64,000 nt of DNA, taken from Planctomycetota bacterium. GTDB lineage: Bacteria > Planctomycetota > Planctomycetia > Gemmatales > Gemmataceae. Location: positions 1 to 64,000 of the forward strand of contig JACPPF010000137.1 of the NCBI GenBank assembly GCA_016191165.1, read 5' to 3'. Position 1 is the first letter of the stretch, and each line of letters starts with the position of its first letter. Shown piece by piece: positions 1 to 64,000 of the stretch. The notes beneath the pieces are model-generated. The model was not told the origin of the DNA, did not search any database, and saw nothing but the letters and a program-made list of their open reading frames with translations. The translations under genes and the position numbers were made by a program.

Positions 1-1
1 C

Positions 2-130
2 ACCGAGGGCTTCAACCATGGCTTGCGAAACATCCTGTGGCGGGCTTTCGGCATGACAAATTTCTTCCATTTTCGCCTGCGCGTGTTGGATCGGTTCGGA
101 TGGGCTAAAACAGCTAATCAGCTGATTTGA
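2..130 (+). CDS. ISL3-like transposase, C-terminal fragment (cut by window start)
   Basis: An open frame enters from the left edge and stops at TGA 128-130, giving 42 residues. The fragment contains TEGFNHGLRNILWRAFG followed by a FxHFRLRVL segment. This is the arrangement at the end of ISL3-type DDE transposases, where the last catalytic Glu precedes a GFN..K/R...R..G...F..FRLR block; the Glu at residue 2 would be that acid. I cannot see the rest of the gene, so whether the element is intact is unknown. The right terminal repeat should lie within about 100 bp downstream, but without the left end it cannot be defined. The family assignment rests on this short tail only. Confidence 0.55.
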   Translation, partial: TEGFNHGLRNILWRAFGMTNFFHFRLRVLDRFGWAKTANQLI

Positions 131-299
131 CGGAGAGCCGCAGTTTTTTATGGCCGTCACGGTGAGCCGAAGAGGGCGCGTATTTTCGCCCGAGGGTGGC
201 CACGGACCATGAACGGCGTCGAGAAAAGATCCTAATTCTTAAACACATTATTCTTAATACTACTCTCCACCCCGTCGCAGTGGCAGTCCCACCGTAGAG

Positions 300-1340
300 T
301 CATTTCTTCTTTGGGAGTGGAATCCGAAACGCGGCGTCCTCCTGGCCCTTGGTGAACAGGGCATATGCCTCGCTCAAAAAGGAAAGCCGCCAGCCGGCGA
401 GTTCTGGTGCAGGTTGGCCTTTTTCGTCCTTCACGTAATCGCCCTGGCGAATAATTGCCTCGCGGGTGACATTACCCTTGCCGCGGTACTTGAAATGCAG
501 TTGCAACATTCGTTTTGGTTCAGGCGTCCACTCGGCTTTCACCATCAACAGGTCCTGGTGCAGCGGAACCCAAAAACGTTTTGATCTTTGCGAACTGAGC
601 AATTTGTAATTGTCAAAAAATCGAAACGAGTGATCGTAAATGGCCGAATAATCGCGGTCGTGATAATATGGCACGTGAGGTGTGTTCAAGAAGACGGTTT
701 TGTCCACGTGGCTGACGTCGGACTGCAGACGGGTATGACAAATCGTGTTTCGGGAATTCGAAATACTCAAGCACGACCCGGCCATCAGTAAACTCCGGGG
801 CCGGTTTGGCCCTTCAGGATGCCGATCGCCATCGCCACCCATGTCGATGAAGTGGCCGGCAATGATCAGGTTGCCTTGTCCGCCTACTACGTCCACTGCC
901 CCTCGCGCAAAGATAATGCAGCCATAGCAGCCGCCAAGGAAGACATTGCCATCCGCCAGGATGATGGAATCGATCGCACCGGCTAGCTTGATGTCGCCGG
1001 AGACAATGCGAAGTGCCTTCCGCGGGCGGTTCGCAGTGCCGGGCCCCGGCGTCCCGGGGTAACTGACCTCGGCGAACTTGACGGGCAAAACCAGGCGCAC
1101 CTTGGTGCGCTTAGTCTCTACAATAGCCGAGACCTCATTGATCAGGTCGGCAAATTGCGCCTCGAACCCAGGGTCCTTCCAGCCGGGCTTCTTCCATTCG
1201 CCTTTCCTCACGGCCTCACGTACCATCTTCAACAGAACGCCGTAACGATGGGTATGCATGTCGGTCGCGCTCTGGCCCTGCGCGCGAGAGTTAACGCAAA
1301 CCAGCAATGAAATTACGAAAACCGATGTGCTTCGTGTCAT
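300..1340 (-). CDS. Exported protein of unknown function
   Basis: 346 residues if translation starts at ATG 1340. This start lies 1 nt after the stop of the upstream RTX frame and is directly followed by a signal peptide (hydrophobic TSVFVISLLVCV, then SRAQGQSA). An earlier ATG at 1370 would overlap the RTX frame and put ten extra residues before the signal. The middle (about residues 100-170) is a run of short, alternating hydrophobic and Gly-rich strands (SGDIKLAGAIDSIILADG, GNLIIAGHFIDMGGDGDR), which suggests a beta-helix-like surface. The C-terminal third is polar and Tyr-rich. I do not recognise a family. Close spacing suggests co-transcription with the RTX gene. Confidence 0.6.
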   Translation of the reverse strand: MTRSTSVFVISLLVCVNSRAQGQSATDMHTHRYGVLLKMVREAVRKGEWKKPGWKDPGFEAQFADLINEVSAIVETKRTKVRLVLPVKFAEVSYPGTPGPGTANRPRKALRIVSGDIKLAGAIDSIILADGNVFLGGCYGCIIFARGAVDVVGGQGNLIIAGHFIDMGGDGDRHPEGPNRPRSLLMAGSCLSISNSRNTICHTRLQSDVSHVDKTVFLNTPHVPYYHDRDYSAIYDHSFRFFDNYKLLSSQRSKRFWVPLHQDLLMVKAEWTPEPKRMLQLHFKYRGKGNVTREAIIRQGDYVKDEKGQPAPELAGWRLSFLSEAYALFTKGQEDAAFRIPLPKKK

Positions 1341-1341
1341 G

Positions 1342-2472
1342 TTACACATTTTGCGTGGTGTCACCCTCATTTGCGTTGAAGTCAGTCAGGTAATCAAGAA
1401 GGTCCTTAAAAAAGATGTCCGCGCCCGCACTGCCGGAGAGTTGATCCGACAGCCCATCACCACCCAAAATATCGCTACCGGCCAAGACGTCGTCGCCGTC
1501 ACCACCGACGAGGTCGTCGGTACCATTGCCCCCAACGAGCCAGTCGTTCCCGGCATTGCCGAAAAGAGTGTCGTTCCCGTCGTTGCCGTAAACCTGGTCG
1601 ATGCCGTTGCCGCCGTTAATGGTATCGTTCCCAGCGCCCCCCAAGAGCCAATCGTCGCCGTTGCCGCCGCTTATGGAGTCGTTGCCGTTTCCGCCGTCGA
1701 TCCAGTCATTGCCGTCCCAGCCCAAAAGAAGTTCATCGTCGCCGTCCTCTCCATAGATGTAATCGTTTCCCGCACCTCCGTTGATACTATCTGCATCGTC
1801 ACCGCCGTAAAGCATGTCATCACCCGCTGCCCCAGTGATAGTATCGCGCCCTGCTCCGCCATAGACATGATCACTGTCGTTTGTTGCGTCATCCCACCCG
1901 GCCGCCAGAATATCGTTTCCGTCTTCACCGTAAACGTAGTCTTGGCCGTCCCCGGCGGTAATGGAATCAGCCCCTGCGCCCCCATAAATTGTATCGTTGC
2001 CCGTCTGAGTAAACATGCTGTCGTTGCCCTCACCTCCGTACAGGAGGTCATTCCCCATGGAGCAATTCGCTCACCCATCTCCACCAAACATCCGATCACT
2101 GTACTGGCTGCCGTAGAGTGTATCGTTCCCCTCTTTGCCCCAAATCTTCACCCAGACTGGCGACATCGTCGCGTTGACATAATCTCCTTGATCACCAACA
2201 TCAAATTCTACGAACGAGTTAGCGTTGAACGGTCCCGTCGCCGTCCGATTGTCAGGTGACAAGGTCCATCCCATCGGGACTGAAGTAATGTTCTCCGCAG
2301 TTTCCGTGATGACAAGTTCGCCTTGATTCATTAGCGAAGGATTCACCGCGACGCTGTTGGCAACGCCCTGGCCGGCGGTGTATACGATGTTATTATTGGC
2401 ATCCAACGTAATCGTGGACGGTTGATCGCGATCCTCAAGACGTTCGACGTTCAAGGACGAGCGTGGTTTCAT
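1342..2472 (-). pseudogene. RTX-type calcium-binding repeat protein, interrupted by an in-frame stop
   Basis: The frame opens at ATG 2472 after an AAGGA ribosome site and begins MKPRSSLNVERLEDRDQPS, an N-terminal signature common in secreted proteins of Gemmata-like planctomycetes. A short beta-rich domain leads into RTX nonapeptides (GGxGxDxLY). Translation stops at TGA 2071-2073, but the same frame continues for another 242 codons to 1342 and carries more than a dozen RTX units (GGEGND, GGAGAD, GGNGND). Removing 21 bp at 2053-2073 restores a perfect GGDGNDLLYGGEGND series, so the stop looks like an insertion and not a family feature. Intact relatives fold as Ca2+-stabilised beta-rolls outside the cell. 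A restart at ATG 2058 would lack any export signal. Confidence 0.75.
2053..2073 (-). other. 21-bp insertion carrying a stop codon and small hairpin
   Basis: Reading the minus strand, the 21 bases begin with TGA and contain GAGC-GAATT-GCTC, a 4-bp stem. They end with ATGGGG, so the motif ATGGG is present on both sides of the central 15 bases (plus-strand CCCAT at 2054-2058 and 2074-2078). This resembles a small duplication or insertion footprint inside the RTX array. The length is a multiple of three, so the frame is kept and only the stop interrupts the protein. Confidence 0.6.
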
Positions 2473-2864
2473 GGTGATATCCTTGATGTGTTTGGATTTT
2501 TGACCTATGCGAATTCTCCGAAAAAAAAAAAAACGTCAAGATGTACGCGATTTCACATCAGCGTGTTTTTGTTTACGCGAGGCTCTACTGCGCGCGGTCA
2601 GGTTTGACACGTTCTCGGCGCGCCGAAGCGCAGGCGCGGTCGGGTGATAACCGCCGCTTCGACAAATCGGCCGCTTACGCGGCTCGGCTCGCCGGTCGTG
2701 TCAAACGACCGTCTGCGGAGTATATGCGCAAGATTCCGTCCATCCCGCGTTTATTTGGCAATCTTCGCCGCGCCGGTTGTTCGCGCCTGTTTTTGAGCGT
2801 AAAATGATCGGCACGGGTGCGTTCCCGGGTTTCCGCCACCTCGTTCGATCAGGGAGGTTCCCTC
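2473..2864. promoter_or_regulatory. Divergent intergenic region with A13 tract and inverted repeat
   Basis: 392 bp lie between the divergently read RTX gene and the giant TPR lipoprotein, so promoters for both should be here, although I cannot place convincing -10/-35 boxes. A run of 13 A lies at 2521-2533. A perfect 10-bp inverted repeat, GTTTGACACG at 2602-2611 and CGTGTCAAAC at 2697-2706, flanks 85 bp of very GC-rich sequence. GGTC occurs just outside both arms, at slightly different offsets. Short frames here have no coding character. Confidence 0.4.
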
Positions 2865-5800
2865 ATGCGTCGTCTCTGCGCCATCTCCGCCTCGATTTTC
2901 CTCCTTGCCTGTTTTTTCGTTGGCTGCGGCCGACAGGCCAACCAGCCCGATCCCAAGCAAAACGACAAGATCGAACGGCCGATCGTCAAGATCGATGACC
3001 CCAAGACCAAGAACACCGGAGAGAAGCCGAAGAATGGCACGAAAAAGGATCCGGTCCTCGTCGCGGACGAGAAGCAGGAGAAATACGAAGCCGCGGTGAC
3101 CGAGGCGATCACTGCCGTTGCGGCCCGCAAGTGGGACGAGGCGCTGGTGGCGTTCGAGGTCGCCCGCGCCATCAACGACACCGAATTCGTTCAAGCGCAG
3201 ATCGCCGAGATCAAGGCCCGGCTCGACCAGGACGGGGCCGCCAAGTCCACGGTCAAAAACATCGAAACCGTCCTCAACGACGGCAAGGCCGAGGACGCGC
3301 TCAAGCTCGTGCAGATCGCGCTCAAGGAATTCGGCGGCGGCGATGACGCGGCCGAGCTGGTCAAACTGAAGCTCCAGGCGGAGGCCTTGCAGAACGTCGA
3401 CAAGAAGGAAGACAAGGAAGCCCGTTATCAGCGCTATCGCAAGGAAGGCGAGACGGCGCTGGAGGAAAAGAACCTGCGCGCCGCGGTGCTCGCCTTCGAG
3501 CAGGCGCTGCAAGCTCGTGAGGACGCCGGCCTGCAAGCGAAGTACGACGACATCCGCGACAAGCTGGACACCTACGACGCCCTGCGCAAGAAGGGTTCGC
3601 AACTTCGCAAGGACCCGATGCAACTGGATGAAGCGCTGGTTGCGTTGCAGGGAGCGTTGGCCGCCTGGGAGACGCCCCAGGTCAAAGCGGAGATTGACGA
3701 GCTTCAGCTCGCGCTTCAAAAGCGGCGCGACACCGTCAGCGTGGTCAACTTCGAGGTGCGCAACGACGTCGGCCTGGCCAACGCCGGCGCGATCCTGGCC
3801 GACGAGATTCTTCCGGCGCTCAAAAGCAAGTACGACCTGGTTGATCGCGATCAGCTCAACAAGGTCCTGATCGAACTCAATGCGCCGCAGAACTTCGCGG
3901 ACGACCCCAAACAGCAGTTGCAGGTCAGCAAGCTGGTCAACGTGCGCTACCTGGTGGTCGGCAGCATCAGCAGGCTCGTTGGGGTCACCATTCGCGCCCG
4001 GCTCATCGATACGCAAACCGGGCTCGTCGTGCAAACCGCGCGCGTCAACGCGCCGACCATCCAGGAAGCGATCGACCGGGCGCCCGAACTCGCCAAGCAA
4101 CTGCTGATGAGCGACGCGGAGAAGATGCAAGTGGACGCGCAACCGCCGGCCGGCAAGCCCGCCGAGGTCGCCCCGGACAACGCCAACGTGCCCCCTGCCC
4201 CGCTCGCTCCCGGCGCCAACGACCCGCCGCCCCCCGCGCTCAACATCGACGGCCCGGCGCCCGACGTTGGCAATGTCAAGCAAGATGCGTTCAAGGTGTT
4301 TGTGCCAGCGCCGCAAAACTTCGCCGCCCCGCAACTGAGTCCCCTTCAAGTTCAGCAGCGCAATCGACTTCTGTTCGCAACGGTCGAACTGGGCGATTTT
4401 CTCTTCCGCGCCGGCCGATTCGGGGACGCCCAACGGCAGTTCGAGGTGGCCCTCAACCTGGCGCCGGGCAACGTCGAACTCCAACTCCGCCTGGACCGGG
4501 TTCGGCCACTCACGCCGGCGAATTTCGGGTTCGCGCCCAGGCCGAGGGTCGCCTTCCTGCCGTTCGCGGTGTATGGTCGGCCCGCAGTTGTGCCGCCGTC
4601 CCTGAGCTACTGGACGCCGCGGAACCTCGCCCCCTATTTCGCCTGGCGCTATGACATCGCCGATCCCGCGGAGATCTACTGGTACATGGGCCGCATGGGC
4701 ATGACGATGAACGATCTCATGGTCGACCCCAACGCCCGCCGCTGGCTTGGTCGTGCGACCGGCGTGCGCTATTTCGTCTTCGGGTCTCTGGTGGAAACCC
4801 TGAGCTTTGACGCCAACGTCTATCTCATGGACGCCGAGCTGGGCTACCTGCAAGGCGCCGCGTCGATCAACGTTCGCGATCCGTTTGAGCTGAAGCTGCG
4901 TTTGCCCGAGCTCGCCCAGTTGACGCTGATGACGCCGGCTGAACGCGCCGCCTACCTCGCGGCCGCGGAACAGCAGCGCTTTGAACAACTGGTATTGCAA
5001 GGCCGCAACAGCCTGAGCCTGGGCCGATACCAGGATGCCGTGAACGCATTGCGGCAGGCCTCCGCGATGCGGCCCTTCAACGTCCAGGTGCAGTTTTGGC
5101 TCATTCAGGCTGAGGAACAGCTACGCTTCCAGAACTTCGTACTGGCGCAAAGGCAACGCCTGGCTGCCCAGCAGGTGGCCCAGGCCGCCGCACGTCAACG
5201 ACAGCTCGAATGCGCCCAGGCCGCCGAGCTCGCCCGGCGTCAGGCCATTGCCGACGCGGCAGCCCGCAACCCCGCCCAGCGTCAACTGCACATCGACGTT
5301 CGGCTTCGAGCTCAATCCTCGCTGTTTGTGCAGGCTCAGGTCGCGTTGAACACGAAGCGGTTCGGTATTTCCGTGAGCCTGTTTCGTAGTGCGGTGGATT
5401 TCGCGCCGCCCGCGGTGGTCGGCACTCCGGCGCCGCCGGCGCCGGCGCCGGTGATCATTCAGAATTTCGCCAGGGCTCGCTTTGAAGCCGAACGTGCCGC
5501 CCAGTTGCGAGCCGCCCAGCTGACCACCGCCCGCGAAGCCGCGCTGCGCAAGACGCGCGAGCAGCAGCTTGCCGCGGCGCAGCTCAAGCTTCAGGCCGAA
5601 CGAGCGAATGCGCGGGCCGCCCTCGACGCAGTCCGGAATGCCCAGCTCGAGCGCGACGCCGAGGCCTACAAGGCCGCCATCGCCCAGGGCAAGAAACATA
5701 TGGTCCAGAAAAACCGCTCGGCCGCGCTGGTCGCTTTCCAGAGTGCCCAGCGATTCGCGCACAACCCGAAGCAGACGACCGAGGTAAACGCCTACATCGA

Positions 5801-7922
5801 CATCATCGTGCAGCAACAAGCGGAGGCGCTTGCGACGACCAAAGCGGAACGCGATGCCCTCGAGCGCCGGCTGGCCGCCGAACGCCAGCGTCGCAAGGCC
5901 GCCGATTCCCTTGCGACGAAGAACGACACGCTCTACGCGGCGGCCCTGCAGCGCGCGCAGAAGGCGCTCGCCGCCAGGGACTACCTGGTCGCTCAGGCGA
6001 ATTTCGAGGAAGCGGGCAAACTATTCCGGACCGATGCCGTCCTGACCGGACTGAAACAAATCGAGCAAGCCCGCGCCGACAACGCCCTCGCCGCCAAGAA
6101 AGCCGCTGCCCTGGCGAACAAGGCAGGCACGATCAAGCAACTCCTCGCGGCGGGAAACGACGCTCTGGCGGCGAAAAAATACGACGACGCGGTCAAGGCG
6201 TTCCGTGAGGCGAAAAAACTGGACCCGAGCGATCTCGACGTGTTGGCCGGTCTGACCCGCGCCGAACTGGCACGCGACTCGATCCTGGCTGAAACCCGGC
6301 GTAAGACGGAGGCAACCGACCGGGCCGCGAACCTCCAGCGGCTCGTCAAGAGCGGACGTGCCAACCTCGCCGCCAAGCAATATGAAGCGGCGGTCGCCAG
6401 CCTTTCCGAGGCGGTCAAGCTGGACCCGACCGACGCCTTGTTGCGTGCCGACCTGACCCGCGCCGAAAAAGCCCGGGATGCCTCGTTGACCGACACGAAG
6501 GCCCAGGCCGCCGCCAGGGTGCGGATGGCGGAGTACCAAAAACATCTGAGCGCCGGTCGCCTTGCTCTCAACACCAGGCGCTTCCCCGACGCGATCAAGA
6601 GTTTCGCCGCCGCCCAAAAGATTCTCCCCGGCGACAAGGCCTCCCAGGATTATCTGAAAGAAGCCCAGGACGCGAAGAGCGCCGCCGACGATGCGCTCGC
6701 CCAGGCCGCCAAGACGCGCGCCGCCGATGCGAAATTGGCCGCCGAGTTGAAGGACACGTTGACGCAAGCCCGCGCCGCCCTCGCGGCCAACAAGATGTTC
6801 CTCGCCAAACAGGCGCTGACCAAGGCCAAAGGGCTCAAGGCGACCGATCCCGAGGTGATCCGGTTCGCCCGCGATCTGGAACAAGCGGAGGAGCGCCTCG
6901 CGGCCGAAGCCCTCGCGCAAAAAAAGCGGCAACAGCAATTCGACACCCTGTTAAGCACCGGCCGCAAGGCCCTCGCGGGCAAACGGTATCCCGAGGCGCT
7001 CAAGGCGCTCGCCAGCGCGGCCGCCCTGATGCCCGCCGACAAGGCAGCTCAGAATTTGTTGCAAAAGGCCCAGGCGGAATCGAAGCAGGCGGAGGCCGGG
7101 CTTGCCGCGACGAAGGCCGCGTATCAGCTTGCCTTCGGCGCCGGTCAGAAGGCGCTACAGAAAAAGGACTATGACAGCGCCATTCAGTCGTTCCGCCAGG
7201 CGCTCAAATTGATGCCCGATGACGACGACGCGACGCATCTGCTCAAGCAGGCCCAGCAGCAGAAAAACCTGGCCAGCAAAACCGACGCCGCCTTTGCCGC
7301 CGCGATGAAAACGGGCCAAAACGCGATGAAGGCGAAAGACTATAACCTGGCCTTGAAATCTTTCACGACGGCGACGCAGCTCGATCCGACCGACGCCCAG
7401 GCTCGCGCCTTGCTGGCGCAAGTCCGGCAAGCACTCGGCGCCTACGACAAGGCGATGCGGACCGGCCAGTTCGCCTTGAACGCCAAGCGCTACGGCGACG
7501 CCGTATCGGCATTCAAGGAATCGCTCAAGATCATGCCGAATGATGCACGGGCCACCCAGCAGCGAAATCTGGCACAACGCTTGCTCGACAATCCGAAGAC
7601 CAAGAACCCGCCTCCCAAGAAGGACAACACCGCCCAATACGACGACGCCATGAAGCGCGGCGCCGATCTCGAAGATGCCAAGAAATATTCCCAGGCCATG
7701 AAGGCGTTTCAGGAAGCCCTCAAATATCGCCCAAAGGATTTCAAGGCCCTGGCCGGCGTCCGCAAGAACCAGTTCTCCTACCACCTGGCCCTCGGCGAAC
7801 AATACGCGGACAACATGATGTGGATGGCCGCCGTCCGCGAAGCCCAGACTGCCTTGCGCATCTTCCCCAACAACGCCGAGGCTCTGAAACTGCTCAAGCG
7901 GGCGCAGAGCAAGAAGAAGTAA
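2865..7922 (+). CDS. Giant lipoprotein with CsgG-like domains and many TPRs
   Basis: 1685 residues from ATG 2865, which has GGGAGG seven bases upstream and opens a lipoprotein signal (hydrophobic core, lipobox FVGC). The upstream ATG 2817 would bury this signal. Order: Lys-rich linker; TPR-like helices to about 285; a CsgG/LpoB-like alpha-beta domain at about 288-400 (SVVNFEVRNDVG, ILADEILPAL, LVDRDQLNKVL, VRYLVVGSISRL); Pro-rich linker 425-480; one TPR; a second, more divergent CsgG-like domain at about 555-675 (VAFLPFAVYGRP, ATGVRYFVFGSL); Ala/Arg/Gln-rich coiled coil at about 860-1030; and roughly ten TPR units to the end (for example AGKRYPEALKALASAAALMP). CsgG-type domains build or partner with outer-membrane assemblies, and TPRs are protein-binding scaffolds. 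A periplasmic scaffold role is inferred. Confidence 0.7.
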   Translation: MRRLCAISASIFLLACFFVGCGRQANQPDPKQNDKIERPIVKIDDPKTKNTGEKPKNGTKKDPVLVADEKQEKYEAAVTEAITAVAARKWDEALVAFEVARAINDTEFVQAQIAEIKARLDQDGAAKSTVKNIETVLNDGKAEDALKLVQIALKEFGGGDDAAELVKLKLQAEALQNVDKKEDKEARYQRYRKEGETALEEKNLRAAVLAFEQALQAREDAGLQAKYDDIRDKLDTYDALRKKGSQLRKDPMQLDEALVALQGALAAWETPQVKAEIDELQLALQKRRDTVSVVNFEVRNDVGLANAGAILADEILPALKSKYDLVDRDQLNKVLIELNAPQNFADDPKQQLQVSKLVNVRYLVVGSISRLVGVTIRARLIDTQTGLVVQTARVNAPTIQEAIDRAPELAKQLLMSDAEKMQVDAQPPAGKPAEVAPDNANVPPAPLAPGANDPPPPALNIDGPAPDVGNVKQDAFKVFVPAPQNFAAPQLSPLQVQQRNRLLFATVELGDFLFRAGRFGDAQRQFEVALNLAPGNVELQLRLDRVRPLTPANFGFAPRPRVAFLPFAVYGRPAVVPPSLSYWTPRNLAPYFAWRYDIADPAEIYWYMGRMGMTMNDLMVDPNARRWLGRATGVRYFVFGSLVETLSFDANVYLMDAELGYLQGAASINVRDPFELKLRLPELAQLTLMTPAERAAYLAAAEQQRFEQLVLQGRNSLSLGRYQDAVNALRQASAMRPFNVQVQFWLIQAEEQLRFQNFVLAQRQRLAAQQVAQAAARQRQLECAQAAELARRQAIADAAARNPAQRQLHIDVRLRAQSSLFVQAQVALNTKRFGISVSLFRSAVDFAPPAVVGTPAPPAPAPVIIQNFARARFEAERAAQLRAAQLTTAREAALRKTREQQLAAAQLKLQAERANARAALDAVRNAQLERDAEAYKAAIAQGKKHMVQKNRSAALVAFQSAQRFAHNPKQTTEVNAYIDIIVQQQAEALATTKAERDALERRLAAERQRRKAADSLATKNDTLYAAALQRAQKALAARDYLVAQANFEEAGKLFRTDAVLTGLKQIEQARADNALAAKKAAALANKAGTIKQLLAAGNDALAAKKYDDAVKAFREAKKLDPSDLDVLAGLTRAELARDSILAETRRKTEATDRAANLQRLVKSGRANLAAKQYEAAVASLSEAVKLDPTDALLRADLTRAEKARDASLTDTKAQAAARVRMAEYQKHLSAGRLALNTRRFPDAIKSFAAAQKILPGDKASQDYLKEAQDAKSAADDALAQAAKTRAADAKLAAELKDTLTQARAALAANKMFLAKQALTKAKGLKATDPEVIRFARDLEQAEERLAAEALAQKKRQQQFDTLLSTGRKALAGKRYPEALKALASAAALMPADKAAQNLLQKAQAESKQAEAGLAATKAAYQLAFGAGQKALQKKDYDSAIQSFRQALKLMPDDDDATHLLKQAQQQKNLASKTDAAFAAAMKTGQNAMKAKDYNLALKSFTTATQLDPTDAQARALLAQVRQALGAYDKAMRTGQFALNAKRYGDAVSAFKESLKIMPNDARATQQRNLAQRLLDNPKTKNPPPKKDNTAQYDDAMKRGADLEDAKKYSQAMKAFQEALKYRPKDFKALAGVRKNQFSYHLALGEQYADNMMWMAAVREAQTALRIFPNNAEALKLLKRAQSKKK

Positions 7923-8119
7923 TCGCCGGGCGAGCTGGACCGTGTCAGCGGCCGGGGACGACCCCGACCGCTCGCACGGCCCGGTTTGCCATCTCATCTT
8001 GCCTGATTTTCCCATCTGCCGAAAAAACCCCGCCGCCCGATCGCGCCAATTCGGATTGCCTGGCAGGGAAAAAACGCTATGTTGCCTCCGCACGCAATCA
8101 TAATCCTTGAGATGGCTCC

Positions 8120-8758
8120 ATGCATTACTTCGCCGAGTGCCGGCAGTTTTATCGGCAATTTCGCGAGCAGTATCACACGACCGGCTCGATCCTGCCGAGC
8201 AGCCGGGCGCTGGCGCGGGCGATGACCAGACCGATGAGGCGTGCCAGTGGACCCAGGCGGATTCTCGAAGTCGGGCCGGGGACGGGAGCGGTGACCGCGG
8301 CGATCGTGCGCCAGCTTCGGCCGGGCGATGAATTCGATATCGTCGAGATCAACGCCGACTTCGTCGCCATCCTCGGCCAACGGTTTTCGCAGGAGCCGGA
8401 CTTTCGCAAAAAACGGGCGCAAACGCGCATCCTGCATGCGCCGCTGCAAGAGGCCCCGGGCGAACACTGTTACGACTTCATGATCTCGGGCTTGCCGCTC
8501 AATAACTTCAGCCTGGAGCTGGTGGACGACATCTACCAGAGCTACGCCCGGCTCCTGAAGCCGACGGGGACGTTGACGAGTTTTGAATATGTCTGGATTC
8601 GCGCGCTGAAGTTGCCCTTCGCCCGGGGGAGCGAGCGCGAACGGTTGGTGAAGTTGACGCACTATCTGGAGGGGAAGATTCGCCAGTATCAGATTGGCGA
8701 AGAGATTGTCATGTTGAATGTGCCTCCCGCGGTGGCGAGGCACTTGCGGTTTGGGTAA
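8120..8758 (+). CDS. SAM-dependent methyltransferase, phospholipid N-methyltransferase-like
   Basis: 212 residues. Motif I of class I methyltransferases is clear at 49-56 (LEVGPGTG), followed by an acidic end of strand 2 (IVEIN, about 75-79). MISGLPLNNF at 121-130 closely resembles the SGLPxNNFP segment of PmtA-type phosphatidylethanolamine N-methyltransferases and of rRNA dimethylase relatives. The protein has the usual length of the PmtA group (about 200 residues). Members add methyl groups to phosphatidylethanolamine to make phosphatidylcholine at the inner membrane. No strong ribosome site precedes the ATG. It is flanked by unrelated genes on the same strand. The substrate is inferred by resemblance only. 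Confidence 0.65.
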   Translation: MHYFAECRQFYRQFREQYHTTGSILPSSRALARAMTRPMRRASGPRRILEVGPGTGAVTAAIVRQLRPGDEFDIVEINADFVAILGQRFSQEPDFRKKRAQTRILHAPLQEAPGEHCYDFMISGLPLNNFSLELVDDIYQSYARLLKPTGTLTSFEYVWIRALKLPFARGSERERLVKLTHYLEGKIRQYQIGEEIVMLNVPPAVARHLRFG

Positions 8759-8841
8759 GGCGCGGTGGCCGCGCCCGTTCCACGGATGCGAACGGTTCCG
8801 GGGTGCGAAGCGCATCCCGTGCCGGACGAAGGGAGTCGTTC

Positions 8842-9516
8842 ATGCTGAAGCATTGGTTGACGGCGAGCGTGTTGCTGGCCGCGTTGGTGATTGGTCCGCT
8901 GAGCGTCGCTGGCGCCGGGCCCGCGGACCTGCCGCCGCCTGAGCAAATCGGATGCGGTGGGCCGACGGAGCCGGCGAAAGGAAAGTTCTCGATCGAACTG
9001 GGTTTCACGAGCAAGGGATTCACGTTCAAGGTGGGGGTGGCGGCGGCCAAACCAGACACGACCCCAGCGATCGACACAGTGACGCCGGCATTCCTCGAAC
9101 AGTGGCTCTCGCACCTGAGCGACGTCCTGGCACAGCCCGAACGCGCGGCGAGCCTGCCAGCCATTGCCGGGTCGCTGCCTTTTGTTCGTCACTGGGCGAG
9201 CGCGCCCGCGCCCGGCGATGGGAAACCGGCAGCCAAAAACGCCCAGGACCAAAAGGCCCAGCAGTTGTTCAATCGGGCGGAAGACGAGCGCCGGCAGGGG
9301 CATTACCAGGCCGCCCGCGTTTTCTATCAACGCGTCCACCTGTTGACCCCGACAACCGCGCTGGGCCGATTGGCCATTGACCGTCTGACCGAGATCGAGA
9401 ACGGCCAGCAAGGCGGCGCCGAGGAGCAGGACGCCCCGACCATTGATCCCGAGACGCTCTTCCAGGACATTCGCGGACGCACCGTGCCCCTGGGGCTGGT
9501 CGAACTGGCGTACTAA
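8842..9516 (+). CDS. Small exported protein with a TPR-like helical hairpin
   Basis: 224 residues from ATG 8842 (AAGGGAG at a good distance); an ATG 39 bases earlier would displace the signal peptide. Residues 1-27 form a signal peptide ending near VAGA. Then come a Pro/Gly-rich stretch with a single Cys (IGCGG), a Val/Phe-rich strand segment (IELGFTSKGFTFKVGV), and at about 145-195 an alpha-helical hairpin of TPR type (AEDERRQGHYQAARVFYQRV). No family recognised. It is probably periplasmic. It ends 86 bp before the convergent VWA gene, with a large hairpin between them. Confidence 0.6.
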   Translation: MLKHWLTASVLLAALVIGPLSVAGAGPADLPPPEQIGCGGPTEPAKGKFSIELGFTSKGFTFKVGVAAAKPDTTPAIDTVTPAFLEQWLSHLSDVLAQPERAASLPAIAGSLPFVRHWASAPAPGDGKPAAKNAQDQKAQQLFNRAEDERRQGHYQAARVFYQRVHLLTPTTALGRLAIDRLTEIENGQQGGAEEQDAPTIDPETLFQDIRGRTVPLGLVELAY

Positions 9517-9534
9517 AAAACCCCTTCGCATTTT

Positions 9535-9592
9535 TGCCGCTTGCGGCTTGGCGTTCGCGCGGCGCAGCGCGAACGCCAGGCCGCGAGCGGCA
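9535..9592. terminator. 26-bp-stem hairpin between convergent genes
   Basis: Arms 9535-9560 and 9567-9592 pair with two mismatches around a 6-base loop. It sits between two convergent stop codons, so it may end transcription from both sides. The arm sequence recurs elsewhere in the window (24 identical bases at 27404-27427, and a related hairpin at 28600-28651), so it also behaves as a dispersed REP-like repeat. Confidence 0.6.
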
Positions 9593-9602
9593 TCAGGCAA
9601 AT

Positions 9603-11024
9603 CTAATTCACTTTCTTCCCAACCGTGCGAATGATGTCCGCTGCCGCCGGCGGGATGTGCTGGCCGGACAGCTCGCTGGCGATCATGCGGATCATCAGTT
9701 TTTCGAGGCGTTCCACTTGATAGTAGGGGATCGACGGTTCGGCATGCGCGCCGCCCACGCCGGAGTCGTCGGTCAAGAACAGGAACTGACTGCCCGTGAG
9801 CATGGCGCAGGAGCGCATCACCAGCTCGCAGGCCGGGTCGTAGCCGCTGCACGCGATCGGATAGACGGCGATCCCCTTCTTGCGCAGGGTATTGGCGGCG
9901 GCGAGGGTACGATTCATGTGCTGAGCGTGCGGCGGGGCATCACCGACGAGAAAGACGAGGCGAGCGGTGTCCTTATCCTGCCAGCGCAGTTGCAGCGTTT
10001 CCTCGAGCCCGCGGTGCATGGCCTCGGGATAGTCGCCGCCGCCACCAGCACTTTGCGCCGACAGACGCTTGTGGAAGAGATCGAGCGAATCGGTGAAGTC
10101 GAAGGGCCGCACGACGTATTCATCGCCTTCATCGCGATAGAGGATCAGCGAGAATCGCTGTTTGACTTCAGGGAACTTCTTGGCGATCGATTCGGAAATG
10201 CCGCGGAACTCCGACTTGAGGTAGGCGAGTTCATCTCCCATGCTGCCGGTGGTGTCGAGAACGATGGCGAGGTCGAGGTTCTTGGGGAGCTGGGCTTGCA
10301 CGCCGGGGAGCGTGATCTCCCAGCGGGCGACGCCGGCGGCGACGGTGTCGGTGACGGGATTGCCGCCATTCGGGCCGGTGACCGTCGCGACCAACGGCTG
10401 ATCGCTCGGCAGTTGATCGAGCTTGAGCATGAACACGGCGCGGCCATCGCTGCGCGTGGTCAGCTCGACCGGGGCGCCGGCGCCCGCGGAGAGGCGGACG
10501 CGGGCGTTACCTACGGGTTTACCGCCGCCGTCCTTGATGATGACCATCAAACGCTGGCCTTGCAACTTGGTTGGAAAATCGCCAAGCCCATTTTTTTGGC
10601 TCATCTTGCGCAGGAACGAGTTGAACACGGCCGGGTTGACGTTGTCGTCAAAGCTACCCGCGGTGAGGATGCCGGCGGGCGGACCTTTCTCCACCTTTTT
10701 CTTGGGCGGTACGCGGCCAACGACCGGGTCCGCGACGCCGGGGTCGGGCTTGCCTTCTTTGGCAGGCGCCTTGTCGGCGCTTTTCTTGGCGAGGGGTTCG
10801 GTCTTGGGGGCCGCTGCTGTTGTTTTTCCTTCGCGGGTGAGCGGTATTCTCGAGAGGTCGCGGGACGGTTCGCCTTCCCGCGCCTCGTCGACCGAGATTT
10901 TCGCGACCGGGTTGCCACCGGCTTTCGTGGCAGAGTCCGGGGTCCCTTTTCTCTTGTCGCTGTGACACCCCGGCACCGCAATGCCGAGGACGCCCAACAT
11001 CAAGACGAGTGCAATCGCGCGCAT
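9603..11024 (-). CDS. Lipoprotein with von Willebrand factor A domain
   Basis: 473 residues with AGGAGA just upstream. Residues 1-20 are a lipoprotein signal ending in the lipobox VPGC. A charged, low-complexity linker (about 22-115) is followed by an Ig/Big-like beta domain with GGGKPVGNARVRLSAG at about 165-235, then a VWA domain at 249-430. The MIDAS motif DTTGS is at 257-261 (canonical DxSxS with Thr as third position), and GGGDYPEA at 328-335 supplies the downstream MIDAS loop. Such proteins bind ligands or partners through a divalent metal on the outer face of a membrane. Its neighbour upstream on the same strand is a cytochrome c-TPR protein 108 bp away, possibly in the same transcript. 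The ligand is unknown. Confidence 0.75.
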   Translation of the reverse strand: MRAIALVLMLGVLGIAVPGCHSDKRKGTPDSATKAGGNPVAKISVDEAREGEPSRDLSRIPLTREGKTTAAAPKTEPLAKKSADKAPAKEGKPDPGVADPVVGRVPPKKKVEKGPPAGILTAGSFDDNVNPAVFNSFLRKMSQKNGLGDFPTKLQGQRLMVIIKDGGGKPVGNARVRLSAGAGAPVELTTRSDGRAVFMLKLDQLPSDQPLVATVTGPNGGNPVTDTVAAGVARWEITLPGVQAQLPKNLDLAIVLDTTGSMGDELAYLKSEFRGISESIAKKFPEVKQRFSLILYRDEGDEYVVRPFDFTDSLDLFHKRLSAQSAGGGGDYPEAMHRGLEETLQLRWQDKDTARLVFLVGDAPPHAQHMNRTLAAANTLRKKGIAVYPIACSGYDPACELVMRSCAMLTGSQFLFLTDDSGVGGAHAEPSIPYYQVERLEKLMIRMIASELSGQHIPPAAADIIRTVGKKVN

Positions 11025-11042
11025 GCCTGTCTCCTCATTTGT

Positions 11043-11115
11043 TTAACCGCGACCCGACGGGGGCGCGGCCGACCGCAAGTCACTCTGCCCGCACTCCCCT
11101 TCGGGTCGCGGCTAA
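11043..11115. terminator. Imperfect long hairpin in a gap between same-strand genes
   Basis: Arms 11043-11068 and 11089-11115 are mostly complementary (cores CGCGACCCGA and TCGGGTCGCG). It lies in the 108-bp gap upstream of the VWA gene. A similar right arm recurs at 31421-31449. It could act as a terminator or mRNA stem for the upstream cytochrome gene, or simply be a mobile repeat. Confidence 0.45.
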
Positions 11116-11132
11116 CCGTCAAAAACGTCGAG

Positions 11133-13505
11133 TCATTCCCCATCCAGATTCGGGTCAAGTTCAATCGCCCTCTTGCGATCCACCTCGGCTCGTTCACGAT
11201 TACCTTGCCGCATCAGCGCCACGCTGCGGTTCAGATAAGCGACGGCGAAACGCGGGTTGAGCCGGATCGCAGCGCTGAAATCGCTGACCGCCTGCGCGAG
11301 CCGATTCTTGCGCAGGTGCGCCAAACCCCGATTGTTAAACGCGGCCGCGAACTTGGCGTCGAGCTTGACGGCGCGATCGAAGTCGGCAATTGCCTTGTCG
11401 TGCTCGCCTTTCTCCAGGTGGGCATAGCCGCGGTTGTTGTAGATGAGGGCCGAGGAGCCCTGATAGCGCAAGGCCTCGCTGTAGTCGGCAATTGCTTGCG
11501 TGAGTTCGTTTCTTCCGAAATGGACCACGCCGCGGTTGAGGTAGGCGATGCCGAAGCGCGGGTCGAGCCGAAGCGCTTCGGTGAAGTCCGCCAGCGCCTT
11601 GACGGAATCGCCGCGACGATGGAACGCCAGCCCGCGATTGTTGAGCACGACCGCCGAGCGCGGATCGACCCGCAGCGATTCCGAATAGGCGGCAATCGCC
11701 GCGCCGAACTCGCCGCGCAGCCGCAGGGCGTCGCCCTTGCCCGCGTGGGCCAGGGGATTGTCCGGCTCCTGTGCCAGCGCGTCGTTGAACGCCTTCAAGG
11801 CACTCGCCGGGGCCTTTTTCAAGTCGATCTGCCCACGGCGGATCAATCGCTCGGCCGTGAGGTTGCGCGAGGTGAGCAGGGTTCCCTGCTTGAGCGCTTC
11901 GACAAGTTCCTGAAAGCAATCGACGAACACTTGCCGCTGGACGGTTCCCCCCTCGACGCGGAGTGGACCGAGTTGCTTGGCAAGATAGGGATAGCGTACA
12001 AGCGCCTGGAGGAAGTCGTCCTTCGTCACGCCGGCCTCGGCGGCGACCAGGGCCAGGTCGAGCTCCGATTCAAAACGCTGAGCCAGGGCGGTGATCGGCT
12101 CGGTCGCGCTCAAGGGCGCGCCGGTTTTGCCGACCGCGTCCTGGAATCGCTTCGCGTCGGCGCGCATCATCCCGGCCATCTTGTCCGCGGGGGGATAGAG
12201 CGCGCGCAAGTTTTCCAGGGCGCCCTCCGAAAAAGCTTGCTTGTTCTTGAGCACGTGAGCGCGAACCTGATCGGCCTTCTCGATGATGCCGCGGTGGTGG
12301 CATGACATGCACGACAGCCCGTTCTCGACCGCGCGGTCCGGGCGACGCGGATCGCTGACGACGGAAGTCGGACCCTTGTCGATGCGGTTGCCCTTGCCGT
12401 CCGTCAGGAAATAGCCTTGCAGGCCGTTGGGCAGGGAAAAGATGATCTCGCCCCCGTCATGCAGGAAGGAGTCGTCGCGATTGGCCGGCCCGGTCGGGTG
12501 AGCGAACAAATTCTGCCGGCCGGTGTTGCCCGCGAAATCGTAGCTTTTCCAGTAGACAGTCCCGCTTGCTTCGTGGCGTTCGATGAGCCGATTGTTGCGC
12601 GATACGCCCGAGCTGTTGAACCCGGCGCGGGCGGCGCGCTCCTGGCGGATGTTCTCCAGGGTATCGATCCGCAGCTGTCTTTCCAGATCGCTCTCGGTCA
12701 TTGGCAACTGCAAGATGTCATGGTAAAGCGGCGGCCTTGAGGCGACGGCGACGAACCAGTCCGCCCGCACATACGGCAGCTTGCACCCGCTCGCCTCGGC
12801 GATTTCCCTCGATAGGTCCGTGTTGAACAGGACGCCATACGGATTGCGCGCTAGGATCGCATCCCAGGTCTTTTCGTTCCACTGAAAATCGCGCAAATCG
12901 ATGCGCAGAATGGTTTTTGCGCCATCGATGGCCGCGGGCACCACGATGCGCTTGCCCCACGACAGGCTGTTGACGAGCTTGGCCAGACCGTGGCGAAAGC
13001 TTTGCATCTCGTCCGCGGACAACCCGGCGTTGTGCAGGTGGGTCAGCGTGAAGTAACGCAGGTAAGCGCGCTCGCGGGGCTTCGCCTTGGCGAGATCGGC
13101 GCGAATCGACTTGAGCATGTCGGCCGAGGATAGAAACGGACGTGGCGCAGCCACGTCGCGTGCGGGGGCGCCGGCGGCGATCCATTTCTTGAGCGTGTCG
13201 ATCTCCGCCACGCTGGGCCGAGCCTTCTCCTCGCTCGGCGGCATCGGGTCGAGCTTGTTGAGAATTCTCCTCATGAGCTTCGACTTGCCAGGGTCACCGG
13301 CAACGATGCGACGGCGACTGACCAGCAGGCGCAAATCGCTGGCGTAGTTGAAGCCGCCCTCGTTGGCGCCGTCCTGTCCGTGACAGCGATAACAGTGGGT
13401 CTTGAGGATCGCCTGCGCTTGCCGGGCGAGTTCGCGGTGTTCCTGCCCGGCCGCGACGAGAGGCACGAGAAAGGAAATCCCCAGCGCGCACGCCATCGCT
13501 TTCAT
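11133..13505 (-). CDS. Planctomycete-type cytochrome c domain fused to TPRs
   Basis: 790 residues. The signal peptide ends near VAAGQ. The first heme motif CYRCH (38-42) lies in a PSCyt1-like domain: HGQDGANEGG, then GDPGKSKLMRRI, then the methionine loop LDPMPPSEEK near 85-94, which can supply the axial Met. A second CxxCH (CMSCHHRG) lies near 398-402 after a long central region without a recognised fold. Residues about 560-788 are six to seven TPRs (for example LALDPRFGIAYLNRGVVHF-type units; Asn-Arg-Gly turns throughout). PSCyt1 domains normally occur with PSD1 domains, so a TPR partner is a less usual arrangement. It is predicted to be periplasmic, with a role in electron transfer or redox sensing plus protein binding. 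Confidence 0.7.
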   Translation of the reverse strand: MKAMACALGISFLVPLVAAGQEHRELARQAQAILKTHCYRCHGQDGANEGGFNYASDLRLLVSRRRIVAGDPGKSKLMRRILNKLDPMPPSEEKARPSVAEIDTLKKWIAAGAPARDVAAPRPFLSSADMLKSIRADLAKAKPRERAYLRYFTLTHLHNAGLSADEMQSFRHGLAKLVNSLSWGKRIVVPAAIDGAKTILRIDLRDFQWNEKTWDAILARNPYGVLFNTDLSREIAEASGCKLPYVRADWFVAVASRPPLYHDILQLPMTESDLERQLRIDTLENIRQERAARAGFNSSGVSRNNRLIERHEASGTVYWKSYDFAGNTGRQNLFAHPTGPANRDDSFLHDGGEIIFSLPNGLQGYFLTDGKGNRIDKGPTSVVSDPRRPDRAVENGLSCMSCHHRGIIEKADQVRAHVLKNKQAFSEGALENLRALYPPADKMAGMMRADAKRFQDAVGKTGAPLSATEPITALAQRFESELDLALVAAEAGVTKDDFLQALVRYPYLAKQLGPLRVEGGTVQRQVFVDCFQELVEALKQGTLLTSRNLTAERLIRRGQIDLKKAPASALKAFNDALAQEPDNPLAHAGKGDALRLRGEFGAAIAAYSESLRVDPRSAVVLNNRGLAFHRRGDSVKALADFTEALRLDPRFGIAYLNRGVVHFGRNELTQAIADYSEALRYQGSSALIYNNRGYAHLEKGEHDKAIADFDRAVKLDAKFAAAFNNRGLAHLRKNRLAQAVSDFSAAIRLNPRFAVAYLNRSVALMRQGNRERAEVDRKRAIELDPNLDGE

Positions 13506-14047
13506 GGTGACTCCTTCGATCGAACCGATTGCAAAGAAATGCCAAAAATTCGCGGTGCGAGCAGTAGAAACGAAGACACTCGCGCCGCCGGTATGAAGCC
13601 TATCCGATATTACGATGCAAGGTCAAGGAGTTTATTCCCGCCATGAGGCGAGAATTGTGCCCACATCCCGGCACGCTCGTTGGCAAGCTCCAACGCAGGC
13701 GCACCGTTTGGCCGCACGGGCGTGGTGCGTAGGAGCGGAGCTTCACGCACCCCGGCACTGCCTCGTTTTCGACCGCAGGTTTGGGTACCTGTGAGGCGGA
13801 AACCATGTTTCAGAAAAAAAACCGTCGAACGATTTGCCTTTGGCCCAAGTGTGACCTAGTTTTGGTTGTCCTCAACTTTTGGGGAGAAGAAGAGGACCTT
13901 GGGGCCGTTCGGCAGAGAGGGGATTGTCGGCGGCCCATTTTTTCCCTTTTTCGCCAGTCCCATTCGGTTAATCGCCGATGGGCCTGGCGAATTTTTTTTG
14001 ACCCGCGCTCGCTCGCGGACTGGCGGGGTGCGGGATACAATTAGTTC
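13506..14047. other. 542-bp intergenic region, no gene seen; hairpin at 13724-13751
   Basis: This separates the divergent cytochrome c-TPR and metallophosphoesterase genes. Short frames in it lack coding bias. A hairpin with arms GGTGCGT (13724-13730) and ACGCACC (13745-13751) lies in the middle. A second half (13810-14040) is T- and A-rich in tracts (AAAAAAA near 13816, TTTTTTT near 13990). Promoters for both neighbours are expected, but I could not place them. Confidence 0.4.
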
Positions 14048-14929
14048 ATGCGAATCGCCATCACCGCCGACCTGCATTTCGGGCATAATCGCCTCGGGGA
14101 TGAGGCGACGCACCTGCTCCTTCAGCAATTGCGGCAGGCGCCACCCGACTTGCTTCTGCTGGGCGGAGACATCGGCACCGAGGATCACTTCGGCGATTGC
14201 TTGCAGCTGTTCCGCGATCTACCCTGCGTTCGAGCGCTGGTTCCAGGCAATCACGATCTCTGGGTCGCGGAGCACGATCGCCGCGGCAATTCCCTGGCGG
14301 TGTATCAGCAGCATTTGCCCGACCTGTGCAAGAGCTATGGGTATCACTACCTCGATCAGGCCCCACTGCTCTTCCCGAAAGACGATCTTGCCGTCGTGGG
14401 GTCGATCAACTGGTACGACTATTCCTGGTCACTGGAGCGGATGAAGGCGGAGATTCCCGACTGGCAGTGGCATCTGGACCACAAGGCGTTCACGCGCGGC
14501 CGGCATAACGACGGCCGCTTCGTGCTGTGGAACCTCGACGACGTGCGCTTCACCGCCCGGGTCGTCGCCGAGTTCGAGCGTCAGCTGACCGACGCCCTCG
14601 GCCAGGTCGGGACGTGCATCGTGATGACACATCACCCCGCCTTCCACGGCATCGGATTCCCGCGCGCGGCGCCGGCCCAGGGGCTGGATGAGCTGCTTTG
14701 GGAAGCGCTTTCTGGTAATCGGGGTCTGGAAACGGTTCTTGAGAAATACGCCGAGCACATCGCCCTGATTCTGTCGGGCCACACGCATCGCGCCGCCGAG
14801 GCGATGCTCGGGCCGGCGCGAGGACTCAACATCGGTGGGGATTATCACTTCAAACGCCTGCTCATGTTCGATTGGCCCGCCGGCGCCATCGAGGCCTTCA
14901 CGTTTGGCGACCCGAATCGCCGGCGCTGA
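14048..14929 (+). CDS. Calcineurin-like metallophosphoesterase
   Basis: 293 residues with the full set of metal-binding motifs: DLH (Asp8, His10), GGD (39-41), GNHD (67-70), THH (194-196) and GHTH (244-247). These bind a two-metal centre (often Mn/Fe) that hydrolyses phosphomono- or phosphodiesters. There is no signal peptide, so it is probably cytoplasmic. The Shine-Dalgarno is weak (GGGA 13 bases upstream). The substrate cannot be deduced from the sequence. It stands alone, with a divergent neighbour upstream and a convergent one downstream. Confidence 0.85.
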   Translation: MRIAITADLHFGHNRLGDEATHLLLQQLRQAPPDLLLLGGDIGTEDHFGDCLQLFRDLPCVRALVPGNHDLWVAEHDRRGNSLAVYQQHLPDLCKSYGYHYLDQAPLLFPKDDLAVVGSINWYDYSWSLERMKAEIPDWQWHLDHKAFTRGRHNDGRFVLWNLDDVRFTARVVAEFERQLTDALGQVGTCIVMTHHPAFHGIGFPRAAPAQGLDELLWEALSGNRGLETVLEKYAEHIALILSGHTHRAAEAMLGPARGLNIGGDYHFKRLLMFDWPAGAIEAFTFGDPNRRR

Positions 14930-14934
14930 ACCCA

Positions 14935-14989
14935 TTTAGCCGCGGAGCTCCACGCTACAATCGCGCGCGGGGCAAGGCCCGCGGCTAAA
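14935..14989. terminator. Inverted repeat between convergent genes
   Basis: Arms TTTAGCCGCGG (14935-14945) and CCGCGGCTAAA (14979-14989) are perfectly complementary around a 33-base loop. It sits between the stops of the metallophosphoesterase and the DUF1080 gene, where a bidirectional terminator is expected. Confidence 0.45.
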
Positions 14990-14998
14990 CGGCACGGT

Positions 14999-15763
14999 TC
15001 AATCCTTCATCGGCACAATCCAGACGTTGCGATACTGCACCGGGTTGCCGTGGTCTTGCAAGAGGATCGGGCCAGGTGAACAGGGATCGCCGCCGAGGCC
15101 GGCGGTGGTGTTGGTGACGAATTCTTCCTGGCCCTTGTTCTTGCGCACCAGGCGGACCTTGTCGTGAATGAGGACGCCGTTGTGGTGGACCGTCATCATG
15201 CCTGCTTCGCTGATTTTGCCGTCTCTGCATTGTGGGGCTTGAAATACGATGTCGTAGGATTGCCAGACGGTCGGCGCCTTGCACGCATTGACGAGGGGAG
15301 CGGCGACGGTGTAGATGCCACCGCAATCGTTGTTTTTGCTTTTGAGGCCATAGCTGTCAAGGATTTGAACCTCGTAGCGTACCTGGACGTAGACACCGCT
15401 GTTGCCCCGGCCCTGCCCCTTGGCCTTGGGCATGTAGGGGACGCGGAATTCGACGTGCAATTTGAATGTGCCGGCGAATTTTTGCTTGCTGATGATGTCG
15501 CCGTCGGCGACCTGAGCGGCGCCGCTGTCAAGGATTTTCCAGCCCGGGGCCGACTTGCCGTCGCGCTTGGTCCAGGCGTCAAGCGATTTGCCATTGAAGA
15601 GGATGATGGCGCCGTCGGGCGCCGGCACGCTGGGCATGTCCTTGGCGTCGGCCTCATTCGCCAGCTTCAAATCGGCGATGCTGCCGTACGGTCCCTGCGC
15701 GACGGCGAAGGCCGGGAGGAGGAGCACGAAAGTCAAGGCGGCCAAATTCGATCGACGTGGCAT
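14999..15763 (-). CDS. DUF1080 (3-keto-disaccharide hydrolase-like) exported protein
   Basis: 254 residues from ATG 15763, which has AGGAGA nine bases upstream; the in-frame ATG 15802 is rejected because the signal peptide starts at MPRRSNLAAL. The signal cleavage site is near FAVAQ. The jelly-roll domain follows, with the family hallmark ILFNGKSLDAWT, then GNSGVYVQVRYEVQILDSYG, DCGGIYTVAAP and YRNVWIVPM at the end. The family is very abundant in planctomycetes, and some members cleave 3-keto-glycosides. It is predicted to be periplasmic or extracellular. No partner dehydrogenase lies beside it, so the substrate is open. Confidence 0.8.
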   Translation of the reverse strand: MPRRSNLAALTFVLLLPAFAVAQGPYGSIADLKLANEADAKDMPSVPAPDGAIILFNGKSLDAWTKRDGKSAPGWKILDSGAAQVADGDIISKQKFAGTFKLHVEFRVPYMPKAKGQGRGNSGVYVQVRYEVQILDSYGLKSKNNDCGGIYTVAAPLVNACKAPTVWQSYDIVFQAPQCRDGKISEAGMMTVHHNGVLIHDKVRLVRKNKGQEEFVTNTTAGLGGDPCSPGPILLQDHGNPVQYRNVWIVPMKD

Positions 15764-15809
15764 GAAACTGTCTCCTATGGAAAGGGCATTCACAATCACC
15801 AATTGACAA

Positions 15810-15830
15810 TTTCCAATTACAAATTGGAAA
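15810..15830. repeat. AT-rich hairpin in an AT-rich spacer
   Basis: TTTCCAATT (15810-15818), ACA, AATTGGAAA (15822-15830) is a perfect 9-bp stem. Related ATTGACAATT/CAATTGTAAATTG strings follow at 15910-15955. The spacer between the DUF1080 and HD genes is far more AT-rich than its surroundings and resembles degenerate tandem AATTG-type repeats. Confidence 0.45.
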
Positions 15831-15940
15831 ACGGTTCAAGGCTACTTTGAACGGCTCAGCGAGCGGCGGGGCTTGTCCTCGTCGTCTGGTCCGCTGGAAA
15901 AACCTTGGGGCACGGAATGCCAATTGTAAATTGATAAATG

Positions 15941-16534
15941 TCAGTTGTCATTTGAAAATTCCTCCCCACTCGAAAGTCCTCGCAGCAGCCCCAGTTCGCC
16001 GGCGTGTGGTTTCAGGGCGTCAATGATGAACTGAATGTGTTCGGTCAGGTCGACGCCGAAGTCGGCCGCGCCTTTCACGATGTCGTCGCGGTTGACGGTG
16101 CGAGCGAAGCCTTTGGATTTCATTTTCTTTTTGACGCTCGCCGCGGTCATGTCGCCGATGCCGCCGGGACGGACCAGGGCGGCGGCGGTGATAAAGCCCG
16201 CCAGTTCATCGCAGGCGTACAGCGCCTTGTCCACGAGATGCACGCGCGGGTAATCGGCCAAGTAGTCGGCATGCGACAGGATGGCGTAGATGACCTCGTC
16301 GGGATAGCCGAGCGAGCGCAGGATTTCGGAACCCTTGAGGGGATGGTCGGGCGGGTTGGGCCAGCGCTCGTAGTCGAAGTCGTGCAAAAGGCCGACGATG
16401 CCCCAGGTGTCTTCATCGCCGCCGAGCTTGCTCGCATAAGCGCGCATGGCGATTTCGACGCAGATCATGTGGCGGACGAGGCCCTGATCCTTGACGTATT
16501 CGTTTAGCAGGGTGAAGGCGTCAGTGCGGTTCAT
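15941..16534 (-). CDS. HD-domain phosphohydrolase-like protein
   Basis: 197 residues. The HD signature LLHDFDYE (His51-Asp52) is preceded by His22 (LVRHMICVE) and followed by a further His (ILSHADY, near 86) and a distal Asp region (DKALYACDEL), matching a small single-domain HD hydrolase of about 190 residues. These proteins act on phosphate esters or nucleotides with a divalent metal. There is no signal peptide. The substrate is unknown. It ends 178 bp upstream of the DUF1080 start on the same strand, across the AT-rich spacer, so co-transcription is uncertain. Confidence 0.75.
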   Translation of the reverse strand: MNRTDAFTLLNEYVKDQGLVRHMICVEIAMRAYASKLGGDEDTWGIVGLLHDFDYERWPNPPDHPLKGSEILRSLGYPDEVIYAILSHADYLADYPRVHLVDKALYACDELAGFITAAALVRPGGIGDMTAASVKKKMKSKGFARTVNRDDIVKGAADFGVDLTEHIQFIIDALKPHAGELGLLRGLSSGEEFSNDN

Positions 16535-16833
16535 GGCATCGGTGTCGTCGGCGGGACCGGGGAACTATTTTGCGGAAAATCGGCAGGACGCTTCGCGCTG
16601 GCTTGTCTTCGCGCGTTTTTCATTGCATGTTAGATTAGGCAACAATATCGAAGGTGGCCTGTTCCCCTGGAATAAAACATTTGTTCAGGCAAGCTGGTCC
16701 TTCCCCCCGCGATGCGGGAGGCGACTGGTATTGGCGAAGGCGCCGGGCGCACCATACAATGCTCCAATCCATCCGCGAGGCTCGCATGGTTTCCCTGGAA
16801 GTCGGGTGTTTTGCCGAAACCGGAGGCGTTCGC

Positions 16834-17577
16834 ATGCCCGAATTCATTTTGCGTGTTGGCAGCCGATCCGCTCAGGGCGTGCGGTCCAATAACGAGGACA
16901 ACTACGTTGTCGATCTCCGCGAGCGTCTCGTGGTCGTTGCCGACGGCATGGGCGGCCAGGATCGCGGTGAAGTCGCCAGCAGCATGGCGGTCGAGATCAT
17001 CCCGCGCGTCATTCATGCCAGGCTGGCGGTCAAAGAAACCCCCGAAGACGCTCTTCGCCACGCGCTTCACGAAGCCAATGACCTCATCGTGCAAGCGGGG
17101 CGGAGTCAGCCGGAAGGCCGGCGCATGGGAACCACAGTTGTCGCGGCCCTCGTGCATGGCGGACACGTCTACATCGCCAACCTGGGCGACAGCCGAGCGT
17201 ATTTGATTCGTGAGGGGAAAGCTCATCAGCTGACGGTCGATCACTCAGTCGCACAAGCCCTGGTCCTTACGGGCGCGCTGACGGCCGAGGAAGCGCGCTA
17301 CAGCCCCTATCAGCATGTCCTGCACAAGTTCCTGGGCTGCGCCGAACTCAACGGCGCCAGCGAGGTGCATCCGTACACGCCTAAGGCGGGAGATCGTTTG
17401 CTCCTCGCGACCGATGGCATGACGAATCACGTCTCGCTCGAGGAACTGGGCGCCGGCCCCGCGCGCTTTCCCGAGCCACAGGACTTGATCGAGCACCTCG
17501 TCGAATACGCCCTGGCGCAGGGTTCGCGCGACAACGTCACCGGCGTGGTCATCGTGTTTGATGAAGCCCAGAGTTGA
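16834..17577 (+). CDS. PP2C-family serine/threonine phosphatase
   Basis: 247 residues from ATG 16834, preceded by CGGAGG at seven bases; a frame extension to 16654 has no such site and no conservation. Motifs: SNNEDNY (18-24, metal-binding Asp22), VVADGMGG (35-41), GTTVVAAL, NLGDSRAYLI, LLLATDGMTNHV and the terminal RDNVTGVVI. This is the stand-alone bacterial PP2C (Stp/PrpC) type, which reverses Ser/Thr kinase signalling in the cytoplasm. No Hanks-type kinase lies adjacent. Confidence 0.85.
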   Translation: MPEFILRVGSRSAQGVRSNNEDNYVVDLRERLVVVADGMGGQDRGEVASSMAVEIIPRVIHARLAVKETPEDALRHALHEANDLIVQAGRSQPEGRRMGTTVVAALVHGGHVYIANLGDSRAYLIREGKAHQLTVDHSVAQALVLTGALTAEEARYSPYQHVLHKFLGCAELNGASEVHPYTPKAGDRLLLATDGMTNHVSLEELGAGPARFPEPQDLIEHLVEYALAQGSRDNVTGVVIVFDEAQS

Positions 17578-17626
17578 GCTCCTTTTTTTGTCTCCCCTCT
17601 CCCCGAGGGAGAGGGTGGGACGTCGT

Positions 17627-18871
17627 TCACTTTCCATTCCAATAAATCCGCACATTATGCGTCTGCCTCCCCACGGCAACGATGTCGATACGTCCGTCGC
17701 CGTCGAGGTCCGCCGCGGCAAGGTCCTCGACCGCGACGCCGCCGTGGTCGAGGATTTGGCGTTGCCAGCGTTCGCCTTTTTCATCCAGAGCCTTGTAGAT
17801 GCGCACGCCGCGGCGGAGGATATTCTTGTCGGCCTTGGCGGGGTCGTCGCGCACGCCGATGATGAGTTCGTCGGCGCCATCCCCGTCGAGGTCGGCGCAC
17901 CAGACGCCATGCCCCCAGCGGAGCTGGGCGTCGATCACGTGGCGTTGCCAGAGTTGCGCTGGATCGGTGGGTTCGGTGTAGACGACGACCTGATTGCCAT
18001 GCCAGGGTTCGATGGTGGCGATGAATTTCTTGCCGTTCTTGAGCTTGCCCTGTTTGATCTCGCTGGCGCCGCGTTTGCCCTTGGGGTTTTCCTGGTTGCC
18101 CGTGCCGAGGTGTCGCCGATTCCATTTGCCCGCGCCAAACGACAACAGGTTGACGCCCTCGTAGCTGGCCAGGAGGATGTCATGCCTTTTGCCCTTCGGC
18201 GCCTCCAGCGGCCAGAAGTTATGGGCGACGTGCAGGCTGGCGTCGAGCACCTCGGGCATCCAGCGATCCTTCGTGGGATCGTTGGGAATGCGATAGGCGG
18301 TGACGCGCAGCGGGGCCTCCATGAAGTTGTTCTTCGCGCTGCTGTTGCGCCCGAACAGGGGAACCGAGATCAACGACTGCTTCCCCTTCCCGTCGATGTC
18401 GGCGAAGCGAACGCGATGGATGGTCGGCTCGGTGTCGATGGGATAGACGGTCCACGGTTCCGCCAGCGTCTTGCCGCGCTTGAGCCACTGGAGCGTGCCG
18501 CTGGTCTTGGTGTTGGCGGGCGCCCAGTGAGCGCCCAGGGCGAAGTCGACCTTGCCGTCGCCGTCGATGTCGTAAGGCGCGATGCAAACGTTGTCGGCGA
18601 CGGTCACCGCGCCGATGATGGTGCGCATCTTCCAGGTCGGGTTCTCGAACCAGATGACGCGCCTGGAATCGACCACGACGATATCCTTCTTGCCGTCGCC
18701 GTTGACATCCACGAGCGTGACCGCGTATCCCACGGTGAGTTTCTCCGGCAATTCCTGCATCTTGAATGACGCGAACGGTTTCGGTTTCTCCCCGGCCCCG
18801 AACGCGCGATTGGTTGCCAGCGAGACCCAGACGGCGATGCCGAGCGAAAGCACGGCGATGATTTTCTTCAT
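17627..18871 (-). CDS. Exported FG-GAP/VCBS repeat protein
   Basis: 414 residues from ATG 18871 (AAGGAA upstream, signal peptide MKKIIAVLSLGIAVWVS). The mature part is a series of DVNGDGKKDIVV, DIDGDGKVDFAL, DLDGDGADELII and DLDGDGRIDIVA motifs, spaced as in seven-bladed FG-GAP beta-propellers that bind Ca2+ in the Asp-rich loops. It ends just after the last blade. Proteins of this kind are widespread in planctomycetes and probably bind carbohydrates or proteins outside the cell. The neighbour upstream on the same strand is a multiheme cytochrome, 271 bp away. Confidence 0.75.
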   Translation of the reverse strand: MKKIIAVLSLGIAVWVSLATNRAFGAGEKPKPFASFKMQELPEKLTVGYAVTLVDVNGDGKKDIVVVDSRRVIWFENPTWKMRTIIGAVTVADNVCIAPYDIDGDGKVDFALGAHWAPANTKTSGTLQWLKRGKTLAEPWTVYPIDTEPTIHRVRFADIDGKGKQSLISVPLFGRNSSAKNNFMEAPLRVTAYRIPNDPTKDRWMPEVLDASLHVAHNFWPLEAPKGKRHDILLASYEGVNLLSFGAGKWNRRHLGTGNQENPKGKRGASEIKQGKLKNGKKFIATIEPWHGNQVVVYTEPTDPAQLWQRHVIDAQLRWGHGVWCADLDGDGADELIIGVRDDPAKADKNILRRGVRIYKALDEKGERWQRQILDHGGVAVEDLAAADLDGDGRIDIVAVGRQTHNVRIYWNGK

Positions 18872-19142
18872 GGTTGGCGTTCCTTTCATTCGGTTGTTTG
18901 CATTCCTCATTCCCGGGCTCTACCGGGGAACGCACGGTTTGCCAGGCGCCGCCTCGCAGCTGGGCCTGGAAACCAGGGAAAATGAGTGTAACAGGACCAC
19001 GCCGCAAGGAAAGGAAAATCGCCGCGCTTCTCGGTTGCGGCATAGTGTATTTGACTTATACGGCGATAAACGCCGTTCCTACTTTCACTGGGTTATTTGC
19101 GCTTTCCGCGGTGAATAATTGCGAGCGGAACGCTCGGGCTGA

Positions 19143-20867
19143 TTATTTCAACAGCGCTCCAATCGCACCGAAGCGCTTACGAAACTCAGCGGGCTGATAG
19201 GATGACACGAACGGCAGGACGATGTGAAGATCGACTTCCTCAGTCGTGCGCCGCTGGCCGCCGACGACGATGGTCGCCTTGCGGTATTTGCGCAGATCAA
19301 GCAGCAACGTGTCCTTGCCCATCGGCTCCAACAGCGCGTGTACTTTCTTGGCGCCGGGATACTCGGAGCGGAGTTCCTTGTCAATCACGTTGTAGGCCCA
19401 GACGAGCTGGCGGGCGGATTCATAGTCGAGGGTCTCCCTGGAACCAGTCGCGATGATGTCTTTCAGGATCGCGATGCCGTCGTCCTTGTCGAGCGGTTTT
19501 TTCTCGATTTCCAGCCCCTTCTCGCGCAGCCAGGCGGCGGCCAGCCGGGCGGCCTTGCTCGCCGCGAGTTGATCGCCAAACGGCTTGCGATAGATCGCGT
19601 CGCGCAGGTTGGCGAACGGGGCATCCACGTCGCCCCGAGAAACGCCGGCGTTTTTGAGGGCGATCCGCGCCAGGGCGAAAGGCCAATCGTGCAGCGCCGG
19701 TCGGCCTGGGATTTTGCCCGCGGGTTTGCGCTCCTGTCGCCAGGACGGACTCTTCAATTCGTGATGGCAGGCGTAGCAATCGAAGGCCGCGAATTCAGGC
19801 CAGGCGGGCCGGCGCACCGGGCTCTTGACTTCCTCATCGGCGAGCTGGCTCACCTGACGCAAGTATTCACTCGCCGTGATGACCGCGCCGACCAGCATGG
19901 AACGTGTACGCGGCAATCCATCCCGCTTGTATGCCTTCCTGGCGTAAAGTTCATCCTTGGTGTGTTCCACAAACAGTTCGCGAACCTGCTTCGACTTGGC
20001 GGAAAATTCCACCCAGTGCCCTGGCATCTGCTGAGTGAACGTTTCCACTTCAAAGCCCGGCAGCGGCGGATGGCCCGCGGCGAACATCTCGTGCGTGACA
20101 ATTCGGCCCAGTTCCACGTCGCCGAGATGGCACGATACGCACAACTTCGTCTTCGACGCCGGCGAGCGGACATCGTAGAACCCGTACTGGGACTGCTTCT
20201 CCCGGGGTGATTTGAAACGCCAGGCTTGTTCGTAGGGCGGCTTCGGCGCAATCTGGTGCGGGTCCATCCAGCCCAGCAGCACCACCTTGTCCGAGCGGTA
20301 ATCGCCGGACGGACCGTGGCAGCCCTCGCAGCTGACGCCCAGGTTGATGTCGAGGTCTTTTTCCAGATCGCGATGGACCAGCCCGTCCTTCCCTGGCTTC
20401 ATCCTGGAAAGCGGGAAACCGGTATGGCACGCCAGACAGCGCGGGTCGCGGTGAACCTCCGCGACGCCGAGCAGCTTGCCCATGCTCTTGGAGCGTTCGT
20501 TGAGCAGGACCGCGTAGGCCTGGCCGTGCTTGTCCTTTTCAGCCCAGATAGGGTATTCTTTGTATAGCACCCATTGCTCTTTCATCAGCGCCAGCTTGGC
20601 GCCGCCGGGAAGCACGATGTCGCCGGTGACGCCGCTGTTGTGACAGCGGACGCATTCCCGAAAGCCGACATGGCGGCGCTCGGGCCTGGGCTGGTCCGGG
20701 TTCTTCTCCTGCGCACCCGTCACGCCGCCTTGCCAGTCACGGCCGAAGGACGTTTGATTCATGCCCAAATAAACCGACGTCGGCGCGGCGAAAGCAACCA
20801 CGAGCCACATGGCGGTCGAACGAGTGAAACGCATGGGGCGTCCTGTTGATGAACCGTGGTCAATCAT
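19143..20867 (-). CDS. Pentaheme c-type cytochrome (c554-like), downstream paralogue
   Basis: 574 residues. Five CxxCH heme sites: CVRCH (72-76), CLACH (143-147), CEGCH (179-183), CVSCH (242-246) and CYACH (363-367). The spacing and CHGP/AAGHP/MPGHW motifs match the planctomycete cytochrome c554-type family. The ATG at 20867 overlaps the stop of the upstream paralogue as ATGA, which suggests translational coupling. An alternative ATG at 20834 (MRFTRST) has CAGGA upstream and would place the signal peptide at the N-terminus. Expected to be periplasmic, with multiheme electron transfer. The C-terminal 200 residues after the last heme are helical and poorly conserved between the pair. Confidence 0.75.
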   Translation of the reverse strand: MIDHGSSTGRPMRFTRSTAMWLVVAFAAPTSVYLGMNQTSFGRDWQGGVTGAQEKNPDQPRPERRHVGFRECVRCHNSGVTGDIVLPGGAKLALMKEQWVLYKEYPIWAEKDKHGQAYAVLLNERSKSMGKLLGVAEVHRDPRCLACHTGFPLSRMKPGKDGLVHRDLEKDLDINLGVSCEGCHGPSGDYRSDKVVLLGWMDPHQIAPKPPYEQAWRFKSPREKQSQYGFYDVRSPASKTKLCVSCHLGDVELGRIVTHEMFAAGHPPLPGFEVETFTQQMPGHWVEFSAKSKQVRELFVEHTKDELYARKAYKRDGLPRTRSMLVGAVITASEYLRQVSQLADEEVKSPVRRPAWPEFAAFDCYACHHELKSPSWRQERKPAGKIPGRPALHDWPFALARIALKNAGVSRGDVDAPFANLRDAIYRKPFGDQLAASKAARLAAAWLREKGLEIEKKPLDKDDGIAILKDIIATGSRETLDYESARQLVWAYNVIDKELRSEYPGAKKVHALLEPMGKDTLLLDLRKYRKATIVVGGQRRTTEEVDLHIVLPFVSSYQPAEFRKRFGAIGALLK

Positions 20868-22228
20868 TTTCGAGGCAACTCAAGGCGGCGACGGAGCGTG
20901 AGCGGATCAAACTCACGAACGGATAATCCCGTGGTTGGCGCGCGCGGTCCATTTCCCAGAGCACGGCGCAAGGGCTCCAGCCCGAGGTGGATTTGCATCC
21001 GCTCATCGTACGGGCCATCGTGCCGGGTGGTTTGCTCTGCAACGAGCTGAAGAAAGGCAACCTCCAGCGAGGCGTCGCGGATGGTCCGCCCATCCAGCCT
21101 GGCGATCGCCGCGCGAAGCATCGCGGCGGCCTGGGTTGCATGCTTGGCCGCTGGAATGCGCCTGGCAGGCCCGGCATCCATGATTTTTTGCAACTCCGCA
21201 AGAACGGTGCGGACCTCCGCGCGCGCCGGCGCCCTGAGGGCATCCAGTGACATCGGCGTCAACGCGACATGATGGCCCCACGACAGGCTGCCCGGCTTTC
21301 GGCCCCGTTGAGCGCTTTTGCTTTTCGGCCTGGACGGCCACAAATCGTGATGGCAGGCGGCACAATCGAAATCGGCAAACTCGGGCCAGGTCTTTTTCTG
21401 ATCGCCAGCGCGATCGGCAAGCAATTCCAGCGCGGCATGCGCGGTCACGAGTTGGCCGACCAGCCAGGCCCGCGCCTCAAATTCCGCCTGGCCTCGCTGC
21501 GCGTCCCTGCCATCGGCCCGCGCGCGATTGACGCGGGCGTAGTCCTTGCCAGCCGACCAATGGCCAGGCATGGCGCCGTGGTAGGCGGCGAACTCGAAAT
21601 GCAAACGAGGATGCCCCGCGGCAATCAAGTCGTGATCGACTTCCATCCCCGGCGCGCCGACGTGGCAGGCCACGCAAACCTGCGCTCGGCCCACGAGCGA
21701 TTGCGTATCGTTCATGCCGAGTTGTTTCTTCCGCGCCGGTGATTTGCGTTGCCAGGCGTCGAGGTGATGAATCGGCAGCCAGCGTTTCGCAGGCCCGTGG
21801 CAGCTCTCGCAGCTGACGCCGTCGGTCTTGAAATACGCAGGCGCTGAAGGCGAGGCCGATCCGAATTCCGGCGCGACATGACACCCCAGGCAACGCCGAT
21901 CGTCCTGCGCCGGCGTCGCGGTTTGGCGATTTTTTTGGATGCGCGCCGAGCGTTCGTCAAACAGGGTCTCATGGGCTTTCGCATGGCGATCCCGCGCCAT
22001 CCAGGTGGTGAATTCACTCCCCGTCGCGCCCCGGGCGAAATTCGCATTGTGACAGGCCGACGCGGAACAGGAACCTGCGCCCACGAATTGAACGGCGCTC
22101 CCGGAGCCCGCTTCGCGCTGTTCGTTGGCAGCCACCGAATGAGGCGCGGGCAATCGCCGCACGCCGATGCAAACGCCGGCGATGGCGATAGCGAGCAACC
22201 AGAAGCGACGGTCCAACGGACTCTTCAT
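20864..22228 (-). CDS. Multiheme c-type cytochrome (c554-like), upstream paralogue
   Basis: 454 residues from ATG 22228, where a signal anchor begins (FWLLAIAIAGVCIGV); the longer frame to 22384 runs through an intergenic repeat. Heme sites CLGCH (113-117), CESCH (140-144), CVACH (185-189) and CAACH (289-293) align with those of the next gene. The first site is CSASACH (54-60), a CX4CH spacing in place of CXXCH. The shared blocks CHGP, AAGHP and PGHW show that the two genes arose by duplication. Predicted to be periplasmic, perhaps membrane-anchored. Whether the CX4CH site binds heme cannot be told from sequence. Confidence 0.72.
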   Translation of the reverse strand: MKSPLDRRFWLLAIAIAGVCIGVRRLPAPHSVAANEQREAGSGSAVQFVGAGSCSASACHNANFARGATGSEFTTWMARDRHAKAHETLFDERSARIQKNRQTATPAQDDRRCLGCHVAPEFGSASPSAPAYFKTDGVSCESCHGPAKRWLPIHHLDAWQRKSPARKKQLGMNDTQSLVGRAQVCVACHVGAPGMEVDHDLIAAGHPRLHFEFAAYHGAMPGHWSAGKDYARVNRARADGRDAQRGQAEFEARAWLVGQLVTAHAALELLADRAGDQKKTWPEFADFDCAACHHDLWPSRPKSKSAQRGRKPGSLSWGHHVALTPMSLDALRAPARAEVRTVLAELQKIMDAGPARRIPAAKHATQAAAMLRAAIARLDGRTIRDASLEVAFLQLVAEQTTRHDGPYDERMQIHLGLEPLRRALGNGPRAPTTGLSVREFDPLTLRRRLELPRK

Positions 22229-22255
22229 GAGGCGCCTGACCAACAAGAAATCCCA

Positions 22256-22323
22256 GAGCCGCCAGGCTTGTCCCGGCCGTGTTCCCTCGGAGTTGCACCG
22301 CCGGGACAAGCCCGGCGGCTCGC
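22256..22323. repeat. REP-like inverted repeat upstream of the cytochrome pair
   Basis: Arms 22256-22276 and 22301-22321 pair over 21 bases with one mismatch. The right arm and its flank (26 bases, 22298-22323) recur identically at 32978-33003. It lies 28 bp upstream of the cytochrome start, so it would be in the 5' leader if the promoter is further out. Confidence 0.55.
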
Positions 22324-22426
22324 CTGGGCGCATGCACGTTCCGATGGTCCCTGAATCATCGCCGCGCGGCGGTCGCCTTGTCAAGGGAATATCGAGGCCT
22401 GAGCACCCGTTCGGACCAAGGATGCG

Positions 22427-23197
22427 CTAAAACTCGTAGGTCGTGCCGAACTGAGCGATTTCGAGGTTCGGCAGGCCATGCGCCAACAGCTCGCGGGCCA
22501 CCTGGTCGCGCAAGCGAGCGCGCAGATGCACGGCGAAAAATCGGGTCGGACGCTGGAGCTTGCGCGCCTCCGCCACGAACTGCGCGGGCGTCAGGTGCTT
22601 GGTCAGGCGCGCCAGATCGGCCAGCTCGTCCGGGAACGTGGCTTCCAGAAACACGGCCTGGAGGTTTGCCATTCGATTCGCGGCCGCCCAGATCGCCTCG
22701 GTCGGCGCGGTGTCCGAACTGATCACGATGCCGCTCGTTGCATCCTCAATGAGAAAACCCAGCGTTGGCACCACATGATCGACGGCGATCGGCGTGACGC
22801 GCATTCCCCCCGCCACGACCACCTGCCCGTTCCGGAGCGTCTCGAGCTTCAAAAACGGCACGCCAGCGCTGGTCAAGTCAAGGAAATTCGGCCACAGTCG
22901 GCCATTGAACACATCGAACCGCAGACATTCCTGCACGGCCTCGCTGGCGTAGACGGTAACCGGACTTTCGGTCAGTCCGATGATGTTTTCCAAAAAGAGT
23001 GGCAAGGAAGCAAGGTGGTCGATGTGGCTGTGCGAAAGAAAAAGATGCTGGACGGCCGCCTGGTCCCGGGGGGCGCCATGAAACCCGAGCGACCCGGCGT
23101 CGAAAGCGACGCGGTCGTTGACAAGGAACGACGTGGCATATTGGTGTAGCGCGGCGCCAGGCTCGGCCAGCGCCGAGGGGAGAAGGGTAATCTTCAT
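22427..23197 (-). CDS. MBL-fold metallohydrolase, class II phosphodiesterase-like
   Basis: 256 residues. The metal-binding motif is SHSHIDH (55-61), followed by an Asp in VISSDT and HLRAR near the C-terminus where the last ligand is expected. The layout (short strand-rich N-terminus, FDAGS, SHSHIDHLASL) resembles PDE1/CpdP-type cyclic-nucleotide phosphodiesterases of the MBL fold. There is no signal peptide. It is the last gene of a four-gene minus-strand run and starts 37 bp after the aminotransferase. The substrate is not certain; RNase Z-like activity is an alternative. Confidence 0.7.
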   Translation of the reverse strand: MKITLLPSALAEPGAALHQYATSFLVNDRVAFDAGSLGFHGAPRDQAAVQHLFLSHSHIDHLASLPLFLENIIGLTESPVTVYASEAVQECLRFDVFNGRLWPNFLDLTSAGVPFLKLETLRNGQVVVAGGMRVTPIAVDHVVPTLGFLIEDATSGIVISSDTAPTEAIWAAANRMANLQAVFLEATFPDELADLARLTKHLTPAQFVAEARKLQRPTRFFAVHLRARLRDQVARELLAHGLPNLEIAQFGTTYEF

Positions 23198-23234
23198 GGT
23201 GCAATGCCCGTGCCGGGTTCAGGCGAAACCGCCG

Positions 23235-24389
23235 TCAGCCAACCATTTTAGCCCGGATCAACGCCGCGTGCGCCTGGAGGCGACGTATCGCCTGTGCCAG
23301 TTGGCTTATGGCTTCCTCCCCTTCGAGCAAGATGGGATGGTGCAACTGCACGCAACCGGCATGAGCGCGACTCGCCTCCGCCAACGGCGATCCCTGGCGA
23401 TAACGCTTCGGCGACCGGGCCCGATGGGCGACGGCGAAGCCCTCATCCACCGCAAAACCCTCCGCCTGCATGGCAGCCAGAAACAACCCGCGCGGCAACG
23501 CGAATCGTTCCTCATCGAGCTGGAAGCCCAGCTTGTAGAACGCAGGCAACCCTTCTTCGTCCGCCGCCACCACGGGCCGCAGGCCAGGAATGTCGCCGAG
23601 CACCGCACACAGAGCTTGCACGTTGCGCCAGCGCAGGGCGTTACGTTCGGCGAGTTTTTCCAGTTGAGGCACAATCAGGGCGGCCTGCAATTCCGACATG
23701 GGGCAGACGATATTGCCCGCGCGCATCAAGTGATTGCGCGCCCTTTGCGCGACGGCGGCGTCCGCGGTCAACAACGCGCCGCCCCGCCCGGCGCTGAGCA
23801 GCTTGGAGCCGCCGAAGCTCAGGACCCCGACGTCGCCCCAGGTTCCCGCCCGGCATCCATCGATGCAGGCGCCGGTCGCCTGCGCAGCGTCTTCCAGGAC
23901 GAGCAAGCCTTTCTCACGGGCCAGGGTCGTCAGTTCGCGCAGGGCGACGCGGCCGCCGTGCAAGTGGGACGCCAGGATCGCCTTCGTCGTCGGACCAATC
24001 GCGGCGCGGACGGCAGGGATCGACAGGTTCCAGGTGCGCGGATCGATTTCGACGAGCACGGGCGTGGCGCCCACCGCGTGGATGCTGAGGAAGTTTCCCG
24101 GGTAGTCGTAGTCGGCGAGAATGACTTCGTCGCCCGGCCCAATCTGAAGGGCGCGCAAACCCAGCTCCACGGCGTAGTTGCCGCTGCCGCACGGGAGGAC
24201 GTGAGGGATGGTGAAAAACTCGCGCAAGCGCGTTTCGAGATGTTCGGTTTGTCCCGCCAGGTACTTACCCCACCAGCCGTCGCGATGGGCTCGCTCCAGC
24301 ACGTCGCGAATTTCAGGGTCTGGAGCCGGCCAGGGCGGCGGGCCCTGGGGCCGAAGCGCGGCGCCGCCCAAAATCGCAGGCAAGTTCAT
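23235..24389 (-). CDS. DegT/DnrJ/EryC1/StrS-family PLP aminotransferase
   Basis: 384 residues from ATG 24389; the first 19 residues of the longer frame have no family match. PLP motifs are clear: CGSGNYAVELGLRAL (67-81, phosphate site), LEDAAQ (166-170, pyridine-N Asp167) and FGGSKLLSAGRGG (192-204, Schiff-base Lys196). Members transaminate keto-sugars on nucleotide carriers, or act as dehydratases in sugar biosynthesis. No nucleotide-sugar genes are next to it. It lies between an LptF/LptG-like permease and an MBL hydrolase, hinting at an envelope glycoconjugate function, but this is inference. Confidence 0.8.
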   Translation of the reverse strand: MNLPAILGGAALRPQGPPPWPAPDPEIRDVLERAHRDGWWGKYLAGQTEHLETRLREFFTIPHVLPCGSGNYAVELGLRALQIGPGDEVILADYDYPGNFLSIHAVGATPVLVEIDPRTWNLSIPAVRAAIGPTTKAILASHLHGGRVALRELTTLAREKGLLVLEDAAQATGACIDGCRAGTWGDVGVLSFGGSKLLSAGRGGALLTADAAVAQRARNHLMRAGNIVCPMSELQAALIVPQLEKLAERNALRWRNVQALCAVLGDIPGLRPVVAADEEGLPAFYKLGFQLDEERFALPRGLFLAAMQAEGFAVDEGFAVAHRARSPKRYRQGSPLAEASRAHAGCVQLHHPILLEGEEAISQLAQAIRRLQAHAALIRAKMVG

Positions 24390-24461
24390 GGTGGGTTCCC
24401 GGGATGCCGGCTCGAGCGCCGGTTGACCTGCACTTGTTCTACACATCCCGTGCGCATTCCG

Positions 24462-25589
24462 CTACGTATGTACTTCCGAATACATCACGCACGCGATCGG
24501 GCCAAACACGAGCACCGGCAGCCAGGCCGAGAGGGCCGGCGAGAGGATTTTCACCTGTTCCTTGGCGAGATACTGGCAGGTGAAAATCGCGATGAAGAAG
24601 ACGACGCACAGGATCAAGCACAGGCCGGCGCTGATGAAGATATTGCGGTTCTGATCACGCAAGATCACCGACAGACCCATCAGCACCAGGATGATGCCGA
24701 CGACGGGCCGGGTCATGCGCGTGTGAAACGCCACCGCGAGATTGCTGAGCAAGAGCTGCTGGTTATTGGGCCGATCCAGTTCCTTGAGCAGCCGGGACGT
24801 CGGGAGATACAGAAACCAGTTCTTGACGCGCAAGAGCGTGTCGAGATCGACGTCCACGGTCCTCAGAAAATAGGCGCCGTCCCCCAGGGGCGTGAGGACG
24901 TCATCGGACGACTCCACCCAGTTGGGCAGGCTCGCCGGATGGGCGTTCTTCAAGAGCCAGCCGCCCGAGCGTTGATCCCCCTCGGTCCTCGGAATGTACT
25001 GCGCCTCCGGGGCCTGCAACATGCGCATCGAGCCCTGGCCTAGTTCCTTGGGAATGACGGCGACAAACTGCTTGACCAGTTTCTCCTTCTTGACCGCGCT
25101 GCGGCCGTCGACGAAGACGCCGTTCAAGTCCCAGGTTCCCTTGACGTCGCTTTCCTTGACTCCTTCGGTGTTGCGGCGGTTCTCCAGCATCCAGACGTCG
25201 ATATTCGGCAAACCATATTCCTGATTGGCGACCACCAACCCCATCATGGCGAAGGCGCACAACAGCACCGGCTGAACCACGCGCCGCGTTGAAACCCCGG
25301 CGGATAAGAGCGGCAGGAGCTCGTTGTTCCGCTGCATCCAGGCCACTGTGAACATGCCCGCCAGCAGGACGACCGATTCACAAAGCCGATCGAAAATCTG
25401 AAACGACTTGTAGCCGTAATAAACGGAGATGAATCGGGCCAGGGACGCGAAATCCTTGCGCCCGGCCATGAAGTCTTCGAGGTTGATGAACAGATCGATG
25501 ACGATGAACAGGCCCATCAAGCTCATCAGGCAGAAGGCGTAGGCCTTGATGTAGCTGAATACCATCTGGCGGTCGAGGATTGTGAACAT
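24462..25589 (-). CDS. LptF/LptG-family permease
   Basis: 375 residues from ATG 25589; the longer frame overlaps the neighbouring phosphatase gene. Three N-terminal membrane helices (about 15-35, 60-85, 100-120), a large periplasmic beta-rich domain (about 125-275), and three C-terminal helices match the YjgP/YjgQ architecture. MQRNNELLPLLSAGVS in the second cytoplasmic loop is the typical coupling-helix signature that contacts LptB. In Gram-negative cells, LptF and LptG extract lipopolysaccharide with the LptB ATPase. Only one permease gene is present here and no lptB/lptC lies beside it, so it may dimerise with itself or with a product encoded elsewhere. Confidence 0.8.
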   Translation of the reverse strand: MFTILDRQMVFSYIKAYAFCLMSLMGLFIVIDLFINLEDFMAGRKDFASLARFISVYYGYKSFQIFDRLCESVVLLAGMFTVAWMQRNNELLPLLSAGVSTRRVVQPVLLCAFAMMGLVVANQEYGLPNIDVWMLENRRNTEGVKESDVKGTWDLNGVFVDGRSAVKKEKLVKQFVAVIPKELGQGSMRMLQAPEAQYIPRTEGDQRSGGWLLKNAHPASLPNWVESSDDVLTPLGDGAYFLRTVDVDLDTLLRVKNWFLYLPTSRLLKELDRPNNQQLLLSNLAVAFHTRMTRPVVGIILVLMGLSVILRDQNRNIFISAGLCLILCVVFFIAIFTCQYLAKEQVKILSPALSAWLPVLVFGPIACVMYSEVHT

Positions 25590-25686
25590 GCCATCATCCG
25601 ATTCGTGGAGCCTACTGGCCCCCCGGAGCAAGCCGAGGGGTGGAATCGAGTCACCCGCGGCATGCGCCGGGGGCCATTTGGCGATT

Positions 25687-26382
25687 TCATTTTCGCCGGG
25701 ACACCGGGTTCGCGGGCACCGCGGGGCCCGAGGGTCGCTTCGCGGCGCGCGGCTGGTATTGCAACACATATTGCAGGATGTAGTCGTTCGAATCATTGGC
25801 GGTAAAGTGCCCGAAGCCGTGGGCGCGCAACTCGCGCATCGCCTCGTCGCGGCTCCAGCCGTCATATTCCATGCGGTAGACCGCCGCCATGACGCCCGTG
25901 CGATGCAGCCCCGCCTTGCAGTGAATCAACACCGGGTACGATTCCTCTTTGTCCATGATGGCGAGGAATTCCTCAATCGCCTTGATCGGCTTGCGATTGC
26001 CATAATATTCGTGCGACACGTCAACGAAGATGAACTTGAAATCGACGCCCAGGCTTTTGCACAGCTCGCTTTCCTTGATCGTGGCTGAATGGAAGCGATT
26101 GGCCCGAAGCGAAGGATCGGGATTTTCATCCCAGAAGCTGATCACCGTCTTGATCTTGAGCCGCTCGATCGCATCGCGAAACCCGTCGGCCGTCAAACAA
26201 CCGCTGCGATAGAACCGGCCTTCCACGATCGGACGCAGCCGCTTGGTGTGCTCGAGGGAAAATCGGTAATACAGGTAGGGAGCGTAAACCATGAAGCCCG
26301 CCAGGGCCAATCCAGCGGCCCACCGAGCCCAGTCGCATTTGCGCACGACGTCACCTCGTGAAAAAGACATCCTGTCCTGCAC
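25687..26382 (-). CDS. Membrane-anchored protein tyrosine/dual-specificity phosphatase-like
   Basis: 231 residues. A single membrane helix (about 20-38) is followed by a compact phosphatase domain with the signature HCKAGLHRTG (154-163; nucleophile Cys155, Arg161), and an Asp in VDVSHEYYG (121) placed as a possible general acid. The fold order resembles Siw14/atypical DSP enzymes, which hydrolyse phosphotyrosine or inositol pyrophosphates. An alternative ATG is at 26370. It heads the minus-strand run with the permease and aminotransferase and is divergent from the zinc-ribbon gene across a 186-bp promoter region. Confidence 0.75.
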   Translation of the reverse strand: MQDRMSFSRGDVVRKCDWARWAAGLALAGFMVYAPYLYYRFSLEHTKRLRPIVEGRFYRSGCLTADGFRDAIERLKIKTVISFWDENPDPSLRANRFHSATIKESELCKSLGVDFKFIFVDVSHEYYGNRKPIKAIEEFLAIMDKEESYPVLIHCKAGLHRTGVMAAVYRMEYDGWSRDEAMRELRAHGFGHFTANDSNDYILQYVLQYQPRAAKRPSGPAVPANPVSRRK

Positions 26383-26568
26383 GCCATCATGCCTGGTACC
26401 GCGTATTTTCGCAAGCCCGATTCAAACGCCTGCGGGCATGCCGGAAGCCCTGAATCGCCTTGGGCGGGCGCGCCTTTCGTGTCCAACCACGGCGCTCGCA
26501 GTATACTACCAACGAAAAGTTTCGCTTGACAGACGACCCTTCGAGGCTTGCCGCGAGGAATCCATCCC

Positions 26569-27369
26569 ATGTCGATCACTATTGGGTGCCCGGAGTGCCT
26601 GGCGCGCATTGAAGTCCTCGACGAGCATGTCGGGCGGAGCGGCCAGTGCCCGAAATGCCAGCACGTGTTTGTGATTCCGTCGGCGACGCAACCGGCGCCG
26701 GTTCTCAGGGCTGGTGAAACGCCCACGATAACGCTGCCGCCCGCGGATCCCTGGGAAAAACCGCGCGAGGAGTCGGAACCCAGGCCGCGGCACGAGCGGA
26801 CCAAAACGTCATCATCCCGACGCCAGTCCCAGAAGCCGCGCCAGCCCAGCGGTCCGCTCTGGCCCTGGGTCGTCGGCATCCTGGTTGCCTTCGTGTTCCT
26901 CGGGCTGATGTGCAGCAGCGTTTCCGTGTTGATCTTCTGGCGCAAGCCGGCAAGCACGCCTGGCAACGCCGGAGGCGGCGTCCTGGTCGGCCGGCTCGAC
27001 GGGAACCGCGCGGTTCTGCAAGACGGCGTGTTTCAAATACGCACTGAGTTGACCCCCAACGATCTGATCGACCCGGACGACGGGCAACGCCGTTGCCGCT
27101 GCAAACGTTTTGAAATCCAGCTGCGCGGCGATCGCACCTACGTCGTGGAACAGGACAGCAATCACTTCGATTGCCTGGTGCGGATCGAAGAGCCCAATGG
27201 CCTCTTCCTGAACGAGGCGGGCGTCGTGGGCGCGCGCAACGCACGCATGGAGTTTATTCCGCCGCGCCATGGCGCCTTCGTCGTTTTTGCAACCTGCGTC
27301 GATCCCGCGACCGGGCCTTTCACCTTGACCATCCGCGAACGCGATCGCCCCAAGCCGCGCGTACCGTAG
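26569..27369 (+). CDS. Zinc-ribbon single-pass membrane protein
   Basis: 266 residues from ATG 26569 (GAGGAA upstream). The N-terminus is a rubredoxin-like zinc ribbon, CPEC (7-10) and CPKC (27-30). Then a Pro/Arg/Ser-rich linker leads to a membrane helix at about 98-124. The C-terminal 140 residues form a beta-rich domain ending FVVFATCVDPATGPFTLTIRE, reminiscent of pre-peptidase C-terminal (PPC) domains. This layout is common in planctomycetes but has no assigned role. The ribbon should be cytoplasmic and the C-terminal domain outside. Confidence 0.65.
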   Translation: MSITIGCPECLARIEVLDEHVGRSGQCPKCQHVFVIPSATQPAPVLRAGETPTITLPPADPWEKPREESEPRPRHERTKTSSSRRQSQKPRQPSGPLWPWVVGILVAFVFLGLMCSSVSVLIFWRKPASTPGNAGGGVLVGRLDGNRAVLQDGVFQIRTELTPNDLIDPDDGQRRCRCKRFEIQLRGDRTYVVEQDSNHFDCLVRIEEPNGLFLNEAGVVGARNARMEFIPPRHGAFVVFATCVDPATGPFTLTIRERDRPKPRVP

Positions 27370-27403
27370 TTCGCCTCTTGCGCTCGGGCGCTTGCATGGC
27401 GCC

Positions 27404-27427
27404 GCGCGAACGCCAAGCCGCAAGCGG
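27404..27427. repeat. Dispersed repeat arm (copy of 9535 hairpin)
   Basis: 24 bases identical to the reverse complement of one arm of the hairpin at 9535-9560. It lies between convergent stop codons. The matching left arm here is degenerate, so only half of the stem is conserved. Confidence 0.5.
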
Positions 27428-27428
27428 C

Positions 27429-28571
27429 TCAGATGGCGCACGCCAGCCGATAGAGGATGTTCGACGCGGTCTCGACCTCATCGAGCGGAACCCATTCGTC
27501 GATGGTGTGCGCCTTGGCGATGTCCCCAGGACCAAACACCACCGACGGAATCCCCGCAAAGGCAAGCGTGGCCGCGTCCGTGCCGTAGGGGACCGGGTGG
27601 ACCCGGTGGCTGCCGCGTTCCGCGTCGATGGCGGCGCCAAGCAGCTGTTGAATTTCCTCGGACCCCTTGGGGCTGAGCGCCGCCATCTTGATCGGGGGCG
27701 GCGACAATTCAAACGGAAAATCGATGCCTGCCGGTCCTTTCAGGAAGCTCAAGAGATTTGCGGACGCCTCGTCGGGGATTTCGCCCGCGATGAGGCGGCG
27801 GTCAATCGCGATCTGGCAGCGGTCCGGCACCGTGTTGACGCTGGTCCCGCCTTCAATCAATCCGACGCTGATCGTCGCCTTGCCCAACAACGGATCATTT
27901 GTCGTCGCCCGTAGATGCTCGGCATATTGCTCGATGCCAATCAAGAGCTTGCCCATGCGATAGATCGCGTTGACCCCCTGTTCCGGCGCGGAGCTGTGGC
28001 ACGATCGCCCGGACGACGCCAGGTTCCAGCGCACCACGCCCTTGTGTGCGTGAACGATGTTCAGATTCGTCGGTTCCGCGACCACGGCGAAGTCGGCCTT
28101 CGTGCGTTTGGCGAGTTCCACCACGCCGAGCATCGTGCTTTCCTCGTCCACCGAGCAGGCCATGATGACGTTGCAGCAATGCGACGGTTTCTCGCGCACG
28201 ATGCGGGCGAAACAGCCGAGCATCGACGCCATGCCCCCCTTGATGTCGCACGCTCCCCGGCCGAACAGCTTGTTGCCCTCGATCTTGGCGCCGAACGGGT
28301 CCACGATCATGCCATCGATGGGCACGGTGTCCTGGTGTGCTTCGAGCATGAGCGTGCGGCGGGCGCCGGGCGAATCATACCGGGCGACGATGTTATCGCG
28401 CTGGGGCGCCACGTTCTGCCGCTCGAACGGCACGCCCAGCGAGCGAAAGAATTGCTCCAGGTAGGCGGTCACTCGATATTCCAGCGTGATCTCCGCGGGG
28501 ATGTCGGGCCGCATCGGGTTGACGCTGGGCAGCGAGACGAGGTCACGCAACAGGCGGGTCGTTTCGGTCAT
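27429..28571 (-). CDS. M20-family metallopeptidase (ArgE/DapE/CPG2 type)
   Basis: 380 residues from ATG 28571, chosen because the longer frame crosses a repeat hairpin. Metal and catalytic residues: LEAHQDTVP (His79, Asp81), GRGACDIKGG (bridging Asp109), SVDEEST (general base Glu143 and metal ligand Glu144), AEPTN and a C-terminal AHTIDEWV with the last His. The dimerisation domain with HSSAPEQGVNAI is present. These enzymes hydrolyse an acylated amino acid or small peptide in the cytoplasm with two zinc ions. The exact substrate (acetylornithine, succinyl-DAP or other) cannot be told. No arginine or lysine genes are nearby. Confidence 0.85.
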   Translation of the reverse strand: MTETTRLLRDLVSLPSVNPMRPDIPAEITLEYRVTAYLEQFFRSLGVPFERQNVAPQRDNIVARYDSPGARRTLMLEAHQDTVPIDGMIVDPFGAKIEGNKLFGRGACDIKGGMASMLGCFARIVREKPSHCCNVIMACSVDEESTMLGVVELAKRTKADFAVVAEPTNLNIVHAHKGVVRWNLASSGRSCHSSAPEQGVNAIYRMGKLLIGIEQYAEHLRATTNDPLLGKATISVGLIEGGTSVNTVPDRCQIAIDRRLIAGEIPDEASANLLSFLKGPAGIDFPFELSPPPIKMAALSPKGSEEIQQLLGAAIDAERGSHRVHPVPYGTDAATLAFAGIPSVVFGPGDIAKAHTIDEWVPLDEVETASNILYRLACAI

Positions 28572-28599
28572 AAGTAGATTCTCGTTCCATTTTTTTCGG

Positions 28600-28651
28600 C
28601 GCCTGCGGCTTGACGCTCGCGCCATGCCATGCGAACGCTAGGCCGCGAGCG
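28600..28651. repeat. Hairpin related to the 9535 repeat
   Basis: Arms 28600-28620 and 28631-28651 are imperfectly complementary and share the core TGCGGCTTG/CGAACGC with the hairpin at 9535-9592. It lies in the 66-bp gap between two minus-strand genes. Confidence 0.5.
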
Positions 28652-29201
28652 GCCTGGGGGGTTCCGTGTCGAGTTTCAGCTGGTACAGGACGTTGCCAAT
28701 GTCGTCCTGATCGCGGATCATGACGATGAGCACATCGCGGTCCAGGTTCTCCGCGGCGATCATGTCCGCCAGGACCTTGCGGTGCCGGCGAAAAACCCAT
28801 TTCTCGCGCTGGCTGCATACGAGCGCCGTCAAAAAGAGAGCAAGAATCGGCAGGACCAGGTAAAACCACCAGCTCATCAGCGCCGAGTTGAGGGCCTCGC
28901 CCAGCACCCCCTCCCACCATTGCATGTGCACGCCAAAAATGAACACGCCGGACAGCAGCAGCCCGACGGCATAGGGCGACAGGCCGGATTCCATCTGGGC
29001 GTCGATGCTCAACATTCGGCCGAAAAGTTTGGGGTGCAGGCGTTCAAACCTGGAGCGATACGATTCCGCGACATGCAGCTCACCGTCCTGCAGGGCGATG
29101 ATGACCTCCTCCCCGTCCTGGAGCAGATCGCGGAAGTTTTCCGCGCGGCGCTGCATGCGTTCAAGTCGCTCGTCCAGGGGTTCTTCCGTTTCGTCGGCCA
29201 T
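28638..29201 (-). CDS. Small membrane protein of unknown function
   Basis: 187 residues. An acidic and Arg-rich helical N-terminus (1-70) is followed by two membrane helices (about 76-93 and 109-130) and a basic cytoplasmic tail (REKWVFRRHRK) with a short soluble C-terminal segment. No conserved enzyme motif is visible. Its last bases overlap one arm of the repeat hairpin. It lies upstream of the M20 peptidase on the same strand with a 66-bp gap, so they may be co-transcribed. Confidence 0.55.
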   Translation of the reverse strand: MADETEEPLDERLERMQRRAENFRDLLQDGEEVIIALQDGELHVAESYRSRFERLHPKLFGRMLSIDAQMESGLSPYAVGLLLSGVFIFGVHMQWWEGVLGEALNSALMSWWFYLVLPILALFLTALVCSQREKWVFRRHRKVLADMIAAENLDRDVLIVMIRDQDDIGNVLYQLKLDTEPPRPLAA

Positions 29202-29396
29202 GATCGCCTCGAAGTTCAGGGCGGCATCGCAGCGCGGATGCCCACGAATTTGTTGTAAAGGCCTGGCAGAAAATGAGTAGGTGCCGCGATTTTGAGGCGG
29301 CCTGATTTGTGCCGAAAGGAGATTCCGAAAAGCGAATTGAGCGGCGAGCTAGGTCCCAGGGGTTCGCTGCGCTCGCCCCTGGGCTTCGATGGAACG

Positions 29397-29951
29397 TTAT
29401 TTTTTCTGCTGGACTTTCGCCTTCACGTCGACGACCGGGGCGTTCACGGTCTTGGCAATGCGCTCGGCGAGCTTCTTGGCGAGCAAACCGCTCGTGTCGC
29501 AGCCAGGCGCGATGGCGAGAATCTCGCCACCCTTGCCGATCAGAAAGTTCGTCGGCATCGTCTTGGTCTGGAAGACGTTCCACGCGGCGCCCTTGCTATC
29601 GATGCCGTAAAGCATGTTGATCTTCTTGTCAGCGGCGTACTTGGCGACCTTGGCGTCCGGCTCGCGGAAGATGGCGACGCTGGTCAGACCGGCTTTCTTG
29701 TAGGCCTTGTCGATTTCCTGGAAATAAGCCAGTTCCTTGTCGCAGCCCGAGCAACCGCAGGTGAGGCGGACGAGAACCGGGCCCTTGGCGAGAAGATCGG
29801 CGAGGTCGATGACCTTGCCCGATTGGTCCTTGAACTTGAACGTGGGCGCCTGTTTGCCGATGGCAACCTTTGCCGGCTTGACGGCTTCCTGGGCGCTAAC
29901 CAGCGTGACAGCGAAGCACAATCCGAATGCAACGGAAAGAAGGCGGGTCAT
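29397..29951 (-). CDS. Exported thioredoxin-fold (redoxin/AhpC-TSA) protein
   Basis: 184 residues from ATG 29951, where the signal peptide begins (LLSVAFGLCFAVTLVSAQ); the longer frame adds a non-exported extension. The redoxin fold is shown by IGKQAPTFKFKDQSGKVIDL, then VLVRLTCGCSGCDKEL (Cys65, Cys67, Cys70), cis-Pro loop TMPTNFLIG and a C-terminal helix. The motif CGCSGC has three closely spaced cysteines, so it differs from the CxxC of thioredoxins and from the TxxC of peroxiredoxins. Predicted to act in the periplasm in thiol exchange or metal handling. The partner is unknown. Confidence 0.7.
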   Translation of the reverse strand: MTRLLSVAFGLCFAVTLVSAQEAVKPAKVAIGKQAPTFKFKDQSGKVIDLADLLAKGPVLVRLTCGCSGCDKELAYFQEIDKAYKKAGLTSVAIFREPDAKVAKYAADKKINMLYGIDSKGAAWNVFQTKTMPTNFLIGKGGEILAIAPGCDTSGLLAKKLAERIAKTVNAPVVDVKAKVQQKK

Positions 29952-30062
29952 GCGAACAATCCCCCAAAAAAGTGACGGCACGAACTCGCGCGAGTTCAGG
30001 TGAGAAGGACAGTTTACCGCGCGCACACAAAGATTGGAAGCGCGAAAGTCGAAAAATCCTTG

Positions 30063-31007
30063 TCACGCGTCGTCACGCAGGTGCCGCCCGGTCAGCGTCA
30101 CGAACACGTCCTCCAGGCTGGCGTGCCGGGTTGTCAGCTGAGCGAAGCTCACCCCGCGAGCCTGCTGCAACTCCAGCAACGCCGGGATCGCCAGATGCAC
30201 GGCCGTCACCGCGAGGATGTAGGCGTCCTCCTCGCGGCGGACCTTGACGACCGCCGGGAGTTTTTCCAGATTTTCCTGGGCGAGCTGGCCGTTTTCCTCC
30301 AGCGTGAATTCGATGGTGTGATTGCCGCCCAGCCGGGCGATGAGTTCGGCGGGAGTGCCCAGCGCGATGACCTTGCCGTGATCGACGATGGCGACGCGGT
30401 CGCACAGCTTTTCCGCCTCGTCCATGTAATGTGTGGTCAAAAGGACGGTTCGGCCATCGGCGCGCAGATCGCGCAGGATTTCCCAGAGTTGCCGACGGCT
30501 CTGCGGGTCAAGGCCAGTGGTCGGTTCGTCGAGAAACAGTAACTCCGGATCGCCGACCAGAGCCGTGGCAATCGCCAGCCGCTGTTTCTGTCCGCCGGAA
30601 AGCTTGACGACCCAGGCATGTTGCTTTTCCTCCAGTTCGACCATGTCGAGCACGTCGAGCGGCTCGACGCCGCGGTCGTAGAAGGAACGGAACAGGCGGA
30701 TCGTTTCCAGTACGGAGAGCTTGTCGGTGAGCTTGGTTTCCTGAAGCGACACGCCGATGCGCTGACGCAGCGCGCGGTCATCCCCTTTTCCCCAGCGCTG
30801 GCCGAGGACCTCGACGTCGCCGGAGGTCGCGTCCAGAAGTCCTTCGAGGATTTCGATCGTCGTGGTCTTGCCCGCGCCGTTGGGGCCGAGTAGCCCGAAG
30901 CATTCGCCCTGTTCAATGTCCAGATCGAGCCCATTGACCGCGTCCACGGCAACGGGCTTGGCCGGGTAGCGCTTCCTCAGGTCTCGACAGCGAATGGCAG
31001 TGGTCAT
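30063..31007 (-). CDS. ABC transporter ATP-binding protein
   Basis: 314 residues from ATG 31007. Walker A GPNGAGKTT (41-49), Q-loop in VSLQETKL, signature LSGGQ (136-140), Walker B LLFLDEP (156-162) and switch His in LLTTHYMDEAE are all intact. The extra 90-residue C-terminal domain after the ATPase core is typical of CcmA/NatA-like exporters of the drug-resistance or Nod-factor type. The expected permease gene is not adjacent on either side (redoxin gene downstream, MFS gene upstream), so the partner is elsewhere. Confidence 0.85.
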   Translation of the reverse strand: MTTAIRCRDLRKRYPAKPVAVDAVNGLDLDIEQGECFGLLGPNGAGKTTTIEILEGLLDATSGDVEVLGQRWGKGDDRALRQRIGVSLQETKLTDKLSVLETIRLFRSFYDRGVEPLDVLDMVELEEKQHAWVVKLSGGQKQRLAIATALVGDPELLFLDEPTTGLDPQSRRQLWEILRDLRADGRTVLLTTHYMDEAEKLCDRVAIVDHGKVIALGTPAELIARLGGNHTIEFTLEENGQLAQENLEKLPAVVKVRREEDAYILAVTAVHLAIPALLELQQARGVSFAQLTTRHASLEDVFVTLTGRHLRDDA

Positions 31008-31448
31008 GGCAAAAAGCCCAAGAAAGAGCGAAGCAGATCCTGGCGGGTCGATTGTAACAATTTCAGCCCCGAAGTGCCTGATTGATGACATTTTTTCAAA
31101 CCGCATCCGCCGCACGAACGTGGTCAAACCAGGACCCCGTGACATAACTCATTTAGCTGACATGGGTTGCGCCACGATTTTGGACTGGCTTTCAGGTTTG
31201 GCACGAAGGTTGCTTTATTCAAATCCGTCAGAATCACACAGGGAGGTGCCAGTGCAAATGAGGCAAAGGCCTGCGTCCCCCGCGTGGGCCAAGTAAACGA
31301 AACTTCACCGCACTGGGCTTCTTCACGCCACCTATCCTTTCCCCCAGCCACTCAAACTGCATTCCCCCGGCCACCCGCTGTCCCCAGCGGGTGGTATCTT
31401 TTTGCGCCCGCGTATCGGCCCCGCGCTCCCCTTCGGGTCGCAGCTAAA
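31008..31448. other. 441-bp intergenic region without a gene
   Basis: This lies between the ABC ATPase start and the MFS gene stop, both on the minus strand. No frame with coding character was seen. 31421-31449 repeats the right arm of the hairpin at 11043-11115 (shared CTCCCCTTCGGGTCGC). The promoter of the ABC gene should be in the left half. Confidence 0.4.
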
Positions 31449-32924
31449 CTAATCCAGCACGCCCTGCTCTTTCAGGATGGCATGATCGGCGGCTCCATAG
31501 ACGATGACCGTGCGCGGGTTGATGAACAGCCAGCACACGCACGCGGCAAAGAACATGCAGGCCGAGAAAACGAGGGCCAGGCCCCATTCGCCGCGCCGGG
31601 CAAGGTAGGCGACGAACGGCGGCGCGACGAAGGTTCCCATGTTGCCCACCATGTTCATGAACCCTGACACGGTGCCGGAGTAGCGATGCCCGATGTCAAT
31701 GCAGGTGGACCAGCTGACGGCCATCGCGAAATCCTTGAAGAACGACGCGATGCACAGCGACGCCACCGCCAGCCACGGCGCATCGACGGTTAACGCCAGC
31801 AGGAAAAAACAGCCGCCCAAGAAATAAGAGAGAAAGCCCTGGAAGGTTCGACCCCAGCGCCGGCCCCAGACGCGGACCTGCCGATCGGTGACGAAGCCGC
31901 CCAGCAAACACGCGACTCCACCGAAAAAGAGCGGGGACCCGGACGCGATCAGCAGCGGCGTGGTCTCCAGGCCCAGCACACTTTCGTAGTATTTGACATC
32001 CCAGGTGATGAAGAAGCACCAGCCCGCATTGCTGAAGAAATACATGCCGCTCAGACACCAGAGCGTTGGCGAACTCAGCATGGAACCCCACGAGATTGGG
32101 AGGCGAACTTTGTCGTCGCCTTTTTCCTGGATGAAGGCACGCTCCGCGTCGTTGACGCCGGGATGCTCCGACGGCGTGTTGTGAAAAAAGTAGGCAAACA
32201 GGATGACCCAAAGCGTGCCGACGACACCAAAAGCAATGAACGCCCCGCGCCAGCCGAACGGGATCGCGAACGCGGTGACGAGCAACGGCGCCACGGCCCC
32301 GCCCCAGCGGCCAAATGTCCACAGCAGCCCCTGCGCCAGCCCCCGGCGCGCATACGGAAACCAGTTGCGCAGCGCCCGCGCCGTGTTGGGATACGCTCCC
32401 GCCTCGCCGGCGCCGAACAGAAAACGTACGATCACCAGCAACACCAGGCTATCAAACACCAGCGGGATCGGCGCGAACCAGTCAGCCAGGAAGCCAGGCA
32501 TGGAAACCACGCCCAGATCGTAGCTGAACTTCCACACGCACCCGGTCAATGCGGTAAAGAGCGACCACCACAAGACGATCCGGCACAACACCTGGCGCGG
32601 ACCGAATCGATCCCCCAGCCAGCCGCTCGGCACTTCAAAGGCCGCGTAAGCGAGCCCGAAGGCGGAGAAGACCCAGGCGAACCCTTGCTCGTCGAGGCCC
32701 AGGTCGGTCCGCATTTCGCCGCCGACCTGTTTGATGCACACGCGGTCAATGTACGTCAACATCGACAGACTGCACGCCCAGGCGAGCACGCTGTAGCGAA
32801 CGTGCGTCGGCGCGCCCAGCGCGCTCGCAGCCGGTGCGCCAGGCCAATAGGGCGGATCACCGGCGGCAACGCTGTTCGCGTCGCTGGGCGTTTCCGCGGC
32901 GCCAGGGAGTCGACCTTCGGTCAT
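31449..32924 (-). CDS. MFS transporter, anion:cation symporter-like
   Basis: 491 residues from ATG 32924. Twelve membrane helices can be counted. The family signature after helix 2 is GWLGDRFGPRQVL (MFS motif GxxxDRxGxR), helix 1 contains LTYIDRVCI (the NYxDR-type motif of hexuronate/glucarate symporters), and GAGEAGAYPNTARALRNWFP is the diagnostic ACS loop before helix 5. Such carriers take up sugar acids, phthalate or similar anions with protons. An extended Pro/Ala-rich N-terminus precedes helix 1. No catabolic genes are beside it. Confidence 0.8.
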   Translation of the reverse strand: MTEGRLPGAAETPSDANSVAAGDPPYWPGAPAASALGAPTHVRYSVLAWACSLSMLTYIDRVCIKQVGGEMRTDLGLDEQGFAWVFSAFGLAYAAFEVPSGWLGDRFGPRQVLCRIVLWWSLFTALTGCVWKFSYDLGVVSMPGFLADWFAPIPLVFDSLVLLVIVRFLFGAGEAGAYPNTARALRNWFPYARRGLAQGLLWTFGRWGGAVAPLLVTAFAIPFGWRGAFIAFGVVGTLWVILFAYFFHNTPSEHPGVNDAERAFIQEKGDDKVRLPISWGSMLSSPTLWCLSGMYFFSNAGWCFFITWDVKYYESVLGLETTPLLIASGSPLFFGGVACLLGGFVTDRQVRVWGRRWGRTFQGFLSYFLGGCFFLLALTVDAPWLAVASLCIASFFKDFAMAVSWSTCIDIGHRYSGTVSGFMNMVGNMGTFVAPPFVAYLARRGEWGLALVFSACMFFAACVCWLFINPRTVIVYGAADHAILKEQGVLD

Positions 32925-32957
32925 GAAATACCCGCACAAGGTGGTGAAAAAGAAAAA

Positions 32958-33003
32958 GCGAGCGGCGGGGTTTATCCCCGCCGGGACAAGCCCGGCGGCT
33001 CGC
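32958..33003. repeat. REP-like hairpin upstream of DUF2760 gene
   Basis: Arms 32958-32978 and 32983-33003 form an imperfect 21-bp stem. The right arm region shares 26 identical bases with 22298-22323. It lies in the divergent promoter region between the MFS and DUF2760 genes. Confidence 0.55.
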
Positions 33004-33141
33004 AACGGCGCGTTTCTCCCGCGAGGGCCATGCTGGCAGGCGTGATATGCCAAACTAACCGCGCACGCCGCCCGGGTCAATGGTGCAAATCAAAAAGGCG
33101 GACATATAATCTCCGAAACTCCCTACACGAAAGGAACCACG

Positions 33142-33720
33142 ATGGAATTCGCATACGCCGCCGGCGGCGCCGCCGCGATGGCGGTTCTTTACCTGATCGT
33201 TCGCTATGTGCAGGTCGGCGGTGATTTCGCGCGGGCGCGCAAGGCCAGCGACATCGCCCAGCGCTATCTTGCCGACGACAAATTCCAGGAAGCGGTGAAC
33301 AAGGCGTTGACGCCCCCACCGCCTCCTCCGCCACCCAAACCGTCGCCGGAGCCGCTCTTGCTTTTGACGTTGATGCAGCGTGAAGGTCGGCTGATCGATT
33401 TTCTCCTGGAGAACGTCGATGGCGCCGACAACGACACGTTGGGTGCTGGCGTGCGCACGATTCATCAGGCGTGCCAGAAAGTGCTCAAGGAGCATCTCGA
33501 CATGGAGCCTGTGTTGAAGGGGGAGGAGAAATCGATTGTGGACGTGCCCGTCGGATTCGATCCATCCGCCATTCGCTTGACGGGCAACGTCACCGGCGCG
33601 CCGCCGTTCAAGGGGACGCTGGAGCACCACGGCTGGCGCGTGACCAAGATCAAAGTGCAAAAACCTCCGGAAGGGCAGGACGCGTTCGTCGTCGCCCCCG
33701 CGGAGGTGGAGTTGGCTTGA
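33142..33720 (+). CDS. DUF2760 domain protein
   Basis: 192 residues with GAAAGGAA upstream. The N-terminal membrane segment (about 4-22) is followed by a helical part, a proline stretch (eight Pro near 58-65) and the DUF2760 domain: LLTLMQREGRLIDFLLENVDG, then GFDPSAIRLTGNV, PPFKGTLEHHGWRV. The pattern matches the family over its whole length. Members are of unknown function, and some lie beside Hsp70-like chaperone genes. Here it stands alone. Confidence 0.75.
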   Translation: MEFAYAAGGAAAMAVLYLIVRYVQVGGDFARARKASDIAQRYLADDKFQEAVNKALTPPPPPPPPKPSPEPLLLLTLMQREGRLIDFLLENVDGADNDTLGAGVRTIHQACQKVLKEHLDMEPVLKGEEKSIVDVPVGFDPSAIRLTGNVTGAPPFKGTLEHHGWRVTKIKVQKPPEGQDAFVVAPAEVELA

Positions 33721-33728
33721 CGCCTCGC

Positions 33729-33780
33729 CGTTTGCCGTTTAGCGCCCGCGCGGCGCCACGGAATCGCTAAACGACAAACG
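33729..33780. terminator. Hairpin between convergent genes
   Basis: Arms 33729-33744 and 33765-33780 pair over 16 bases with one mismatch, between the stops of the DUF2760 and SNF2 genes; a likely bidirectional terminator. Confidence 0.5.
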
Positions 33781-33788
33781 ATTCGGCA

Positions 33789-36188
33789 TCACGCTTTCGG
33801 CAACAGCGCGCTGAGCGCCGTCATCAGTTGTTGCAGCGCATCCGGACTGGGCATCGGCAACTTCAGGTATTGCTCGCCGGTCTTTTCATCGCGCGCGACC
33901 ATCGCATTGGCGACCGCGTCGCCCTTCTTTTGCTCGGGCGCCCGGGCGACGGCCGAGAGGTTTTGCAAAAAGGCCAAACCCGTCTGCACCAAGCCTGACC
34001 ACGGGTCCGCGGCGCCGGTCGTCGCCAGTTCCTCCGGTCGCTGACGCTCGCGGCTCGTCGGGGATTTCGAGTCCGGCTCGTGGGCCTGGACGGACGGAAT
34101 CGCCTTCGTGGTTTGCTCGACCGTCTCCATGAACTTGGTCAGCCGCGTGCCGCCAAACAGGATGTCCTTCTCTCCGCCGTCGAGAACGCCGGCGAAGAGC
34201 GACTTCTTGAACTTCAGGACGCCCAGCATTCCTTCCTCGATGGTCCCGCGCGCGACGAAATTGATGACCTGCACGGGCCGTTTCTGTCCCAGCCGATGCA
34301 CCCGGCCAATGCGCTGTTCAAGGACGGCGGGGTTCCAGGGCAGGTCCATGTTGACGACAACGGACGCAAATTGCAGGTTGAGCCCGACGCCCCCGGCGTC
34401 CGTCGCGAGAAACAATCTGCATTTCGGATCGTCGCGGAAGCGGTCCACGAGGTCCTTGCGTTTGGCGCCGGGCACGCCGCCATGGAAGAGCACGTGATCA
34501 AATTGCCTCTCCTTCAGTTCCCGCACGATGAGTTCGTGCATGCGCAGCCACTGGCTGAAGACCACCGCCTTGGCCTCGGGATCGGTGAATAGCTCATCGA
34601 GCTGCGAAACCAATTCGGTTGATTTGAACCCCTCGTTGGTGTTTTGATCCAGCAGGTACGAGCCATCGCACGACATGCGCATGTTCTGCATGGCGATCAT
34701 CAATCGCTGTTTGTCGGACTCTGACAGAAAGTGATAGCGGCGCCATTTCTGCACGATCCGGGCGACGATCTCGCGGTTCTCGGTATGGAACTTCTGCTGC
34801 AACTTCGTCATCGGCACAAAAAGATTCTTGTCCTGCCGTTCGGGTAGCTGGTCGAGCACTTCAGCTTTCCGGCGACGCAAGAGGATGGGCTCGAGGGTCT
34901 TGCCAATCTTGTCGAGCGCCTTGTAGCCGACGACCTTGCCGACTTCGTCGCGGGTCTGGTGATCTTCGAGCAGTCGGAAGGTCGGCCCCAGGCGATGGCG
35001 ATCGACGAACTGGACGATGGAGATCAATTCTTCGAGCCGATTTTCCAGCGGTGTGCCGGTGAGGACGATGGCATAGGGAGAATCGATCTTCTTGACGCTG
35101 CGGGCGACGCGCGTATTCCAGTTCTTGATGCGCTGCGCCTCGTCGAGGATGACCAGGTCGGGCGCCCAGTGGGCGATCTGGTCGAGATCGACGTGCACGG
35201 TGTCGTAGTTCATGATCTTGATGTTGGCGGGCATCGCGAACTGCGCGGCCCGCTGCGGCCGGGGGCCCTGAATGATCTGCGCCTCGCGCTCGCTGAAGCG
35301 TTCAATCTCGCGCTGCCATTGATGCTTGAGCGACGTGGGGCAGAGGATCAGGACGCGTTCGACGCCGAAATGCCGGGCCATCAACTCGGCCGCGGCGATG
35401 GCCTGAATCGTCTTGCCCAGGCCCATCTCATCGCCGATCAGGCAGCGGCCCGCGCGCGCGGCGAACAGGGCGCCTTCGGCTTGATAATCGTAGAGCGGAA
35501 CTTTCACCAACTTCTTGAGATTCGGGCTCTTGATCCCTTTCGGATACTCGCTTCGAAGAATCTCTTCACGCCGCTGCACGTCGTGTTTCTCGGCGATCGA
35601 GCGCAGCACATCGTCGCGGCAGCGGAGCTCGGGGTCGATCGTGCGCGCCTGCGTCAAGAATTCCTCGAAGATCGGCACCGCCAGCGGCAGGAGAACGCCC
35701 TCATCCGAAAAATAGGTTTGCGCTAAACGCGCGAGGGGGCGCGGACAATCCACGCCGGGCCGAAAGCAAACGTCGCGCTGCTTGCCATAGCGCAGGAAGA
35801 CCTCGCTAAAGCTCGGTTGAAAACGCTGTTCCAGGGCGCTCTTGCCGCCGCGGCGCTTTTCCAGAAAGCCAAGCGTGAATTCGACGTGCTTGCAGGTGCC
35901 CAGCGTGTTGGTAGTGAAGTCGCCGCAGGTGCAGGTGTTTTCACCGAGATTCTTGCCGCGGATGATGACCGTGTAAGAACTCTGGCTTTCCGAATTGCGG
36001 ACGAGAAATTCGGAGAAGATCGGCTCGGCGCCAACGTTCTTGATCAGGAAGTTCTGGGTTCGGCCATGCTCGCGTCTCAGGGTGATCTGCCAGTCCTCGA
36101 CCGACATGCCATCGGGCCGTTTGAGCCGCGAGATTTTGGGAGGGGATTTGGGTTGTTTGGGTTTGTCCTTGGTGGGGCTTGACGCCAT
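33789..36188 (-). CDS. SWIM zinc-finger SNF2-family helicase
   Basis: 799 residues. After a basic, Pro-rich N-terminus, a SWIM zinc finger is seen (Cys86, Cys88, Cys99, His101). A SNF2 motor follows: Q-motif region DYQAEGALFA (about 234-243), Walker A GDEMGLGKT (252-260), TSLKHQW, DEAQ (349-352), LTGTPLENRLEE, then motif V/VI in the second lobe (ATDAGGVGLNLQFA, RIGRVHRLGQKRPV). SNF2 proteins translocate on double-stranded DNA and remodel protein-DNA complexes. Bacterial SWIM-SNF2 proteins are widespread (RapA/HepA-like relatives). The C-terminal 110 residues are a low-complexity tail. No nuclease or methylase is adjacent. Confidence 0.85.
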   Translation of the reverse strand: MASSPTKDKPKQPKSPPKISRLKRPDGMSVEDWQITLRREHGRTQNFLIKNVGAEPIFSEFLVRNSESQSSYTVIIRGKNLGENTCTCGDFTTNTLGTCKHVEFTLGFLEKRRGGKSALEQRFQPSFSEVFLRYGKQRDVCFRPGVDCPRPLARLAQTYFSDEGVLLPLAVPIFEEFLTQARTIDPELRCRDDVLRSIAEKHDVQRREEILRSEYPKGIKSPNLKKLVKVPLYDYQAEGALFAARAGRCLIGDEMGLGKTIQAIAAAELMARHFGVERVLILCPTSLKHQWQREIERFSEREAQIIQGPRPQRAAQFAMPANIKIMNYDTVHVDLDQIAHWAPDLVILDEAQRIKNWNTRVARSVKKIDSPYAIVLTGTPLENRLEELISIVQFVDRHRLGPTFRLLEDHQTRDEVGKVVGYKALDKIGKTLEPILLRRRKAEVLDQLPERQDKNLFVPMTKLQQKFHTENREIVARIVQKWRRYHFLSESDKQRLMIAMQNMRMSCDGSYLLDQNTNEGFKSTELVSQLDELFTDPEAKAVVFSQWLRMHELIVRELKERQFDHVLFHGGVPGAKRKDLVDRFRDDPKCRLFLATDAGGVGLNLQFASVVVNMDLPWNPAVLEQRIGRVHRLGQKRPVQVINFVARGTIEEGMLGVLKFKKSLFAGVLDGGEKDILFGGTRLTKFMETVEQTTKAIPSVQAHEPDSKSPTSRERQRPEELATTGAADPWSGLVQTGLAFLQNLSAVARAPEQKKGDAVANAMVARDEKTGEQYLKLPMPSPDALQQLMTALSALLPKA

Positions 36189-36267
36189 GATGTGCGTACC
36201 TCCTTGAAGCGTGTCAAGTTTTTCCTGCCAAGGGGAGAATATGAAAAATGAGCATCGTGGGACAGCG

Positions 36268-36334
36268 GTTAGCCGGAAGCGCCAGCGACGGAATGTCTCA
36301 ACTGACCGTTCCGTCGCAGGCGCTTCCGGCTAAC
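36268..36334. repeat. 26-bp-stem hairpin, planctomycete-type repeat
   Basis: Arms 36268-36293 and 36309-36334 pair with a single mismatch around a 15-base loop. The arm begins GTTAGCCGGAAGCG. It overlaps the 3' end of the hydrolase region and the promoter side of the SNF2 gene; it could terminate the hydrolase transcript or belong to a dispersed repeat family. Confidence 0.55.
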
Positions 36335-36340
36335 GAATTG

Positions 36341-37447
36341 CTACTGAGTGATGAAACGTTCGTAGGTGTCAAAGCCGAGATTTTGTTCGCCCTTGAGCAT
36401 CTTGGCGGGCCAAATGAAGTTCGCGTTGACGGGGCTGCGCCACATGTAAAACGAGTTGGGAAAATCGCGTCGCGACCAGCGATTGCCTCGCTCGGCGACG
36501 ACCTTGTCGAGCCAATCGACCATGGCATCATTCGTTTTCAGGCTTGTTTGGAGAAGCTTCATGCCGGTGAGATTGGTCTTGAGGGCGACGGCGCCGGTGA
36601 AGCGATGCAAATCCCCCTTGCCTTTGAGACGGCTTTCGAGGGCCTTGGCGAAATCGGTCGAGCGCTTGTCGTCCTTGCCGCTGAAAAAAATCGTGGGCGT
36701 GGCCTGGAATTTGACGGCCCGGGCGAGGACGCCGCCCACCGGGATTTTGCGATAGGTATTCAGCTCGGGCTGGATGGTCAGAAAAATGGCGGCGGTGATG
36801 TTATTCCCTTCGGGCCGTTTGTCGAGCGTTCCCTTCATGAACATGGGGTTCATCGGGGCCAGGTACTTGTAGCGATTCCATTCCGAATTGATCCAGATGG
36901 CCCCCAGCGTCGCGCCGCTTTCCGCGCCGATGACGATGATGCTGGAGCTGTTGCACTGGCCCTGGTCGTTCTTCTCATCAAGAAAAGTTCTTATCGCGGC
37001 GATGTCGTTGACCAGCGTCGGTAAATAGGCGCCGTTTTTGATGAAATCCTTGACTTCGATGTTGTTTTTGCCCTTGGTTCGAACGAAGTTTCGATTGGCC
37101 GGCACAGTCCAAAAAACGTCCGGGCTGTCGATGGAGGTGCTTTCGCCATGGCCCCGGAAATCGAAGGTGACCACGGAGTAGCCGTTCTTTTGCAAGGTCG
37201 TGGCAAGGCCCTTCCATTCGCGCGACTTGCTGCTTTTGCCATCGCCGATGGGATGGAGCATGATGACGGCGGGGGAGTTCTTTTTTGGGCTGGGGTAGAA
37301 AACCGCGTTCAGGCGCACGCCATCCACGGTGATGATCTTCACCGGATCGGGTTCCGGCTCCTTGCCCTGAGCGTGAGCGAAATTGCCTTCGGCGAGGAAG
37401 GCGATGCAAGCCAGGGCCATTAGGAACGCGAGGGGAAATCGAGACAT
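36341..37447 (-). CDS. Exported alpha/beta-hydrolase-like protein
   Basis: 368 residues from ATG 37447 (GGAGT upstream). Signal peptide ends near AHAQ. The fold is indicated by VIMLHPIGDG (oxyanion loop), FDFRGHGES (96-103) and VIGAESGATLG, where the nucleophile elbow has Ser177 within A-E-S-G-A and not the usual G-x-S-x-G. A plausible acid is in FFSGKDD. The C-terminal 100 residues are unusual, and the usual catalytic His is not obvious. It is probably a periplasmic esterase or a degenerate relative. Confidence 0.65.
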   Translation of the reverse strand: MSRFPLAFLMALACIAFLAEGNFAHAQGKEPEPDPVKIITVDGVRLNAVFYPSPKKNSPAVIMLHPIGDGKSSKSREWKGLATTLQKNGYSVVTFDFRGHGESTSIDSPDVFWTVPANRNFVRTKGKNNIEVKDFIKNGAYLPTLVNDIAAIRTFLDEKNDQGQCNSSSIIVIGAESGATLGAIWINSEWNRYKYLAPMNPMFMKGTLDKRPEGNNITAAIFLTIQPELNTYRKIPVGGVLARAVKFQATPTIFFSGKDDKRSTDFAKALESRLKGKGDLHRFTGAVALKTNLTGMKLLQTSLKTNDAMVDWLDKVVAERGNRWSRRDFPNSFYMWRSPVNANFIWPAKMLKGEQNLGFDTYERFITQ

Positions 37448-37643
37448 GGAGTTACTCCCGTGCTGGGTGTTCGCACCAATACTTCTATCGTCGATCTTAA
37501 ACGGAGCGGAAACCCCGGTCAAGGTCTTAAACATGCGAAAAGCGAATCCGACGCGTCAAACCGGAGAAGTCCTCTTGCGAGACTTGGCAAATCATGGTCT
37601 ATTGATGGGAAATTGGTGCCGAAAATCCTCGCGAGGTTTTACC

Positions 37644-39491
37644 ATGCGCTATACTCCAAAGGCCGTTCACGTCTTGGCCCGGCTCCTTGTCATGGCCTCC
37701 GTGGCCTTTGCCGCCCTGGCGCCATCTCGCGCGTTCGGCCAGGAAACGCCCGCGCCCCTCGAGGTCGAGGTCAAGGCGAGCCCGATTCCCCTCGCGGTGA
37801 ATCTGCGCCCCAACGTGGCGACCAGCGTCGCGCTGTCCCTGTTCAACTCGGGTCCAGAAGAACTTCGGGGCGTCGTCGTCAAACTGGTCAACGTGGATGA
37901 CGATGAAGTCCTCGGCCAAACCACGGAGGTGGACAAGCTGCCCTCCAAGGGCAAGGTCCGCGTGGCGTTTCCCAAGGCCAAAAAGAAGACGCCCGAGAAA
38001 AAGGAAAAGGCCGCGAAGATCGATGCCCCGGGCCTATCGGGCCCGCCGTTCAAACTGCAAGTCTGGATCGAGGCCAAGCAACCGAAGGAGTTTGTCACGG
38101 TCAAGCGCAATCTCGTTCTGGTCCTCAAACAGCCACGCGACTACATGACGGCGCAGGCGCATTTCGACCGGTTCAAAAGGCGCATCAGCTGCAAAGTGAA
38201 ATTCGGGGACGCTGAAAACGCGACCGGCCCGCACAAGTGCAAAGTTCAACTCGTGCCCGGGCCCGAATTCAAGGAAACCAAGAAGGGGACATTCTCGCAA
38301 TTTCTAATTGGCCCCAAACAGGCCGTGGATTTGTTCGCCGAGGATGTCGCGTTCACGCGGCCCATGATCCGCCTGGGCCGGGCCAGTCTGACCGTGGACG
38401 GTTACGAGCGTGCCTTCATCTACCCGATCGGCCTGACCGGCTCGGGCGATCTCGACGAGGTTCCCTTTGGCCCCAAGATCGGCGCCCGCATGCGCGTGCC
38501 CCGCTTCGGCAAGGCGGACGAAAAATTCAAGGTCGCCCTGGAGATGGACGGCCCGCTCGGCCCCGACTATCGCGTCGAAATCGGGCTCGATCGGACCGGC
38601 AAGAAAGAGCAATTCGTCGAAGTCCAAAAGTTCACCGGCCTGCGCGAACAGAAAATCGCGCTGAGGTTCTCCCCCGCCGGCAACTTCGTGTGCAAGACCG
38701 AGGTCAACGACTGGCACCCCGAATTCAACACCACGGGCATCTTCGGTCACCTTTGGTTCCGCGTCGCGGTCTACAAGAAGGACCAGCAGATGGCCCTGTC
38801 GATTCCCGAAGAGGTTCGCCCGGAACTGGCGGACCAGGAACCCGGCGTCGAATCGAAGAGCCTGTTCGCCCGCGTCACGCAGGATGAAACGCCCCCGATG
38901 GGCGTCGAGTTCGTCAATCTGCCCAGGAACTGGTTGACCGGGAAGCCGCTCCCGATCGTGGTCCGCGTCAAGCTGCGCGAGGATCATCAGGCGCCCCTCG
39001 ACACCAAGGTGCTGTTCTTCAAGGGCAAGGCCCCGCCCGATGGAAAAATCGATCCGGAATCAATTCTCGGCATCGGCGAATACGATCCGGACAAGGGGAC
39101 CTGCTCGATCCTTCTGCCCGCCCCCGAGAAGGAGGATGTGCTGCAAATATCCGTCAAGGTCCAGACCCGTGCCGGCGTCCCCGCTCTCAAGAGTGCGGTC
39201 ATCAACATCAAGGACCGGAAATCCGCTCTCGCCACGATCATGGGCACCGTCGCACATGGCAAAAACGGACAGCCCAAGCTCACCGTTACCCTGAGCGACG
39301 AAAAAGGAAAGCCCAAGGCCACCGCAAAGACCAACGCCAAGGGACAGTTCGTATTCGAGGATGTCGCCCCCGGCAATTACATCATCTCCGCCAAGCTTGG
39401 TTTCCCCGCGCTGGTCGGCGCGACCAGGGTGCCTGTTCCCGTCGGAACGGAACTCATCGAAAACGTCACCGTACAATTGCTGGCCAAGTAG
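37644..39491 (+). CDS. Exported multidomain beta-rich protein
   Basis: 615 residues from ATG 37644, with GCGAGG upstream; the open frame extends left to 37383 but that part overlaps the divergent gene. Signal peptide residues 1-32 end at AFGQE. The bulk consists of Ig-like beta domains (for example VATSVALSLFNSGPEELRG, as in NEW3/CARDB-type modules), and the C-terminal 80 residues match a carboxypeptidase regulatory-like fold (IMGTVAHGKNGQ, TNAKGQFVFEDVAPGNY). No enzyme motif is visible. Probably a surface or periplasmic structural protein. It lies 149 bp upstream of vgrG on the same strand, but no link is established. Confidence 0.6.
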   Translation: MRYTPKAVHVLARLLVMASVAFAALAPSRAFGQETPAPLEVEVKASPIPLAVNLRPNVATSVALSLFNSGPEELRGVVVKLVNVDDDEVLGQTTEVDKLPSKGKVRVAFPKAKKKTPEKKEKAAKIDAPGLSGPPFKLQVWIEAKQPKEFVTVKRNLVLVLKQPRDYMTAQAHFDRFKRRISCKVKFGDAENATGPHKCKVQLVPGPEFKETKKGTFSQFLIGPKQAVDLFAEDVAFTRPMIRLGRASLTVDGYERAFIYPIGLTGSGDLDEVPFGPKIGARMRVPRFGKADEKFKVALEMDGPLGPDYRVEIGLDRTGKKEQFVEVQKFTGLREQKIALRFSPAGNFVCKTEVNDWHPEFNTTGIFGHLWFRVAVYKKDQQMALSIPEEVRPELADQEPGVESKSLFARVTQDETPPMGVEFVNLPRNWLTGKPLPIVVRVKLREDHQAPLDTKVLFFKGKAPPDGKIDPESILGIGEYDPDKGTCSILLPAPEKEDVLQISVKVQTRAGVPALKSAVINIKDRKSALATIMGTVAHGKNGQPKLTVTLSDEKGKPKATAKTNAKGQFVFEDVAPGNYIISAKLGFPALVGATRVPVPVGTELIENVTVQLLAK

Positions 39492-39640
39492 CTTTCAATT
39501 CGCAATAATAGGATCGTCCGACGCATTTCCTTGTGTACCGTCGGCCCATCGCGCGTACGGGCGGGTTTATGCCTGCCCGAACGTACTCTCCGCGCGCGGC
39601 CAAACGCACGCGATTACAACTAGATTCATAGGTAGCCGTC

Positions 39641-41797
39641 ATGCCGACCTATACCCAGGCCAACCAGCCGATTGAAGTGATAACGCCGCTCGGCAAGGAC
39701 GTTTTGCTCATCACCAGTTTCCGCGGCGAGGAAGCCATTTCCCGGCTCTTTCTTTTCCACATCGACATGATTGCCGACGCCAAGAAGGAAATCGCCTTCG
39801 ACAAGCTCCTCGGCCAAAAGATCACCGTGCGCTTGAATCTGCCCGGCGGCAAGCAACGATTCTTCAACGGCATCTGCAACCGCATCAGGCAGGGCGAGGG
39901 AGACGCCGAGTTCATCTCCTACCACATGGAGGTCGTGCCGCAGGCTTGGCTTTTGACCAAGAACGCCCAGAGCCGAATCTTTCAACAGCTAAGCGTGCCC
40001 GATATTCTCAAGAAAGTCATGACGGGAGTAGATGTCGTCTGGCAAATTCAGGGAACGTTCCACCCGCGCAATTATTGCGTGCAATATCGCGAGACCGATT
40101 TCAACTTCGCCTCCCGCTTGATGGAAGACGAGGGCATCTACTACTTTTTCACGCACGCCGCCGACGGGCACAAGATGGTCGTCGCCAACACGCCGTCCAG
40201 CCACCCCGCCATGCCCATCGCCAGCGCTCTGACCTTCGAGAAGATGTCCGCGGGCAAGTTACATAACGATCGCGTCATGTCCTGGCAGAAACAACAGGAA
40301 CTCATCACCGGGCAGCACACGCTTTGGGACCACACCTTCGAGATGCACGGCCGAAATCTCGAAGCCAAGAAAACCGTGCAAGACTCCGTCACGGTCGGCA
40401 AGATCGCGCACAAGATCAAGGCGGGCAACGCCGATACCCGCGAGATTTACGATTTCCCCGGCGAATACGCGCAGCGTTTTGACGGCATCAACCCCGGCGG
40501 CGGGGAGCAGGCCGCGGAGGTCAAGAAAATCCTCCAGGACAACGAACGCGTCGCCGGCATCCGCAGCCAGCAAGAGGCCGCCCGCGCCCTGCAAATCCAC
40601 GGCGGCAGCACCTGCCGCAACCTCGTCACGGGACACAAATTCACCCTGCAAAAGCACGGGCACGGCGATGGCGAATACCTTTTGACGCACCTTCAACACA
40701 AAACGATCACGCCCGTCGATTACGTCAACGCTCAGGCCCCGTCGTACCAGTATGCCAACTCCTTTACCGCCATCCCGTTCGCACTCCCCTTTCGACCCCA
40801 GCGCGGCACGCCGAAGCCGTTCGTCCAGGGAACGCAGACCGCCGTCGTCGTCGGCCCCCCCGGCGAGGAGATCTTCTGCGACAAGTATGGCCGCGTGAAG
40901 GTCCAGTTCCACTGGGATCGCGAGGGAAAACTCGACGCCAAGAGCTCTTGCTGGGTTCGCGTCTCCACGCTCTGGGCCGGCAAGGGCTGGGGCATTGTCA
41001 CCATTCCACGCATCGGCCATGAAGTCATCGTCGGATTCGAGGAAGGCGATCCGGACCAACCCATCATCCTCGGCAATGTCTACAACGCCGACCACATGCC
41101 GCCCGGCACCCTGCCCAAGGACAAGATGGTCAGCGGCCTGAAGTCGAACAGCACCCCCGGCGGCGGCGGGTACAACGGCATGGTCTGCAACGACACCAAG
41201 GGCAAAGAAGGCGTCACCATCCACGCCCAGTACAACATGGACACAACGGTCGAAAACGATCAGACGACCACAGTCCATAACAACCGCACCGACAAGATCG
41301 ATGTCGATGACTCCGAAACCATCGGCAGCAACCAGAAGCTCGATGTCGGTTCCAACCGCACCGTCACTATCGGCGCAGACCAGTCCACCAAGATCGGCGC
41401 CAACGATAAGTTGGAGGTTGGCTCCAACCAGGAAATTCAGGTCAAATCCAACCAGTCGGTCAAGATCACCGGCAATCAAACCCAGGACGTCGGCGGCAAT
41501 CAAAAAGAAACCATCGGCGGCGAACGCGATATCAGCGTCTCCGGCAAGGACGGACTCGCCGTCGGCGGAACCCAGACCATCAAGGTCACCGGCGCCATCA
41601 AAATCAGCTCCGACGCCAGCATCGAACTTGTTGTGGGCGGGTCCGGAATCAAAATCGAGCCCGCGGGTATTACCATCAAGACGGACGCCAAGGTCACGAT
41701 CGAAGCCGGCGCCAAGGTCGAAGTCAAGGGCGCCACCATCGCCAGTGAAGCCAGCGCCATTCACGAACTCAAAGGCGCAACCATCAAGCTCAACTAG
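39641..41797 (+). CDS. vgrG: Type VI secretion tip protein VgrG
   Basis: 718 residues with AGGTAG upstream. The gp27-like part opens with TYTQANQPIEVITPLGKDVLLITSFRG split over the first 30 residues, and continues to DFNFASRLMEDEGIYYFF (about 147-164). The OB-fold/gp5 part has VVGPPGEEIFCDKYGRVKVQ and FHWDREG, the classical VgrG signature. Residues about 520-718 form a needle of repeated GSNxxxxVGxN units that build the triple beta-helix. VgrG trimers form the puncturing tip of contractile injection systems and carry effectors. The genes immediately downstream encode the cargo. No tube, sheath or baseplate genes are in the window. Confidence 0.92.
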   Translation: MPTYTQANQPIEVITPLGKDVLLITSFRGEEAISRLFLFHIDMIADAKKEIAFDKLLGQKITVRLNLPGGKQRFFNGICNRIRQGEGDAEFISYHMEVVPQAWLLTKNAQSRIFQQLSVPDILKKVMTGVDVVWQIQGTFHPRNYCVQYRETDFNFASRLMEDEGIYYFFTHAADGHKMVVANTPSSHPAMPIASALTFEKMSAGKLHNDRVMSWQKQQELITGQHTLWDHTFEMHGRNLEAKKTVQDSVTVGKIAHKIKAGNADTREIYDFPGEYAQRFDGINPGGGEQAAEVKKILQDNERVAGIRSQQEAARALQIHGGSTCRNLVTGHKFTLQKHGHGDGEYLLTHLQHKTITPVDYVNAQAPSYQYANSFTAIPFALPFRPQRGTPKPFVQGTQTAVVVGPPGEEIFCDKYGRVKVQFHWDREGKLDAKSSCWVRVSTLWAGKGWGIVTIPRIGHEVIVGFEEGDPDQPIILGNVYNADHMPPGTLPKDKMVSGLKSNSTPGGGGYNGMVCNDTKGKEGVTIHAQYNMDTTVENDQTTTVHNNRTDKIDVDDSETIGSNQKLDVGSNRTVTIGADQSTKIGANDKLEVGSNQEIQVKSNQSVKITGNQTQDVGGNQKETIGGERDISVSGKDGLAVGGTQTIKVTGAIKISSDASIELVVGGSGIKIEPAGITIKTDAKVTIEAGAKVEVKGATIASEASAIHELKGATIKLN

Positions 41798-41863
41798 CCG
41801 CGCGCGGCTTGGCGCTCGGATGCTGTTTCACGAGTGCCACACTTCCCACTCCCGGAGAACCAC

Positions 41864-43156
41864 GTGGCTGCCGGCAAGAAGAACGCCATTGAAAAACGCC
41901 TGGACGACGTTACGGTCCTGTGGAACCAATTCGCCGCCAATCCCAAAGCGCGCATGCTGCGCTGGCTGGCCGGCGGCGACGATTACCACATGGTCGAGAC
42001 GTTCCTCGAATGGGCGCGCAACGGCGGCAGCGACCTGCCGGACCTTTTCATCCGCTTTGAAACGCCGTTCGCCGATCCGAAGCGCCATGGCTTCGCCTTG
42101 ATCGAGGATCTTCGCAGGCAATATGAGGAAACTCAGACCGATCTGAAAGACGATGAAGTCCCGATCACCTGGGTTTGCCCCGCCGCCGCGAATACCGACG
42201 CGGATGTGGCCGCGCTGGCGCGTTGCTGCGCCTCGTTTGCCCAGTATTATGCTGAGCTGGTGGAACGCCTCGTACTGGTGTTCGTGCCGGCGCAGATTGC
42301 CGATCGGTCGGCATGGCCCGTTTGGCTATTGTCCCTGGCCCGCGCGGGATTGCCCGCGAACGTGCGAGTCACGGTGCTGGATCAAATGGAAGCGCCAATT
42401 CTCGATTCGATCTGCCAGGCCGAGCCGGAGCGGATTGTGACCATCAAGCCGGAGCTCAACATGTCCGCCGCCTATGCCGACCTGGCGCGCGACGTGAAGG
42501 GCGCCGGGCCCGGGCATACCTTTCGGCGTCTGTTTGTTGCTTTGACTAATGCCGCCGGCAAAGGGGACTTTGCCGCCGCGACTCAGGCGGCAACGGAGGC
42601 CATCGCGATCGCTACTCAGGAAAAGTGGCCCTCCCTGCTGATGGCCGTTCACATGGCCCTGGGCGGCGCCTACCTCGGCGCTGCCAAGTTCACCGAAGCG
42701 CTGGACTGCTATCGCAAAGCAACCCAGGCGGCGGACGCGGCTTTGGCGGCAGGCGACGAGGCGGGACCGAAACTCGTGCTCCCGCCCCGGTTCGCCGAAG
42801 GCGCCGCCCTCGTCAGCGCGGGGCAGTTCGCCGAGGCGGCGCCCGTTTACGAAACCACCGCCGCCATCGCCGGCGCCCAGCAGGATGGCCTGATGACGCT
42901 CGAAGCGTGGCGCATGGCCGCGTATTGCCATGAAAAGAACAAGCAAATCCCCCCGGCCTGGGAGGCGGGGCAGAAAGCTCTCGCCGCCGGGGCCGCCCTC
43001 GATCCAGAACAGCGCGCCAACTCGATGTTGCCCTTCGTCGGCAAGTCGTTGCTAGGCCTGGCGAAAGAAAAGCCATACCGCGATGAGGTCGACGCGATTC
43101 GCAAACGCATGGCCGAGCTGGTCGGTCCAGACTGGGAGAAGAGGGCCACGCCATGA
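41864..43156 (+). CDS. TPR-containing protein, putative effector adaptor
   Basis: 430 residues from GTG 41864, preceded by CGGAG at seven bases; another GTG at 41834 has no such site. Residues 1-240 are an alpha/beta region of unknown fold (WLAGGDDYHMVETFLEWARN; PITWVCPAAANTDADVAALARCCA split over about 110-135; LVFVPAQIADRSAWPVWLL). Residues about 240-400 are TPR-like helical pairs (FAAATQAATEAIAIATQE, YLGAAKFTEALDCYRKA). Its stop overlaps the RHS start as ATGA, which couples translation to the effector. Position between vgrG and an RHS effector is where T6SS adaptors or chaperones are encoded (for example DUF4123 or DUF1795 proteins), but it resembles neither. Role inferred from position. 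Confidence 0.6.
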   Translation: MAAGKKNAIEKRLDDVTVLWNQFAANPKARMLRWLAGGDDYHMVETFLEWARNGGSDLPDLFIRFETPFADPKRHGFALIEDLRRQYEETQTDLKDDEVPITWVCPAAANTDADVAALARCCASFAQYYAELVERLVLVFVPAQIADRSAWPVWLLSLARAGLPANVRVTVLDQMEAPILDSICQAEPERIVTIKPELNMSAAYADLARDVKGAGPGHTFRRLFVALTNAAGKGDFAAATQAATEAIAIATQEKWPSLLMAVHMALGGAYLGAAKFTEALDCYRKATQAADAALAAGDEAGPKLVLPPRFAEGAALVSAGQFAEAAPVYETTAAIAGAQQDGLMTLEAWRMAAYCHEKNKQIPPAWEAGQKALAAGAALDPEQRANSMLPFVGKSLLGLAKEKPYRDEVDAIRKRMAELVGPDWEKRATP

Positions 43157-46100
43157 TCGCCGGCAAACACTTCGACCCCGTGGTGGGCGTTGACATCCAT
43201 ATCATTCAGCCGCCGGGCCCGGTCCCGCCCCTGCCCATTCCCCATCCCTTCATCGGTTTTCTCATCGACCCGATGGACTATGTGCCCATCGTCGGCGCCA
43301 CGGTCGAAGTCAACGGCATGAAACGCGGCGTGGCCGGCAGCAGCGGCAAGTGCGTCCCGCCTCATATCCCCATCGGCGGGGTCTTCGTCAAGCCTCCCGC
43401 CAACGAGTGCGAAGTGTTCATGGGCAGCCAAACCGTCCTGTTCGACGGCGACCCGGCCACGCGCCTCGGCGAGCCCGTCCTGAGTTGCCACGACATCGGC
43501 ATGCCTCCCATTCCGCGGCTAAAGAAAAAGAGCACCACCAAGTCGATGGTGCTCCCGACCAGCGTCGTCCTCGCCGTCCCCGCCGGGCCACCCGTCATGA
43601 TCGGTGGACCTCCCATCATCAACTTCATGGCCATGGCCATGAAGCTCGGCATGGCTGCCCTGGGCAAAGCGTTCAAGAAATTGATGAAGACGAACCTGGC
43701 CAAGAAAGCCGGCGCCGCGTTCAAAAAGGCGCGCCAAAAGGCCTTTGGCAAAATGAAGCCGGGGTTTCTGAAGTGCAAAGTCCTCAAGGCCGAGCCAGTC
43801 AACAGCATCACGGGCGAGGTCGTGGTCGAACAACAGGACTTCGCCCTCCCAGGTCGCCTGCCGTTCGACTGGATTCGCACCTACGGCTCCCAGAACGAAC
43901 GCTCGGGCTTGTGCGGGCACGGCTGGGAAACGCCGGCCGATGCGCGGATCGTCTTCGAATCCGATGGCTCGGTCACCTTCGCCGACGGCAGCGCCGGGAC
44001 CACGCTCTTTCCGCACCTGCCACCCGATGGATCGGTCGAAGAAGCGTTCGCAGGCACCCTCCTCACGCACCGCCCGGGCCTGCTTCATGTCCGCACCAAG
44101 GAAGGCCTCAGCTATCAATTCACTTACCCAGAGCCGGGCGTCAAGGAGGCTTTTGTCGAATCGATCACCGACCGCTGCAACAACAAGCTGCGTTTCGTCC
44201 GCAACGGTCGCGATCTCCTGGCCATCGAGGAAAGCACCGGCCGGCGCATCGACGTGACCTGCCGCAATGGCCGAATCGCGGAGATGTTTCTGCACGCACC
44301 TGGCGAACCACAGCCCCGGCTGTTGGTTCAATACGAGTACAACGCCGACGGCGATCTGGTGACCGTGTTTGACGCGCTGAAGGCGCCGATCCGATTCGCC
44401 TACCGCGACCACCGCGTGGTCAAGCTGACCGATCGCAACGGCCTGTCGTTCTACTGGGAATACGACAACTACACGGCCAGGGGACGTTGCATTCACCCCT
44501 ACGGCGACGGCGGGCTCTATGACTATCGTTTTGAATATGACAACATCCTGCAAGAAACGCGCGTGACCGACTCGCTGGGCCACGTCACCACGATTCAGTT
44601 CGACGACCGCTTCCTGCCCATCATGGAGATCGACCCGCTCGGCGGCGTCACGTCCTACGAGTACGACGACGCCGGGCGTACCCTCGCCGTCAGCGATCCC
44701 GTGGGCAACCGCACCGAGTACGAATACGACGATCGCGGCAACCTGCTCAAGCTCACCCGGCCCGATGGCGCCGCGGTTGTCGTGGAATTCAACAGCCAGG
44801 ATCAGGTAGTCAAACTCACCGATCCCCTGGGCGCCGTCTGGGAGCAAACCTGGGACACCCGCGGCCTGTTGATCGAACAAAAATCGCCCCTGGGCGCCAT
44901 CTCCAAATATGAATACGACGCCCAGGGCCAGCTCCGCGCTTTCACCAACCCGCGCGGCGCCCGCACCATGCTCGACTTCGATCCCCTCGGCAACATCTCG
45001 CTCTTGACAGACGCTCTGGGCCATCGAAGCCAGTTCACCCACGACGCCCTCGGCAACCTCATCCAAAAAATCGACCCGCTCGGTCGCGAGACCGCCTACC
45101 GCTACGACCTGAAATCGCGCCTGCTGGACATCACGCTGCCATCCAAATCAACCATTCATTGCGGCTACGACGGCGAGGACAACCTGATCCGCTACGTCGA
45201 TGAAAACGGCGCGGAGACGCGCCTCGAATACCGCGGGCTCGGCGAAATCTCCAAGCGCATCCAGCCCGACGGGCACACCGTTCAGTACCACTACGACAAC
45301 GAAGAGCGTTTGACCGGCATCACCAACCAGCGCGGCGAAACCTACAAACTCGTTCGCGATCCGCTCGGCCGCATCATCGAGGAAATCGACTACTGGGGCC
45401 AGCCGCGACGCTACGAATACGATGCCGCCGGCAACCTGTGCGCCGCCATCGATCCGCTCGGACGCCGCGTCGATTACAAGTGCGATCCACTCGGGCGCAT
45501 CGTTCAGAAAACCCTCCCCGGCGGCGTGGAGGAAATGTTCGCCTATGACGGTAACGGCAATATCGTCGCCATGGAAAACGCCCACGGACCCGTGCAGCGC
45601 GTGTTCGACCTCGAAGGTCGGCTCCTCAAGGAAATCCAGGGTGAAACGTTTGTACTTGAGAATACCTATGACCTGGTCGGCAACCGCATTGCGCGAAAGA
45701 CGAGCCTGGGGAACCTCATCGAATATACCTACGATCGGCTCGACCAGGTCGCCACGGTCGGCATCAACGGCGCCGAACCAATCCGCATGGAGCGCGACGC
45801 CGCTGGGCAAGTCACACGCGAAACCCTGACGGCAAGCGTATCGCGAAGGCTCGCCTACAACGACGACGGGCTCCTCACGGAACAGGCGATGTCCAGCATG
45901 GATGGGCCAGCCTTCTCCACGCGCTTTGAATATGACCGCGCGGGCAACCTGACCAAACGCCTCGACACCCAGTTCGGGACCGATTCTTACAAATACGATC
46001 CCGTGGGCCGAATCCTGGAACATGTCGATCCCCAGGGCAAGCTCCATGGCTACCTGAACGACCCAGCCGGTGATCGACTGCGCACGCGCACCCTCGGCGC

Positions 46101-47175
46101 CGGCGACGATTGGCGCCGCGAGGGCGAACACGAGGGAACGTCCTATCGCTTCGATCGCGCCGGCAACCTGACCCATCGCCGCGACACCAAGCGCGACCTC
46201 GAACTCATCTGGGACGCCAACCAACGGCTCATCGAAAGCCGCGACCACGGCAAACCAACCCGCTACGGTTACGACCCGCTCGGCCGACGCCTGTTCAAGG
46301 AAACCGCGGGCATTCGCACCCTGTTCTTCTGGGACGGCGATGCCCTGGTCGGCGAAACCGTGGTGGACGCGACAAAACCCAATGAGAAGAAACCAATACG
46401 TGAATACGTGTACTACCCGGAGACGTTTGAACCGTTGGCCTTGATCGTGGCGGATGCCGAGAGTCGGCAGGTGTATAATTACCACAACGACCCGAACGGC
46501 TGTCCGACGCGGATGACGGATGCGAAGGGGCGGGTGAAGTGGGGGGTGACTTACACGGCGTGGGGTAAAGTTTCACGTTTTGATATTCAGGAACTCGATA
46601 ATCGAATCCGCCTACAAGGTCAGTTGGAGGATCCAGAAACCGGCCTTTGTTATAATCGCCACCGGTATTTTGATCAATGCACGGGCCAGTTCATTTCCCA
46701 GGATCCCTTGGGAATAGAAATTGCGAAAAACCTGTATGAATTTGCCGTGAACAGCTTGGCCTGGATAGATCCCTGGGGGCTTAACTGCAAACTGCGCGAC
46801 GCGAAGGGCCGGTTCCGGAAAGCCGCCACGGCAGCAGAGGAACTGTCCACGATGCCCCAGTTGGCGGGTAAGAAGCAGGCCGACATTGAAAAAATGCTGA
46901 AGCGCCGCGGATATACGAGTGTGCCGGCGCATAGTGGTGGCACGGTTTGGACCAAATCTATGCCCGACGGCAACACGGTTGCTGTGCGCCTCGATCCGCC
47001 GATGGTGCGAACTCCGCCGAAAGGGTTTGCAGATGAGGTCAAACATGCGCACAAAGAAATCGTACCTACGTCCGCAGTGAGTGGCGGAAATTATCCACCA
47101 AATGCGGCGTCGAAACTTGGCGACACGGGCGCTCCTTCAACGGGCCCCCGTGATGCCCACATCCCCATCCAGTAA
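43153..47175 (+). CDS. PAAR/DUF4150-RHS polymorphic toxin
   Basis: 1340 residues. Residues 1-125 form a PAAR-like DUF4150 domain (PHPFIGFLIDPMDYVPIVGA, HIPIGGVF, FMGSQTV, LSCHDIG) that caps VgrG. A hydrophobic segment (about 133-170) and a Lys-rich stretch follow, then DUF6531 (about 212-290, PVNSITGEVVVEQQDF). The RHS shell of YD repeats covers about 330-1165 (YDxxGRxxx, for example YEYDDAGRTLAV). The core motif ending DPLGIE and WIDPWGL lies at about 1170-1210. After it comes a 130-residue variable domain (KLRDAKGRFRKA, GYTSVPAHSGGTVWTK, ADEVKHAHKEIVPTSAVSG, RDAHIPIQ). RHS proteins cage and deliver C-terminal toxins. The toxin domain is not one I can name with confidence. Confidence 0.9.
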   Translation: MIAGKHFDPVVGVDIHIIQPPGPVPPLPIPHPFIGFLIDPMDYVPIVGATVEVNGMKRGVAGSSGKCVPPHIPIGGVFVKPPANECEVFMGSQTVLFDGDPATRLGEPVLSCHDIGMPPIPRLKKKSTTKSMVLPTSVVLAVPAGPPVMIGGPPIINFMAMAMKLGMAALGKAFKKLMKTNLAKKAGAAFKKARQKAFGKMKPGFLKCKVLKAEPVNSITGEVVVEQQDFALPGRLPFDWIRTYGSQNERSGLCGHGWETPADARIVFESDGSVTFADGSAGTTLFPHLPPDGSVEEAFAGTLLTHRPGLLHVRTKEGLSYQFTYPEPGVKEAFVESITDRCNNKLRFVRNGRDLLAIEESTGRRIDVTCRNGRIAEMFLHAPGEPQPRLLVQYEYNADGDLVTVFDALKAPIRFAYRDHRVVKLTDRNGLSFYWEYDNYTARGRCIHPYGDGGLYDYRFEYDNILQETRVTDSLGHVTTIQFDDRFLPIMEIDPLGGVTSYEYDDAGRTLAVSDPVGNRTEYEYDDRGNLLKLTRPDGAAVVVEFNSQDQVVKLTDPLGAVWEQTWDTRGLLIEQKSPLGAISKYEYDAQGQLRAFTNPRGARTMLDFDPLGNISLLTDALGHRSQFTHDALGNLIQKIDPLGRETAYRYDLKSRLLDITLPSKSTIHCGYDGEDNLIRYVDENGAETRLEYRGLGEISKRIQPDGHTVQYHYDNEERLTGITNQRGETYKLVRDPLGRIIEEIDYWGQPRRYEYDAAGNLCAAIDPLGRRVDYKCDPLGRIVQKTLPGGVEEMFAYDGNGNIVAMENAHGPVQRVFDLEGRLLKEIQGETFVLENTYDLVGNRIARKTSLGNLIEYTYDRLDQVATVGINGAEPIRMERDAAGQVTRETLTASVSRRLAYNDDGLLTEQAMSSMDGPAFSTRFEYDRAGNLTKRLDTQFGTDSYKYDPVGRILEHVDPQGKLHGYLNDPAGDRLRTRTLGAGDDWRREGEHEGTSYRFDRAGNLTHRRDTKRDLELIWDANQRLIESRDHGKPTRYGYDPLGRRLFKETAGIRTLFFWDGDALVGETVVDATKPNEKKPIREYVYYPETFEPLALIVADAESRQVYNYHNDPNGCPTRMTDAKGRVKWGVTYTAWGKVSRFDIQELDNRIRLQGQLEDPETGLCYNRHRYFDQCTGQFISQDPLGIEIAKNLYEFAVNSLAWIDPWGLNCKLRDAKGRFRKAATAAEELSTMPQLAGKKQADIEKMLKRRGYTSVPAHSGGTVWTKSMPDGNTVAVRLDPPMVRTPPKGFADEVKHAHKEIVPTSAVSGGNYPPNAASKLGDTGAPSTGPRDAHIPIQ

Positions 47176-47192
47176 ACCCTGAGGGCATGCTA

Positions 47193-47729
47193 ATGAAAAC
47201 GCTCGACAACATCCTGGGTTGCAAGGACCTGGCTCAGCTACTCAAGGAGCTCGAGGATTCGGTTGCATTTCTACACACCCAAAGGCGCCTGCCCCCGGCG
47301 TGGACGCCGGCAGAGGAAAAACGGCTGGTGGCGATGATTGACAAAATTGACGATTCCCGATTATGGCGCGCCTTGTGGTCCTACCTCTTAGTCTCGCGCG
47401 GGGATGCAAGAATCGGCGAGTACTGCCGAAGCCGACTCGCGCGGTTCGCAAACATCCGAAAAGTAAACCAAGAACCCGGCGTCCAACGACCAGACGTGTT
47501 TCTGCGGTATCTCTTCAAGCATTTTCCCGAAGAACGCGACGCCTTGCTCGCCAAATTCGTCCACGCCCAAGACATTACGCTTCGCTTTGCCGTGGCAGAA
47601 GAGCTTGCCAAGACCGATCCGGATGGTGCGTTGCAACAAATGCGAGTCCTTCATGAAGAAGCCGGAAGTACGGTCTATCATGACATCTTTGATGCCACGG
47701 ACCTTTGGCTCGCTGAAGCGGGAACATGA
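47193..47729 (+). CDS. Candidate immunity protein for the RHS toxin
   Basis: 178 residues from ATG 47193 (GAGGG seven bases upstream; the ATG at 47187 is less well placed). The sequence is entirely helical (KDLAQLLKELEDSVAFLH, DDSRLWRALWSYLLVSRG, LRFAVAEELAKTDPDGALQQM) in HEAT-like pairs, with no signal peptide. It starts 17 bp after the RHS stop, the usual position for the cognate immunity gene of a polymorphic toxin. AT content appears higher than in the RHS shell, as is common for toxin/immunity ends. I do not recognise the family. The function is inferred from position alone. Confidence 0.6.
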   Translation: MKTLDNILGCKDLAQLLKELEDSVAFLHTQRRLPPAWTPAEEKRLVAMIDKIDDSRLWRALWSYLLVSRGDARIGEYCRSRLARFANIRKVNQEPGVQRPDVFLRYLFKHFPEERDALLAKFVHAQDITLRFAVAEELAKTDPDGALQQMRVLHEEAGSTVYHDIFDATDLWLAEAGT

Positions 47730-47792
47730 CTTGCTTTGGGCGGCGTTAAGGCTAGCGAGGTTTCCACCTCAGACCAAAGCAACCCACGCATA

Positions 47793-47855
47793 CTAGCCCG
47801 AAGCGTAAGCGAGGGATCGCTTGCAACGGAAAACCTCGCTAACGCTTCGGGCTAG
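47793..47855. terminator. 22-bp-stem hairpin
   Basis: Arms 47793-47814 (begins CTAGCCCGAAGCG) and 47834-47855 (ends CGCTTCGGGCTAG) pair with one mismatch. It follows the toxin/immunity operon and could terminate it. From general knowledge, the arm sequence belongs to a repeat type found in many planctomycete genomes. Confidence 0.6.
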
Positions 47856-47974
47856 TATGCAAACTTGACTCAATCGCCATGAGTTTCGCGAAGCGAGGGA
47901 TCGCTTGCAACGGAAAACCTCGCTAACGCTTCGGGCTAGTATGCAAACTTGACTCAATCGCCATGAGTTTCGCG
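47807..47974. repeat. Tandem direct repeat, two copies of 84 bp
   Basis: 47807-47890 and 47891-47974 are essentially identical (both run from AAGCGAGGGATCGC to CATGAGTTTCGCG). Each contains the right arm of the hairpin; the full left arm exists only before the first copy. This is a recent tandem duplication next to a repeat element. Two copies without spacers do not make a CRISPR array. Confidence 0.85.
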
Positions 47975-48057
47975 GTTCAAGAACACTAGACTCGAACCTC
48001 TCCGCTTCCGGCGGAACTAATGCCCAATCCCGGGCACCCGTTCTCGTCAGCCCCACC

Positions 48058-49020
48058 TCACGCCCCCCCCGGCTTCTCCACCCCGTCCGGCGAGTGGGCC
48101 ATGCGGAAACGCTGGAAGATCATCGGCCTTGCAAACGGCTCGATTTGCAGCATCACCATGCCGTTCTGAAAAATCACCACGTGGCCCGACGATTGGCTAA
48201 CTACGATGGCGACGGCCTTGGTCTTCTTGGTGATGGCGGCGCCGGCCCAGTGGCGGGTGCCCCAGCCCTTGCTGATGCCCACGACCCCCTCCGTCGGCGC
48301 GTCGATCAACATGCACGCCGCCTCCGCCACGCCGTCGCGCCGGATCAAGATGGCGCCTTCGAGCTGGGCGATGTCCTTGATCTGCTCGCGGACCTTCTTG
48401 TCGCGGATGTCCCGTTCCTTGCGGCCATAACCGCGGAACGGATTGAAATTGAGCGGCCGCGACATCGACAAGACTTTTTCGGTATCCCCGACCACGAACA
48501 TGGTGCCGACCGGTTTGCCCTCGCGGCCTTCCTGCCCGATCTCGGTCGCCAGTTCGACGACAGCCCGCAGGGTTTCCAACGGTACATGCGTATCGAGTTT
48601 GCGCAGATCGGCGGCGGTGAGGCGTTCGAGGTGTTCGCCCAGGTGGATGACGCTCAGGCTATCCACATGCTCCGGCCTGCCGTCGTCCATGCCGATGCCG
48701 TTGAAGATCGCGATGACCTGCGCGCCGCTCTTGAGCTTCTCGGTGGCGACCGCTTCCAGAAGCGCGACGCTCATCTGTTCGTGCGTTGGCGTCGGCCCGG
48801 GGTCAATGTCCAGAACGTGCAGGCGCTTGTCGGCATTCAAGAGCTGATGCAGCTTCGGATTCTTGGCGGAGACGAGCAGCTTGTCCGCGGGCAGGATTTG
48901 CAGGACCTCGTTCCAGTCCTGATTGATCTCCGTCAGCAGCAACACCGCGTCAGCCGACAACTCATCCAGCAACTGGCGAGCAGCCTTCAAAAGGACGGTG
49001 GTTTGTAGCGGGAGAGCCAT
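48058..49020 (-). CDS. Diadenylate cyclase-like protein (DacZ-type)
   Basis: 320 residues. The N-terminal ~160 residues are a pyruvate-kinase C-domain-like alpha/beta region. The DAC (DisA_N) domain follows: GKPVGTMFVVGDTEKVL (168-184), NPFRGYGRKERD, QIKDIAQLEGAILI (213-226), KGWGTRHWAGAAIT (251-264) and AIVVSQSSGHVVIF. This two-domain order and the RHWAG version of the RHR loop match the archaeal DacZ group better than DisA or CdaA. The key DGA motif reads EGA (221-223), so the Asp thought to hold the metal is a Glu. Active members make c-di-AMP from two ATP; activity here is uncertain. Confidence 0.75.
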   Translation of the reverse strand: MALPLQTTVLLKAARQLLDELSADAVLLLTEINQDWNEVLQILPADKLLVSAKNPKLHQLLNADKRLHVLDIDPGPTPTHEQMSVALLEAVATEKLKSGAQVIAIFNGIGMDDGRPEHVDSLSVIHLGEHLERLTAADLRKLDTHVPLETLRAVVELATEIGQEGREGKPVGTMFVVGDTEKVLSMSRPLNFNPFRGYGRKERDIRDKKVREQIKDIAQLEGAILIRRDGVAEAACMLIDAPTEGVVGISKGWGTRHWAGAAITKKTKAVAIVVSQSSGHVVIFQNGMVMLQIEPFARPMIFQRFRMAHSPDGVEKPGGA

Positions 49021-49255
49021 GAGTGCCGAACATTTCCAGGGTTGCGGAGCCTATTCACCGGCGCGAAACGAGAAGTATGTTTTATCCCATCCTGCGACAA
49101 GGCAAAGAGCCAACGCACACAAAAAAGGAGCGATTTCAAAAATAAGTTGGCGCTTTCCGCTTCCAACTGACGTTGCATTCTCTTAAGGCTTGAGTCAAAA
49201 TCCGGGAAAGAAAACCTGATTTAGGGTTTAATGCCCCCAGCAAAGGTTGAACGCC

Positions 49256-50611
49256 ATGCAAGAAACGATCCTTCAATCGATTGGCAAGACTCCGCTCGTC
49301 AAGCTGCGCCGCCTGACCGAAGGTCTGCAAGCCAGCGTCTTTGTCAAGAACGAAGCGATGAACCCCGGCGGCAGCGTCAAGGATCGGGTCGCCCAGTCGA
49401 TGATCGCCGATGCCGAACGCCGTGGACTGCTTCGGCTCGGCGGGACCATCATCGAGGCGACCGCGGGCAACACGGGAGTCGGGCTCGCCATGATCGCCGC
49501 CGTCAAGGGCTACCGCTGCATCTTCGTCCTGCCCGACAAGATGAGCGGCGAGAAGATCGGCCTGCTCAAGGCGTATGGCGCCGAGGTCGTCATCACGCCC
49601 ACCAATGTCCCGCCCGATTCGCCCGACAGCTACAACGGCGTCGCCGATCGCCTGGCCCGCGAAATCCCCGGCGCCTGGCGGCCCAACCAGTTCTCCAACC
49701 TCTCCAATCCCGAGGTCCACTACCGCACCACGGGCCACGAAATCTGGGAGCAGACCGAGGGCCGCATCACCGCGTTCGTCGCCGGCGCCGGCACGGGCGG
49801 AACGATCTCCGGCGTCGCTCGTTATCTCAAGGAGCAGAATCCCGATGTCAAGATCATCGGCGCCGATCCGGAGGGTTCGATCCTCTCCGGCGATTCGCCC
49901 AAGCCGTGGAAGGTGGAAGGCATCGGCGAGGACTTCGTGCCCAAGACGCTGAACAGCCAGCTCGTGGACGAGTGGATTCGCGTAGGCGATGCCGAAGCGT
50001 TCCACATCGCCCGGCAACTGGCGCGCCGTGAAGGGATGCTCGTGGGCGGTTCGAGCGGGACCGCCGTTGCCGCGGCCTTGCGCTATGCCCGCAGGCTCAC
50101 CAGCGAACATGTCGTCGTCGCGCTTTGCGCCGACACCGGGCGCAACTACCTGAGCAAGTTTTTCGACGACGACTGGCTAAACCAGAACAAACTCAACATG
50201 ACGACCGACGTGCCGCACTCGATCGGCGACTTGTTGAAATCGCGCGGACCTCGGCAGCTTGTGACGATAACGCCCAAGACGACGATCTCCGAAGCGATCC
50301 GCCTGTTGCAGACGTCCAGCTTTTCGCAATTGCCCGTGCTGGACGGCGGCAAATCGGTGGGCGCGATTCAGGAGGTGACGCTCGCACGCATCCTGCACGA
50401 TCACAGCGACCCCGACAAGATTGCCGTCGGCGACGTCATGGCCCGCCCGTTGCCGCAGATGGAAACAACGGTGCATCTCGACGAGGCCTATCGCCTCCTG
50501 CTGGCGGGCAACACTGGCGTGCTGGCGGTGCAGGACGGGCAGGTGGTCGATATCGTCACGCGCATCGATCTGGTGCATTACTGGAATCAGGTGCGGACGA
50601 GGAAGGCGTGA
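49256..50611 (+). CDS. Cystathionine beta-synthase (PLP domain plus CBS pair)
   Basis: 451 residues from ATG 49256 (AAAGG upstream; a TTG three codons earlier is closer to that site than usual). The fold-type II PLP domain has the lysine motif NPGGSVKDRVA (Lys42), the Asn loop EATAGNTGVG and the phosphate loop GAGTGGTISG, with PxDxSxxS-like ends. Two CBS domains occupy about residues 325-450 (VTITPKTTISEAIRLL, VGDVMARPLPQMETTVHLDEAY). This is the cystathionine beta-synthase layout, converting homocysteine and serine to cystathionine; an O-acetylserine sulfhydrylase activity is possible. The partner gamma-lyase/synthase gene lies 1.9 kb downstream, beyond the ATPase/TOPRIM cassette. Confidence 0.85.
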   Translation: MQETILQSIGKTPLVKLRRLTEGLQASVFVKNEAMNPGGSVKDRVAQSMIADAERRGLLRLGGTIIEATAGNTGVGLAMIAAVKGYRCIFVLPDKMSGEKIGLLKAYGAEVVITPTNVPPDSPDSYNGVADRLAREIPGAWRPNQFSNLSNPEVHYRTTGHEIWEQTEGRITAFVAGAGTGGTISGVARYLKEQNPDVKIIGADPEGSILSGDSPKPWKVEGIGEDFVPKTLNSQLVDEWIRVGDAEAFHIARQLARREGMLVGGSSGTAVAAALRYARRLTSEHVVVALCADTGRNYLSKFFDDDWLNQNKLNMTTDVPHSIGDLLKSRGPRQLVTITPKTTISEAIRLLQTSSFSQLPVLDGGKSVGAIQEVTLARILHDHSDPDKIAVGDVMARPLPQMETTVHLDEAYRLLLAGNTGVLAVQDGQVVDIVTRIDLVHYWNQVRTRKA

Positions 50612-50681
50612 GGCTCAGTGGTAAAAAGTCGGATACAATGAGCTTGGCCGATGCTTTGGGAATTGCGTGAGGGCTTGAGCC

Positions 50682-51797
50682 GTGATTACGTCCGTTCAAT
50701 TGCAGAACTTCAAGAGCTTCCAAAACCAACGGATACCGCTGGAACGGTTGACAGTACTTGTCGGAGCCAATGCAAGCGGCAAGACTAGCGTACTCGACGC
50801 AATCTGGATCGCCGTCCAGGCCACCCTCAATGGGCAGACGCAGATTTCCGGTCTAGCCAATGTGCGCGCGCTCAACCGACCGGGTTGGGAACTCGACAGC
50901 CTGTATACGCGCGGCGCTGCCGGCCAGTTATTCATTCAATGCAATAGTAACATCCGACCCATAGGTTTTTTTGCCGATCCCCCAGTGTTGCATGACGTTG
51001 GTCGGTCAAAATGGACTATCAAAATCGACAAGCCTACTTTGGTGGATCCGGATGAACGGCCGCTCCAGAATTACGGCGTTCCAACACCCGAGTATCTTAA
51101 GCTCAACGCCACCAAGCTTTCCATTGCAACCTATGCTGATCAATTTCCACCGCGCATGGCGACAGACGGAGAGGGCTTGCCATCTGTGCTTGCGGACATG
51201 GCGCTGGGTAATCGTGTGGAATTTGACGGCTTGATCGAGGAAATGCGCCGCCTCATACCGCATTTCATGGGCATCCGATTCACCAAACGACTTGTTCAAA
51301 GGATTGAAACAGAGTTAGTTCGGTTTGGTGATGACACGGTCGAACGGCAAATAAATCGGGACTTCCAAGGCGATGCCATACTCTTCGATTTCCAGAATGC
51401 AAAGGGCATTTCCGCTCACCTGGTCAGCGAAGGCACGCTGATGTTGCTTGGCCTCCTCACGATTCTTCTCGGCCCGTCGCGCCCCGACCTTCTACTTCTG
51501 GACGACATCGAACACGGCTTGCACCCGCTCGCACAAAAATCGTTGCTGGAATTCCTTCGCAAAATCATGGAGCGTTTCCCCAATCTGCAGGTCGTCGCGA
51601 CCGCCCACTCGCCATACCTGCTCGATTACCTCAAGTCTGAAGAAGTTCGCCTGTTGACCATCGATCCAGATGGTTACTCGGTGTGCGGCAAACTGACGGA
51701 TCACCCGCAATTCGAGAAATGGAAAGGCGAAATGGCGCCCGGCGAAATGTGGAGCCTATTCGGCGAAAAATGGCTTGGTGAGGGGCACGTCCAGTGA
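50682..51797 (+). CDS. SMC/OLD-like AAA ATPase of a two-gene cassette
   Basis: 371 residues from GTG 50682 (GAGGG upstream). Walker A is GANASGKTS (28-36) directly after LERLTVLV, as in OLD/RecF-type ATPases (AAA15/AAA21). An ABC-like signature LVSEGTLMLLGLL (247-259), Walker B LLLLDDIEHGLHP (270-282) and switch TAHSPYLLDYL (308-318) follow. The ATPase ends without a TOPRIM domain; that domain seems to be in the next gene. Length and order match the COG4637-type predicted ATPases. Its stop overlaps the next start by 4 bp. The gene sits between two trans-sulfuration genes and looks more AT-rich than they do. Confidence 0.75.
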   Translation: MITSVQLQNFKSFQNQRIPLERLTVLVGANASGKTSVLDAIWIAVQATLNGQTQISGLANVRALNRPGWELDSLYTRGAAGQLFIQCNSNIRPIGFFADPPVLHDVGRSKWTIKIDKPTLVDPDERPLQNYGVPTPEYLKLNATKLSIATYADQFPPRMATDGEGLPSVLADMALGNRVEFDGLIEEMRRLIPHFMGIRFTKRLVQRIETELVRFGDDTVERQINRDFQGDAILFDFQNAKGISAHLVSEGTLMLLGLLTILLGPSRPDLLLLDDIEHGLHPLAQKSLLEFLRKIMERFPNLQVVATAHSPYLLDYLKSEEVRLLTIDPDGYSVCGKLTDHPQFEKWKGEMAPGEMWSLFGEKWLGEGHVQ

Positions 51798-52552
51798 GCA
51801 GGACATTTGCCGTCATTTACGAGGCTCAGGCCGACTTCACCACGGCGACGGAAATCGCCGATCGCGTGATGCTTACCGAGATCGATTGGCTCGATGCAGC
51901 AATCCTCCCGTTCCAGCGCGGCTGGCTTGCGGAGTTGCCAGTCGGAAGGTGGTTGACGTGGTCGTCTATTCCGAGTCGCGCCAGAGAACAAGGGATTCGC
52001 GTTCGCGGACACTTCGACGGCGAACCGGGCCTGCCGGACGCCCAGGCAGCGAGGCGAGCGATTGCCTACATTCTTCACGTCGCGGATACCATCGATGCGA
52101 TCGTCCTTGTCCGCGACATGGATGACCAGACAGAACGAGCAAACGGCCTGAAACAAGCACGGCAGGTCTATTCGTCCAGGTGCCGGATCGTCATCGGAGC
52201 TGCAAATCGTGAGCGGGAAGCATGGGTAATCAGTGGTTTTCACCCGGGGGACGATGCCGAGAAAAACGCGCTTGCCTTGGAAACCCAAAAACTTGGACAT
52301 GATCCTTGCCTCCATTCCCACGAGTTGACTGCCGGCAAGAACGATCAGGCTCTCCGAAGCCCCAAACGCGTATTGAAGGCGCTGACAGGTGGCGATTGGA
52401 GCCGTGAACAGAAATGCTGGCATGAGACGCCGTTGCAGGTGTTGAAAGAACGCGGTGCCGGAAACGGACTCGCGAATTATCTTGATGAAGTCAAAGTCCA
52501 CCTGGTCCCCTTGATCAGCGGTCGGGCGAATGAGGGGCCAAACGAGAGGTAG
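51794..52552 (+). CDS. TOPRIM-like/DUF4276-like partner of the ATPase
   Basis: 252 residues. It overlaps the ATPase by GTGA, so the two are translated together. IYEAQADFTTATEI (8-21) resembles TOPRIM motif I (Glu10, Asp14), and IVLVRDMDDQTER (103-115) supplies the DxD pair (Asp108, Asp110). REREAWVISGF (139-149) resembles the conserved ExEaWxL segment of DUF4276 proteins, which often pair with such ATPases. The TOPRIM call is by motif only; a metal-dependent nuclease role is inferred. No helix-turn-helix or signal peptide is seen. If it is a nuclease, the ATPase would control it. Confidence 0.55.
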   Translation: MSRTFAVIYEAQADFTTATEIADRVMLTEIDWLDAAILPFQRGWLAELPVGRWLTWSSIPSRAREQGIRVRGHFDGEPGLPDAQAARRAIAYILHVADTIDAIVLVRDMDDQTERANGLKQARQVYSSRCRIVIGAANREREAWVISGFHPGDDAEKNALALETQKLGHDPCLHSHELTAGKNDQALRSPKRVLKALTGGDWSREQKCWHETPLQVLKERGAGNGLANYLDEVKVHLVPLISGRANEGPNER

Positions 52553-52560
52553 AAGGAATC

Positions 52561-53712
52561 ATGAACACCAAGGCCCAAGGTTTCTCCACCACCGCCATCC
52601 ACGCCGGCCAGGACGCCGATCCCGCCACGGGGGCGACGGTCGTGCCGATCTATGCCACGTCCACCTACACCCAGGCGGCGCCGGGGCAGCACAAGGGATA
52701 CGAGTATTCACGTACAGGCAACCCGACCCGCGCCGCGCTGGAAACCTGCCTGGCGGCCCTCGAAGGCGGCGCTCGCTGCCTGGCGTTCGCCTCGGGGCTG
52801 GCCGCGACCAACGCCGTGCTGGCCCAGCTTCGGCCTGGGGACGAAATCGCCGCGGCCGCGGACCTGTACGGCGGTACGTTTCGCATTCTTGAAAAAGTGT
52901 TCCGCCCGTGGGGCCTGGTCGCGCATTACACCGACGACCCCAGCCCGGATGGGTTTCGCAGGATCCTCACGCCGACCACAAAGATGGTGTGGATCGAAAC
53001 GCCAACCAACCCGCTCCTGCAAATCGCCGACATCGCCGCGCTGGCCGACCTCGCCCACAACGCGGGCGCTATTCTCGCGGTGGACAACACCTTCGCGTCG
53101 CCGTACTTGCAACAGCCAATCAAACTGGGCGCCGATCTCGTTGTACACAGCACGACCAAATACCTCGGCGGCCATTCCGACGTGGTGGGCGGCGCCGTCA
53201 TCGGTCGCGATGATTTGATGCAAGCCATTCAGTTCTACCAGAACGCCGCCGGCGCCGTGCCCGGGCCGTTCGATTCCTGGCTGGTCTTGCGCGGCATCAA
53301 GACGCTTGCCGTGCGTATGGATCGCCATTGCGCCAACGCCCGCCAACTTGCCGACTGGCTTGCGAAGCACCCAGCAATTGCGCGCGTCCACTATCCGGGG
53401 CTGCCGACCCATTCGGGCCATGCGCTCGCCAAGAAACAGATGCGCGACTTCGGCGGCATGATCTCGATAAGCATCAAGGGAGGCAAGGAAGCCGCGCTCA
53501 AGTTCCTGACACACACCAAACTGTTCAGCCTCGCCGAGAGCCTGGGCGGGGTCGAATCGCTCGTCGGCCACCCCGCGACGATGACCCACGCCAGCATCCC
53601 CGCCGAAATTCGGCAAGCCCGCGGCATCGACGATGGCCTGGTGCGATTAAGCGTTGGGATTGAGGACGTTGAAGATTTGCGCCGCGATTTGGAACTTGCG
53701 TTGGAGTCGTGA
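52561..53712 (+). CDS. Cystathionine gamma-synthase/lyase (Cys/Met metabolism PLP enzyme)
   Basis: 383 residues starting 8 bp after the TOPRIM gene. Fold-type I signature: YSRTGNPTR (49-57), ASGLAATNA, DLYGGTFR, AVDNTFASPYLQ (173-184), the lysine motif STTKYLGGHSD (Lys200) and SLGGVESLVGHP near 320. The family includes MetB, MetC and cystathionine gamma-lyase. The exact reaction cannot be fixed from sequence, but pairing with cystathionine beta-synthase favours gamma-lyase, which makes cysteine from cystathionine in the reverse trans-sulfuration pathway. Confidence 0.85.
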   Translation: MNTKAQGFSTTAIHAGQDADPATGATVVPIYATSTYTQAAPGQHKGYEYSRTGNPTRAALETCLAALEGGARCLAFASGLAATNAVLAQLRPGDEIAAAADLYGGTFRILEKVFRPWGLVAHYTDDPSPDGFRRILTPTTKMVWIETPTNPLLQIADIAALADLAHNAGAILAVDNTFASPYLQQPIKLGADLVVHSTTKYLGGHSDVVGGAVIGRDDLMQAIQFYQNAAGAVPGPFDSWLVLRGIKTLAVRMDRHCANARQLADWLAKHPAIARVHYPGLPTHSGHALAKKQMRDFGGMISISIKGGKEAALKFLTHTKLFSLAESLGGVESLVGHPATMTHASIPAEIRQARGIDDGLVRLSVGIEDVEDLRRDLELALES

Positions 53713-54055
53713 TTCAGAAAGCTGTGCCCGGCCGAATTCGGGTCGCAGGTGTAGCCAAATTAAGGCGGTATGGATTGTGGCGCTGTGAAGAGCCGTTTGC
53801 CGAATTGTTGAAAATTCCGGAGGAGTAAAGGTAGAAGCGGGGTACCACAAAAATCTTCAAACGAAAAGCGGAGTATCCCTCCAGAACCGACAGCACAACC
53901 GCCGGACCCTTTCGCCAAATCTGTGGTGCAACCAACTACGTCCCCTCCAATGCCAATTCGGCAACATTCGCCATAAAATGCGATCAGAGTGAGGTAAAGG
54001 ACATCTACCTTCGTGGGGGGGCGCGAGCTGAACCCAAAGAAGTGAGGAGATTGCC
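53713..54055. other. 343-bp intergenic region, nothing recognised
   Basis: This lies between two plus-strand genes. Short frames on both strands look non-coding. GTGAGGAGA near its right end is the ribosome site of the next gene. I see no repeat arm or terminator-like stem of note. Confidence 0.4.
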
Positions 54056-54838
54056 ATGAATTTCGATCGCCACAAGTCGAATTACGACCGCGACGGATTT
54101 GTGATCGTCCGCCAATTCTTGCCCACGATTGAATTGAATGCCCTGGCCCGAAATCTCGATCGCTACCTTGGCGAGGTGGTTCCCTCGCTTCCAGACTCGG
54201 CGGCCTTCTACGTCGACCGGGCCCGTCGGGAAACCTTGAAGCAAATGCAGCACATGGGAGTCGATCCGTTTTTCCGCGACTACACGAAGCACCCCCTGTG
54301 GTGCGCCCTGGCCCGCGCGCTGGTCGGCGAGGAGGCGAGTTCCGAATCGCCCGAGTGGTTCAACAAGCCTCCGGGCACGAATAGCCCCACGCCGCCTCAT
54401 CAGGACAATTACTATTTCTGCCTGACGCCTCCCCACGTCGTGACCATCTGGCTGGCGCTTGATCCGGTGGACGAGGAGAACGGCTGCCTGCGTTATGTCG
54501 CAGGTTCGCACCTGCGTGGAATTCGGCCGCATGAACGGACGAATGTCCTGGGGTTCTCTCAAGGCATCACCGACTTTGGTCCCGACGACTCCGCGCGGGA
54601 AGCGCCGGTGCATTTACGGCCCGGCGATGCGGTCGCGCATCATGGCAACACGATCCACCGGGCCGAACCGAATCGGTCAGCGGCGCGTCATCGGCGTGGC
54701 TTCGCCATGGTATTCAAGGGCATCAGTTGCCGTCGCGATGCGGAAGCCTATGCACGCTACCAGGCGGACCTCGACCACCAACACAAGGGCCTGGGACTTC
54801 AGACCGGAGTCAAGAGTCAAGGATCGCTGGGGACCTAG
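54056..54838 (+). CDS. Phytanoyl-CoA dioxygenase-family oxygenase
   Basis: 260 residues with a strong GAGGAG site upstream. The Fe(II)/2-oxoglutarate triad is PPHQDNYY (His115, Asp117) and HHGNTIHRAEPNRS (distal His201), with downstream Arg residues (RHRR, 211-214) for 2-oxoglutarate. DRDGFVIVRQFL is the usual family start. Members hydroxylate small molecules such as lipids, ectoine or secondary metabolites. The stop codon overlaps the convergent deacylase gene by 29 bp. The substrate is unknown. Confidence 0.8.
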   Translation: MNFDRHKSNYDRDGFVIVRQFLPTIELNALARNLDRYLGEVVPSLPDSAAFYVDRARRETLKQMQHMGVDPFFRDYTKHPLWCALARALVGEEASSESPEWFNKPPGTNSPTPPHQDNYYFCLTPPHVVTIWLALDPVDEENGCLRYVAGSHLRGIRPHERTNVLGFSQGITDFGPDDSAREAPVHLRPGDAVAHHGNTIHRAEPNRSAARHRRGFAMVFKGISCRRDAEAYARYQADLDHQHKGLGLQTGVKSQGSLGT

Positions 54839-55760
54839 CCAGTCCTGATTCCTGACCGCTGGTTTCGAGAATCACCGCCACGCTCGCGCCGTCGTCGACC
54901 CGTGCAAAGGTATGCAAGACGAGCACGATCCCGGCATGTGCCGCCTGGATCGGCACGCGCTTGGCGCCGAGGAGGTCCGAGACCGAGCCGAGCACCTGTC
55001 CTTTTTCGGCAAACTGTCCGAGCGTGACCGCCGGCTCGAAAAACCCTTCGCAGGGGGCCGGATGATTGATTTGCATGTGACCTGATTCGGGTCGGCCATC
55101 CTCGATCACGATCGGTGCAGCGGCCGGGCGAGACGTCGAGTGGGGGTCAGGCGCGGTTATCATGGCAAGGTGGGCCATGACCTGGATGCAACCGCGGACA
55201 TAGGCCTCGACCCCCAGCTGGTCACAGCCACCGCCGCCATGATACTCCGCGTAGATGGCGGGCACGTTGGCGTCGCGCGCTACCGAGAGAGAGCGGCCGT
55301 TGAGGTTTGGATCGGTGCCCCAGATGATGGGCAGACCGAAGGCATGGGCCATCTGCCGCTGGACGTTCAATAGGGCGGCATCGGGATGAAGCATGTAGCC
55401 GACCAGGGGCAAGACGCGCAGCCGGGTACCGCCGGTGTGCAGGTCGATGTAATAGTCAGCCGAACGAATCAGACTGGACAGGGCATGGGCGATTCGTTCG
55501 GTGACCGAACCATCGGGCCGGCCGGGACAGGTGCGGGCAAGGTCGAGTCCATCCTCGGCGGTGCGCCGGCCCAGGCGAAACGCAGGTTCGTTGACGACCG
55601 GCACAAGCGTGACCCGACCGCACAGCAACTCGGCGCGAATCAGGCCGATGAGCTGACGAATGGCAGCCATGGGCTCGAACTCATCGCCGTGAACACCGCC
55701 AGTGATGAGCAGGTGGGGACCCGGTTGATGGCCCGTGATCTGGTGAAGGGTGAGTTCCAA
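54810..55760 (-). CDS. Succinylglutamate desuccinylase/aspartoacylase-family deacylase
   Basis: 316 residues. Zinc motif GGVHGDEFEP (21-30; His24, Glu27) and the second His in YYIDLHTGG (His108) match the AstE/AspA M14-like family. An EYHGGGG loop supports the active site, and the C-terminal 90 residues form the barrel-sandwich-like domain of the family (ILVLHTFARVDDGASVAVI-type strands). These enzymes remove an N-acyl group from an amino acid. It is the last gene of the minus-strand catabolic operon, 61 bp after the SDR, so it may remove an acyl group from the pathway substrate (inference). Confidence 0.75.
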   Translation of the reverse strand: MELTLHQITGHQPGPHLLITGGVHGDEFEPMAAIRQLIGLIRAELLCGRVTLVPVVNEPAFRLGRRTAEDGLDLARTCPGRPDGSVTERIAHALSSLIRSADYYIDLHTGGTRLRVLPLVGYMLHPDAALLNVQRQMAHAFGLPIIWGTDPNLNGRSLSVARDANVPAIYAEYHGGGGCDQLGVEAYVRGCIQVMAHLAMITAPDPHSTSRPAAAPIVIEDGRPESGHMQINHPAPCEGFFEPAVTLGQFAEKGQVLGSVSDLLGAKRVPIQAAHAGIVLVLHTFARVDDGASVAVILETSGQESGLARSPAILDS

Positions 55761-55821
55761 GTTGCCTCCCTTGGCCAGGGGTCAGGAGTCACTGCAAGAC
55801 CTGACGCCTGATTCCTAGTCT

Positions 55822-56631
55822 CTACCATGCCGTCCAGCCGCCGTCGATCGTCAAGTTCTGCCCGGTCATGAAACTGCTGGCCTCGCTGGCAAGGAAGACG
55901 ATCGCGCCCTTCAATTCATGCGGTCGGCCCATCCGCTTCATGGGCAGTTTGGTGCAGAGGCGCTCGACCATGGCTGGCGCCGCCCTGTCGCTGGGGAATG
56001 GACCCGGACTGAGGCAGTTGACGCGGACGCCATCGCTGGCCCAGTACGCGGCCAGGTAACGGGTCATGTGGATGATCCCGCCCTTGAGTGCGTGATAGGC
56101 GACCGGGCTGGCATCGCATATTCCCGCGTAGGCGTCGGGATACGAGCCAACTTGGCCATACATCGATCCAAGCAAGATGATACTTCCCGGCGCCGCGCGC
56201 TCGACAACGTGGTTGCGCAGGAGGCGCGCCAGCAAGAAGTAACCGGTGGCGTTGGCCAGCTGGCGATTGAACTGCTCGGGGGTAACCGTTGTCCAGTCGT
56301 TGGGGGGCCCTTCCTGTCCGTTGTTGACCAGCACGTCGATCTTGCCGGCCCGAGACACGGCCTCGTCGAAACCTCGTTCGATGTTGGCGGGGTCCATGTG
56401 ATCGACGGCGATGCCATGGTGCCGGGCATTTCCCATGCTTGGAAGGCGCGCGGCCGCGGCGCGGGCGCGCTCCGTGTCCCTGCTGGTAAGGACGACCGAC
56501 GCCCCCGCCTCGGCCAGCGCTCTCGCCATGGCCGAGCCAAGGTGTCCCGTGCCGCCTGTGATGAGGGCCACCTTGCCCGTGAGATCGAATAGCTCGTGAA
56601 TCGTTGGTTCGCGTTCCGCTGCGCTAATCAT
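55822..56631 (-). CDS. Short-chain dehydrogenase/reductase
   Basis: 269 residues from ATG 56631, 1 nt after the preceding stop, so it is translationally linked. Rossmann motif TGGTGHLGS (25-33), NNGQE at the NNAG position (103-107), catalytic Ser156 (LLGSMYG), Tyr179 and Lys183 (AYHALKGG), and the C-terminal IDGGW. The classical SDR length and motifs are complete. The substrate is probably a sugar or polyol intermediate of the operon pathway. The cofactor (NAD or NADP) is not decided by the visible residues. Confidence 0.85.
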   Translation of the reverse strand: MISAAEREPTIHELFDLTGKVALITGGTGHLGSAMARALAEAGASVVLTSRDTERARAAAARLPSMGNARHHGIAVDHMDPANIERGFDEAVSRAGKIDVLVNNGQEGPPNDWTTVTPEQFNRQLANATGYFLLARLLRNHVVERAAPGSIILLGSMYGQVGSYPDAYAGICDASPVAYHALKGGIIHMTRYLAAYWASDGVRVNCLSPGPFPSDRAAPAMVERLCTKLPMKRMGRPHELKGAIVFLASEASSFMTGQNLTIDGGWTAW

Positions 56632-56632
56632 G

Positions 56633-57643
56633 TCATGTCCTTCCCGAAAGCACTTGCCAGCTTCTCGTTTCGACGCTGGCCAGTGCAGCAAGATTGACCC
56701 GCAGGGTTTGCAGCCCGTCGGCCAAGGAACAATGCGCGGGGGCATGGCCCTCGACCGCATCGAGAAAGGCGTTGGCTTGCAAGGTGAAAAGCGTGTCCCG
56801 TTCGAGCGCCGGAATGGCTTCAGCGTGCCAGGTGCTTCCGGGTTCGCTCATCCAGTGCAAGCTGTGATTGTGGAACTCGCACCGCATGGTGCCGCGCTCG
56901 CATACCAGCGTGAGCGTGAATTCATTTGGCGCCTGGTGCTGGTTAAGACTGTAGCTTGCCAGGACTGGGCCATGCCTCGCCAGGAGGTGTACCGTGTCCT
57001 CGACAGTTACTCCGTCCAGAACCTGGCGCTCGGCGTCGGCAACGACCCGGTCGATTGGTCCGAGCAGCCATTCGCCGGCGTTGACGACGTGGGTCAGCGC
57101 GTCCTGAATGGCCCCGCCGCCGCTGGCTCGGTCGGTGTAATAGGTGGTGCGGTAGGCAGGCCGATAGGTTGGAAAATGCTGGCCTGACACCGCGATCAAC
57201 TCGACCGGTTGGCCGAAGCGTGCTTCAGCAAGCGATTTCTTCAACCAGGCCAGCAAGGGATGGCAGCGATAAACATAGCCGACGGCCACGGTGACGCCCC
57301 GTGCGCGGATCGCCTCCTGAAGCGGGCCGATCCCGTCCAGATTTGTGCTGAGCGGCTTCTCGATGAGCAGATGCACCCCGGCGGCGGCGAGACGTGTAGC
57401 CATCGGAATGTGCAGATGGGCCGGCGTGGCGATGACGGCAACTTCCTGAGGTTGCGCAAGCGCCGCGTCCAGATCAGCAAAGGTCCGGGTCAGGCCGTAC
57501 CGCCCTGCCACGCCCTGGCGCAGATCCGCCTTGATCTCCACCACCGCCAACTCCGCCCGGCCCGTGGCCTGAAAGCAGCGCAGATGGCGCTCACCGATGG
57601 AGCCAGCGCCAACGATCAGAACCTGGTGTCTCTTGGTGGGCAT
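56633..57643 (-). CDS. Gfo/Idh/MocA-family oxidoreductase (second copy)
   Basis: 336 residues from ATG 57643, 7 bp after the aldolase stop. Rossmann site VGAGSIGERHLR (11-22), EKPLS (the conserved catalytic Lys motif) and a GGGAIQDALTHVVNAGEWL block (the D/H motif after the sheet) identify the family. Members oxidise or reduce sugars, often inositol-type or amino sugars, using NAD(P). The pathway contains another member at 62134. The N-terminal region rejected here overlaps the upstream gene. Confidence 0.85.
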   Translation of the reverse strand: MPTKRHQVLIVGAGSIGERHLRCFQATGRAELAVVEIKADLRQGVAGRYGLTRTFADLDAALAQPQEVAVIATPAHLHIPMATRLAAAGVHLLIEKPLSTNLDGIGPLQEAIRARGVTVAVGYVYRCHPLLAWLKKSLAEARFGQPVELIAVSGQHFPTYRPAYRTTYYTDRASGGGAIQDALTHVVNAGEWLLGPIDRVVADAERQVLDGVTVEDTVHLLARHGPVLASYSLNQHQAPNEFTLTLVCERGTMRCEFHNHSLHWMSEPGSTWHAEAIPALERDTLFTLQANAFLDAVEGHAPAHCSLADGLQTLRVNLAALASVETRSWQVLSGRT

Positions 57644-57650
57644 GGCGACC

Positions 57651-58442
57651 TCACGACCGCGGCTCGAACTGAAAGCCCAGCGGACCGAAGCGACGCTGGA
57701 TCTCTTCGAGACCGGTTTTGACCATGATGATGTCGGCGCCGTGGCAGATGAAACGCGCGCCCAGGTCGAGAAGTTGCTTGGTTCGTTCGGGCGACGCACT
57801 TGGCATTCCCCAGTGCTTGCCGGCGCCTCGGGCGGCGTCGGCAATCACGCGCACCGCCTCCTGGACCCGCGGGTGGTCGAACTGGCCAGGGATGCCGCTC
57901 AGCACCGTGAAGTCGGCCGGGCCGAAGAAAAGCACATCCACTCCATCGACCTCGGCAATCTCTCGGGCATTCGCGACCGCTTGCTCGTCCTCCAGTTGCA
58001 GCACCAGGAAAGTCTCTTCGTTCGCGGTTCGAATGTACTCTCCCATGCTCCCCATGCAGTACGGCATGTCAGGATTACCACCATCGAACCCGCGTCGGCC
58101 CAGGGGAGCAAATTTGCTCCAGGCGACAACCTCCCTGGCCTCGGCGGCATTGTCGCAGCGCGGATACATGATCCCGTGGGCCCCGGCTTCGAGAAGCCGG
58201 GCCATGCGCATGAATTCGCCCTTGGCAGGCCGCGCCAGAATATCGGTGTTGCCAACGCGCGCCGCCCGCATCAGCTGGGCAGCGGTCTCGACCGAGTAGC
58301 CGTGGTGTTCGAGGTCCATCCAGATGCCATCGAAACCCATCAGGCTCGTCAACTCGAAAAGCGATGGATCGGTGAGGTGCAGGGTCGTCAGCAGCACCGG
58401 TTCCTTACGTTTCAGCTTGGCCTTGATTCTGCTTTTTCGCAT
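57651..58442 (-). CDS. HpcH/HpaI-family aldolase
   Basis: 263 residues. TIM-barrel signature MDLEHHGYSVETA (near 42-54), ILARPAKGEFMRMARLLEAGAHGIM, a Glu in VLQLEDEQAVAN and the Asp of VLFFGPADFTVLSG match the class II pyruvate aldolase family. They cleave 2-keto-3-deoxy sugar acids or 4-hydroxy-2-ketoacids to pyruvate and an aldehyde with a divalent metal. The start is 22 bp after the DapA-like stop. In this operon it could cleave a deoxy-keto acid made by the dehydrogenases. Confidence 0.85.
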   Translation of the reverse strand: MRKSRIKAKLKRKEPVLLTTLHLTDPSLFELTSLMGFDGIWMDLEHHGYSVETAAQLMRAARVGNTDILARPAKGEFMRMARLLEAGAHGIMYPRCDNAAEAREVVAWSKFAPLGRRGFDGGNPDMPYCMGSMGEYIRTANEETFLVLQLEDEQAVANAREIAEVDGVDVLFFGPADFTVLSGIPGQFDHPRVQEAVRVIADAARGAGKHWGMPSASPERTKQLLDLGARFICHGADIIMVKTGLEEIQRRFGPLGFQFEPRS

Positions 58443-58464
58443 GAGAGCTCTCGGTTCCTATTGG

Positions 58465-59364
58465 TCAAGGGTTCGAATCGACTTGTTCGATCAGCTGCCG
58501 CACGTCTTCGTCGGTCCACGGGCATTCCGCCGCGCCGAGCGGTGGTCGCGGTTTGCCTATTTCGAGTCCATACTTCAGGCGCATCGCCGCGCGCAGGAAA
58601 GTCCAGATCGAGCCGGACGACAGCACCGCGGCGATGGCGCACTGGAAGCGAAGCATGAAGGCCTGGCCTGCGTTCACGTCGCCCGCCGCGCATGCCGCGC
58701 GGGCGCGCTGACATGCCGGCCCCCAGAGATTGTAGAAAGTCCCGATCGCGCCCTGAGCCCCGCACAGGATCGCCTGGCACATCACCTCGTCGGCGCCGCT
58801 CAGCAGCTGCAGACGATCGCCCGTGAATGCCTTGATCAAGCCAAACGTGTACAGGTCGCGATCGGTGATCTTCATGCCGGCAATATTCGACACCGCCAGC
58901 AATCGCTGCGTGTACTCCCGCGAGCCGATGGCAATCGGACTGACGCTGCTCAGGTGATAAACAAAGAACGGCAGGCTCGTGGCCGATCCGATCTCGCGGT
59001 AATACTCGAAAACCGCATCGGCCGAGTGGGCATAGTAGATCGGCGTGACAGCCGAGACCGCATGGGCCCCGGCCCGCTCGGCGTGGCGTGCGAGGGTGAC
59101 CGCGTCAGCGGTCGCGGCGGCGCCGACGTGAACCATGACGGGGATTCGCCCCGCTGCCGATCGGATCACGCGCTCAACGACCAGGCAACGTTCCTCCACG
59201 GTGAACAGCGGCCATTGTCCGGTCGAACCGGTCACATACAACCCGCCGAGGCCCTGGCTGACAAACAACTCCGTGAGCTGCTCAAGGACCGTCAGCGCGA
59301 CGCGGCCATCCTCGCCCAAAGGCGTCAACATCGCCGGCCATATTCCGCCGAACCGGGAACTCAT
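58465..59364 (-). CDS. DapA/NanA-family lyase-synthase
   Basis: 299 residues. Class I aldolase features: VTGSTGQWPLF (44-54, ketoacid carboxylate site, with Gln where NanA usually has Glu), VYHLSS (Tyr136, catalytic) and GMKITD (Schiff-base Lys165). The family includes dihydrodipicolinate synthase, N-acetylneuraminate lyase and keto-deoxy-gluconate aldolase. Next to a sialidase-like gene, a lyase for a ulosonic-type sugar acid is plausible, but this is context only. Confidence 0.82.
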   Translation of the reverse strand: MSSRFGGIWPAMLTPLGEDGRVALTVLEQLTELFVSQGLGGLYVTGSTGQWPLFTVEERCLVVERVIRSAAGRIPVMVHVGAAATADAVTLARHAERAGAHAVSAVTPIYYAHSADAVFEYYREIGSATSLPFFVYHLSSVSPIAIGSREYTQRLLAVSNIAGMKITDRDLYTFGLIKAFTGDRLQLLSGADEVMCQAILCGAQGAIGTFYNLWGPACQRARAACAAGDVNAGQAFMLRFQCAIAAVLSSGSIWTFLRAAMRLKYGLEIGKPRPPLGAAECPWTDEDVRQLIEQVDSNP

Positions 59365-59407
59365 AGGGGCACCTTTAACGTAGCCATGTTACTTTGACGC
59401 GGTTGCA

Positions 59408-60469
59408 TCACCAATCGATCCTGAATTTGGTCCAGCGGATGCCACACACGCCTGCCTCCACGCACCAGTGCGTGGCCAGAAACGCGCCGTCCTGTAGACG
59501 GATGGCGGTCGGGAAGCCGAACTGGAAGCTATCGAGTTCGTCCACGCCCGTCTTGCCGGCGCTGGGACCCGCGCGGGAGGAGCGGGCGTCGTAAAATAAC
59601 TGCTCGTGGTGTACCGCCCATGCCGTGTCGTCAAACGTCACCAGGCACGCCACGATGCCCTGAGCGCCGTAGCGGCGGTTGTACAACACGAGCATGCGGT
59701 CGCCGCCCAGGGGGAGCGGAGTCATTGTTTGGCCAAGGATGCCGGTGGATTGGTGCGGTCCCCACGTACGTCCGTCGTCGTGCGAGATCGCAAAGTGGTT
59801 GGGCTGATCGCGGTAATCGCCCAGGGTCACGGTCCAGGCAACGGCGAGGATGCGCCGGGGCGCGACCTCGACCAGCTTCTGTTCCCAGAAGCCGAGCTGC
59901 CCAGCCGGATCGCGAAAGACCGTGTGGCGCGCCGGCCAGGTCCGACCGCCGTCGTCCGAGGCGACGACGAAAACCTCTTCGCCGAGCCGATCCCGGGCAC
60001 TCAAGAGCGCTGCCGGCGCCAACAGACGTCCGGATTGCAACGGGCAAATCGCGTGGGAGATCTCCAGCGCGGAATCCGCCATGGGCAGGATTTGCGGTGG
60101 CGACCAGGTTCGGCAACCATCGCTTGATGTGCACACCACCGCTTCGCCACGGCGCTCGCCATACCGGTCGCTCAAACTTCCGCAAAAACGCGTGCCGTAG
60201 GCGAACACGGTCTGGCGGTCCCAGGCGAGGCTGAGTTTCAGGAAGTTGGCCGACGGAGGATCGACCGTGGCGGGTAGGAGTTGCCCCTCAAGCCGCCAGG
60301 TGTGGCCCCCGTCGGTGGACCGCGCCCAATCAGTCCCGCCGTGAACGTATTGCCCTCCGCCGACGCTGAACGAGCAAACCAGGTCGCCATTGGGGAGCTG
60401 AATGGCTTGCGGAAACGCCGACTCGCGTTCGTCGAGCCGCCCGGTGTCGAGGATTTGCACGGAAGCCAA
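59408..60469 (-). CDS. Sialidase-like BNR/Asp-box protein
   Basis: 353 residues from TTG 60469, which has GGAG seven bases upstream; the longer frame would overlap the MFS gene. Four Asp-box repeats are visible (STDGGHTW, SSDGCRTW, SDDGGRTW, SHDDGRTW), spaced as in a six-bladed sialidase propeller. No signal peptide is seen, so it may act in the cytoplasm, unlike classical secreted sialidases. Arg triad positions cannot be assigned by eye. It lies between an MFS carrier and a DapA/NanA-like lyase. Confidence 0.7.
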   Translation of the reverse strand: MASVQILDTGRLDERESAFPQAIQLPNGDLVCSFSVGGGQYVHGGTDWARSTDGGHTWRLEGQLLPATVDPPSANFLKLSLAWDRQTVFAYGTRFCGSLSDRYGERRGEAVVCTSSDGCRTWSPPQILPMADSALEISHAICPLQSGRLLAPAALLSARDRLGEEVFVVASDDGGRTWPARHTVFRDPAGQLGFWEQKLVEVAPRRILAVAWTVTLGDYRDQPNHFAISHDDGRTWGPHQSTGILGQTMTPLPLGGDRMLVLYNRRYGAQGIVACLVTFDDTAWAVHHEQLFYDARSSRAGPSAGKTGVDELDSFQFGFPTAIRLQDGAFLATHWCVEAGVCGIRWTKFRIDW

Positions 60470-60566
60470 GGCAGTTCTCCAGTCGAATGGGCCGCGCGCC
60501 GGTTGGCGGTCACAAAACGCCGACCGAACGCCAAACGAAAACCAGCGCGACACGCGTTGCCCGAGA

Positions 60567-62039
60567 TCACGACTCCGGCGAGATGTCCCTGGGTCGCGGA
60601 CGGCTCGGTAACCACACCCAGGCCACGGCGATTCCCGCGGCGATGAACAGGGCACACACAAAAAAGCTCAATCGAAAACCCAAAGCCTCACTGGTCAGCC
60701 CGAATGCGGTCCACTCGTTGGACTTCGCCAGGTCGACCAGGGCGCCGTACAGGTAGCCGGCCGGCGCCGCGGGGGCCATCAGCATCGTGACAAACGCCAT
60801 ATTGCGACGAAGCTCATCCGGCCTGGACGACGAAACGATGTAATTCGGAGCGTACACGCCAACCAGTTCGCCGGCGCCAAAGATCGCGATGGCATACAGA
60901 TACCACGGCCCCGTCACCAGCATGGCCCAGAGCACCGACGCCAGCAGGATGCCGGACGTGGCCAGAATCCCCATGCGCGGATTGGTGCGTGTCAACAGCC
61001 AGCCGAGAATCAGTCCCGCCAGGGCCTTTAGCCCGAAGCGCAACAAGTTCTGCGGCCCCGCGTTGAGGTCCGCCGCGATTCCGAGAACCTCTCTTGAGTA
61101 CAGGTTCATATTGGATGGAATCATGTTCCCCGCGTACACGAGGATCGTCACCAGGGTCGCGCACAGCAACACTTGCTGTTGTAGGATTGCCCGAAAGTGC
61201 CAGACCAGGCCGACCGTGGCGCCGACCGCCGACAGATAGCCCAAATAGCGAAACGCGTCCTCCTCGGTAGCCGCGGCGACCTGCATGAACGCGACGGCGG
61301 CGAACATCAGGGGGAGGCCGACGAGTAAGCCGACCACCGAGGACCAGGGCTCGCGTTCGGGCTCGCACGGCACCGGCGGCACCACAAAGAACTGGGAGAG
61401 TCCCGCCGCCAAGGCCATGATCGGCGCCCCGAAGCCAAATAACGCGACGAAGCCGTGCGGATAATCGACGCCGTCAAAATGCAGGCCAAACAGATCACCG
61501 CCGAGCAACGCGGTTTGGGCAAGGGAGCCGAGTACCGCGAGTATCGGGCCAACGCCAAACGCCAAACTCAACGCCAGGCCGCGCCGCGACTCCGCCGAGC
61601 CGCGGCCGATCACTTCCCACAGCAAGGCGATCGCCGCCGGCATTGCCGCTCCCGATACGCCACCTTGCAGGATCACCATCGCCAGTTTCAGCGCGTTCGG
61701 GACGGGCAAGGTCAACACCAGCGCGGTTGCGGCAAGCATCAGCGCCGACACGCCATAGCAGATCGTCATGTTTCGCTGAAGAGCCGACACCCGCGGCGAT
61801 ACCCACGCGATCAAGGCCGGCATGGCGGTCATCGCAAAGAACAGCGTCGCAGGCAGGTTCGACGTTCGCGTATCGGCCCTCAGCAGCCGGCACAACGACG
61901 CCTGGGTGATGCCAACGTACAGCACCGGCGCAGCCAAGTACTGCATGCCAGTGCAGCAGGCAAAGAGAATCAAGTTTCGGCGCTGGTCGGGCCAGTTCAA
62001 CGGGCAATCGTTCGCGCCGGTCGGTCCGCTGTTGGTCAT
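60567..62039 (-). CDS. MFS-type membrane transporter of the catabolic operon
   Basis: 490 residues with about twelve hydrophobic helices and no N-terminal signal. The first helix contains LILFACCTGMQYLAAPVLYVGI. The central loop (about 220-250) is hydrophilic. It lacks a strict GxxxDRxGRR motif, but the helix pattern fits MFS carriers. It lies 94 bp after the Gfo/Idh gene, upstream of the sialidase-like gene. It could take up the operon substrate. The family subtype is not recognised. Confidence 0.7.
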   Translation of the reverse strand: MTNSGPTGANDCPLNWPDQRRNLILFACCTGMQYLAAPVLYVGITQASLCRLLRADTRTSNLPATLFFAMTAMPALIAWVSPRVSALQRNMTICYGVSALMLAATALVLTLPVPNALKLAMVILQGGVSGAAMPAAIALLWEVIGRGSAESRRGLALSLAFGVGPILAVLGSLAQTALLGGDLFGLHFDGVDYPHGFVALFGFGAPIMALAAGLSQFFVVPPVPCEPEREPWSSVVGLLVGLPLMFAAVAFMQVAAATEEDAFRYLGYLSAVGATVGLVWHFRAILQQQVLLCATLVTILVYAGNMIPSNMNLYSREVLGIAADLNAGPQNLLRFGLKALAGLILGWLLTRTNPRMGILATSGILLASVLWAMLVTGPWYLYAIAIFGAGELVGVYAPNYIVSSSRPDELRRNMAFVTMLMAPAAPAGYLYGALVDLAKSNEWTAFGLTSEALGFRLSFFVCALFIAAGIAVAWVWLPSRPRPRDISPES

Positions 62040-62133
62040 GTTGTGACTACCCGCCTTGCAAGTCCGCCGTCCCCGCGTGGAGCATCGCGCTCGCCCGGCG
62101 CCATGCGACCGTATCGCCGCAAGTGGCGCACAG

Positions 62134-63171
62134 CTATCGTAGCGTTACCGCGGCGCCGGTCCGGGCCGAAATCAGGCAGGCCTCACAGATTTCCACCGCG
62201 GCACGGCCTTCGGCGCCGCCAATTCTCGGAGGCCGCTGTTCGCGAATGCTGTCCACGAATTCCTGAATGACGCCGATGTGGGGGTAAAGCCGAATCGGCG
62301 ACTTGGGTTCCTTCAGGTAGTCAAACCGCTCCGGGGTGTAGATTCGCTCCCACTTGTCTCCTTTGCCGACATCGAGAAACTCGAAGTTCTCGAAATCCAA
62401 CATGGCGTCCCGGCCGAAAACCTGAAAGCGCACCTCGCTGCTCGGCAAACTGGGTGAAGGCAGTTCGCTCGTGATCATCATGTGGGCCATGATCCCACCC
62501 TCGAAGACGATCTGGGCCATTACCGACAGCGCAGGCGCCGGGATGTCGCTGAAAGTTGTCGCCTGCGCGAAAACCCGGACCGCGTCGCGACCGGTCAGCC
62601 AGCGCAAGAAGTCAGCATTATGGGAAGCCATGCCCATGAACAAACCGCCGCCGCGTGGATCGAGCATCCATTGCCGTTCCGTGAACAATTGCCTGGTCAA
62701 AGGCAACGGAAAGGCCGACACGGTGCGCAGCATGTGAATCGGCCCAACCGTGCCGTCGTCGATCAACTGCTTGGCCCGCTGCGTGAGCTTGCGGAACCGC
62801 TCGGTCTTGACGACCGCGAGGTTGACCTTGGCCCTGGTACAGGCCGCCATCATTTGATCGCATTCGGCAACGGTCGGGGCCATGGGTTTTTCGGCGAGCA
62901 CATGTTTGCCCGCCGCGGCCGCGAGCTGAGTCAGAGCCGCCCGATCCTGATCGGGTGTCGCCAGGACCACGGCCTGAATGTCGGGGCGTGCCAGCAACGC
63001 GTCGATCGTCGGCTCCGCGGGCACGCCATAGTCGGCCGCCAACTGGGTCGCTCGGCGTCCCCCCGTGACTGCCGCCAGGCGACAGCCGTTCGCATGGCGG
63101 GCGACGACTTCGCTGTAAGTCAACCCCATGAAGCCGCTGCCAATCATGCCGATGCCGATCTTGTGGTCCAT
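62134..63171 (-). CDS. Gfo/Idh/MocA-family oxidoreductase (first copy)
   Basis: 345 residues. NAD-binding start IGIGMIGSGFMG (5-16), EKPMAP (catalytic Lys region), and a C-terminal sheet domain with GGLFMGMASHNADFLRWLTG, which carries the conserved His. The start is 22 bp after the aminotransferase stop. Together with the second copy at 56633 it suggests two redox steps in the pathway. The sugar substrate is unknown. Confidence 0.85.
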   Translation of the reverse strand: MDHKIGIGMIGSGFMGLTYSEVVARHANGCRLAAVTGGRRATQLAADYGVPAEPTIDALLARPDIQAVVLATPDQDRAALTQLAAAAGKHVLAEKPMAPTVAECDQMMAACTRAKVNLAVVKTERFRKLTQRAKQLIDDGTVGPIHMLRTVSAFPLPLTRQLFTERQWMLDPRGGGLFMGMASHNADFLRWLTGRDAVRVFAQATTFSDIPAPALSVMAQIVFEGGIMAHMMITSELPSPSLPSSEVRFQVFGRDAMLDFENFEFLDVGKGDKWERIYTPERFDYLKEPKSPIRLYPHIGVIQEFVDSIREQRPPRIGGAEGRAAVEICEACLISARTGAAVTLR

Positions 63172-63193
63172 TTCAACTCCTTCGTCGCTCGCG

Positions 63194-64000
63194 TTAATCT
63201 ACCAATCGCGTAAAGGTTGAGTGTTTCACCGGACCGCAAAGGCGGCCGGAGATGTCATCGGCGGCAATGGCCGCGGCCAGTTCCGCGAACACCTGATCCA
63301 GCGCGGCCAGATAGCGTTCGACATGGTCCATCTCGTGTGCAAGGGTCAAGGAGCAACTGCCGCACGCCAGGAAACCGTGGCCGAGCATGCGGGTGGTAAG
63401 CAAAGTCAACAGGGCGGCATTCTGCGGGTGCTGGAAACTCAGGTTGCACGACGCCGGCCGGCCGGAAATGCTCATGGCCAGCCCGTGCCTCGCGCCCAGG
63501 GTGCGCCAGCCATCAAGAACGCGCGTGCCCAGCTTCGCCAGATGTGCGGGGACGTCGATCCGTTTCATCTTTTTCACCGCGGCGACGGCGGCGGCGGGAC
63601 CGATGCCTTCCGTCCAGTAGGTGCTCGAGATAAACGAGTCCTGGGCCGCGCGCATGAATTCCCGTCGACCGATCACGGCTCCCATGGCAAAGCCATTGCT
63701 CAGCGCCTTCGCAAATACCGCCAGGTCAGGCGCGACTCCATACAACCGATGGGCGCCGCCAAGGCACAGGCGCCAGCCGGAGGAGATTTCGTCGAAAATC
63801 AAAACGGCGCCGCGCCGGTCGGCGCGCGCACGCACGCCTTCAAGAAAGCCAGGCTCGGGATCCAAGTTGCGGGTCGGCTCCATCACGATCGCCGCCAGAT
63901 CGTCACCGCAATGCTTCAGAGCCGTATCGAGTTCGTCCAGCCTGTTGTAGCGGAAGGTGTGAACGGTGCCTTCCAGACCGCGCGGCACGCCGGTCGGCTG
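63194..64000 (-). CDS. Class III aminotransferase, N-terminus beyond window
   Basis: The frame runs off the right edge, so only about the C-terminal 268 residues are seen. Motifs: VLIFDEISSGWR (pyridine Asp region), FAKALSNGFAMGAVIG (PLP Lys within SNG context), SSTYWTEGIGPAAAVA (the class III Thr loop) and the small C-terminal domain. The relatives are glutamate-1-semialdehyde and ornithine-type aminotransferases. It is probably the first or an early gene of the operon, converting an amino sugar or keto intermediate. The true start cannot be seen. Confidence 0.8.
   Translation of the reverse strand, partial: QPTGVPRGLEGTVHTFRYNRLDELDTALKHCGDDLAAIVMEPTRNLDPEPGFLEGVRARADRRGAVLIFDEISSGWRLCLGGAHRLYGVAPDLAVFAKALSNGFAMGAVIGRREFMRAAQDSFISSTYWTEGIGPAAAVAAVKKMKRIDVPAHLAKLGTRVLDGWRTLGARHGLAMSISGRPASCNLSFQHPQNAALLTLLTTRMLGHGFLACGSCSLTLAHEMDHVERYLAALDQVFAELAAAIAADDISGRLCGPVKHSTFTRLVD

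Follow-up and report, generated by a model that had tools for sequence, protein, structure and literature searches.

The window analysed here, a stretch of 64,000 nucleotides from a planctomycete contig (JACPPF010000137.1), contains two genes of sulfur amino acid metabolism separated by a pair of overlapping genes. On the left lies a gene of the cystathionine beta-synthase type (cbs; 49256-50611, + strand), whose product carries PALP and CBS domains, and on the right a gene of the cystathionine gamma-lyase/synthase type (cgl; 52561-53712, +), with a Cys_Met_Meta_PP domain; these Pfam assignments confirm the trans-sulfuration flanks recognised in a previous, sequence-only reading of the locus. 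Between them, the first gene (50682-51797, +; GTG start) encodes an OLD/PtuA/SMC-like ABC ATPase of 371 aa, the proposed sensor or regulator subunit, and the second (51794-52552, +; GTG start) encodes a TOPRIM-like partner of 252 aa, the proposed effector nuclease and a putative distant relative of HEC-01B/DUF4276. Coordinates, strand and the 4-bp stop/start overlap of the two genes (GTGA; 51794-51797, +) are exactly as previously read, and the overlap is likely to couple their translation. The spacer between cbs and the ATPase gene measures 70 bp, that between the partner gene and cgl 8 bp. A gene for a DacZ-type diadenylate cyclase (DacZ_P and DAC domains; 48058-49020, -) adjoins cbs, and at 43153-47729 lies a gene for an RHS-repeat protein whose N-terminus is PAAR-like and whose C-terminus is variable; together with the 180-aa ORF that follows, it resembles, by eye, a polymorphic toxin with its immunity gene.

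Orthologues of cbs were found in 22 relatives at 67-90% identity. In all five congeners (i.e. members of the same genus) where cbs was found, it is followed by cgl with neither the ATPase nor the partner gene in between; the spacer is ~80-100 bp long in four of them and ~600 bp, with unrelated content, in the fifth. Homology to these empty junctions ends at ~50614 and resumes at 52553, directly after the partner stop codon, so that the inserted segment is delimited to ~1.94 kb (50615-52552) ending at that stop codon. The composition of the insert (GC 54-58%, GC3 62-64%) deviates from that of cbs and cgl (GC 64%, GC3 79-84%). Neither terminal repeats nor a target-site duplication, mobility gene, sigma-70-like promoter, tRNA or Rfam element were found at the insert. 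The earlier suggestion of an inserted cassette, for which adjacency of cbs and cgl in related genomes was the pertinent comparison, is thus borne out by the empty site in five same-genus genomes, by the deviant GC and GC3 and by the patchy distribution described below. Judged from these sequence features, the view that the pair is a foreign, horizontally acquired cassette inside a sulfur-amino-acid operon is supported. The cbs-cgl spacers of three congeners (L116, L117, L118) harbour a palindromic REP-like element (TTTAGCG...CGCTAAA and variants), which is absent from the junction in the window.

The ATPase matches the Pfam families AAA_21 (1.2e-32) and AAA_15 (4.4e-21). It possesses a Walker A motif (G28-x4-GKT, 28-35), an ABC signature-like SEGT motif beginning at S249 (249-252), a Walker B motif (LLLLDD, 270-275, with D274/D275) followed by LHP282, and an H-switch at H309, all of which are invariant in 30 homologues. 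Its C-terminus (341-364) is rich in tryptophan and conserved, while a lobe at ~46-135 is variable (conservation ~0.12-0.36) and represents a candidate sensing surface. There is no TOPRIM domain on the 371-aa protein, and its description as an OLD/SMC-like ATPase with Walker A, Walker B and switch but without a TOPRIM of its own stands on the motifs and both Pfam matches. The closest solved chains are PtuA/retron effectors and SMC heads. Septu PtuA, however, works with the HNH protein PtuB, whereas the partner in the window is TOPRIM-like. Gabija was likewise considered and rejected, since no TOPRIM is fused to the ATPase and no UvrD-like GajB helicase is present, the next genes being the partner and then cgl. 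Among PADLOC models, the ATPase matches AriA (1.5e-30) and HEC-01A (2e-30), and PDC-M07A equally well.

In the partner, residues E10, D108, R141, E142, W144 and K191 (among others) are invariant in 32 homologues, and D14 and D110 are conserved in at least 90% of them. Because E10, D108 and E142 never vary and D14 and D110 hardly do, the metal-site motif is not a chance occurrence, and the residues on which the TOPRIM-like label was originally based (Glu10/Asp14 and Asp108-x-Asp110) are all present and conserved. An 'ExEaW' segment noted at the same time held up in part: its second glutamate (E142) and the tryptophan (W144) are conserved, the remaining positions are not. The spacing of the E-x3-D and D-x-D motifs is that of OLD nuclease metal sites, exemplified by residues E377/D381/D431/D433 of TsOLD (PMC7049728).

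Searches of the partner against Pfam, NCBIfam and PHROGs yielded no family match; hits to Pfam DUF5722 and to a PHROG tape-measure family were dismissed as coming from a single member with E >0.02. A link emerges with HEC-01, the 'Hma-embedded candidate' pair HEC-01A/HEC-01B of PADLOC, whose B component overlaps Pfam DUF4276. The partner alone matches HEC-01B weakly (0.0024), its best homologue does so at 4.1e-5, and up to 15 of the 32 homologues reach E ≤0.1 with a HEC-01B model. In hhalign, the partner alignment reaches 93% probability (E 3e-7) with HEC-01B and 59% with DUF4276, while column-shuffled and reversed controls all remain below 1%, as does the comparison with OLD-TOPRIM. Matches to HEC-01B and DUF4276 fall on the same genes, nearly all of which have an ABC ATPase gene directly upstream; HEC-01 itself shows this arrangement, its ABC ATPase gene immediately preceding a small TOPRIM-like one. 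Because of this profile homology and common architecture, the window pair is placed, as a sequence-based assignment, as a putative divergent branch of the HEC-01/DUF4276 assemblage. The alignment with HEC-01B covers the N-terminal 150 residues, and the E, DxD and E.W motifs of the two coincide in it, but the conserved C-terminal half of the partner (170-240, with K191, R204-E205 and C208) lies outside it. No papers on DUF4276 were found in the open-access literature.

These comparisons bear on whether the pair could be PARIS proper (AriA + AriB). The ATPase match to AriA and the same two-gene order speak for this identity, and PARIS has also been found nested in BREX, namely in a Salmonella Type-1 BREX (PMC11341690). 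The ATPase matches PDC-M07A and HEC-01A equally well, however, and the effector does not correspond: none of 32 members matches Pfam DUF4435, the family of AriB, and hhalign to DUF4435 (four template sequences only) gives 0.5%, which makes PARIS proper very improbable. A RloB-like partner, as in AbiL/RloB-type pairs, was rejected as well (hhalign 0.4%, three template sequences), with one of 32 members matching RloB at 0.057. The suggestion of the sequence-only reading that the pair is a variant of the OLD/PARIS class therefore holds for architecture, motifs and HEC-01B/DUF4276 homology, but the partner is neither DUF4435 (AriB) nor RloB nor a recognisable OLD-TOPRIM.

An AF2 model of the partner (pLDDT 95) predicts an alpha/beta protein in which E10 lies at the end of strand 1, the DxD motif at the end of strand 102-108 and E142 after strand 131-137. 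Foldseek of this model against PDB returned nothing below 0.001, and PDB searches with phmmer and hmmsearch likewise yielded no match for the partner. With VIA-align, the OLD C-terminal domains 6nk8 (Z 7.1) and 6njv (Z 6.3) align over 173-174 residues, scores which unrelated Rossmann-like proteins reach similarly; only one listed chain, 2p62 (Z 8.6, 181 residues aligned), is covered more widely. Both fold searches are headed by Rossmann-like proteins (lumazine synthase, Argonaute MID, tubulin and others), which we did not count as relatives. On the model, a TOPRIM fold is likely.

A search with the partner alignment recovered 36 loci with partner homologues in Planctomycetota and Myxococcota, one of them a doubtful fragment (L043); the scan of the collection used one degenerate pattern, so that other phyla may be missed. 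A related ATPase gene lies at or just upstream of the partner gene in 34 of the 35 loci with upstream sequence, and of 29 homologous pairs checked for the 4-bp overlap, 16 share it; frameshifts occur in two copies (L041 and L042). The one locus without the ATPase gene holds an orphan partner (L036:2297-3124, the same locus as L005), in which D14 is changed to E and D110 to N and which, from its sequence, is likely an inactive copy. Another partner homologue (L003:1495-2295, -) contains an in-frame TGA at an otherwise conserved tryptophan (W32) and is probably a broken copy. Occurrence is patchy: in a single-sequence screen of the phylum the pair occurred in 5/392 genomes, plus one doubtful match; in the family it was found in 13/61, including the window's own genome and one weak match at 1.5e-4 (i.e. 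in ~12/60 other same-family genomes), with none in three sampled congeners. In Myxococcota it was found in 20/284 genomes. Neither tblastn against plasmids and phages nor two scans of viral contigs detected a copy of the pair. Most copies, including that of the window, stand alone among housekeeping genes and not in defence islands; at L148, for instance, the pair is interposed right after a gspF-like gene.

Two overlapping genes with a patchy, horizontally acquired occurrence could also constitute a toxin-antitoxin or addiction module, in which the ATPase would keep a TOPRIM-like RNase toxin in check and addiction, not phage defence, would maintain the two genes. AAA_21 includes AbiEii-type annotations, and an orphan partner devoid of two metal ligands is what would be expected if a free active partner were harmful. 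We nevertheless hold such a module to be distinctly unlikely: repeated nesting in BREX (see below) favours defence, and PARIS, the closest pair to have been worked out, tolerates the loss of either gene, so that a toxin-antitoxin system is excluded there (PMC9122126).

In five loci (L008, L011, L018, L035 and L150), the pair is situated inside Type-1 BREX operons in the order brxC - pglX - [ATPase - partner] - pglZ - brxL, although L011 and L035 belong to one MAG and the BREX locus of L035 is cut off inside pglZ. Partner and pglZ genes overlap by 4 bp in L008 and L018. The BREX-embedded copies are polyphyletic on the partner tree, with at least four changes across well-supported branches, and a single clade is rejected (AU p 3.9e-11); these changes may be gains or losses, and the association recurred either way. 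Elsewhere, the pair adjoins a pglX remnant (L010) or type I RM genes (L013). In L018, where the pair occupies 6886-8762, a GajA-like (Gabija) ATPase gene (13255-14784) follows the pair-containing BREX operon. BrxL occurs in 26 of 61 genomes of the window's family but not in the window's own genome, so that the window pair is independent of Type-1 BREX.

In seven myxobacteria (L022, L025, L027, L029, L030, L031, L038; ~4983-9000), the pair follows closely on ettA. Among three Corallococcus loci (L025, L027, L031), EttA is 98.9-99.6% identical (dS 0.07-0.09), while identity at the same site is 52-67% for the ATPases and 71-76% for the partners (dS ~0.7-2.5). The flanks share 93-95% nucleotide identity for ~7 kb to the left and 3-4 kb to the right, but the similarity breaks down in between; on the left, the variable stretch begins in the initial codons of the ATPase gene. 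Rapid protein evolution was rejected as an explanation, since synonymous sites are equally deviant; for the same reason whole-allele replacement fits better, and such replacement at a fixed site is typical of defence loci. In L025, a second, canonical HEC-01A/HEC-01B pair (9188-11265, -) directly adjoins the homologous pair and sits in the variable stretch; L031 contains a stretch that by eye resembles an IS66-type transposase.

This stable place beside ettA is one of the points in favour of a housekeeping or DNA-repair role, in which a RecF/SMC-like ATPase and a TOPRIM-like nuclease would process host nucleic acids as an optional gene pair. The ATPase domain indeed resembles RecF, SMC and Rad50, and archaeal Cran1 is an OLD ATPase that serves the host, in the cell cycle, and not defence (PMC12796447); such OLD ATPases, however, are vertically inherited. 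Since alleles have been replaced, residence next to ettA is not simple vertical inheritance, and the patchy occurrence (phylum, family and sampled congeners alike), the deviant composition and the at least four changes in BREX association also count against a housekeeping role, which we regard as unlikely. Orthologues at the same place in relatives, initially named as a sign against a mobile defence cassette, are found to a limited extent, namely in the seven myxobacteria, but with swapped alleles.

The high polymorphism of the Corallococcus alleles, at one fixed locus with conserved flanks, might alternatively point to allorecognition or kin discrimination, above all in myxobacteria, where the hypervariable ATPase allele would determine specificity. 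Neither a secretion or delivery part nor an immunity gene was seen, however, and the pair also occurs in planctomycetes and inside BREX, so that we give this explanation very little credence.

A defence role, as first suspected from the sequence, gains support from the five polyphyletic Type-1 BREX nestings, the type I RM neighbour and the allele exchange at a conserved site. Against it speak the solitary place of most copies, that of the window included, between housekeeping genes, the steady position beside ettA in seven myxobacteria, which could mean a host function, the existence of OLD ATPases such as Cran1 outside defence, and the negative searches for mobility genes and for plasmid, phage or viral-contig copies; moreover, the partner has no close solved or profiled relative. 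We consider it probable that the pair is a self-contained, horizontally acquired anti-phage system of an ABC-ATPase sensor and a separate TOPRIM-like effector, PARIS-like in its working but not PARIS. In PARIS, an AriA hexamer keeps hold of the TOPRIM tRNase AriB as long as no phage protein, for example Ocr, has been detected (PMC12409363, PMC9122126). By analogy, the ATPase would oligomerise, bind the partner and keep it inactive until an infection cue is sensed; the partner, once released or activated, would work as a nuclease that depends on divalent metal and uses E10/D14/D108/D110 (together with E142 and K191), cut nucleic acid (RNA or DNA) and thereby block phage multiplication, with abortive infection as the probable route. 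All of this, from sensing, inhibition and activation to the nuclease activity, its substrate and the abortive outcome, is what we infer. The BREX association suggests, again in analogy to PARIS, a back-up role that would be triggered when restriction is defeated. Tentatively, the pair might form a distinct OLD-ABC/TOPRIM-like class that has repeatedly joined Type-1 BREX at pglX-pglZ, where it would guard BREX through cell killing or arrest upon inhibition of the latter and would act on another nucleic-acid target than PARIS does.

As a kind, the combination of an OLD-ABC ATPase with a TOPRIM-type effector is already known, but the partner family is unnamed in the libraries searched. With PARIS, the pair shares a separate ABC ATPase and TOPRIM-type effector as well as embedding in Type-1 BREX; the partner, unlike AriB, is not DUF4435. 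With OLD nucleases (class 1 P2 Old/TsOLD; class 2 Gabija GajA) it shares the ABC ATPase fold and the E-x3-[D/E] + DxD metal site, but ATPase and predicted nuclease are separate genes, and the partner lacks a sequence-profile match to OLD-TOPRIM. The same concept of OLD-ABC + nuclease modules inside BREX loci, proposed as BREX back-up effectors, is put forward in the main text of PMC12839542, which names neither Planctomycetota nor Myxococcota; the family of the window pair may be among the unlisted modules of that study. Repeated pglX-pglZ nesting and allele exchange of the pair have, as far as we checked, not been described. The partner family joins a growing set of ABC-ATPase/TOPRIM immune pairs, and the pair could become a detection model for the defence repertoires of Planctomycetota and Myxococcota. 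For the idea of a guard of BREX, it offers a natural experiment, as the same module occurs standalone, in BREX and, at one site in close relatives, as swapped alleles. The window's own genome harbours a second pair of ABC ATPase and DUF4276 genes (G000:C56:42616-44429, i.e. L094:359-2172; DUF4276 E 7e-54).
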